32,449 nucleotides of DNA from a bacterium (GTDB taxonomy: Bacteria; Patescibacteriota; Dojkabacteria; SC72), in assembly GCA_017958745.1 (NCBI GenBank), contig JAGDCC010000021.1, positions 1-32,449 on the forward strand. Direction: 5' to 3'. The notes beneath the pieces were generated by a model. That model saw nothing but the letters and a program-made list of their open reading frames with translations, was not told the origin of the DNA and made no database searches. The position numbers and the translations under genes are program-made. The first letter of the stretch is position 1, and every line of letters begins with the position of its first letter. Below are positions 1 through 32,449 of the stretch, in pieces.

Positions 1-1064
1 ACCTGGTTTGCATCAGTAGAATCGAACAATTCTAATTTACCTTGAGAATTATAAAGTACGTAGTCAAATGTCGTTGCATAAGAATCATTATTTTCTCTTG
101 GAACAACCACTTCCTTTCCTCTAGATGTACCATTGCATGTTGCAACAACCTCCACTTTTAGGCCTACCAAATCCAACTTACCCGCACAACCTGGTTCACT
201 TAAGCTACTAGATAGATAAACATTTCCACCAACAGGTGTAATTCTAATTTCATCAAGCATATACCCAGTAGGAGCACCATCTACAGATAAATCCTCCTCC
301 CTTAAAGGTATTCCAACTCTTCCATCCGTATAGAAGTTAAGTACGGTATTTGCCTCTAAGTTTCCCCATGCACTTCCAATATACTTTGTAGTATCACAAC
401 TTGTACCATTTTTATAAACACAAAATTCTTTTGTATCATTTAAATCATAGTTCTTATACTCGTACAACCCATTAGAATAAAGCCTAGAATAAACCTTTTG
501 TACTACAACACCAATAGAAGAAGACAGAACAGGGTCAAAAGAAAGATTTAGAGAACAACCATCTTTCACTGTTTGTCCTTGTACACTGTAACCAATTGTA
601 ACAGAATCTGGTATTTCTATAATACTTTGAGGAGTTGTGGTCAAATTCATATAAACATCACTAGCAGTTCCACCTTCTCCATTTCCGCAATTAGAAAAGA
701 GGTTTTCAAAAGCAGCAAGCTCTGTAATATTTTTACCGTCAGAGAAGGAAATACCTACTTCATTTTGGAGAAATGATTTTATTTCATCTACTCCAGAAAT
801 TCTCTTCGTATATACAGAATTACCATCAGAATCCTGTGTTTTATTAGCTTCCTGTTCGACATTTTTATACAACAAATTGGTATCTACGAGAGAGATAACA
901 TTAACAACAGAATTCGATATTTCTAGCGCCTCCGCAGAAGTCGTTTTATCCAATGTTCCCTCATTATCTTTCCTCATTCTATAAGCAAGAGATAATCCAA
1001 TGATAGATACTACAATCAATAAAATCATTGCAATAACAACTGCTTGTCCTGGTATTTTTTTCAT
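1..1064 (-). CDS. Pilin-like (PilX-type N-terminus) surface protein, 3' end off the window
   Basis: An open frame runs from an ATG at 1064 to the left edge (354 codons, no stop). I translated it base by base because the stop lies outside the window. The N-terminus is MKKIPGQAVVIAMILLIVVS, a short basic head, a glycine, then one hydrophobic helix to about residue 28. This resembles PilX_N-type minor pilin starts more than the classical GFTLIE form, and there is no Glu at position 5 after the glycine. The rest is polar, with scattered Cys and Asn-Gly turns, as expected of an exported domain. It follows rsmI after 54 bases on the same strand and could be cotranscribed with truB-rsmI, although it lies about 20 kb from the main pilus locus. 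It is AT-rich like its neighbours. Function beyond 'membrane-anchored, pilin-like' is inference. Confidence 0.75.
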   Translation of the reverse strand, partial: MKKIPGQAVVIAMILLIVVSIIGLSLAYRMRKDNEGTLDKTTSAEALEISNSVVNVISLVDTNLLYKNVEQEANKTQDSDGNSVYTKRISGVDEIKSFLQNEVGISFSDGKNITELAAFENLFSNCGNGEGGTASDVYMNLTTTPQSIIEIPDSVTIGYSVQGQTVKDGCSLNLSFDPVLSSSIGVVVQKVYSRLYSNGLYEYKNYDLNDTKEFCVYKNGTSCDTTKYIGSAWGNLEANTVLNFYTDGRVGIPLREEDLSVDGAPTGYMLDEIRITPVGGNVYLSSSLSEPGCAGKLDLVGLKVEVVATCNGTSRGKEVVVPRENNDSYATTFDYVLYNSQGKLELFDSTDANQ

Positions 1065-1118
1065 TACTAACTATTTAAATTTTAGTTATTAAAAAGATAT
1101 CATAATCTACAGAAGATA

Positions 1119-1802
1119 TCAATTATGGAAAATACAAACAAACTCTCCATGAGGATTATCATTAAAATGACGTTCATTAAGGATACTAACAACATTTTCT
1201 ATATTTCCATAAATACTTTCTTCTCTACTTTTAGATATATCCTTTGCCAAGAATACACTAATATTTCCAAAGTTATCTTTAACCAAATTCAGTAATCTCA
1301 TAAGTCGGTTAGGGGACTCATAAACAATTACACTATTGTTCAAAGAAAGATACTTAGACACAAGATTCTTTCTTTTAGTTTCACTTTTTGGCAAGAAGCC
1401 TAGAAATATAAACTTATCAGAAGGAAGTCCACTAATAGACAGTGCAGATATAGCAGCACTTGGCCCTGGAATAGAAATAACTTCATAATTAAGACTTCTC
1501 AGCTGACTCACAAGCTTGTAACCAGGATCAGAGATAAGTGGAGTTCCAGCATCAGACACAAGTGCCAAATTAAGCCCCATATCAAGTTTTTCTAATATCT
1601 GCGAAAACATTTTGTCATGATTTTGGTCTCTATAAGAAACGGTCTGTGTCTGTATTCCATACTTATCTAAGAGCTTTTTTGTCTCTCTTGTATCCTCTGC
1701 AAGTATAAATGTTACACTCTTCAAAGTATCAACAGCCCTGTAGGTAATATCTCCTAAATTACCAATCGGTGTAGCAACGACATATAATTTTCCTTTTTCC
1801 AT
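1119..1802 (-). CDS. rsmI: 16S rRNA 2'-O-methyltransferase RsmI
   Basis: This is a 227-aa SAM-dependent tetrapyrrole-methylase-fold enzyme. The family 2'-O-methylates C1402 of 16S rRNA in the decoding centre. Family motifs are clear: LYVVATPIGNLGDITYRA at the N-terminus, AEDTRETKKLL, the central VSDAGTPLISDPG, then IPGPSAAISALSISGLP, and VIVYESPNRL. Length is a little short of the usual 270-290 aa because the C-terminal tail is reduced. It starts 5 bases after the truB stop, so the two are almost certainly one transcript. The stop is TGA, one of only two TGA stops seen in the window. No Shine-Dalgarno sequence is visible. Confidence 0.95.
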   Translation of the reverse strand: MEKGKLYVVATPIGNLGDITYRAVDTLKSVTFILAEDTRETKKLLDKYGIQTQTVSYRDQNHDKMFSQILEKLDMGLNLALVSDAGTPLISDPGYKLVSQLRSLNYEVISIPGPSAAISALSISGLPSDKFIFLGFLPKSETKRKNLVSKYLSLNNSVIVYESPNRLMRLLNLVKDNFGNISVFLAKDISKSREESIYGNIENVVSILNERHFNDNPHGEFVCIFHN

Positions 1803-1807
1803 AAGTT

Positions 1808-2500
1808 TTATTGTCTAATAATGTAATTATAAATATTATCTTCATTAATATCCTCAGAGGAGATTGCATCCTCCACAGTATATTCTCCAATTTTTGTTCG
1901 TTGTAACCCAACTGCTGTAGCGTATATTCCTAAATTAACTCCTAAATCATTAACCAATGTCCTTATATATGTGCCAGTAGAACACTCTATCTTAAATGTC
2001 GCATATGGAAAATCGAAAGAAACAATATCAAAAGAGTAGACTTCTATCTCCTTTGGTTTTAGTTCCACATTTTGTCCCTTTCTAGCTAAATCATATGCTT
2101 TCTGTCCATTTATTTTCTTAGCAGAATAAATAGGTGGTATCTGTTGCAATTTTCCAATGAAGTTCTTGTTTATCTCCTCTTTGATTACACTTTCCGTAAG
2201 TTGTTCCTTAAACTTGTTAATATCATCAACAGATTGTAATTTATTCCCAGTAACATCTTGTGTATCAGTAGAATACCCAAACTCTGCTTTAACAATATAT
2301 TCTTTCTTGTAACTATGTATTGTATCCATCAACTTAGTACACTTTCCTAAAAGAATAATTAGCAATCCAGTAGCAAACGGATCTAGTGTTCCTGCATGTC
2401 CAATTTTCTGTCCTTTTGGAAATATTCTTTTACAAATACGAATCACATCATAAGATGTAATATCTTTCTGCTTGTCTACCAATAATAATCCATTCTCCAT
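1808..2500 (-). CDS. truB: tRNA pseudouridine(55) synthase TruB
   Basis: This 230-aa enzyme makes the T-loop pseudouridine 55 in tRNAs. It opens with the family signature NGLLLVDKQKDITSYDVI. The catalytic loop is GHAGTLDPFATGLL, whose Asp is the nucleophile. KKEYIVKAEFGYSTDTQDVTG and the GTYIRTLVNDLG motif follow. The length covers the catalytic core, and the C-terminal PUA-like extension of longer homologues is minimal. It is divergent from the methyltransferase gene at 2536, with only 35 bases between the two start codons, so promoters in both directions must overlap there. rsmI follows directly. Confidence 0.95.
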   Translation of the reverse strand: MENGLLLVDKQKDITSYDVIRICKRIFPKGQKIGHAGTLDPFATGLLIILLGKCTKLMDTIHSYKKEYIVKAEFGYSTDTQDVTGNKLQSVDDINKFKEQLTESVIKEEINKNFIGKLQQIPPIYSAKKINGQKAYDLARKGQNVELKPKEIEVYSFDIVSFDFPYATFKIECSTGTYIRTLVNDLGVNLGIYATAVGLQRTKIGEYTVEDAISSEDINEDNIYNYIIRQ

Positions 2501-2524
2501 ATAAGCAATTACTAAATTTTATTG

Positions 2525-2530
2525 TATAAT
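2525..2530 (+). promoter_or_regulatory. -10 box for the methyltransferase gene
   Basis: A perfect TATAAT ends 5 bases before the ATG at 2536. Normal -10 to start-site spacing would place the transcript start at or next to the ATG, which predicts a leaderless mRNA. No -35 match is convincing, and none is strictly needed. Confidence 0.5.
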
Positions 2531-2535
2531 AACAT

Positions 2536-3069
2536 ATGCAAAACGGAATTACATTAGCAATAACAATGACAGTTATATTGGTACTTATAGGCATATTGCT
2601 TACTATTCTTATTAATGTGTTTATTATGCCAACATCTCAGACACCAAGAAAGATTGTTAAGGAGATTATAGATAAGATGCACTTAAAGAAAAAGGATAAG
2701 CTTGCAGACTTGGGATGTGGAGATGGAAGAATAATCACAGAAGCATACAAGACGAGTAAATGTACATGTGTTGGTTATGATCTTTCTCCAATTATGGTTA
2801 TACTTGCAAAGATTGGTACAAAAGCGACATCTCCATTTACAAAAAATGTCACTTTAGATGTTCAGGATATTTTCAAGATGGATATCAGCGATTGCACAAA
2901 GGTATATTGTTATCTAAACGACGGGACACTCAAGCTCATGAAGCAAAAACTGAGTACATTTATTAAAAATGGGGGAGAAGTATACAGTTACAAGTATAGA
3001 ATAGCTGGTATAAAAAAGTACACAGAAGAGAAGCTTAGCAATGGAGATGTTTTATATATTTATAAGTAA
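2536..3069 (+). CDS. Membrane-anchored class I SAM methyltransferase
   Basis: This 177-aa protein has one N-terminal transmembrane helix (about residues 8-32) followed by a Rossmann-type methyltransferase domain. SAM motif I is LADLGCGDGRIITEA, and the acidic residue ending strand 2 is in VGYDLSPIMV. VTLDVQDIF gives the next motif. A short single-helix methyltransferase of this layout resembles the FAM173/ANT-type lysine methyltransferase group and many uncharacterised CPR proteins. The substrate cannot be told from sequence. The gene ends 2 bases before rarA, so the two are probably cotranscribed from the TATAAT at 2525. Confidence 0.75.
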   Translation: MQNGITLAITMTVILVLIGILLTILINVFIMPTSQTPRKIVKEIIDKMHLKKKDKLADLGCGDGRIITEAYKTSKCTCVGYDLSPIMVILAKIGTKATSPFTKNVTLDVQDIFKMDISDCTKVYCYLNDGTLKLMKQKLSTFIKNGGEVYSYKYRIAGIKKYTEEKLSNGDVLYIYK

Positions 3070-3071
3070 TC

Positions 3072-4295
3072 ATGGGTAATTTCGAGCCATTAGCATCCAA
3101 GTATAGACCAAAGTCACTAGATGATTTTATTGGACAAGAACATCTCGTAGGAGAGAATGGCCCAATCAGGAAATTTTTGGAAACTGGCAACATCCCATCC
3201 ATGATTTTTTGGGGACCTCCTGGCACAGGTAAAACAACACTTGCATATATTCTTTCTCTTAATCTTTTCTATGATTTTCATAAGATACAGGCCGTTAATA
3301 GTGGCAAAGACACATTAAGAAAGATTATTAAAATAGCATTAAGTAACCAACAATATGGTAAAAAAACAATTCTATTTCTAGATGAAATTCACAGATGGAA
3401 CAAAGCACAGCAAGATGCATTGTTACCATATGTAGAGAAGGGGATTATTATCCTAATAGGAGCTACTACAGAAAATCCATCTTTTACAGTAAACAGTGCT
3501 CTTTTATCTAGAACAAAGGTATTTGTATTTAAGCAACAGACACAAGAGGATATACAAAAATTATTAGATAGGATTGCTAAGCAAGAGTATCCAGATATAA
3601 AGATAAAAAAGGATGTTTTAGAAAAGATGGCAGAGCTTGCAAATGGGGATATAAGGTCTGCTTTAAATATTCTAGAGATGACATCTACATTAGTTATTAC
3701 AGAAGAAGAGGGGAGTAATAATAAAAAGAAGAAGGAAATTTCAAAAGATATTTTATCTAAGGCTGTACAAAGTCCTCTTTACTACGACAAAAATGGAGAA
3801 GAACATTACAATATCATCTCTGCAATACACAAATCCATGAGGTCTTCTAATCCAGATGCTGCGTGTTACTGGGTAGAAAGAATGTTGCATGCTGGAGAGG
3901 ATCCTTTGTATATAGCAAGAAGAATGGTACGTTTTGCAAGTGAGGATGTAGGGAATAGCGATCCTAATGCACTCGTTTTGGCCAATACTGTCTACGAAGC
4001 CTGCCAGAAAATTGGTATGCCAGAGTGTTCTATTTTTCTTGTACAACTAGCAATTTATTTAGCAAAAGCACCTAAGGACAACACAGCAGAGGTTGTAGAG
4101 ATGGCAATAAAAAAAGATATAGAAGAATATGGTAATCTACCTGTTCCAATGCATATTAGAAATGCACCAACCCAATTGATGAAGGATTTGGGTTATGGAA
4201 AAGGCTACGAATATGACCATGATTTACCAAACAAGAAATCAGACCAACAGTGTATGCCAGATAAACTCAAGAATAAGAAATATATTCCGGATTAG
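3072..4295 (+). CDS. rarA: Replication-associated recombination AAA+ ATPase RarA (MgsA)
   Basis: This 407-aa AAA+ protein of the RarA/MgsA/WRNIP1 family acts at stalled replication forks. It starts PLASKYRPKSLDDFIGQEHL, as the family does. Walker A is GPPGTGKT (residues 48-55) and Walker B is LFLDEIHRWNK (about 100-110). Sensor 1 is GATTENPSF, followed by the SRTKVF arginine-finger region. The C-terminal tetramerisation part contains DPLYIARRMVRFASEDVG and PKDNTAEV. The length is near normal. It begins 2 bases after the methyltransferase stop and converges on the Cys-rich gene at 4323 with a 27-base gap. No Shine-Dalgarno sequence is present, so translation is probably coupled. Confidence 0.95.
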   Translation: MGNFEPLASKYRPKSLDDFIGQEHLVGENGPIRKFLETGNIPSMIFWGPPGTGKTTLAYILSLNLFYDFHKIQAVNSGKDTLRKIIKIALSNQQYGKKTILFLDEIHRWNKAQQDALLPYVEKGIIILIGATTENPSFTVNSALLSRTKVFVFKQQTQEDIQKLLDRIAKQEYPDIKIKKDVLEKMAELANGDIRSALNILEMTSTLVITEEEGSNNKKKKEISKDILSKAVQSPLYYDKNGEEHYNIISAIHKSMRSSNPDAACYWVERMLHAGEDPLYIARRMVRFASEDVGNSDPNALVLANTVYEACQKIGMPECSIFLVQLAIYLAKAPKDNTAEVVEMAIKKDIEEYGNLPVPMHIRNAPTQLMKDLGYGKGYEYDHDLPNKKSDQQCMPDKLKNKKYIPD

Positions 4296-4322
4296 TTAAG
4301 CTTTCCATAATATATCGTCTAC

Positions 4323-5261
4323 CTACTTTCTTCTAGGAGAAGAGTGGTCCTCATCTATGACACTAGATTCAAACTTTCTCTGTCTTAGCTTCACAACATT
4401 ACCGTTAATTGTTATGTAGCTCTTATTAACACCTGAGACAATAATTTCAAAGAAGAGACCAATAAGCAACATTGCAATTCCCCATATCAAGACAACAGAA
4501 TGATTTATTCCTGCATCAGGAAGTTTTTCTACACAAGTACAATCTTTACAAGCAAAACCTTCCTCACAGGAAGAATCATCACCATCACACATTTCACCAG
4601 TTTCTACAACGCCATTTCCACAAACAGGCCCTTTAGGTTCTGGAGTTGGAGTTGGAGTTGGTGCTACACAAGTACAGGTAGAACTACAAGTAGTAGTACC
4701 CATTGGACAAAGAGAAACATCTTCACCATCACATTCTTCACCATCATCTACTTTTCCATTACCACATTTTTCTTCAACAACAGGCTCACACTTACAGGTA
4801 TTATGGTTACAAGTATATTTCTCAGCTCCAGAATCAAAGAAATCCTCATCATAATCCCAAAGACATTGTACATCACCAGTAGCATATGTCTCACACTCTT
4901 CACCAGAGCCTAGGAAACCATCTCCACAATCATTTGGAATACAAGTACACTCAGATGTACATCTAACACACTCCTCTCTGTTATGTGAGGCATCACAATA
5001 TGGATCACATTGGACATTCCAACATTCTGGATGATCTGCTGCATTATCGACAGAACATTGTTCACCATTAGTAGTTGTCTTTGTAGTATCTATTTTAATT
5101 CTTCCTGATCCATCACCACAAACAGGATTACATTCCTCACAAAAATGAGACGAATCTCCATCAGCGATAAGGAAATTCTGTGTCTTTCTGAGATTTTCTG
5201 TAAAAACAACAACTAATGCTAGTGTTAGTAAAATACTTGCAAATATTTTAATCTTTTTCAT
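4323..5261 (-). CDS. Cys-rich DUF4215-like surface protein with possible LPxAG sorting signal
   Basis: This is a 312-aa secreted or anchored protein. It has a basic N-terminus and a hydrophobic signal segment at residues 4-20. Several Cys-rich repeats of the type CGxGxxxxGExC(DG) follow (112-124, 166-179, 214-227, with a degenerate one near 48), as in the DUF4215/Myxococcus cysteine-rich repeat group. A PTPTPTPEPK linker lies at 201-210. LPDAG (247-251) precedes a helix at about 255-277, then a basic tail of roughly 35 residues. The order LPxxG, helix, positive tail resembles a sortase sorting signal with Ala instead of Thr, although the tail is longer than usual. A sortase gene lies at 18325. 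It could equally be a simple C-terminally anchored protein. Repeats suggest adhesion or structure, with no enzymatic motif. Confidence 0.8.
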   Translation of the reverse strand: MKKIKIFASILLTLALVVVFTENLRKTQNFLIADGDSSHFCEECNPVCGDGSGRIKIDTTKTTTNGEQCSVDNAADHPECWNVQCDPYCDASHNREECVRCTSECTCIPNDCGDGFLGSGEECETYATGDVQCLWDYDEDFFDSGAEKYTCNHNTCKCEPVVEEKCGNGKVDDGEECDGEDVSLCPMGTTTCSSTCTCVAPTPTPTPEPKGPVCGNGVVETGEMCDGDDSSCEEGFACKDCTCVEKLPDAGINHSVVLIWGIAMLLIGLFFEIIVSGVNKSYITINGNVVKLRQRKFESSVIDEDHSSPRRK

Positions 5262-5341
5262 AGTACTACAATAGCAACATTAGAATATTTTTGCAACTAT
5301 ATTCTATATACAAACTCTAGAAAAAATAGCAATAATATGTT

Positions 5342-5347
5342 TATAAT
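5342..5347 (+). promoter_or_regulatory. -10 box upstream of the Rel leader
   Basis: TATAAT lies 128 bases before the rel ATG at 5476 and 7 bases before the ATG of a 25-codon frame at 5355. That is the same spacing seen at mutS, where the transcript appears leaderless. If used, the rel mRNA has a leader of about 120 bases. Confidence 0.4.
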
Positions 5348-5354
5348 ACGTTGT

Positions 5355-5432
5355 ATGACCAATAAAACTAAAACAAATAGAAATCCATTTATTACCTCGG
5401 ATTATTGTTGTATTAGGACATTCCTCCTCTAG
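5355..5432 (+). CDS. Possible 25-aa leader peptide upstream of rel
   Basis: ATG at 5355 opens a 25-codon frame ending with TAG at 5430-5432. It starts 7 bases after a perfect TATAAT. The peptide begins MTNKTKTNRNPF and ends CCIRTFLL. Its stop codon sits inside the palindrome at 5427-5438. It could be a regulatory leader peptide for the (p)ppGpp synthetase gene that follows, or a chance frame in AT-rich DNA. Only the position relative to the promoter and palindrome supports it. Confidence 0.2.
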   Translation: MTNKTKTNRNPFITSDYCCIRTFLL

Positions 5433-5450
5433 CTAGAGTTGTTGTAGCTA
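5427..5450 (+). promoter_or_regulatory. Alternative small hairpins in the rel leader
   Basis: CTCTAGCTAGAG (5427-5438) is a perfect palindrome. Its core TAGCTA recurs at 5445-5450, so 5430-5435 could instead pair with 5445-5450. The two structures exclude each other. The site is 26 bases before the rel ATG and contains the stop of the small frame at 5355. A regulatory switch is possible but unproven. Confidence 0.25.
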
Positions 5451-5475
5451 TTAACTCAAATTAATTCACATAAGT

Positions 5476-6918
5476 ATGGCAGAAGACAAATTGGTGCAGA
5501 AAATAAAAAAGAAGATACCACCAAAATTCTTAGAAGAAATAAACGGTTGTATAAATGTTGCAGAAGAAAAATATAAAGGGATGTATAGATATAATGGGAA
5601 TACATTGTTATCTCACTCACTTAGAGTTGCAGACAATTTATTGGATATAGAAATGGATACTTATACAGCAATGGCAGCTATTCTCCATGAGGTTCCATAC
5701 AAGGAGCTTTCTGCATACAAAGAGATTCCTAGAGATGTCATTAAGTTAGTGAAAGGAGTACAGGATATTAAAGAGATTACAAATGCTACAGATACGACAC
5801 CAGAGCTTATTATTAAATATATTCTTGCTACAACAGAAGATATAAGGTCCATATTTATAAAAATCTACGACAAATACCACGATCTCAAGACTTTTGATAA
5901 CATACCAGAGGATTACAAAAAGATTACACTCTTTAAAGCACTTAATATTTATGGTGTTTTGGCAGAATATTTAGGTTTAGACAGTATAAAAAAGAAAATA
6001 GAGGAGATAGCTTTTTCCTATTCTCTTCCAGTGGAATATAACAGCATTTCTAAGAAATTAGACTCTCTCAATGTCTGTAATGATCTTCTTAATCAATATA
6101 AGGGCAGGATAGCTCAATGTGTTTCACCTACAGGAATAGAATACGATGTTTCTTGTAGAATAAAGAATAAATATAGCATTTATAAGAAATTAAAGAAATA
6201 CGAGAAGGAATGGATAGATCCAAATACAAGTCGTTTGGACGATATTATTGCATTTAGATTAATAACAGACACAGAAGATAATTGCTACAAGATATTAGAA
6301 AAGCTTATGGATAATGGGATTCTTATAGAAGACCGTTTTGATGATTATATTTCCAATCCAAAACCCAACGGTTATAAAGCAGTACAGTTTCCTATACAGT
6401 TTCTAGATATTTCTCCACTCAATATAGAGATACAGATTCTTACTAGAGATATGTACTACTACAATACATATGGTCCAGCATCTCATATTGCATATAAGGC
6501 AAGTCAGTCTAGATATGCAAAAGCTACTGACGAATACAAATGGGTAGAGGATATACAGAATAAGTTAAAGATTTTAAGAAAGAATAGAAGCAAACAAGAT
6601 AATAATCCTATACAATGCAAGATATTTGCAGACAATGTTTTAGTTCTAACACCTATGCATAAGATTATAGAGCTAGACAAAGGAGATACAGTCTTAGATT
6701 TTGCATTTATGTTACATACAGGAATAGGGAATTCTGCAACTTCTGCCAAAGTTAATGGAAAACCAGTTGCACTTAATTACGAACCTAAGACAGGGGATAC
6801 AATAGAAATAAAAGTAGATAAAAATAAGACACATCAGAAAGTAAGTATGTTAGAGTACGCACACTCTAGTAGCACTAAAAACAAGATAATTAAATATTTA
6901 AACCAGGCTAATACATAG
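5476..6918 (+). CDS. Rel-type (p)ppGpp synthetase, short form (HD-like, synthetase, TGS)
   Basis: This 480-aa RelA/SpoT-homologue makes the stringent-response alarmone. Residues 25-170 are an HD-type helical domain: H47 is present, but the HD pair is H71-E72 and the downstream ED pair is not recognisable, so hydrolase activity is doubtful. The synthetase domain spans about 190-345 with CRIKNKYSIYKKL and RLDDIIAFRL. The diagnostic loop is R287-F-D-D followed by YISNPKPNGY. Bifunctional Rel enzymes usually have RxKD and synthetase-only RelA has ExDD, so this is a mixture. A TGS domain occupies about 380-460. The usual C-terminal helical, zinc-finger and ACT/RRM domains are absent, as the family is normally 700 aa or more. 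The stop is TAG, followed by a hairpin. RelA or SpoT naming is not safe. Confidence 0.9.
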   Translation: MAEDKLVQKIKKKIPPKFLEEINGCINVAEEKYKGMYRYNGNTLLSHSLRVADNLLDIEMDTYTAMAAILHEVPYKELSAYKEIPRDVIKLVKGVQDIKEITNATDTTPELIIKYILATTEDIRSIFIKIYDKYHDLKTFDNIPEDYKKITLFKALNIYGVLAEYLGLDSIKKKIEEIAFSYSLPVEYNSISKKLDSLNVCNDLLNQYKGRIAQCVSPTGIEYDVSCRIKNKYSIYKKLKKYEKEWIDPNTSRLDDIIAFRLITDTEDNCYKILEKLMDNGILIEDRFDDYISNPKPNGYKAVQFPIQFLDISPLNIEIQILTRDMYYYNTYGPASHIAYKASQSRYAKATDEYKWVEDIQNKLKILRKNRSKQDNNPIQCKIFADNVLVLTPMHKIIELDKGDTVLDFAFMLHTGIGNSATSAKVNGKPVALNYEPKTGDTIEIKVDKNKTHQKVSMLEYAHSSSTKNKIIKYLNQANT

Positions 6919-6920
6919 TA

Positions 6921-6953
6921 TTGTTTTTATAAATAACTTTGTTATATAAACAA
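6921..6953 (+). terminator. Hairpin after rel
   Basis: A 12-base arm (6921-6932) pairs with 6942-6953 with one mismatch around a 9-base loop, starting 2 bases after the rel stop. It is almost pure A/T and has no clean T-run, so it would be a weak terminator. A smaller inverted repeat, CAATTC/GAATTG, follows at 6959-6979. The rest of the 171-base gap up to 7089 is A/T-rich with only the promoter of the next gene. Confidence 0.35.
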
Positions 6954-7075
6954 GCACGCAATTCCTTAAGCAAGAATTGTATCACTATTTAAATTGGCAA
7001 GAAAACACAAAAATAAAAAGTAACTATTATTTTTAATAATCTTTATATTTTCTTAACCTTTTTATAAAAATATAG

Positions 7076-7081
7076 TACAAT
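7076..7081 (+). promoter_or_regulatory. -10 box for the small membrane protein gene
   Basis: TACAAT ends 8 bases before the ATG at 7090. TTAACC at 7053-7058 lies exactly 17 bases upstream as a 4/6 match to the -35 consensus. The spacing predicts a leader of at most a few bases. Confidence 0.45.
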
Positions 7082-7089
7082 CCCCAATT

Positions 7090-7353
7090 ATGAAAAAACA
7101 TACAAAGAAAAAATTAAACAACGTTGTTAACATTGTAATAGCAGTTGTCTTATTAGCAAGTATTATTTTACCAATCTTGATTGCAGCTTTGACATTTGTA
7201 CAACCAGGAGAAGGAGAAACTACTACAGAAGCAACCACTGATGAAACTACAGAAACAACAGATGGAGAAGAACCAAAAATAGAAATAATCACAGACGAGA
7301 ACACAGAGACACCAGAAGTAGAGGAAACACCTACAGAAGAAACACAAGAATAA
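7090..7353 (+). CDS. Small membrane-anchored Thr/Glu-rich protein
   Basis: This 87-aa protein is of unknown function. A very basic N-terminus (MKKHTKKKLN) precedes one hydrophobic helix at about residues 14-37. The remaining 50 residues are rich in Thr, Glu and Asp (for example TTTEATTDETTETTDGEE) and look disordered. It could be an uncleaved membrane protein with an acidic extracellular tail, or a signal peptide with a secreted tail. It has its own promoter-like site, with TACAAT 8 bases before the ATG. recG follows after 21 bases, so the two may share a transcript. The helix and charge pattern suggest a real gene, but the low complexity gives no family assignment. Confidence 0.65.
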   Translation: MKKHTKKKLNNVVNIVIAVVLLASIILPILIAALTFVQPGEGETTTEATTDETTETTDGEEPKIEIITDENTETPEVEETPTEETQE

Positions 7354-7374
7354 AAATTTCCATAAGCTATAAAA

Positions 7375-9369
7375 ATGCCTGTAGAATTAGAAGACAAAAT
7401 AACAAAGCTAAAAGGTATAGGTGCAAAACAAGAAGAACTGTACAATAACCTCGGCATAAATACCATAAGAGATTTGCTATACCACATACCATTCCGTTAC
7501 GACGATGCAACATCCATAAAATCCATAGAAGAGGTAAAAGAATCCGGAGAAGGATCCATATTAGCAGAAGTTACTAAAGTATCTACAGCATATTTCCGCA
7601 AACCAATAACCACTGTATCAGTCCAAGACGATACAGGAACAATGAGAATAGTCTTCTTTAACCAAGCATATTTACAAAAAACATTTAAAGAAGGAGATAT
7701 TTATATATTTGCAATAAAAATATCTATATCTAAAAAGAACGGAAAGAAAAATATCTACTGCTCCAAGTACGAAAAATATGCAGATGGACTAGAACAAAAA
7801 TCCTTTGGAAAAATACTCGGAATATATCCAGAAACAGAAGGAATAACATCTAAAAAAATAAGAGCAGAACTAGATATTATCAAAGAAGATATACCTCGCT
7901 TAATTAAAGATCCAATAGAGGATATAGAAGATTACATAACAGAAACAGAAGCAATAGAAAAAGTACACTACCCACAAAATCCAGAAGATATAAAGCTAGC
8001 ACAAAAAAGACTCTCCTTTGATGAGATATTACCAATAGCAGTAAAAATGGAGAAGGATAGCATAAAGAGAAAGCAGGAAAAATCCATACCAATACCTATC
8101 AAAGCATCTGTAATTAACAAATTTATCAAATCCTTACCATACCAAATCACAGATGACCAAAACACTGCAATTTCCCAGATATTGGAAGATTGTAGTAAAA
8201 CAACCACATGTAACCGACTTCTTAATGGAGATGTAGGAAGTGGAAAGACTGTCGTATCTGCAACTGTTATTCTTAATTGTATTAAGAATGGATTTTCTGC
8301 AATATTATTAGCGCCAACAACTGTATTGGCAAAACAGCACTATGATACATTTTCTGAACTATTTAAAGATTTTGAAGTAGATATAGAGTTATGCATCTCT
8401 TCTAATAAGATAATATCAGATGCAGACAACAAACTAATCATTGGAACACATGCAATTTTGTATAAACAAAATCTACCAGCAGATTTAAATCTCGTTGTCA
8501 TTGATGAACAACATCGCTTTGGAGTAGACCAAAGAAATAAGTTTAAGGTAGATGGAAAGTATTATCCTCACTATCTCACAATGACTGCAACACCTATACC
8601 AAGAAGTCTTACAGAGATATTCTTTGGTAATCTAGATGTTTGCGAAATTAGACAAAAGCCAAAAGGTAGAAAAGAGATACAAACATTTTATGTACCATTA
8701 GAAAAAAGGTACTCTTGCTTTGATTGGGTTAGAGATAGAATTATAAATAGCGACAAACAAGAGCAAGCATTTTTTATATATCCAATAATAGATGAATCCG
8801 ACAGAAGTAGTATAAAATCTGTATTGCAAGAGCAAAAGAAGCTAAAGGAGATGTATCCAGAACTATCCATAGAATACATACACGGGAAGCTAAAGGACAA
8901 AGAAAAAGAGTGTTTACTTAAAGATTTTAGAGATAAAAAAATAAATATTCTTATATCCACAACAGTCATAGAGGTAGGAATAGATATACCAGATGCAACA
9001 ATCATGGTTATAGAAGATGCAGAAATGTTTGGACTCGCACAATTACACCAGTTAAGAGGTAGAGTAGGACGTAGTGATAAAGAATCTTTCTGTTATGTAT
9101 TACCTGGTGATTCTGTAGAAAAAGGAAGTCCTGCAGAAGATAGGCTTAAATATTTTGCCAAACATTCCTCTGGCTTCGATGTCGCATCCTACGATTTACA
9201 AACTCGTGGTCCGGGAGAAGTATATGGAACCAAACAATCTGGAATTCCAAACTTCAAGGTGGCAAAGATTACAGATACAGAACTTCTCTCTAAAACTAGA
9301 GAATATGCTAGAAAATTGCTAGATAGCAATATGGATGTAGATTATATTTTGGATAACCTATTTAGATAA
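7375..9369 (+). CDS. recG: ATP-dependent DNA helicase RecG
   Basis: This 664-aa branch-migration helicase remodels stalled forks and Holliday junctions. The N-terminal helix-hairpin-helix region (KLKGIGAKQEELYNNLGI) leads into an OB 'wedge' domain at about 55-140. Walker A is GDVGSGKT with Lys at about 291. The DExH box is DEQH (377-380) followed by RFGVDQR, then MTATPIPRSL. In the second RecA-like domain STTVIEVGIDIPDA and QLRGRVGRSDKESFCY are present. The length matches the family. It starts 21 bases after the small membrane protein gene, with no Shine-Dalgarno sequence, and is followed 23 bases later by the SpoU gene. Confidence 0.96.
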   Translation: MPVELEDKITKLKGIGAKQEELYNNLGINTIRDLLYHIPFRYDDATSIKSIEEVKESGEGSILAEVTKVSTAYFRKPITTVSVQDDTGTMRIVFFNQAYLQKTFKEGDIYIFAIKISISKKNGKKNIYCSKYEKYADGLEQKSFGKILGIYPETEGITSKKIRAELDIIKEDIPRLIKDPIEDIEDYITETEAIEKVHYPQNPEDIKLAQKRLSFDEILPIAVKMEKDSIKRKQEKSIPIPIKASVINKFIKSLPYQITDDQNTAISQILEDCSKTTTCNRLLNGDVGSGKTVVSATVILNCIKNGFSAILLAPTTVLAKQHYDTFSELFKDFEVDIELCISSNKIISDADNKLIIGTHAILYKQNLPADLNLVVIDEQHRFGVDQRNKFKVDGKYYPHYLTMTATPIPRSLTEIFFGNLDVCEIRQKPKGRKEIQTFYVPLEKRYSCFDWVRDRIINSDKQEQAFFIYPIIDESDRSSIKSVLQEQKKLKEMYPELSIEYIHGKLKDKEKECLLKDFRDKKINILISTTVIEVGIDIPDATIMVIEDAEMFGLAQLHQLRGRVGRSDKESFCYVLPGDSVEKGSPAEDRLKYFAKHSSGFDVASYDLQTRGPGEVYGTKQSGIPNFKVAKITDTELLSKTREYARKLLDSNMDVDYILDNLFR

Positions 9370-9392
9370 ATTTTTACCAAGAAATAATTAAT

Positions 9393-9848
9393 ATGGGAAA
9401 GAAAATATACATAGTACTAGATAATATAAGATCTGCATTTAATGTAGGAAGTATCTTCAGATCTGCAGATGGAGCAGGAAGTGTAGAAATGATTTATCTT
9501 TGTGGAATGACAACACCAATAGATAATCCTAAGCTAACCAAAACTGCACTTGGCGCAGAGAATATGGTTCCATCTCAACATAGAGATACAACAGAGGAGG
9601 TATTAAAGGAATTAAAAGAGAAGGGGATTCCTATCTATAGTGTCGAATTAACAAAAGACGCAGAAGATTTCCAAAAGATAACATATCCAGATACACTTGC
9701 AGTTGTTTTCGGACACGAGAAGAATGGTATCAGTGATGAGATTTTAGACCTTTCCGACCATACTGTTATTATGCCTATGAGAGGACAGAAAGAGTCTCTA
9801 AATGTAGCTAACTGTGCTACCGCTATTCTTTATGAGATTACAAGATAA
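9393..9848 (+). CDS. SpoU/TrmH-family RNA 2'-O-methyltransferase
   Basis: This 151-aa SPOUT methyltransferase is a catalytic domain only. The three family motifs are clear: NIRSAFNVGSIFRSADGAG (residues 12-30), AVVFGHEKNGISDEI in the middle, and the knot motif MPMRGQKESLNVANCATAI at the C-terminus. The short length resembles TrmL-like enzymes, which methylate wobble nucleotides, but TrmH and RlmB relatives share the same motifs, so the target RNA is not assigned. It follows recG by 23 bases on the same strand and converges on mutS with 7 bases between the two stops. Confidence 0.9.
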   Translation: MGKKIYIVLDNIRSAFNVGSIFRSADGAGSVEMIYLCGMTTPIDNPKLTKTALGAENMVPSQHRDTTEEVLKELKEKGIPIYSVELTKDAEDFQKITYPDTLAVVFGHEKNGISDEILDLSDHTVIMPMRGQKESLNVANCATAILYEITR

Positions 9849-9855
9849 TTAATTA

Positions 9856-12504
9856 TTAATTAACTCTTTTCTTAAAATCGTTTAATAACTGAAGAGCATC
9901 CATAGGAGTCATATTGTTAATATCCAACTCCTTTATCTCTTTTTCTATTGCGGATTCTTTCATGCCAAACAAAGAGAATTGTTCTGTATTTTTTTCCTTA
10001 CTTTTCTCTTCCTGTTTATCTACACTAGATTTCTCTGTATCTTCTTCCTTTGCCTTGGATATATTAAACACGGAATTACCAACAGAATTGTTGTCAGAGA
10101 ACATATTTCTTTGCTCAAAGGATTCTAAAATCTCATTTGCTCTAGTAATAACCTTATCTGGAAGACCAGCCATTTTAGCTACATAGATACCATAACTTCT
10201 ATCTGTACCACCTTCTACAATTTTTCTAAGAAATACAACATTTCCTTTTTCTACATCCTCATCAACAAGGATATTGTAATTCTTTACACGACCGTTATAT
10301 TTCTCCGCTAGTTTTAATAGCTCATGGTAATGAGTTGCAAACAATGTTCTTGCTTTAAGATCCTCTACAATGTACTCTGCCAATGCCCATGCGATACTAA
10401 CTCCATCAAAAGTGCTTGTACCTCTACCAACTTCATCCAAGACAATAAGACTATTCTTTGTCGCATTGTTCATGATATTAGCTGCTTCATCCATTTCTAC
10501 CATAAACGTACTTCTACCTCGAGATAAATCATCAGAGGCACCAACTCTTGTAAAGATTCTATCAACAATAGATATTTCTGCACTTTCTGCTGGAACAAAA
10601 CAACCTATTTGTGCCATTAGGACAATAGTTGCAACCTGCCTTATATATGTAGATTTACCTGCCATATTAGGACCTGTTAGAACTGCCATATTGGATTCAT
10701 TAAAAGACAGAGTCGTGTCATTAGAGATAAAATCTCCTTCCAGCAAAGATTCTACTATTGGATGTCTACCTTTTGTTATATTAATAATTCCATTTTCTTG
10801 CTCCATATCATAAATAGTTGGCTGTACATAGTTGTTTTTATCTGCAACATAAGCAAAATTAGACAACACATCTATCTTAGCTATTATTTCTCCAACCAAC
10901 TGCATTTGTGGAATATATTCCACTAGAGAATTTCTGAAGTCTACAAACAAGTTGTACTCCATCTTCTGTAAATTATCTTGTGCATTAAGGATTAAGTCCT
11001 CCTGTTTCTTTAATTCTTCTGTAATATATCTCTCAGAATTGACTAGTGTTTGTTTTCTTATATACCTGTCAGGAACTTTATCCTGATGTGCTTTTGTTAC
11101 ATCTATGTAATATCCAAAAACATTGTTGAAACCAATCTTAAGAGTAGGGATACCAGTTTCTCTTTTCTCTTTTTCCTCTAAATCTTTAAGCCATTGATTT
11201 CCATTTTGGGAAATATTTCTCAGGTTATCTATTTCTTTATCGTATCCATCATGGATAATACCTCCTTCCGTGATAATCATTGGAGGATCTTCTGCAATTG
11301 TAGTGGCAATTTTATTGGATATGTCACGTATCAAGTCCATATCTATTTCCTTATATTCTATTCCTAGATTGTTCTTTAGTTTATCTAGTATCTCTAAAGA
11401 GTTATCCAAAGATACCCTTAATGCGACCAAATCTCTTGCAGTTGCTCTACATAGACCTATTTTTCCAACAATACGTTCTATATCGTTAATACTTTCTAGA
11501 TTTTCCCTAACACTATCCAATACTTCTTTATTATCCTTAAAACTTCTAACACCATTTAGTCTTTCTTCTATACTCTTTTTATTAATTAACGGATTAAGTA
11601 TCCAAGAATAGAGGAGTCTTGTTCCCATTCTTGTATTTGTATTGTTAAGGATATAAAAGAGAGAGTTTTCTACCGTAGAACTGTATGCACTTCTTACTAA
11701 TTCTAGATTTCTTACAGTTGCTCTATCTAATACCATAGTAGAGAATAGATTCTTTCTTTGTGGCTTTAAGATATGTTTTGGATCCATTAGCTGTGTATCC
11801 TCTATATACTTGAGTACCATTGCTATTGGTATTACTTCCTCAGAATCTGTGTCTATATCTAGAGATTCTGTGTTTTTTAGATTAAAGAAATCTTTTACAA
11901 CTGTATTTGCATAGGTTGTATTTTTTAATTCTTTGCCTACAAATTGTACTGGTTTACTAGAGAAATAATCACTTGTTGTTCCTTCTGTTAACAATACTTC
12001 TGTAGGATCGTAAGAGGAGAGTATATAGTTTATATTGTTTTCTGTGTCTTCTGTGACTATGTAAAAGAATGCTCCTGTGGATACATCGCAAAATGCAGAA
12101 TATATTTTTTTCTTAGATATATAAAATGCAGATAAGTAACTGTTTTTTATACTACTTGCTTCTTCTCCATCTAATGTACCAGGTGTAACAACTCTTACGA
12201 CACCTCTTTTAACTATACCTTTTGCAAGTTTTGGGTCTTCTAATTGGTCTACAACTACTACACAATATCCTGCTTCTATAAACTTAGGTAAATATTGGTC
12301 TATAGCTTTGTGTGGAAATCCAGCTAAACTCACATCTGTTTTTTTATTTCTTTTTGTGAGGGTAATATTTAAAACTTTGGAAGATATTTTTGCATCTTCT
12401 CCAAATGTTTCAAAGAAATCTCCCATTCTAAATAACAGAATTTTATCTGGGTATTGCTTCTTAAATGCTGTATATTGTTTCATCATGGGGGTGTTATCTT
12501 CCAT
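9856..12504 (-). CDS. mutS: DNA mismatch repair protein MutS
   Basis: This 882-aa mismatch sensor has full MutS architecture. The N-terminal mismatch-binding loop is GDFFETFGEDA with the F-x-E pair at residues 30 and 32. The connector, lever and clamp regions follow. The ATPase has Walker A GPNMAGKSTYIRQ, the GASDDLSRGRSTFMVEM loop, Walker B LIVLDEVGRGTSTFDG, and FATHYHEL. The C-terminus carries a Lys/Glu-rich stretch and the usual helix-turn-helix end (MTPMDALQLLNDFKKRVN). The gene is divergent from thyX. No mutL is in the window. A -10 box 7 bases before the ATG predicts a leaderless mRNA. Confidence 0.97.
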   Translation of the reverse strand: MEDNTPMMKQYTAFKKQYPDKILLFRMGDFFETFGEDAKISSKVLNITLTKRNKKTDVSLAGFPHKAIDQYLPKFIEAGYCVVVVDQLEDPKLAKGIVKRGVVRVVTPGTLDGEEASSIKNSYLSAFYISKKKIYSAFCDVSTGAFFYIVTEDTENNINYILSSYDPTEVLLTEGTTSDYFSSKPVQFVGKELKNTTYANTVVKDFFNLKNTESLDIDTDSEEVIPIAMVLKYIEDTQLMDPKHILKPQRKNLFSTMVLDRATVRNLELVRSAYSSTVENSLFYILNNTNTRMGTRLLYSWILNPLINKKSIEERLNGVRSFKDNKEVLDSVRENLESINDIERIVGKIGLCRATARDLVALRVSLDNSLEILDKLKNNLGIEYKEIDMDLIRDISNKIATTIAEDPPMIITEGGIIHDGYDKEIDNLRNISQNGNQWLKDLEEKEKRETGIPTLKIGFNNVFGYYIDVTKAHQDKVPDRYIRKQTLVNSERYITEELKKQEDLILNAQDNLQKMEYNLFVDFRNSLVEYIPQMQLVGEIIAKIDVLSNFAYVADKNNYVQPTIYDMEQENGIINITKGRHPIVESLLEGDFISNDTTLSFNESNMAVLTGPNMAGKSTYIRQVATIVLMAQIGCFVPAESAEISIVDRIFTRVGASDDLSRGRSTFMVEMDEAANIMNNATKNSLIVLDEVGRGTSTFDGVSIAWALAEYIVEDLKARTLFATHYHELLKLAEKYNGRVKNYNILVDEDVEKGNVVFLRKIVEGGTDRSYGIYVAKMAGLPDKVITRANEILESFEQRNMFSDNNSVGNSVFNISKAKEEDTEKSSVDKQEEKSKEKNTEQFSLFGMKESAIEKEIKELDINNMTPMDALQLLNDFKKRVN

Positions 12505-12511
12505 AGGTAGG

Positions 12512-12517
12512 AGTATA
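12512..12517 (-). promoter_or_regulatory. Extended -10 box for mutS
   Basis: On the minus strand TATACT is preceded by TGTGA, close to the TGTGG that precedes other -10 boxes here. It ends 7 bases before the mutS ATG, so transcription should begin at or next to the start codon. Confidence 0.5.
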
Positions 12518-12600
12518 TCACAAGAGCTATTTTTTTATTAATAAATGTGTAGTTTTCATTATCGAAGCTGTAAAAGCTTAAGAATGAACAATAATTGTGG

Positions 12601-12606
12601 TATAAT
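12601..12606 (+). promoter_or_regulatory. Extended -10 promoter of thyX
   Basis: A perfect TATAAT is preceded by TTGTGG, giving an extended -10 (TGn). A weak -35 (TTAAGA, 12578-12583) lies 17 bases upstream. The expected start near 12613 leaves a leader of about 60 bases, unlike the leaderless neighbours. Confidence 0.6.
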
Positions 12607-12620
12607 ACGGTTCGTTTTAT

Positions 12621-12638
12621 AGATATTTATAAATATCT
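12621..12638 (+). promoter_or_regulatory. Perfect palindrome in the thyX leader
   Basis: AGATATTTATAAATATCT reads the same on both strands. It begins 15 bases after the -10 box, just inside the predicted transcript, and 23 bases before the ribosome site. It could be an operator or a leader stem-loop. It is all A/T apart from its ends, so chance is possible. Confidence 0.35.
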
Positions 12639-12673
12639 AGTTCTTTGCAACAGAATACAGAAAGGAGATTATA

Positions 12674-13351
12674 ATGGGTACGATAACAATCCAAGAAGAA
12701 ACAACAATGTATCCAATATCTTTGATTGGGAAAGAGGCTGGTGTTTGCTGGGGTGCAAACACGAAGGATGAATCCAAAAACTACCGAAGAGGTATTGATT
12801 GCATCCATGCCGAGCATGGTAGAACATGGGAATTTCCTCAGGTTTACCTTACCGTCGAAGGATACTCAGCAAGAGTTATTCGTGAATTGTACACACACAT
12901 TGGAGGAGGGCCAACACGACTTCAAAGTTCCACAAGATACGTGGACTACAAGTCATTTGAGTTTGTTATTCCACCAAGTATCAAGAAAGATACAAGGTAT
13001 TTAACAGTCTACAAGGATACAATGGCGAACATTTCCGCAAGTCTGAGACAATTGGAAGAGCTTGGTGCTCCAAGAGAAGATATTGCTATGCTCTTACCTC
13101 TTGGGATGAGTACTAGAATTGTCCTGCGCACTAACATGCGCAATCTTGTAGACATGTCTCATCAAAGGTTATGCAATAGAGCATACTGGGAGTTCAGAAC
13201 TCTTATGAATGACATTGCAAAATCATTGTATTACTATTCTCCAGAGTGGGAATACGTTGTCGACAAACTGTTTGTCCCTAAATGTGATATCACAGGTTAT
13301 TGCTGTGAAAAGAAATCTTGTGGGCGAAAGCCAAAGAAGTTAGAAGATTAG
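12674..13351 (+). CDS. thyX: FAD-dependent thymidylate synthase ThyX
   Basis: This 225-aa flavin-dependent enzyme makes dTMP from dUMP. The family's RHR-x7-S signature region appears in divergent form as RELYTHIGGGPTRLQSSTRY (about residues 70-89), in which the terminal S-x-RY is kept. This variant resembles ThyX proteins of clostridial type. The C-terminal half shows LLPLGMSTRIVLRTNMRNL then HQRLCNRAYWEFRTLMNDI, matching the substrate-binding helix. The tail has several Cys (CDITGYCCEKKSCG), a possible metal site. The start is fixed by AAAGGAG at 12661-12667, 6 bases before the ATG. Codon use is unlike the neighbours: a sampled 60-base block (13081-13140) is 27/60 GC, against 14/60 in pilC. 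This suggests acquisition or a separate expression class. Confidence 0.88.
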   Translation: MGTITIQEETTMYPISLIGKEAGVCWGANTKDESKNYRRGIDCIHAEHGRTWEFPQVYLTVEGYSARVIRELYTHIGGGPTRLQSSTRYVDYKSFEFVIPPSIKKDTRYLTVYKDTMANISASLRQLEELGAPREDIAMLLPLGMSTRIVLRTNMRNLVDMSHQRLCNRAYWEFRTLMNDIAKSLYYYSPEWEYVVDKLFVPKCDITGYCCEKKSCGRKPKKLED

Positions 13352-13372
13352 TCTTTCTATTGGTTAGTCAAT

Positions 13373-13425
13373 TATGGATACTTCTCCTTTTAAATCACAA
13401 AATTTATCATGGAGATGTATCCATA
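13373..13425. terminator. Long hairpin between the convergent thyX and PEP-synthase-like genes
   Basis: Bases 13373-13387 pair with 13411-13425 in 14 of 15 positions. Inside the loop TAAAT (13391-13395) can pair with ATTTA (13402-13406). It lies 21 bases after the thyX stop and 34 bases beyond the stop of the opposite gene. It probably ends or protects both transcripts. No strong T-run follows on either strand, so it is not a textbook intrinsic terminator. Confidence 0.5.
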
Positions 13426-13459
13426 TTAATATGTATTCTGTTGCACTATTTTTTCTAGA

Positions 13460-16084
13460 TTATTTACCAAGAATGATGTTTCTTTCCTCGCCACTTGCAA
13501 CTTCTCTTGCTTCTTTAATATGCTTTGGAGATACACATACACCATATACACCAGCTCTTACGCAGTATTTAAGTAATGGTTTGCTATCTTCTACAACAAC
13601 AATTATTCTTTCTGCTTTATTTCTTATTACACTAATAACATTATCTAATACTCTAAATACACTATTTCTTGCAAGATCGTAGCGAGCAGATTTATCGTTA
13701 AACTCAAAGCCCTGCATCTGTCTTGCAATTCTTGGCATATTAATAATTAATCCATCTATCTTTGTAGAAACAATATCTCCTGCAAGAAGGACTTCTCCTG
13801 GATTATCTAATATTGCATACACCTTAAAGGATTCCATTCTTCTTAATTTTTCTCCAGATAATTGCCTCTTAAATGCTCTCATCATGTCTTCGTTCATAGG
13901 AGCATGGATAGCAATAGAAACATTTCTTCTCTTATATACATTTCTTATTCTCTTAACAATCTTCAATACCAATCTTAACATCCTTATATTGTTTAGATAG
14001 TGGACAATACCATAGACATCATCAGAGAGCTTAGGATTCTCCAGCTGCTTACCACCGACTAAACTTCTAAATTCCTTAACTGTACTAGAACCAATAGATA
14101 TAACAACATCTTCTCCTTTAGCTAAATCTACATATTCCAATATCTTGTTGGATATCTTTCTTGCATACTCTAAACTCCTACCACTAGCTGCATACTTGAG
14201 AATATGCTTACCATCTTCCAACATAATCTTATCCAAATCTACATAAACAATACCACTTGCATTACCAACATACTCAAAGAGATCCTTAGGCTTATCGTTC
14301 GCCAAAGAGAATATCTGTGTAGCGGTTGGAAGTAGGTATTTATCCTTTGGTGGAACAGAGGAGGTTTTCTCTTTCTTAATAACAGTCTTCTTAACTTTCT
14401 CTGTAAGATCTTCTACATTTGGACTTTGTATTGCAGATATGTTCTGTTTAATCTCTTCTGTACTGTATGCTTTCACAACAGGATGTACACCATCTTCTGT
14501 CTTTTGTACTGGTTGTACTGTTGTTTGCTCTTGTTCTATATTTTCTAATTTCTCTCTATATACAACACCAGAGTTACCATCCATTCTTATGTAATCTCCT
14601 GTATTTATTAATGTGGATGCACTTTGTGCTCCAACAATAGCAGGAATTGCAAATTCTCTACAGAGTAGGGCAGTATCGCTAGTGATACCTCCTGCATCCA
14701 TTATGATACCTCCAGATGCGAGTATCATTGCTTCCATTTCTGTAGAATATTCTTTAATAATCAAGATGGTTTTTCTGTTTATCTTCTCCTTATCTATTGG
14801 TTTATCTACAACTCTAGCTATACCAGATGCAGTTCCAAAGCTTGCACCAATACCAGTAAGTATATAATCTTCCTTTTGTGTAGAGCTTTCCTTCAATTGT
14901 GTATCTTCGTTCTTCTTTGCTGTGTAGATAAGTTTCTCTAATCTCTTGTTTGTTTCATCGTTATTATGTTCTACTAATTTCTGTGCTTCTTTCATCGCAG
15001 TGCTTATCATTTGTGTTGCAGACTTACGATTCTCTATAAACTTAAGAATTACTTCTCTTAGATTCTTTTCTGTAATATCTGCATTTGCATATATAATCTG
15101 TTCTGCAACATTCTTCTCGTTTAATGGTTTGTTCTGCAAAATCCAGAATCTACCACCAGACATTACCCATTCTATATTTTGTACATCTCTAGACTTATCT
15201 TCTATAACGAGAGATATCTTTGCTATTTCTTCTAGATCTCTGTCTGATAGTTTTTGTCTATGACTATAGTTTGGAGAAATAGTAATCTTTTCTATATTTG
15301 GATTCTGTTTGTTAGATTGTTTAACACTTCTTACCTTCATCCACTCTTGTGGAGCGATATGTTTTTCTATTACAGAAAGATTCTTTTTATCCAAGAGGTA
15401 AGAATCTGGTGTTATTTCTCCTTGTGCAATTACATCTCCTAATCCGTATACTGCTTCTATGCTTAATTTTGTCTTATCCAAAGTAATAGGATCTACTGTG
15501 AAAGATACGCCAGATATCTCGGACTGTACCATTCTTTGTACAACTACTGCTAATCTTACACTAGATAGAGATACACCCATCTTGGATGCATAAGCTACTA
15601 CATCGTCAGAGAACATAGATGCATATATTCTTTTAATGGAGGCAATTAATTCATCGTACTTTCTTACATTAAGTTCTGTGGAGAATATTCCATTAAAGGA
15701 TACATCTTCTTTTTCTGGAAAGACTACAGAAGATCTTACAGATACCCATGCATCCGTAAAGCCAGATAATCTTGCATATGCAGAGGCTATTTCTTCTTCT
15801 ACTTCTTGCGGTAAGCTACACTTGGAAAACAATTCTTCTATTTCTCTTTCTTCTGGATTTCTGCCTCCTGCAAGTAACTTCTCTTGGCTTCCTTCTAATG
15901 CGTTAAAACAAAACTCAGAGAATACATTTCCAGATATTACAAAAAATTCTGGAACAGGTACATCCATACCTTTTAATCTAAAAAGGCTTAATCCTTTTCT
16001 TCCAACTGTTCCTTCTCTTAATTCTCTTGCGGAATAATCTTCAAAGAAAAGTACAGAGTTTTTAGAATTTAGATTATAAGGCAT
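13460..16084 (-). CDS. PEP-synthase-like protein lacking catalytic residues (candidate pseudoenzyme)
   Basis: This 874-aa protein has the domain order of phosphoenolpyruvate synthase/PPDK. Residues 15-330 form the ATP-grasp domain and look intact: VGRKGLSLFRL, AWVSVRSSV, SEISGVSFTVDP, GLGDVIAQGEITPDSYLLDK and IEWVMSGGRFWILQNKP. The phosphohistidine domain (about 408-512) has GGITSDTALLC, where the family has GGxTSHAA, so the phosphate-carrying His is Asp470. Residues 580-874 align by pattern to the PEP/pyruvate TIM barrel (SGIVYVDLDKIM for GVGLLRxEFL, EFRSLVGGKQLE for NEYxNLVGGExxE). Its catalytic Arg positions, the SIGSNDL segment (here IINMPRI) and the CGQxPS cysteine loop (here VEDSKP, about 831-836) are gone. 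A Lys/Glu-rich linker spans 512-580. Ordinary PEP synthesis is therefore unlikely. perM lies upstream on the same strand, 38 bases away. Confidence 0.85.
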   Translation of the reverse strand: MPYNLNSKNSVLFFEDYSARELREGTVGRKGLSLFRLKGMDVPVPEFFVISGNVFSEFCFNALEGSQEKLLAGGRNPEEREIEELFSKCSLPQEVEEEIASAYARLSGFTDAWVSVRSSVVFPEKEDVSFNGIFSTELNVRKYDELIASIKRIYASMFSDDVVAYASKMGVSLSSVRLAVVVQRMVQSEISGVSFTVDPITLDKTKLSIEAVYGLGDVIAQGEITPDSYLLDKKNLSVIEKHIAPQEWMKVRSVKQSNKQNPNIEKITISPNYSHRQKLSDRDLEEIAKISLVIEDKSRDVQNIEWVMSGGRFWILQNKPLNEKNVAEQIIYANADITEKNLREVILKFIENRKSATQMISTAMKEAQKLVEHNNDETNKRLEKLIYTAKKNEDTQLKESSTQKEDYILTGIGASFGTASGIARVVDKPIDKEKINRKTILIIKEYSTEMEAMILASGGIIMDAGGITSDTALLCREFAIPAIVGAQSASTLINTGDYIRMDGNSGVVYREKLENIEQEQTTVQPVQKTEDGVHPVVKAYSTEEIKQNISAIQSPNVEDLTEKVKKTVIKKEKTSSVPPKDKYLLPTATQIFSLANDKPKDLFEYVGNASGIVYVDLDKIMLEDGKHILKYAASGRSLEYARKISNKILEYVDLAKGEDVVISIGSSTVKEFRSLVGGKQLENPKLSDDVYGIVHYLNNIRMLRLVLKIVKRIRNVYKRRNVSIAIHAPMNEDMMRAFKRQLSGEKLRRMESFKVYAILDNPGEVLLAGDIVSTKIDGLIINMPRIARQMQGFEFNDKSARYDLARNSVFRVLDNVISVIRNKAERIIVVVEDSKPLLKYCVRAGVYGVCVSPKHIKEAREVASGEERNIILGK

Positions 16085-16122
16085 TTTGTATTAGGCAGTT
16101 AAAATTAAAATACAACTTCTTA

Positions 16123-17205
16123 TTAAATAGTACCTTTAGCTTTCAACTTTTGCAAGTCTATATAGAATTCGTAGGCAACTTCTAGTAATACCATGACAGG
16201 TATTGTAACAAGTGCTCCAACTGCTCCAAAGAGAAGGAACATTACCATTACACCAACAAGGATAAACAATGGTTTTAGTCCTACTGCAGATCCCATTACT
16301 TTTGGAGATATGTAGTTGTTTTCTAATGGCTGGTATAGGATAAAGACTGCGAGTGCTATAAATGCTTTAGCTGGTCCAACAGTTACTAATCCGACAAGAG
16401 ATATTGCAATTCCTGCGAATGTAGCACCGAAATTTGGAACTAACCCCATTAATCCAACGAATACAGCTAATGGTATAGCAAATGGTATGTTTAGAATGGA
16501 TAGGGCAATAGCAGAATATATTGTTGCTAATCCACTTACAAATCCTTGTCCTAATACCCAGTGTCCCAATCTGCTTTCCGTTTTTCTTATTAAATTTTTA
16601 ACTATATTCTTTTTCTCTTTTGTACTAATTCTCAATAATAAAACATCCAGCATTTGGTCATGTTCAGAGACTAGGTATATAGAAGATATAAATGCTGTAA
16701 GAAGAAGACTCAAAGAACCAAAGAGTCCAGCAAGTGCACTTGTTATATTTTTTACATTATCTGCACTTGGTATAGATTTTAAGAATTCCAATATAGATTT
16801 CTGTACAGTAGAAAGGTTAAGACTTCTTCCTGCAATAGATATTCCTTCGATTTTATTTATTACATCTTCTACCCAAACAGGCAGAGTAGACATAAATGCT
16901 CCACTTTGGTTTATAAATGGAATGATAACGGCAGAGGAAATAACGATCATGACAATAAAAATGGATATGTATGTTATAAATATGGACCACTTTCTAGAAA
17001 TGCCTCTATTTACTAATCTTCTTACAATAGGTAATGCCGTTGACATAAATATAATCGTCAACATTGCATATATAAATACAGATAATAGTTGAGAACCGAA
17101 ATATTTAGCAACAATAAGTAGCACAATAAATAGCATTGTACTAAAAGACAGGCTTACAACAACATTCTGTGGTTCTTTTTCTTTATCTAGATTATTTTTA
17201 TCCAT
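16123..17205 (-). CDS. AI-2E transporter/PerM-family permease
   Basis: This 360-aa integral membrane protein is of the AI-2E/PerM (UPF0118) family. About eight hydrophobic segments are visible. The cytoplasmic N-terminus (MDKNNLDKEKEPQNV) is followed by paired helices. A soluble mid-section (about 120-200) comes next. The conserved C-terminal block includes GHWVLGQGFVSGLATIYSA, GLMGLVPNFGATFAGI and QPLENNYISPKVMGSAVGL, which is the family hallmark. Members include the TqsA exporter and Na+/H+ antiporters, and the substrate cannot be inferred. A -10 box (TAGAAT, 17220-17215 on the minus strand) 9 bases before the ATG predicts a very short leader. Confidence 0.9.
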   Translation of the reverse strand: MDKNNLDKEKEPQNVVVSLSFSTMLFIVLLIVAKYFGSQLLSVFIYAMLTIIFMSTALPIVRRLVNRGISRKWSIFITYISIFIVMIVISSAVIIPFINQSGAFMSTLPVWVEDVINKIEGISIAGRSLNLSTVQKSILEFLKSIPSADNVKNITSALAGLFGSLSLLLTAFISSIYLVSEHDQMLDVLLLRISTKEKKNIVKNLIRKTESRLGHWVLGQGFVSGLATIYSAIALSILNIPFAIPLAVFVGLMGLVPNFGATFAGIAISLVGLVTVGPAKAFIALAVFILYQPLENNYISPKVMGSAVGLKPLFILVGVMVMFLLFGAVGALVTIPVMVLLEVAYEFYIDLQKLKAKGTI

Positions 17206-17214
17206 AGTAAAGAT

Positions 17215-17220
17215 ATTCTA
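17215..17220 (-). promoter_or_regulatory. Extended -10 box for the permease gene
   Basis: TAGAAT on the minus strand is preceded by CTGG (TGn extended form) and ends 9 bases before the ATG at 17205. The bases between are ATCTTTACT, with no ribosome site. Confidence 0.5.
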
Positions 17221-17242
17221 CCAGAAAGAAGGGGAGAATGTA

Positions 17243-18169
17243 CTAAATCTCCCTCTTATTTCTTATCTTAACTGTTATACTACTAACTATTAGACATGCG
17301 AATGCTACTATTCCAAATGTTAGCATTAAGTTATTGGAGGTAACTTCCATCCATGCGTAATCTAGGTTACCAGCTGCTACAGGTAAAACAGTATCTGCAA
17401 TACCATCTCCATTTATATCTGCATATGGGCTATAAATAATAACAATTTCCTTACTGCTAGCTGCCTTATTACCAGCTCTATCTATAACTTCCAATGTATA
17501 TGTATTCTCTCCTTCTGTAAGATTTATATCACTAAATAAGAAATTACCATTACTATCTGTAATTGTAGAGATAAATCCATCCGTACCCTTTAGAGTAACT
17601 GTACTTCCAGGTTCTGCATTTCCTGTAATATTTGTCTTACTTCCAGATGTTTCTACTGGAAAATTAATATTACTTGCTTCTTCTGGAGCCTGTTTATCTA
17701 CAGTAACTGTTCTTCCAACAGATTCTGGAGTTATATATTTCTTCTCAAGTCCTTTTCCTTTGATACCTGCACTACTTACAACAAAACTACCAGATTCAAT
17801 ATTGTGGTAATAATCATAAGAGAAAGTACCATCTTCTTTTACATCTGCAGTTCCAACCTTTTTACCATCTATATATATTTCTACTTTGTCATAACCATTA
17901 GCAACACCACTAATAGTCACCTTATCATTGTTTGTATATTCTGGAGTAGATGCTATAGATGGAGCTTCTAAAGAAGAATCTAATACATAACTTTGTCTAT
18001 TTCTAATAAAAGAAATTAATCCATAAACTACAAAGCAAATTCCCAATACAATAAATATAGTACCAACAATTCTAGAAACACGATCTTGTTCCTCATTACT
18101 CTTCTTAATTTCTAATTTGGAAACCATACTATCTTCTTCTTGAGCAGTAGAAACTTTTTTCTTAGCCAT
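17243..18169 (-). CDS. Membrane-anchored Ig-like surface protein with C-terminal LPVAAG-helix-basic tail
   Basis: This 308-aa protein has a charged N-terminal 30 residues and a transmembrane helix at about 33-55. Two beta-rich Ig-like modules follow (about 68-158 and 160-246), typical of bacterial surface Ig repeats, with phrases such as TISGVANGYDKVEIYIDGKK and ITGNAEPGSTVTLKG. DINGDGIAD (251-259) is a Ca2+-binding EF-hand/dockerin-like loop. LPVAAG (262-267) comes before a second helix (about 281-299) and a basic end (KIRNKREI). The C-terminus looks like a variant sorting signal, but an N-terminal uncleaved helix would also anchor it. The gene is divergent from the sortase gene 155 bases away, which supports a functional link. 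No enzymatic residues were seen. Confidence 0.75.
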   Translation of the reverse strand: MAKKKVSTAQEEDSMVSKLEIKKSNEEQDRVSRIVGTIFIVLGICFVVYGLISFIRNRQSYVLDSSLEAPSIASTPEYTNNDKVTISGVANGYDKVEIYIDGKKVGTADVKEDGTFSYDYYHNIESGSFVVSSAGIKGKGLEKKYITPESVGRTVTVDKQAPEEASNINFPVETSGSKTNITGNAEPGSTVTLKGTDGFISTITDSNGNFLFSDINLTEGENTYTLEVIDRAGNKAASSKEIVIIYSPYADINGDGIADTVLPVAAGNLDYAWMEVTSNNLMLTFGIVAFACLIVSSITVKIRNKREI

Positions 18170-18201
18170 TAGGACCTATATTAAAATTATATATCTTGTG
18201 G

Positions 18202-18207
18202 TATTCT
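18202..18207 (+). promoter_or_regulatory. Possible upstream promoter of the sortase gene
   Basis: TATTCT is preceded by ATATCTTGTGG (18191-18201). Nearly the same sequence, ATATCTTGTGTGG, precedes the TATAAT at 18302, so the sortase may have tandem promoters about 100 bases apart. The bases between hold no clear gene and only a weak stem (18249-18262). Confidence 0.3.
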
Positions 18208-18301
18208 AACATATATTTACGGTCTAATTCAACAAAAGTAAAGAATCTTAGTTAATGAACTAGCAACTGTCCAGCAATACCTAAAGTAATATCTTGTGTG
18301 G

Positions 18302-18307
18302 TATAAT
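18302..18307 (+). promoter_or_regulatory. Extended -10 promoter of the sortase gene
   Basis: A perfect TATAAT is preceded by TGTGTGG (TGn extended form). It ends 17 bases before the ATG at 18325, so the predicted leader is about 10 bases with no Shine-Dalgarno sequence. Confidence 0.55.
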
Positions 18308-18324
18308 AAATAACTATTAAACAT

Positions 18325-19011
18325 ATGAAAAAACTTTTAAAATCAATATTAATACTAGTTTTGTTCACGATAACATTTGTCCCAATCGTGTTATTTATTG
18401 TGTATCCGTTATACATAGATGTTCATATAGAGCTATCATCTCTAGATTTATACAAAATATCTAACAGAACATCTATAAAACTACTCACAGCAATAGCACC
18501 AAAAGAAGATATCTACAAAGAAGAAGTCCTAGGAGCATCTACTATAGAAGAAAGCATCAACCCAACAACACTAGAGATAGATAAAAGCAAAATAGAAGAC
18601 ATAAATACAGCACTCAAAATAGAATCACTAGATATATTGGGAAATATTTATCAAGGAGAAAGCTCAACAACAATGGATACTGGTTTTTGGCACTATCCAA
18701 CCTCTGCATATCCTGGAAAAAAAGGAAACGTAGTAATAGTAGGGCATCGCTTTGGAAAAATACCCCCAGCAACAGATACTTTTTATAATTTAGACAAAAT
18801 ACAGATAGGAGATAAAATCACTATCACAAATGATTATTCTACATACAACTATATTGTTGTAAACATAAAAGAAGCAGAAGCAAACGATATGTCTGTTGTA
18901 GATCAGACAAGAGATTACAGACTCACCTTGATAACTTGCACACCATTGTGGACATCAGAAAAAAGGCTAGTTGTAACGGCAATGCTAGACAAGTTATACA
19001 AAAAAGTGTAG
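18325..19011 (+). CDS. Sortase family transpeptidase
   Basis: This 228-aa sortase has an N-terminal transmembrane anchor (about residues 6-28), a linker, and the sortase beta-barrel from about residue 95. The catalytic triad is all present: His141 in VVIVGHRF, Cys205 in LTLITCTP and Arg214 in SEKRLVVTA. GFWHYPTSAYPGKKGN before the His resembles class D/E sortases. The enzyme would cleave a C-terminal sorting signal and attach proteins to the envelope or to each other. Candidate substrates in the window are the adjacent divergent Ig-like protein (LPVAAG) and the Cys-rich protein at 4323 (LPDAG). Trigger factor follows 30 bases downstream and may be partly read through. Class and specificity are uncertain. 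Confidence 0.92.
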   Translation: MKKLLKSILILVLFTITFVPIVLFIVYPLYIDVHIELSSLDLYKISNRTSIKLLTAIAPKEDIYKEEVLGASTIEESINPTTLEIDKSKIEDINTALKIESLDILGNIYQGESSTTMDTGFWHYPTSAYPGKKGNVVIVGHRFGKIPPATDTFYNLDKIQIGDKITITNDYSTYNYIVVNIKEAEANDMSVVDQTRDYRLTLITCTPLWTSEKRLVVTAMLDKLYKKV

Positions 19012-19041
19012 ACTAAAGCGATTTATTTAAATATTTTTATT

Positions 19042-20070
19042 ATGGAAAATTTTTACGAAAGAAAAGACATCAACGATAACACAATAGAATTCAAAATTAC
19101 TATTCCAAGAAAAGAGTTTAGAACAACATACCAAAAGCTTCTTGGAAAACAACTTATGGATACAGATATTAAAGGATTTAGAAAAGGAAAAGTTCCTGCT
19201 TCTATGGTAGAGCCACAGATTGGTGGAACATTGAGATTGGAAGCATTTGAGGAGCTTGTCCCACAATATCTTATGACAGCACTTGAGAAGGAAGATATTA
19301 ATCCTGTTGCACCACCAGATTACAAATCATTCCCTGATTTTGATGATGACGAGAAGGATTTGGAATTCACAATAGATATTACAGTTATGCCTGCATTTAA
19401 ACTTGGAGATTTAAAGAAGGTCAAGGTTAAAAAAGAGAAAATTTCCGTAACAGACAAAGAAGTTGAAGATGCATTAGAGGATATGCTTAAGAATAATAAG
19501 ACAAAATCTAAGAAGATTGATGATGCTTGGGCAAAGGAGATGGGAGAAATGTCTAAGATTAAGGAGATTACAGATCTCAAATCCATGAAAGAGTATGTTA
19601 AAAAGACATTAACACACCAGAAAGAGCATGCTTTGGAGCACCAGCAAGAAGATGAGGCTATGGCACAAGCTATAAAGTTATCTAAGATAGAGATTCCACA
19701 GAAGGCTATAGATTACGAAGCAGAGCAGAGGGAGAGATCCTTTAACGAGGATATGCAAAAGAGAGGTACAGATACAGATTCTTTCCTTAAAGCATATGGA
19801 ATTACAATAGAAAAGATGAGGGAGGGATGGCAGAAAGATGCAAAAGAAGCATTGGAAAATGATGTATTCCTCAACTTGTTTGCAAAAGAGAAGAATATCC
19901 AGGTAGACGAGAAAGATTTACAAGCACAGATAGATAGCATTAAGAAGACTGCACCAGAGGGTACAGATGAACATATCTTTGAGGATGAGCAGTGGAGAGA
20001 TTATATAAGAAAGGTTATGAGAAAAGAGAAGGCTTTTGCAGAGTTTAAGAAGGAGGTTCTAAAGAAGTAA
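19042..20070 (+). CDS. tig: Trigger factor, PPIase-less form
   Basis: This 342-aa ribosome-associated chaperone holds nascent chains at the exit tunnel. The ribosome-docking signature GFRKGKVP is at residues 45-52. The N-terminal domain ends with [19 protein letters not shown] and [14 protein letters not shown]. The usual FKBP-like PPIase domain (about 90-100 aa) is missing: the chain passes straight into the C-terminal helical chaperone arms ([20 protein letters not shown] through [15 protein letters not shown] to the C-terminus). Total length is about 90 aa below the E. coli protein. No frame break is seen, so this is a domain-level loss and not a recent deletion scar. It overlaps clpP by one base, which implies coupled expression. 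Confidence 0.93.
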
Positions 20071-20657
20071 TGGTGCTTATTCCTACTGTTATAGAAAAAG
20101 ATAGACAAGGGGAGAGGGTATACGATATTTACTCTCGTCTTCTCAAGGATAGAATTGTATTTGTAAGTGGTGTTATAGATACTGCAATGGCGAATACTGT
20201 TGTTGCAGAGCTTCTTTTCTTAGAAAAGGAGAATCCTAATGAGGAAATACAGATGTTTATTAATACTCCTGGTGGAGAAATTAATGCTGGTATGGCAATC
20301 ATTGACACCATGAACTATATCAAGTGCGATGTTTCTACCATTGCAGTAGGGCTAGCAGCATCTATGGGTAGTATTATCTTAGTTAGTGGTGTTAAAGGTA
20401 AAAGATACTCTTTGCCAAATAGCAAGATTCTTATACACCAGCCACTTGGTGGAGTAGAGGGACAAGCTAGTGATATAGCTATAGAAGCTACAGAGATTCT
20501 TAAGACAAGAGAAGCTCTCTACAAATTACTCTCTGAGAGAACAGGACAGAGTGTAAAACAGATAGAGACAGATGCAGATAGAGATAAGTACTTCACTGCC
20601 AAAGAAGCAAAAGAATACGGTCTAATAGACAAGGTTATTAACAAAAGGAAAGCTTAA
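20070..20657 (+). CDS. clpP: ATP-dependent Clp protease proteolytic subunit ClpP
   Basis: This 195-aa barrel protease works with a Clp ATPase. It starts [20 protein letters not shown], like standard ClpP. The triad is complete: Ser98 in GLAASMGS, His123 in ILIHQPLGG and Asp168 in [12 protein letters not shown]. The oxyanion-loop region [12 protein letters not shown] and the [12 protein letters not shown] end are normal. The start codon shares its A with the trigger factor stop (TAATG), the classic tig-clpP order, though no clpX follows. It converges on the gene at 20670 with a 12-base gap. Confidence 0.97.
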
Positions 20658-20669
20658 TATCTTCTTACT

Positions 20670-22145
20670 TTACAAATATCTATAGAAAGAAGCATAGCAT
20701 TTAACCACTCCTGTTCCATATGAATATGGTGTAACTGTAAATGTATTTCCCTGTGCAAGCACTGTTGCATATGTACAGTAGACACCTGTAAATGTGTAAT
20801 TTGGATCAAACGGAGAAGCATTTATACTAGCAGATGCACTGTAGTTTACAGCTTTGCTATATTCTACTTCTCCACTTCCTGCAAGTATGTTTGTTCCTGT
20901 TTGTGTTACTTCACCATTAACAACATCATACGTGTTATAGAAAATTTGTACTGGTAATACAGCATTTACTTCAGAGAAATTGACAGTACACTTAATGTCA
21001 TCTGTAACATTATCTATTGTTATAGAGCTATGTCTCATCTTACCGCCACAATCGTTACTGTATGGGTAGAAGTTCGTTGCTGGTTTCAATGCAATTGTCA
21101 CACTGTCTCCATATTCTACATTTGCATTTCCATCTACAACAACACCTTCGCTTTCTAAACTTGATACGACAGAGACACTATATGTCTTGGAATTTACAAA
21201 TGCTAAACTACAAGAGACATCTCCTTTAATATTGTTAACATGTAATATGCTTGTCTTTGTATCGTATGAGACATCACCATACTCACCAGTACAATCTGCT
21301 TTCTTGTAATGATAACCAGAGTTAGGAGATATAGAAAAATCTGCATTTTCTCCATCTTTAATTGTCTTAGAAGATACACTTGTACCATTAGATACCTGAA
21401 CACCAACATTATGCTGAGCAATTGTTGGAGTAGGGGTTGGTGTTGGCGTAACTGGTGCAGGTACAGGAGCAACCGTCTCTTCTGTAGTTTTAGGTTCTTC
21501 CTTCTTCTCCTCTGTATTTGCAATTGTTGTTTCTTGTTCTACAGCTGAGAAGTTATAGGCATAAGAAGCATCATTAGAACTAGCGACATCATCTATATTT
21601 CCAGAATAAACAGATACCTCTACTTCATTATCTCCAAAACCTACATGTACAAACCTAAAGTAATTGGAATTATCCAATATACAGTACTGTTTGTCTTCAT
21701 TGAGACAAGATTTTCTTACTGAATCATAGTCCGCTGTATCTGCTGGACATATTAAGCTTCCACTAGAATCAGTTGCAAACTTATAACTTCCATCACTGTT
21801 CTTTACTAGATAATAATATCCATTACAATCATCGGTAGAAGAGGGGAGTATTTCTTTATTTCCTGCAGAATACAAACTTGTAATAATATCCATTCCATCT
21901 TCTGTGCATTTATTTGGATTATCACAAGAAGAAGAGTAAGTTTCTTTCTTATCTTTCTCATCTTTTTTACTGTTATCATTCTGAGAAATAACTGTTTGTT
22001 TTTTTGAAGAAACTCTTTCTTTAGTACTGAAATTTGTACTGTACAGATAATAAGCTAAGCAACCACCACCAGCTAAAAAAATCCATAAAGGTATTATCAC
22101 TCTAAGAACTTCTTTGATTATTTTGCCTTCTATACCATCATCCAT
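20670..22145 (-). CDS. Membrane-anchored surface protein with pilin-like globular domain and bacterial repeats
   Basis: This 491-aa protein stands last in the pilus locus. The N-terminal helix (about residues 13-35, VLRVIIPLWIFLAGGGCLAY) is not of prepilin type. Residues 70-185 hold a Cys-bearing domain with the order C-YYYLVKNSDGSYKF-C-VRKSC-C-YFRFVHVGF. The minor pilin encoded at 22992-23621 has a matching order, so the two domains appear homologous. A charged and Pro/Thr-rich linker follows (about 205-245, PTPTPTPT). Three repeat modules of InlB-like/Listeria-Bacteroides style come next, each with GY or YP-x-C and VxCxxxF patterns (about 246-320, 321-395, 396-491). It probably reaches outside the cell and associates with the pilus, as an adhesin or base component. 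Promoter-like TTGTCA-17-TAAATT lies just before the ATG. Confidence 0.75.
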   Translation of the reverse strand: MDDGIEGKIIKEVLRVIIPLWIFLAGGGCLAYYLYSTNFSTKERVSSKKQTVISQNDNSKKDEKDKKETYSSSCDNPNKCTEDGMDIITSLYSAGNKEILPSSTDDCNGYYYLVKNSDGSYKFATDSSGSLICPADTADYDSVRKSCLNEDKQYCILDNSNYFRFVHVGFGDNEVEVSVYSGNIDDVASSNDASYAYNFSAVEQETTIANTEEKKEEPKTTEETVAPVPAPVTPTPTPTPTIAQHNVGVQVSNGTSVSSKTIKDGENADFSISPNSGYHYKKADCTGEYGDVSYDTKTSILHVNNIKGDVSCSLAFVNSKTYSVSVVSSLESEGVVVDGNANVEYGDSVTIALKPATNFYPYSNDCGGKMRHSSITIDNVTDDIKCTVNFSEVNAVLPVQIFYNTYDVVNGEVTQTGTNILAGSGEVEYSKAVNYSASASINASPFDPNYTFTGVYCTYATVLAQGNTFTVTPYSYGTGVVKCYASFYRYL

Positions 22146-22209
22146 AATATCAATTTACATCAAAATAGAATGAATGACAATTGACTTATAATTATATGAT
22201 AAAGGCTTA

Positions 22210-22992
22210 TTACCAGATAAAGCCTTCTGTTTGGACTACTGTCTGCCTTTTTATAATCTTTTGTACAGGAGCACCTTTACCTAGATACCACTTAAGAGCC
22301 TCTGCTGTTAGATTAAAGGATATTAGATAATTTCCATCGCTTTCCTCTATGTAACTAATACCAAATTCATTGAAACCGACAGTAGAAGAATTAAGGACAA
22401 TGTAGTTATAAGAGTGATTCTTTTTCTCATCAAAGCAATCCGCATGACTACCACCTTCAAAACCACTAACAGATGTTTGCAATATATAACCATGTTTCGC
22501 ACCACTATCTATATCAGCATAAATGCCATAGTCATTTGTACCTTCCACAGAACCTTTATCATAAAAGAAACCTATACATATCCATTCTTCGTAGCCATAC
22601 GGTCTAAAATGTATTTCGTTCCCAACTGTCTTAGCACTATCACCTGCATCCAAAGTACCCTCAGGTTTTACAATGTTTGCAGAGCTATAAACACTAGGTA
22701 TCTTTTCTTCATCACCTTCTACAACACCAGTTTTTGGGTCATAAACTCTTGCACCCAAAGAATCGTAAATATAGACATCATCTGGATTAGAGTTTCTTAC
22801 AGTTCTTCTTACTAATTCCAAAACATACTCAGATTCATTTCTCAGCTTCATCTTAGCAGAAGAGACCAGAGATACCTTTACCAAGGTAGTCAAAGAAGAA
22901 GAGACCACAACCATGATTATAGACATAATTATCATGGTAATAAGCATTTCTATTAAACTGAATCCTTCATATGTCTTCTTCATAATATTCAT
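22210..22992 (-). CDS. Type IV minor pilin (PilW/PilJ-like)
   Basis: This 260-aa prepilin has a short leader MNIMKKTYEG and then FSLIEMLITMIIMSIIMVVV. The cleavage glycine and Glu+5 are in the canonical positions. The ATG at 22992 overlaps the stop of the preceding pilin gene by one base, and a second ATG three codons later (MKKTYEG) could be the real start. The globular domain begins with a helical stretch (KMKLRNESEYVLELVRRTVRN) common in GspJ/PilW types and carries two Cys (ICIGFF and ADCF). It is cotranscribed with the neighbouring pilins. A gap of 64 bases then separates it from the gene at 22145. Confidence 0.88.
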   Translation of the reverse strand: MNIMKKTYEGFSLIEMLITMIIMSIIMVVVSSSLTTLVKVSLVSSAKMKLRNESEYVLELVRRTVRNSNPDDVYIYDSLGARVYDPKTGVVEGDEEKIPSVYSSANIVKPEGTLDAGDSAKTVGNEIHFRPYGYEEWICIGFFYDKGSVEGTNDYGIYADIDSGAKHGYILQTSVSGFEGGSHADCFDEKKNHSYNYIVLNSSTVGFNEFGISYIEESDGNYLISFNLTAEALKWYLGKGAPVQKIIKRQTVVQTEGFIW

Positions 22993-23621
22993 TATAATTT
23001 TATAGTAGCATAATACACATAATCACTCACATAATTACCTGATGCAAGTCCGTCTTTATTTCCTATTTGTCCAATATGTACCTTAGCTAACACATACCTA
23101 TCTACTTCACTAGAAAAATCTAGTTCAACAATTCTAAAGAATACTGGATTTTTAGCTAAATCAACATCCTGGTAATCATTTCCAGTCTTATGAGTAATGT
23201 AACATGCATGTTCACTTCCTCTTTCATATTCTCCTCCAATACAGCTAGTTCTTACTTCCTTGTAGCTTTTAGATGATTTTTCACACAAAAAATAATCTCC
23301 ATCTCTGACAAAGCTATAATTTCCAGAAGAATCTTTTTGGATAAAGAAATACATACAACCAGATTTACCAGTTGGAAATATTTTTTCATTATCGTAATAA
23401 TCTCTGTCTCTTGTTGCAATATCCTGCAATGCAATACCTCCTTCATATCCGTACTGTGTCATGTTATCTATCTGTTCATTTTTTACCATTTTTGTAAATG
23501 TATTAGATGCAATCTGCATCAAAACAACAGATAAAATTCCTATAACAACAATAGCTATTAGAACATCTATAAAGCCCATTGCACGGTATCTTTTATTATT
23601 TTTTACTAAATAATTAATCAT
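22992..23621 (-). CDS. Atypical type IV minor pilin (PilV-like) with shortened signal
   Basis: The frame can extend upstream to 23669, but the first pilin-like start is the ATG at 23621 (MINYLVKNNKRYRAMG), which overlaps the preceding stop by 8 bases. That gives 209 aa. The processing site reads G-FIDVLIAIVVIGILSVVL. Compared with the usual G-FTLIEVLIA it lacks two residues and has Asp in place of Glu, so the acidic residue is at +3. The globular part has four or five Cys in the order CMYFFIQKDSSGNYSF, FLC, VRTSC and HACYI, followed by FFRIVELDF. This order recurs in the protein at 20670-22145. PilV/GspI-like minor pilins prime pilus assembly, and the altered signal is odd but the gene sits in the middle of the pilin run. 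Confidence 0.82.
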   Translation of the reverse strand: MINYLVKNNKRYRAMGFIDVLIAIVVIGILSVVLMQIASNTFTKMVKNEQIDNMTQYGYEGGIALQDIATRDRDYYDNEKIFPTGKSGCMYFFIQKDSSGNYSFVRDGDYFLCEKSSKSYKEVRTSCIGGEYERGSEHACYITHKTGNDYQDVDLAKNPVFFRIVELDFSSEVDRYVLAKVHIGQIGNKDGLASGNYVSDYVYYATIKL

Positions 23622-24480
23622 GATCACATTTTTCACTAATTTCACCTGTACAACATCCATCACTAGCAACCTCAGATGTTACTTTTCCACCAAGATTAGT
23701 AACTTTAATACATCTAGTAGAGGATTCTCCTCGTGTATCAAGCGGCTTAATCTTTATTACTAAATCCTGCACACAACCCTCATTTAGCGCACCATTAGTA
23801 GATCCCCAATCATAGTTAATAATATTTCCTACATCATCATAGAAAAAAGTTCTACCACTAACAGATTCAAAAAGGATATAACGAGCAGCAGTAATATCTG
23901 GTGCTTCACCAGTTCCACAATTGTTTGTTTTTACAATTTCAATAGTACTAAGTGGAGCCTCCGTACCCATTCCGTACCCGGAAAGAAGAACAAGCCTAGA
24001 CTCTGAAACACTAGCACAAGACGATAAGGAATAATCATTTGCCGAATCAGCTGGCAAACAACCACTACCTTCTAATCTATTTCTATTAGCACAAGAGCTT
24101 AGTTTCTCCGCATTTCGCAAATTATAATTAGGGATTTTTGCTTTAGTATCATTACTTCCATAATCTTTATGTCTAGAACACCATTTAAAGGCAGTAAATG
24201 TACCAACACTCTCGCTCCCAACCATTTTAGTCATATCTATTCCAAGACCATATAACCAGTTTTCATCAGATTTTCTTTCAAGTAACATAGCTGCCCTTTG
24301 TATATCAGAGATTTGCTGTTCCAATGTTGCTGTATATTCGTTTAATCGGACAGTTCTTTGTAAACCAGTCAAAGAAGAAAAACCTAATCCGCCAAGTACC
24401 ATTACAATAGCCATCACGACAAGTATTTCTACAAGTGTAAAACCATGATAAAAATTGTGATTTATTTCTTTAGGTTCCAA
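23614..24480 (-). CDS. Type IV pilin-like protein (GspH/FimT type)
   Basis: The pilin signal is HNFYHG-FTLVEILVVMAIVMVLGG, with Glu+5 present. There is no ATG upstream in frame. I chose the TTG at 24480, which gives a 13-residue leader (MEPKEINHNFYHG) and 288 aa. Another TTG at 24537 would add 19 hydrophobic, aromatic residues that look unlike a prepilin leader. The helix is followed by LNEYTATLEQQISDIQRAAML, as in GspH/FimT pseudopilins. The exported domain has about ten Cys, including a CC pair near the end (DGCCTGEISEKCDHD), so several disulfides are likely. It lies between pilD and the PilV-like gene. Confidence 0.8.
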   Translation of the reverse strand: MEPKEINHNFYHGFTLVEILVVMAIVMVLGGLGFSSLTGLQRTVRLNEYTATLEQQISDIQRAAMLLERKSDENWLYGLGIDMTKMVGSESVGTFTAFKWCSRHKDYGSNDTKAKIPNYNLRNAEKLSSCANRNRLEGSGCLPADSANDYSLSSCASVSESRLVLLSGYGMGTEAPLSTIEIVKTNNCGTGEAPDITAARYILFESVSGRTFFYDDVGNIINYDWGSTNGALNEGCVQDLVIKIKPLDTRGESSTRCIKVTNLGGKVTSEVASDGCCTGEISEKCDHD

Positions 24481-24552
24481 ATTTCTAACAACAAATATAT
24501 ATACATAAAATGTAACATAGAAGAAATGGAAATTCAACGAATAATAAATAAG

Positions 24553-25290
24553 CTATATAGCAAGATGGAATGTCTCACGTAAAAAGTCAAAAATAACACT
24601 TCCAAACACTACAGCTATTACATAAGAAAAAGTAAAAAAAGGAAGCATTGGTATTTTAATTTTAAGAAACTTTTTCTTTTTAATAATGGAATAAAATACA
24701 CAGAAAACAATTGCTGTAAATATACCTACCCAAAACAGAACAAGAAATTCGTTATATTTTGACAATAAACCTAAACCAACAAGTAACAATATATCTCCCA
24801 GACCAAAGGATTTTTCCAAGAAATAAACTAATATTCCTATCATAATCAACACAACAGCAGCAGCTATTAAGCTAGGTAGATTAAGATTAAATCCACAGAA
24901 GTAAATAAGAGCAAATATTAAGAAAAGATGAACTATCATTTGAGGAATAGCTCTGTATATATAATCATAGTAGGAAAGAGAAAACAAAAATATCAATGCT
25001 ATCCATGCATGTAGTGGGGCAGAGTACAATCCAAATAGTAAAAAAGATATACCCAAAAATAATTCAGATAATGGATAATAGATACTTATTCTTTCTTTAC
25101 ACTTTCTACATCTACCTTTGAGAATTAGATAACCAATAATGGGAATAAGTTCCCACCATGAAAGAACGTGTTTACATTTCTCACAGTGGGATCTATTTAA
25201 TATCAAATCCTTCCAATTGTAATTATTGTCTAGTCTATATAATGTCGCATTTACAAAGCTAGCAATAACACAACCTATTACAAATAGCAT
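24553..25290 (-). CDS. pilD: Prepilin peptidase/N-methyltransferase PilD
   Basis: This aspartyl membrane protease removes prepilin leaders and methylates the new N-terminus. I chose the ATG at 25290, because MLFVIGCVIASFVNATLYRL is exactly the family's first helix and lies 13 bases after the upstream stop. Longer starts (25332, 25365) would overlap the pilin gene. The protein is then 245 aa. A zinc-type cytoplasmic loop has two CxxC pairs (HCEKCKH and RCRKCKE) as in bifunctional enzymes. Catalytic Asp residues are in SYYDYIYRAIPQ and GLGDILLLVGLG. Seven or eight helices are visible. It immediately follows the pilin it would process. Confidence 0.92.
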   Translation of the reverse strand: MLFVIGCVIASFVNATLYRLDNNYNWKDLILNRSHCEKCKHVLSWWELIPIIGYLILKGRCRKCKERISIYYPLSELFLGISFLLFGLYSAPLHAWIALIFLFSLSYYDYIYRAIPQMIVHLFLIFALIYFCGFNLNLPSLIAAAVVLIMIGILVYFLEKSFGLGDILLLVGLGLLSKYNEFLVLFWVGIFTAIVFCVFYSIIKKKKFLKIKIPMLPFFTFSYVIAVVFGSVIFDFLRETFHLAI

Positions 25291-25303
25291 AAACAAAACT
25301 AAG

Positions 25304-25885
25304 CTATTGGTTTGATGCCCACTCAGAGCCATTCCAGTCAGACTTGAGAGCTGTATGTCCATCAACTAGAAGACTTGTAGGCTCTTGTGATTGGTCAGAA
25401 TCTAAATTAGAATCTATGAATTTACCTCCTGCCAATGCGGTATCTCTAAATCCATTACCTGTGCAATAGAATCCTCTACCAGCTTCATCATCAACACCAC
25501 CTTTAGAAACACAAACAATAGCAGATTGTCTATTTTCAGCAACCATATAATAGAAAGATGTAGAGCTACCACCATCAAAAGCACCATCTAAATAATTAGT
25601 AAGACACAATTCAATTAGCTTTGAAGGAGCAATTGAAAGCGTTTTATTACCAGAAGCAACGGAAGCACCTGTACAATCAGCTTCTTTTTCTGGATATATT
25701 CTCTTATCGGTATAGAATCCAACTAATGCATCCCATAATTCATCTGCTGCATCTTGGTGTGCAATATCATTTGCTCTTTGGATTGCATATCTTCCAGAAG
25801 CAATTCCTACAGCCATAAGAATCATAAGAATACCCATGACTACCAACATTTCTACGAGTGTGAAGCCTTTATAATTGTTTTTCAT
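25304..25885 (-). CDS. Type IV pilin, candidate major subunit
   Basis: This 193-aa prepilin has a 7-residue leader MKNNYKG and then FTLVEMLVVMGILMILMAVG, with Glu+5 present. The helix continues into AIQRANDIAHQDAADELWDALVGFY, as in the major pilins of Gram-positive and CPR pili. The domain then has NKRIYP-like placement (DKRIYPEKEADC), a typical T4P/GspG feature, and three further Cys. It is the first pilin after pilC and is preceded by its own AT-rich gap with a hairpin, consistent with higher or separate expression. That it is the major subunit is inference from position, short leader and GspG-like start. Confidence 0.85.
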   Translation of the reverse strand: MKNNYKGFTLVEMLVVMGILMILMAVGIASGRYAIQRANDIAHQDAADELWDALVGFYTDKRIYPEKEADCTGASVASGNKTLSIAPSKLIELCLTNYLDGAFDGGSSTSFYYMVAENRQSAIVCVSKGGVDDEAGRGFYCTGNGFRDTALAGGKFIDSNLDSDQSQEPTSLLVDGHTALKSDWNGSEWASNQ

Positions 25886-25932
25886 TTTTAAATATAAATA
25901 TAAATTAATTAACTATTTTTTATTATATTATT

Positions 25933-25952
25933 ATCTCTATGTCAATAGAGAT
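25933..25952 (-). other. Stem-loop between pilC and the pilin gene
   Basis: ATCTCTAT and ATAGAGAT form a perfect 8-bp stem around a 4-base loop, starting 3 bases after the pilC stop and 48 bases before the pilin ATG. No T-run follows on the minus strand. A processing or stabilising element that lets pilin mRNA accumulate fits the position better than a full terminator. Confidence 0.45.
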
Positions 25953-25954
25953 TA

Positions 25955-27166
25955 CTACCCAATTGCAGAAGAAAGCTGGAACATTGGCATATAAACACCT
26001 AAAGCGATAAAACCTACTGCCAATCCCATGATTACAAGAAATATTGGTTCCAACAAAGAAGAGATATTATCCGTAGCATTATTAACATCTTCTTGGTAAT
26101 ACTCTGCAACTTTGTTAAGTACAGATCCTATTTCTCCTGTTTCTTCTCCAACAGAAATCATACTACTAACAAGAAGAGGGAAATTAGGATTTCTACCAAT
26201 AGGAATAGCTAGAGATCCACCTTTTTCTACATCATTTTTTGCTGTAGCGACACCCTCTCTAAACACAGTATTACTCAATGCCATACCAGTTAAATCCAAA
26301 GCTTTAACAATAGCTAAGCCACTATTGAGAAGAAGAGCTAATATTCTAGTAAACTGTGCAATCTGTATCTTCTTAATCAATGGCCCAATAATAGGTGTTT
26401 TAATAATGATTTTATCGAAATTCTTCTTACCATTTTCTGTATCAAGATATGCTTTGATAATAACAACTAGCAGAGCAAGAACTAGAAGAACAGCCCACCA
26501 ATATCCTACAAAGAAATTACTCATACCAACAAGGACACGAGTAACCCATGGAAGCTCTGTATCAAAGTCAGCGTAGATATCGGACATAGCAGGTACCATT
26601 ACGATCATCATTATTGCTACAACAGCAATAATTAACACAACAATAATAATAGGGTAAATCATAGCGGATTGTATTTTCTTACGTAGACTCTCACTAGCTT
26701 CCAACTCTGTTGCCAATCTATCAAAGACTTGGTTAAGATTACCACTTTCCTCTCCAGCTTGTATTAGGTTCAAAGAAATTGTGTCAAAGACTTTATCCTG
26801 CTCACGAAATGCAACTGATAAAGGTTTACCAGACTCAACAGAAGCTAAAACATCTCTTACTACGCTCTTAAATTTAGGATTTTCAACCTGCTGTATCATA
26901 ATCTCTAAAGCTTTGGTTATGGATAATCCAGCACCAATCATTGTAGACATCTGTCTCATAAAGATAACCTTATCCTTAGATGGTATTCCACCGATATTTA
27001 TCTCATTTAACTTTTCCCAATCTATTGAGTTGGATGCCTTAACAGAAACAACAACAAGCCCTTTATCATGGAGGATATCTGCAACAGCCATTTCATCCTT
27101 GGCTTCTAAAGTGCCATTATATTCTTTTCCTGCAGCATCTCTTGCTATATATTTAAATTTTTTCAT
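25955..27166 (-). CDS. pilC: Type IV pilus inner-membrane platform protein PilC
   Basis: This 403-aa GspF/PilC-family polytopic protein couples the cytoplasmic ATPases to pilin insertion and removal. The N-terminal KKFKYIARDAAGKEYNGTLEA and VVSVKAS strand pattern is typical. Two GspF domains (about 65-190 and 270-395) contain FMRQMSTMIGAGLSITKALEI, IQAGEESGNLNQVFDRLA, and in the second half FTRILALLLNSGLAIVKALDL with SVGEETGEIGSVLNKVA. Transmembrane pairs are at about 165-195 and 215-240, with a C-terminal helix (LLEPIFLVIMGLAVGFIALG). The length is standard. It begins 5 bases after the pilT stop. Confidence 0.95.
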   Translation of the reverse strand: MKKFKYIARDAAGKEYNGTLEAKDEMAVADILHDKGLVVVSVKASNSIDWEKLNEINIGGIPSKDKVIFMRQMSTMIGAGLSITKALEIMIQQVENPKFKSVVRDVLASVESGKPLSVAFREQDKVFDTISLNLIQAGEESGNLNQVFDRLATELEASESLRKKIQSAMIYPIIIVVLIIAVVAIMMIVMVPAMSDIYADFDTELPWVTRVLVGMSNFFVGYWWAVLLVLALLVVIIKAYLDTENGKKNFDKIIIKTPIIGPLIKKIQIAQFTRILALLLNSGLAIVKALDLTGMALSNTVFREGVATAKNDVEKGGSLAIPIGRNPNFPLLVSSMISVGEETGEIGSVLNKVAEYYQEDVNNATDNISSLLEPIFLVIMGLAVGFIALGVYMPMFQLSSAIG

Positions 27167-27171
27167 AATAT

Positions 27172-28881
27172 TTAATTAATATTTAATAACCTAAGTAATT
27201 CTTCTGGATGTACAGCATATTGTTCTGCAACATCTACAGTTATTTCTCCTTCTCTGACTAAGTTTGCTAATGACTTTTCTATAAATGTCATACCAATATC
27301 TGCACTTGTACGTATAATGTTATCAATCTGATTAGTATTAGACTCTCTAATTAGATTTCCAATAGCAGGAGTATTAAACATAATTTCAGATACAGCACGT
27401 CTTCCACCTTTGTTTAGAGGTACAAGTCTTTGTGCAATAATAGCATTCAAACAGCTAGATAACTGAGATCTAATCTGCGGTTGTTGATTCTCTGGGAAGA
27501 CATCTATGACTCTATCTATTGTCTGAGATGCACTATTGGTGTGTAATGTTGCAAAAACAAGGTGACCTGTTTCTGCACAAGTAATTGCAGCAGCCATTGT
27601 TTCATAGTCTCTCATTTCTCCAACGAGGATAACATCTGGGTCCTGTCTTAAAACACTCTTTAGAGCAACAGTCCAGGAATAAGTATCATCGTTCAATTCT
27701 CTTTGATCTATCAATGCTTTTTTACCTTCATAAACATACTCAATAGGGTCCTCGATTGTAATCATGTGGCAACTTCTATTCCTATTAATATCTTCCAACA
27801 TAGCTGCCAATGTAGTGGTTTTTCCACTTCCCGTAGGTCCTGTTACTAACACAAGTCCTTGATTTTTCTTTGTTATTTCGTGATATATCTGTGGAAGCAT
27901 TAATTCCTCCATAGTAGATATTCTGTAAGGAATTAGTCTGAATGCAGCAGCAAGATTTCCTCTAGCATAATATGCATTGACCCTAAATCTACATGTTATA
28001 GCTCCATTGTACTGATAAGCATAATCTACCTCTCTATTAATCTCTAAATTCTCTTTCTTTTGGTCATCCAATGACTGATATATTAAATCCTGCACTTCCA
28101 CTGGATCTAGGATATCATCATCATAATCGACTAATTTGCTATCTATTCTAATTTTTGCTGGATATCCAACGGTAAAGTGTACATCAGATGCTTTATTTTC
28201 TATAGCATAGCCTAAAATATCATCTAACTTCTTTCCCTGAGATGGAAGATTAGTATTAACATTTACATCCGCTGGTAACTGACTTGTTAATTCAGATACA
28301 GGTGCCGTAGGCATAGTAGGGGAAGCATTATCTACAGGTGGAACTTCTACATGTGGAGCAGGATTATTCTCTGCTACTACAGACGGAAGTGGTGTCGCAA
28401 GACTATTCTCTACTGGATTTCTCTCCATTGCCTTAGGTTTAAGTGTACTTGTATCTGGCATAATCGTGTTCAATTCTGTTGGAGCAGTTGGAGATTGTGT
28501 ACTATCTGCACCAATACCAGTAATATCTTCCAAAGATATTGTTGGAACAGGTGTATCTATTGGTGTCTGAGATATCTCTGGAGCAGTTGGCTGATTTTCT
28601 ATCAAAGAAGATGCTAATTCATCTACCGTAGACGACTCAACAGGTGGAATCTCAAGTGGTGGAGCAGGAGTAACTTGTTCTACTATCGGTTGTTGTAAAT
28701 CCTGCTGTAAAACAGGTTCCTGTGGCTGTACTGATTCCTGCGATTGTACAGGTTCTTGTGGCTGTACAGGTGTCTGCGATTGTAGTACTACAAAATTGTT
28801 AATCTTATCTGTCATAGATTGCATAACATTCTGTATTCCACTAGCTATATTGTTACTATTTGTTTGAGCAGTTTCGTCCAT
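27172..28881 (-). CDS. pilT: Pilus retraction ATPase PilT with long Pro/Gln-rich N-terminal extension
   Basis: This 569-aa hexameric ATPase powers pilus retraction. The PilT core starts near residue 217 (KKLDDILGYAIENKASDVHFTVG). Walker A GPTGSGKT has Lys354. The Asp box is MITIEDPIEYVY and Walker B is DPDVILVGEMRDYETM. The His box is GHLVFATLHTNSA, and the PilT-specific AIxNLIRE motif appears as AIGNLIRESNTNQ. Typical PilT is about 350 aa. Here about 216 extra residues precede it, low-complexity and rich in Pro, Gln, Val and Ser, with QPQEPVQSQESVQPQEPV near 40-57. They are probably disordered and could bind a partner. A TGGTATATT promoter-like site lies just before the gene, around the pilB stop. 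Confidence 0.95.
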   Translation of the reverse strand: MDETAQTNSNNIASGIQNVMQSMTDKINNFVVLQSQTPVQPQEPVQSQESVQPQEPVLQQDLQQPIVEQVTPAPPLEIPPVESSTVDELASSLIENQPTAPEISQTPIDTPVPTISLEDITGIGADSTQSPTAPTELNTIMPDTSTLKPKAMERNPVENSLATPLPSVVAENNPAPHVEVPPVDNASPTMPTAPVSELTSQLPADVNVNTNLPSQGKKLDDILGYAIENKASDVHFTVGYPAKIRIDSKLVDYDDDILDPVEVQDLIYQSLDDQKKENLEINREVDYAYQYNGAITCRFRVNAYYARGNLAAAFRLIPYRISTMEELMLPQIYHEITKKNQGLVLVTGPTGSGKTTTLAAMLEDINRNRSCHMITIEDPIEYVYEGKKALIDQRELNDDTYSWTVALKSVLRQDPDVILVGEMRDYETMAAAITCAETGHLVFATLHTNSASQTIDRVIDVFPENQQPQIRSQLSSCLNAIIAQRLVPLNKGGRRAVSEIMFNTPAIGNLIRESNTNQIDNIIRTSADIGMTFIEKSLANLVREGEITVDVAEQYAVHPEELLRLLNIN

Positions 28882-28913
28882 ATTTTTATATTACAACTAA
28901 TATACCAAATTTT

Positions 28914-30752
28914 CTATTCTCTAGATACTCTCAATACCTCTTCTATAGTGGTAGTCCCTTCTAGAGCTTTCAAATAACCATCTTGTGTCATTGTATACAT
29001 TCCGTCTTCCATAGCTGCTGCCTTTATATCATCCGCAGTAACATTCTCCATAACTAGGTTTGCTATTTTTTCTGTAACCTTCATAACCTCAAAAATACCG
29101 ATTCTTCCTGCATAACCAGTACCATCACATTTATCGCAACCTTTTCCTCTATACAAATAAATCTGTGGTTCACCATTAGGACCAATAGAAGGTGCTTTCA
29201 TAGCAGGGCTTACTGTTGTACCTGGAGTTTGCTTAGATGCAGCCAATCCATTTAGATAATTAATCAAATTGAAATCTTTTGCACCTTGCATAACTTCTGT
29301 AATATTCTTAAGAACATCTACAGTTGCCGGATATGCTTCTATACAATGTGGACATATTTTCCTTGGAAGTCTTTGAGCAGCAATTACTCTAAGCGTAGAT
29401 GCAAGTAAATATGGCTCAATACCCATATCGATGAGTCTAGGAACAGCTGCTGGAGCACTATTCGTGTGTAAAGTAGACAATACTAAGTGTCCCGTTAGAG
29501 ATGCCTGCACAGCAAGCTCAGCTGTTTCTCCATCTCTAATCTCTCCAACCATTACCTTATCTGGGTCTTGTCTCAATACTGCTCTTAATGCAGAAGCAAA
29601 TGTTAAACCTACATCAGGGTTAATCTGTACCTGATTTACGCCAGGGACCCTGATTTCTACTGGATTTTCCAAAGAAATGATATTTACACCAGGATCGTTA
29701 ACTTTGAGAAGGGAACATGCTAATGTTCTTGTTTTACCACTTCCAGTAGGTCCCGTAACCAATATAATTCCATTAGTAACGTTAAGTGCATCCAAAAAAA
29801 TCTTATACGCATTTCCACGCAAACCAGTCTTCTCTAAAGCTAGAGATGTCGTGTCTGTTTCCAACAATCTAAGTACAACCTTTTCTCCATGAATTGTTGG
29901 CATAGTTGAGACCCTTAAATCTACTCTTCTTTCCCCGATTTTTAGAGGTATTCTTCCATCTTGAGGTATTCTTTTCTCATCTATCTTTAAATTAGACATA
30001 ATCTTTACCCTAGACACAACAGCTGGTGTTAGATTTTTTGGTAAAGATAATCTTTCTATAAGGACACCATTTACTCTAAATCTTACTCTTAATCTATTAT
30101 CTAAAGGCTCTATATGGATATCTGAGGAATTTGAGGATACTCCATATTCTAATATTGAATTAACAATTCTCGATATAGGGGCAGATGACAGATTAGAGCT
30201 AGATAGCGTAACATCTTCTGATACTGATAGCTGCGTTGCAGGTACATCATCTACATCTTCTAGAGCTGTAGAGACCTGAGAACTCATTACATCGTCGACT
30301 CTTCTTGAAAGAACAGAGGACAAGCTATCTTCTGATGTAATAAATATATCCAACTTCGTTCCAATCGGATATTTACTTTGCAATGCCTGTATCGTTTGAA
30401 TATCAAACGGATCTATCATTGCAATCTTTACATTTCTTTCTCCTCTTTCAAATGGTACAGCCTTGTACTTTTCTAAGAGATTAATAGGTATCTCAGATAC
30501 AACACTGTCTTCTATCTTAGAATTAGTTAAATCTACATATGGAATATTAAATATCTTAGATTTCGCCTGAACAATATCATCTTCACTAACTACACCAAGC
30601 TGCCTAATACAAGCTTCTTCTGTCTTATGAGAAGTAGACTGGATAGTCAATACCTTTCTAGCATTCTCCTCTGAGATTTTTCCTATTGATTGTAAATATT
30701 TTAATAATGACGTACTGTCTGGCATTGTATTAATAGGCAGATTATTTAACAT
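28914..30752 (-). CDS. pilB: Pilus extension ATPase PilB
   Basis: This 612-aa assembly ATPase has a MshEN/T2SSE N-terminal domain (residues 12-155, KYLQSIGKISEENARKVL and IPYVDLTNS). The linker and N2 domain follow with SSDIHIEPLDNRLRVRFRVNG. Walker A is GPTGSGKT (Lys340), the Asp box is IISLENPVEI, Walker B is DPDKVMVGEIRDGETAE, and the His box is GHLVLSTLHTNSA. The zinc tetracysteine motif (ICPHC...CDKC) that marks extension-type ATPases is present. The length is normal. It is the first gene of the pilus locus. Its -10 box (TAGAAT) sits 9 bases before the ATG, and there is no Shine-Dalgarno sequence. Confidence 0.96.
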   Translation of the reverse strand: MLNNLPINTMPDSTSLLKYLQSIGKISEENARKVLTIQSTSHKTEEACIRQLGVVSEDDIVQAKSKIFNIPYVDLTNSKIEDSVVSEIPINLLEKYKAVPFERGERNVKIAMIDPFDIQTIQALQSKYPIGTKLDIFITSEDSLSSVLSRRVDDVMSSQVSTALEDVDDVPATQLSVSEDVTLSSSNLSSAPISRIVNSILEYGVSSNSSDIHIEPLDNRLRVRFRVNGVLIERLSLPKNLTPAVVSRVKIMSNLKIDEKRIPQDGRIPLKIGERRVDLRVSTMPTIHGEKVVLRLLETDTTSLALEKTGLRGNAYKIFLDALNVTNGIILVTGPTGSGKTRTLACSLLKVNDPGVNIISLENPVEIRVPGVNQVQINPDVGLTFASALRAVLRQDPDKVMVGEIRDGETAELAVQASLTGHLVLSTLHTNSAPAAVPRLIDMGIEPYLLASTLRVIAAQRLPRKICPHCIEAYPATVDVLKNITEVMQGAKDFNLINYLNGLAASKQTPGTTVSPAMKAPSIGPNGEPQIYLYRGKGCDKCDGTGYAGRIGIFEVMKVTEKIANLVMENVTADDIKAAAMEDGMYTMTQDGYLKALEGTTTIEEVLRVSRE

Positions 30753-30761
30753 AGTTAGTTT

Positions 30762-30767
30762 ATTCTA
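30762..30767 (-). promoter_or_regulatory. -10 box for pilB and the pilus locus
   Basis: TAGAAT on the minus strand ends 9 bases before the pilB ATG, with AAACTAACT between. This is the same hexamer and spacing as at the permease gene. It would drive the pilus cluster as a nearly leaderless transcript. Confidence 0.45.
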
Positions 30768-30801
30768 TGTGTTCTAAGTAGTCAAGGAATAGCGCATGCT
30801 A

Positions 30802-30830
30802 TTGATAGCCTATAGCATTTTTGGTATAAT
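30802..30830 (+). promoter_or_regulatory. Strong consensus promoter of the unknown 145-aa gene
   Basis: TTGATA (30802-30807), a 17-base spacer and TATAAT (30825-30830) with TTTGG before it (extended -10) make the best promoter in the window. The expected start near 30837 gives a leader of about 79 bases and excludes any start codon upstream of 30837. Confidence 0.7.
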
Positions 30831-30856
30831 AGTCGCGTTGTGGAATGTATCCGCAA

Positions 30857-30878
30857 TGATCTTTTACAGATCAATTTT
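30857..30878 (+). promoter_or_regulatory. Attenuator-like stem-loop in the leader
   Basis: TGATCT (30857-30862) pairs with AGATCA (30868-30873) across a 5-base loop, and a run of five T follows one base later (30875-30879). It is a small intrinsic-terminator-like structure inside the leader, before the ribosome site. A second palindrome, GTGTGCACAC, sits at 30888-30897, just upstream of AGAAGGAG. Confidence 0.4.
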
Positions 30879-30915
30879 TCATAGACAGTGTGCACACACA
30901 CAGAAGGAGTATCAT

Positions 30916-31353
30916 ATGTATAAGTATTCTGAATACTACGCAGGTATCAAAGGGGACTTTTGTTCCGCCGATATTGCACAGATCGAGAATGAACCAATCG
31001 TCACAGACGAAAGATTCAGACAGATTATCGAAGAGAATTCCAAAACCTTCGATGAAAGGTTCATCGGAGTTCTAGTCTCCGATCTCCAGTTCTACGTAAA
31101 AAAGCACGCAGAGCTCATTCGTAGTAGAAAAAATGTACAATTCGTGAAAGAGATTCGCAAAGAACTCCTTCGCGCAGTAGAAGGACGATATGGAGAAAAA
31201 GACGGCTACGGTCGTCACTTGGGCATAACGCCTGACTTCTTCGGTCTGAGGTTTTCAAGTGGGTACCTGATGACTTTCAATGGGTCATCAATTGTCGTTA
31301 TCGTTCAAAACGATAGTACAATTCGCATCAGAGATGCAAAGTTGTTGCTGTGA
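30916..31353 (+). CDS. Unknown 145-aa soluble protein
   Basis: I do not recognise this protein. The start is set by AGAAGGAG at 30902-30909, 6 bases before the ATG. The open frame continues upstream to 30796 but the promoter lies inside that extension. The sequence (MYKYSEYYAGIKGDFCSAD...) has no signal peptide or transmembrane helix. It is mixed-charge, with a helical middle (FYVKKHAELIRSRKNVQFVKEIRKELLRAVEGRY) and a strand-rich end (LRFSSGYLMTFNGSSIVVIVQNDSTIRIRDAKLLL). The stop is TGA. GC is high for the window (27/60 in 30961-31020). It sits upstream of rmlD with a hairpin in between. A phage, plasmid or acquired origin is possible but unproven. Confidence 0.7.
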   Translation: MYKYSEYYAGIKGDFCSADIAQIENEPIVTDERFRQIIEENSKTFDERFIGVLVSDLQFYVKKHAELIRSRKNVQFVKEIRKELLRAVEGRYGEKDGYGRHLGITPDFFGLRFSSGYLMTFNGSSIVVIVQNDSTIRIRDAKLLL

Positions 31354-31365
31354 GAACATAAGGGA

Positions 31366-31406
31366 AGCCTCCATTGCTATTTGTTTTCAACAATACTTTG
31401 GAGGCT
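31366..31406 (+). terminator. Intercistronic hairpin between the unknown gene and rmlD
   Basis: AGCCTCCA (31366-31373) pairs perfectly with TGGAGGCT (31399-31406) across a 25-base loop that can fold further. It starts 12 bases after the stop. A short T-rich stretch (TTGCTTTT) follows after a few bases. It is a terminator or a processing stem, and rmlD may have its own start near TATAAC (31425-31430). Confidence 0.45.
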
Positions 31407-31443
31407 ATCTCCTTGCTTTTCATCTATAACACACTTGCACACT

Positions 31444-31461
31444 GTCTTTTATTTCAAAGAC
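31444..31461 (+). promoter_or_regulatory. Stem-loop next to the rmlD ribosome site
   Basis: GTCTTT and AAAGAC pair around a 6-base loop, ending 3 bases before AAAGGAG (31465-31471). A 5' stem directly before the ribosome site is also seen, with other sequences, at the unknown gene upstream. Confidence 0.35.
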
Positions 31462-31478
31462 AAGAAAGGAGAAAAGAT

Positions 31479-32312
31479 ATGGAAACTAGTAGGAAAATAC
31501 TCGTATTAGGTTCCGGTGGTAGTCTTGGAAGCTATATCATGGCAAATCCAGACAACACAAATGACGTTCTAATTGGTTACAACCATAAAACCTTGGATGT
31601 CACCAACAGAGCAGACGTAGTAAAAACAATAGCAAGCGAAATGCCGAATGTCGTAATAAATGCTTCAGCCTATACACAGGTTGACGCAGCAGAGCGAGAC
31701 CGAGAAACAGCATTCGCTGTTAATACACTTGGTCCACAATATATGGCAGAGGCATGCAATATGCTCAGTATTCCACTTGTACATGTGTCAACGGACTACG
31801 TGTTCGGCGACAACAACCCTGATGGATATACAGAAGATTGCGAATCTTACAACCCTCTTAATATCTATGGAGAAACCAAACTCCTCGGGGAACTAGCAAT
31901 CAAAGACGCTACGGACAACTACTATATTGTCAGAACATCCTGGCTTTTCGGAAAGAATTCTAAAAACTTCTTGGCAAAAGTAATTGCACTAGCGAAGAAG
32001 ACAGGAGAAGTTTATATTGTCGACGATGAGGTTGGGTGTCCAACCTACGTCAAAGATTTGTCAAAAACAATCTATGAAATCCTCGACAATAAGATGGCAC
32101 CTGGAATATATCATTGTTGTTCCAGTAACAGCCTGTCGCGATTTGATTTTGCGAAAGAAGCTTTGGAACTTATGGATATCCATGTAAATATGTACAAAAC
32201 ATCTCGTTTTAAAAGAGATGCAAAAGTTCCTTTTGTTTCAATACTTAAGAATACAAAGCTTCATATGCATCGTACAAGTATCGAAATGATTGTAGATTAC
32301 CTCTTCCACTAG
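31479..32312 (+). CDS. rmlD: dTDP-4-dehydrorhamnose reductase RmlD
   Basis: This 277-aa extended short-chain reductase performs the last step of dTDP-L-rhamnose synthesis for cell-surface polysaccharide. The start is set by AAAGGAG 7 bases before the ATG, although the frame is open from 31374. The nucleotide-binding start is ILVLGSGGSLG. NVVINASAYTQVDAAE and AFAVNTLGP are family blocks. STDYVFGDN holds the catalytic Ser/Thr region and NIYGETKLLGE the Tyr-x-x-x-Lys pair. TSWLFG and GCPTYVKDLSKTIYEIL follow. The C-terminus (VPFVSILKNTKL) is a degenerate form of the usual RP-x-x-S-x-LDNxKL. GC is high (29/60 in 31681-31740). A further gene follows in the same style, and rmlA/B/C are not visible. 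Confidence 0.92.
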   Translation: METSRKILVLGSGGSLGSYIMANPDNTNDVLIGYNHKTLDVTNRADVVKTIASEMPNVVINASAYTQVDAAERDRETAFAVNTLGPQYMAEACNMLSIPLVHVSTDYVFGDNNPDGYTEDCESYNPLNIYGETKLLGELAIKDATDNYYIVRTSWLFGKNSKNFLAKVIALAKKTGEVYIVDDEVGCPTYVKDLSKTIYEILDNKMAPGIYHCCSSNSLSRFDFAKEALELMDIHVNMYKTSRFKRDAKVPFVSILKNTKLHMHRTSIEMIVDYLFH

Positions 32313-32366
32313 TCCTTGAAAGAGATCTTTAACAACAGAATACTTATAGAAAGGAGTTATATTTTT

Positions 32367-32449
32367 ATGGCAGCAAGCCTTCGCATATCCAGCCAGGAGG
32401 TAGATGACAGAATCTACACTACGGGAGAGTTGTTTTTGCCTAACAAAGA
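32367..32449 (+). CDS. 5' end of an unidentified gene
   Basis: ATG at 32367 opens a frame to the right edge (27 codons, starting MAASLRISSQEVDDRIYTTG). AAAGGAG lies at 32350-32356, 10 bases upstream. The leader CAACAGAATAC...AGAAAGGAG is nearly the same as that of thyX. It is probably in the same set as rmlD. Too little is present to name it. Confidence 0.6.
   Translation, partial: MAASLRISSQEVDDRIYTTGELFLPNK

Follow-up and report, generated by a model that had tools for sequence, protein, structure and literature searches.

PEP-synthase matches in Dojkabacteria may not denote a PEP synthase, and the locus analysed here raises the question of what such a protein does once the residues needed for PEP synthesis are gone. 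The window, a stretch of 32,449 nucleotides (contig JAGDCC010000021.1) from a member of the Dojkabacteria order SC72, carries a gene whose product is shaped like PEP synthase (PpsA; pyruvate, water dikinase). A preliminary description held that the ATP-grasp motifs were kept, that the phosphohistidine motif and two barrel motifs had been replaced, and that the intact frame implied selection, and it read the protein as a pseudoenzyme or as a user of ATP for another purpose. The reading that we favour, and consider somewhat likelier to hold than to fail, is that the gene belongs to an order-wide, vertically inherited family of PpsA-derived pseudoenzymes that do not make PEP and would instead act as ATP-dependent conformational switches or regulators.

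No description of a PpsA pseudoenzyme in Dojkabacteria was found in the literature searched. The family is of interest as a clear and ancient instance of a central-carbon enzyme turned to another use, with its ATP site intact, in genomes of ~0.7 Mb with few dispensable-looking genes. It also bears on metabolic reconstruction: a survey of the Candidate Phyla Radiation proposed that PEP synthetase might serve lineages that lack pyruvate kinase (PMC7304191), and counting the present family as PEP synthetase in such surveys would be wrong.

Gene and Domain Architecture

The gene lies on the minus strand and encodes three domains and two linkers:

13460..16084, minus strand: PpsA-shaped pseudoenzyme gene, 874 codons, uninterrupted from ATG to stop
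15110..16063, minus strand: ATP-grasp (PPDK_N) domain, residues ~8-325, with K30, R117, T136, E305 and Q317 kept
14870..15109, minus strand: first linker, residues ~326-405, predicted to contain a long helix (342-392) as well as disordered stretches; conservation is poor
14549..14869, minus strand: swivel (phosphohistidine-type) domain, residues ~406-512, devoid of His
14675..14677, minus strand: codon of Asp470, which by alignment takes the place of the carrier His421 of E. coli PpsA
14330..14548, minus strand: second linker, residues ~513-585, largely disordered, under the weakest constraint
13463..14329, minus strand: degenerate PEP/pyruvate-binding barrel, residues ~586-874, with its catalytic residues missing and a fold predicted to be intact
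13727..13747, minus strand: IINMPRI, replacing SIGSND(L/M) by alignment
13577..13594, minus strand: VEDSKP, replacing the catalytic-Cys loop CGQxPS by alignment

The order of domains is that of PpsA. Pfam recognizes PPDK_N (220.7 bits, residues 26-328) and the PEP-utilizers mobile domain (58.5 bits, residues 436-506); it found no PEP-utilizers_C (PF02896) in the 874-residue protein, and the barrel is recognized by fold comparison and by a match over the full length of the protein to the NCBIfam PEP-synthase equivalog NF005057 (296 bits). Scores against the equivalogs NF005057 and TIGR01418 fall far below the curated cut-offs (296 versus 598 and 279 versus 740 bits), and the top solved-structure match by sequence is a PEP synthase, 8a8e. 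An AlphaFold2 model has a mean pLDDT of 81 and a pTM of 0.45, values at which the individual domains are confident and their mutual arrangement, docking of the swivel included, is uncertain. Compared separately with solved folds, the modelled ATP-grasp domain matches 5hv6_B (TMt 0.87), the swivel matches the NMR carrier domain 2fm4 (TMt 0.68) and the barrel matches 8a8e_A (TMt 0.82).

The protein thus resembles PpsA (2ols, 8a8e) in domain order, in its predicted three-domain fold and in its ATP-grasp pocket, but differs in falling below the curated cut-offs and in lacking both the carrier His and the barrel active site. Overall architecture and the swivel concept are shared with PPDK as well, although the window protein scores closer to PpsA and the genome encodes its genuine PPDK elsewhere, in a gene of its own.

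Retention of the ATP Pocket and Loss of the Transfer Residues

Active-site residues were read from an alignment of the window protein with E. coli PpsA (MG1655) and canonical PpsA of Patescibacteria. E. coli K27, R127, T146, E320 and Q334 correspond to K30, R117, T136, E305 and Q317, while the Arg of the VQ(A/S)RP motif (E. coli R336) is replaced by Lys319; positions 27, 127, 320, 334, 336 and 421 accordingly read K, R, E, Q, K and D in the window protein versus K, R, E, Q, R and H in E. coli. The claim that the ATP-grasp motifs are kept therefore stands for five residues and fails for the VQARP Arg. In the rifampin phosphotransferase RPH-Lm, the ATP phosphates are positioned by three residues, Lys22, Arg117 and Thr136, which together with Glu297 touch ATP phosphates or Mg (PMC4844700); their equivalents here are K30, R117, T136 and E305.

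At the carrier position, the phosphohistidine motif GGxTSHAA is GGITSDTA, with D470 aligned to E. coli H421, as the preliminary description had it. That description also named a carrier His in another register as a finding that would overturn it; a scan of the swivel domain (residues 406-512) found no His in any register, which rules this out. The neighbouring Ser469 (14678-14680, minus strand) does not vary in the class-wide alignment, including in sequences that differ at the carrier position. Regulation of the motif by a PpsR/PDRP-type protein was rejected, PF03618 being absent from all 59 genomes searched, including the window's own, and an apparent in-frame loss of the swivel in one genome (G020) was dismissed as an assembly N run.

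All tested residues of the barrel are lost. E. coli R578, R608, E680, N703, D704 and C751 are S, Y, D, P, R and a gap; SIGSNDM aligns with IINMPRI, and the C751 loop aligns with VVEDSKP, its Cys gone. The barrel changes first reported, in these same two motifs, are thereby borne out and extended.

Distribution, Phylogeny and Selection

The family profile matches 40 of the 42 genomes of the order, and the exceptions, G003 and G019, are assemblies in 100 or more contigs. The preliminary description proposed a search of related genomes for the same His-to-Asp change and barrel loss; the same combination is present in every readable homologue from the order. Among 37 readable members (36 in the active-site table plus L031) the carrier residue is Asp in 34, Asn in two, Glu in one and His in none, and members in the table keep K, R, E and Q (one with Q replaced by E) and lose H, R, N, D and C. 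The full active-site set is kept in 15 proteins comprising canonical Patescibacteria PpsA and E. coli PpsA (one truncated before K27), and the twelve residues are all present in 20 further PpsA drawn from throughout the phylum. On the established chemistry of these enzymes, the loss of every tested transfer and barrel residue across the order would exclude synthesis of PEP by the PpsA/PPDK route.

A quick gene tree of the ATP-grasp and swivel domains, in which some forks are open and three branches are long, places the Asp-bearing proteins on one side (SH-aLRT 91) and broadly tracks taxonomy, with families f6 and f8 as outer branches. In other families of the class, which lie outside this clade, the swivel has Tyr, Arg, Lys or Ser, or, in a single genome (G386), His; families f10-f13, f15 and f16 have also lost most of the ATP residues. 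Asp and an intact ATP pocket therefore co-occur, with f7 (Tyr, ATP residues kept) as the exception. The G386 protein (L144, 9923-12616) is a mirror-image relative, retaining the swivel His (SSHAA) and lacking most ATP-grasp residues, and its gene stands in a row with genes for a transglutaminase, enolase and phosphoglycerate mutase.

For nine pairs, dN/dS estimated by the Nei-Gojobori method was ~0.03-0.14 in the three folded domains (ATP-grasp, swivel, barrel) and rose in the second linker; synonymous sites are near saturation in several pairs, and the close pair L010/L011 (dS ~0.1) agrees. Strong purifying selection thus acts on each of the three domains, a direct demonstration of what had been argued from the intact frame. 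Given this constraint and the recurrence in all readable homologues of the order, the pattern is not one of chance or a local quirk.

One relative has dispensed with the barrel. In G055, a gene for a 447-residue protein (L149), located inside its contig and followed after 15 bp by MutS, ends after the swivel; the ATP residues and the Asp are kept, which places the core function in the ATP-grasp and swivel domains. Beyond the preliminary description, then, the comparison adds an ancient, order-wide and selected family, a conserved Asp and gene order, and a barrel that can be lost while the ATP-grasp domain and the Asp-bearing swivel are kept. With a conserved Asp and a barrel-less relative at hand, the role of a His-less ATP-grasp/swivel pair becomes directly testable.

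Metabolic Background

The question of whether a second, normal enzyme exists, raised by the preliminary description, has a divided answer: the window's own genome (G000) encodes a canonical PPDK, and most relatives have none. The PPDK gene lies on another contig (C29, L095, ~9968-12607) and has GGMTSHAA and the barrel residues; no canonical PPDK was found in the other searched members of the genus. Contamination was rejected as the source of the PPDK contig, whose GC content is 0.336 against 0.342 and whose tetranucleotide correlation with the window (0.976) is close to that between the window's halves (0.979); its composition fits the same genome as the window.

Outside the family, PEP-utilizers_C scores above threshold in only four of the 42 genomes of the order (G000, G035, G037 and G038), and G001 has a 59-residue PEP-utilizers_C fragment besides. 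This short barrel fragment (L110, C4, ~100292-100486), which has a stop, is possibly the remnant of a PPDK like that kept in the window's genome. Searches found pyruvate kinase in 38 of the 42 genomes of the order; over the full set of 59 genomes, the counts were 52 for pyruvate kinase and 49 for enolase. Since pyruvate kinase is near-universal in the order and the window's genome has its own PPDK, interconversion of PEP and pyruvate does not depend on the pseudoenzyme.

Gene Neighbourhood

The genes flanking the pseudoenzyme gene in the window are as follows:

9856..12504, minus strand: MutS, the conserved neighbour on the far side
12674-13351, plus strand: ThyX, between MutS and the pseudoenzyme gene, which are adjacent in most relatives
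16123..17205, minus strand: AI-2E family transporter, the next gene upstream, in the same orientation and 38 bp away; a conserved neighbour
17243..18169, minus strand: membrane protein with bacterial Ig-like domains, a conserved neighbour

Across the order the cluster consists of the Ig-like membrane protein, in some cases DUF2085, the AI-2E transporter, the pseudoenzyme gene and MutS; sortase, trigger factor and ClpP lie on the far side of the Ig-like membrane protein. The AI-2E gene and the pseudoenzyme gene are adjacent on the same strand, mostly 6-54 bp apart; in the g6 genomes (L102, L103) the AI-2E gene is absent from the locus.

In class families f7, f9, f15 and f16 the relative comes after a gene for a transglutaminase-like exported protein; relatives in f9 also occur with phosphoglycerate mutase and FemAB, and those in f16 with enolase and phosphoglycerate mutase. 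These arrangements suggest that the ancestor may have been a true PpsA in a lower-glycolysis operon. The f9 cluster (L085, L086, L146 and L148) runs transglutaminase, pseudo-PpsA, phosphoglycerate mutase and FemAB; pyruvate kinase and enolase gave no match in the f9 genomes searched (G045, G051 and G057).

Proposed Function and Alternatives

The broad reading of the preliminary description, a pseudoenzyme or a protein using ATP for another purpose, is supported as far as sequence reaches by the order-wide loss of transfer and barrel residues, the kept ATP residues and the selection on the gene. In the mechanism that we favour, the ATP-grasp domain would still bind MgATP, and binding or hydrolysis of ATP would pull the swivel onto the ATP-grasp domain. 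Asp470 might serve as a permanently charged mimic of the carrier or as a contact to Mg-ATP, and the movement of domains would be read out by the barrel, by a partner or by both. The likeliest partner may be the adjacent AI-2E-family membrane protein, proposed here because the short-gap gene pair is kept across the order; such a partnership would rest on synteny, which is no proof of interaction, and the g6 genomes manage without the AI-2E gene at this locus.

The retained ATP site would be almost as compatible with a kinase that has a different acceptor as with a switch. Such an active phosphotransferase would use ATP to phosphorylate or pyrophosphorylate a protein or small molecule directly; Asp470 would act as base or metal ligand, and the barrel would bind a new substrate. 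This is unlikely on balance but deserves serious weight. The conserved ATP-grasp residues and the strong selection on a barrel that has lost its PEP site are in its favour, and the fold has been reused in rifampin phosphotransferase and hydroxyphenylethanone kinase (PMC4844700, PMC12167813). However, rifampin phosphotransferase (Rph) relies on its swivel His and the window swivel has none, the barrel is dispensable in L149, and Lys replaces the Arg of VQARP.

Phosphorylation of carboxylates is common among ATP-grasp enzymes, and Asp470 could itself be an acyl-phosphate carrier, phosphorylated by the ATP-grasp domain in place of the ancestral His and presented by the swivel to a partner as aspartyl phosphate. 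We regard this as improbable. The presence of Asp or Glu in 35 of the 37 members speaks for it, as does the association of Asp with a kept ATP pocket, class families without the Asp having mostly lost the ATP residues. Yet the Asn found in two genomes argues weakly against Asp470 as an obligatory phospho-acceptor, the side chain of Asp is shorter than that of His, and the barrel has no recognizable downstream acceptor site. We know of no PEP-utilising enzyme with such aspartyl-phosphate swivel chemistry.

A DNA-binding repressor derived from a PpsA/Rph-type enzyme seems less probable again. The precedent is PspR of Haloferax mediterranei, which has lost enzyme activity and gained a regulatory role while keeping an ATP-binding domain (PMC10948481), but PspR is described with the conserved His kept, and Pfam found no DNA-binding domain in the window protein. 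A working PEP synthase with unconventional residues, which the absence of a canonical PpsA/PPDK barrel from most of the order might favour, is very improbable in view of the loss of all tested carrier and substrate residues, the barrel-less L149, the presence of pyruvate kinase in the order and the normal PPDK in the same genome. That the gene is an inactivated PpsA drifting toward loss is scarcely credible: its catalytic residues are gone and the branch of the window copy is somewhat longer than those of its sisters, but dN/dS of 0.03-0.14 in the folded domains, which in the main rules out a drifting pseudogene, retention across the whole order and ATP residues invariant save for the one Q-to-E change all stand against it.

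Comparison with Other Dikinase-Derived Proteins

The switch or regulator proposed here would be comparable to, and distinct from, two regulatory proteins that both keep their His. PspR, a PPS-like repressor, is described as having both a DNA-binding region and the conserved His (PMC10948481); the likeness lies in a PEP-synthase-like protein with a regulatory role in place of enzyme activity and with its ATP-binding domain kept, and the difference in the His and the DNA-binding region described for PspR. VadK (Rv1127c) of Mycobacterium tuberculosis (EMBO Rep 2026) has a putative autophosphorylated His422 and no pyruvate domain (PMC13400623). Like the window family it is dikinase-derived, regulatory and no longer PEP-making, and its two-domain form resembles the barrel-less L149; unlike that family, which has lost the His and usually keeps the barrel, it keeps His422 and lacks the pyruvate domain. 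Rph (5hv1, 5fbs) is similar in its ATP-grasp domain, that of the window protein being 26% identical to 5hv6 with the equivalents of K22, R117, T136 and E297 kept, but it has a C-terminal His domain and a rifampin-binding domain and needs its His.

Other Features of the Window

A Cys-rich exported protein is encoded at 4323-5261 (minus strand), with repeated CGNG/CGDG...GE.CD motifs, a C-terminal LPDAG, a transmembrane segment and a basic tail; it looks like a sortase substrate, and a sortase gene is present in the window at 18325-19011. A type IV pilus/pseudopilin cluster at 22210-30752 (minus strand), named from translations, comprises PilB-, PilT-, PilC- and PilD-like genes and several pilins.
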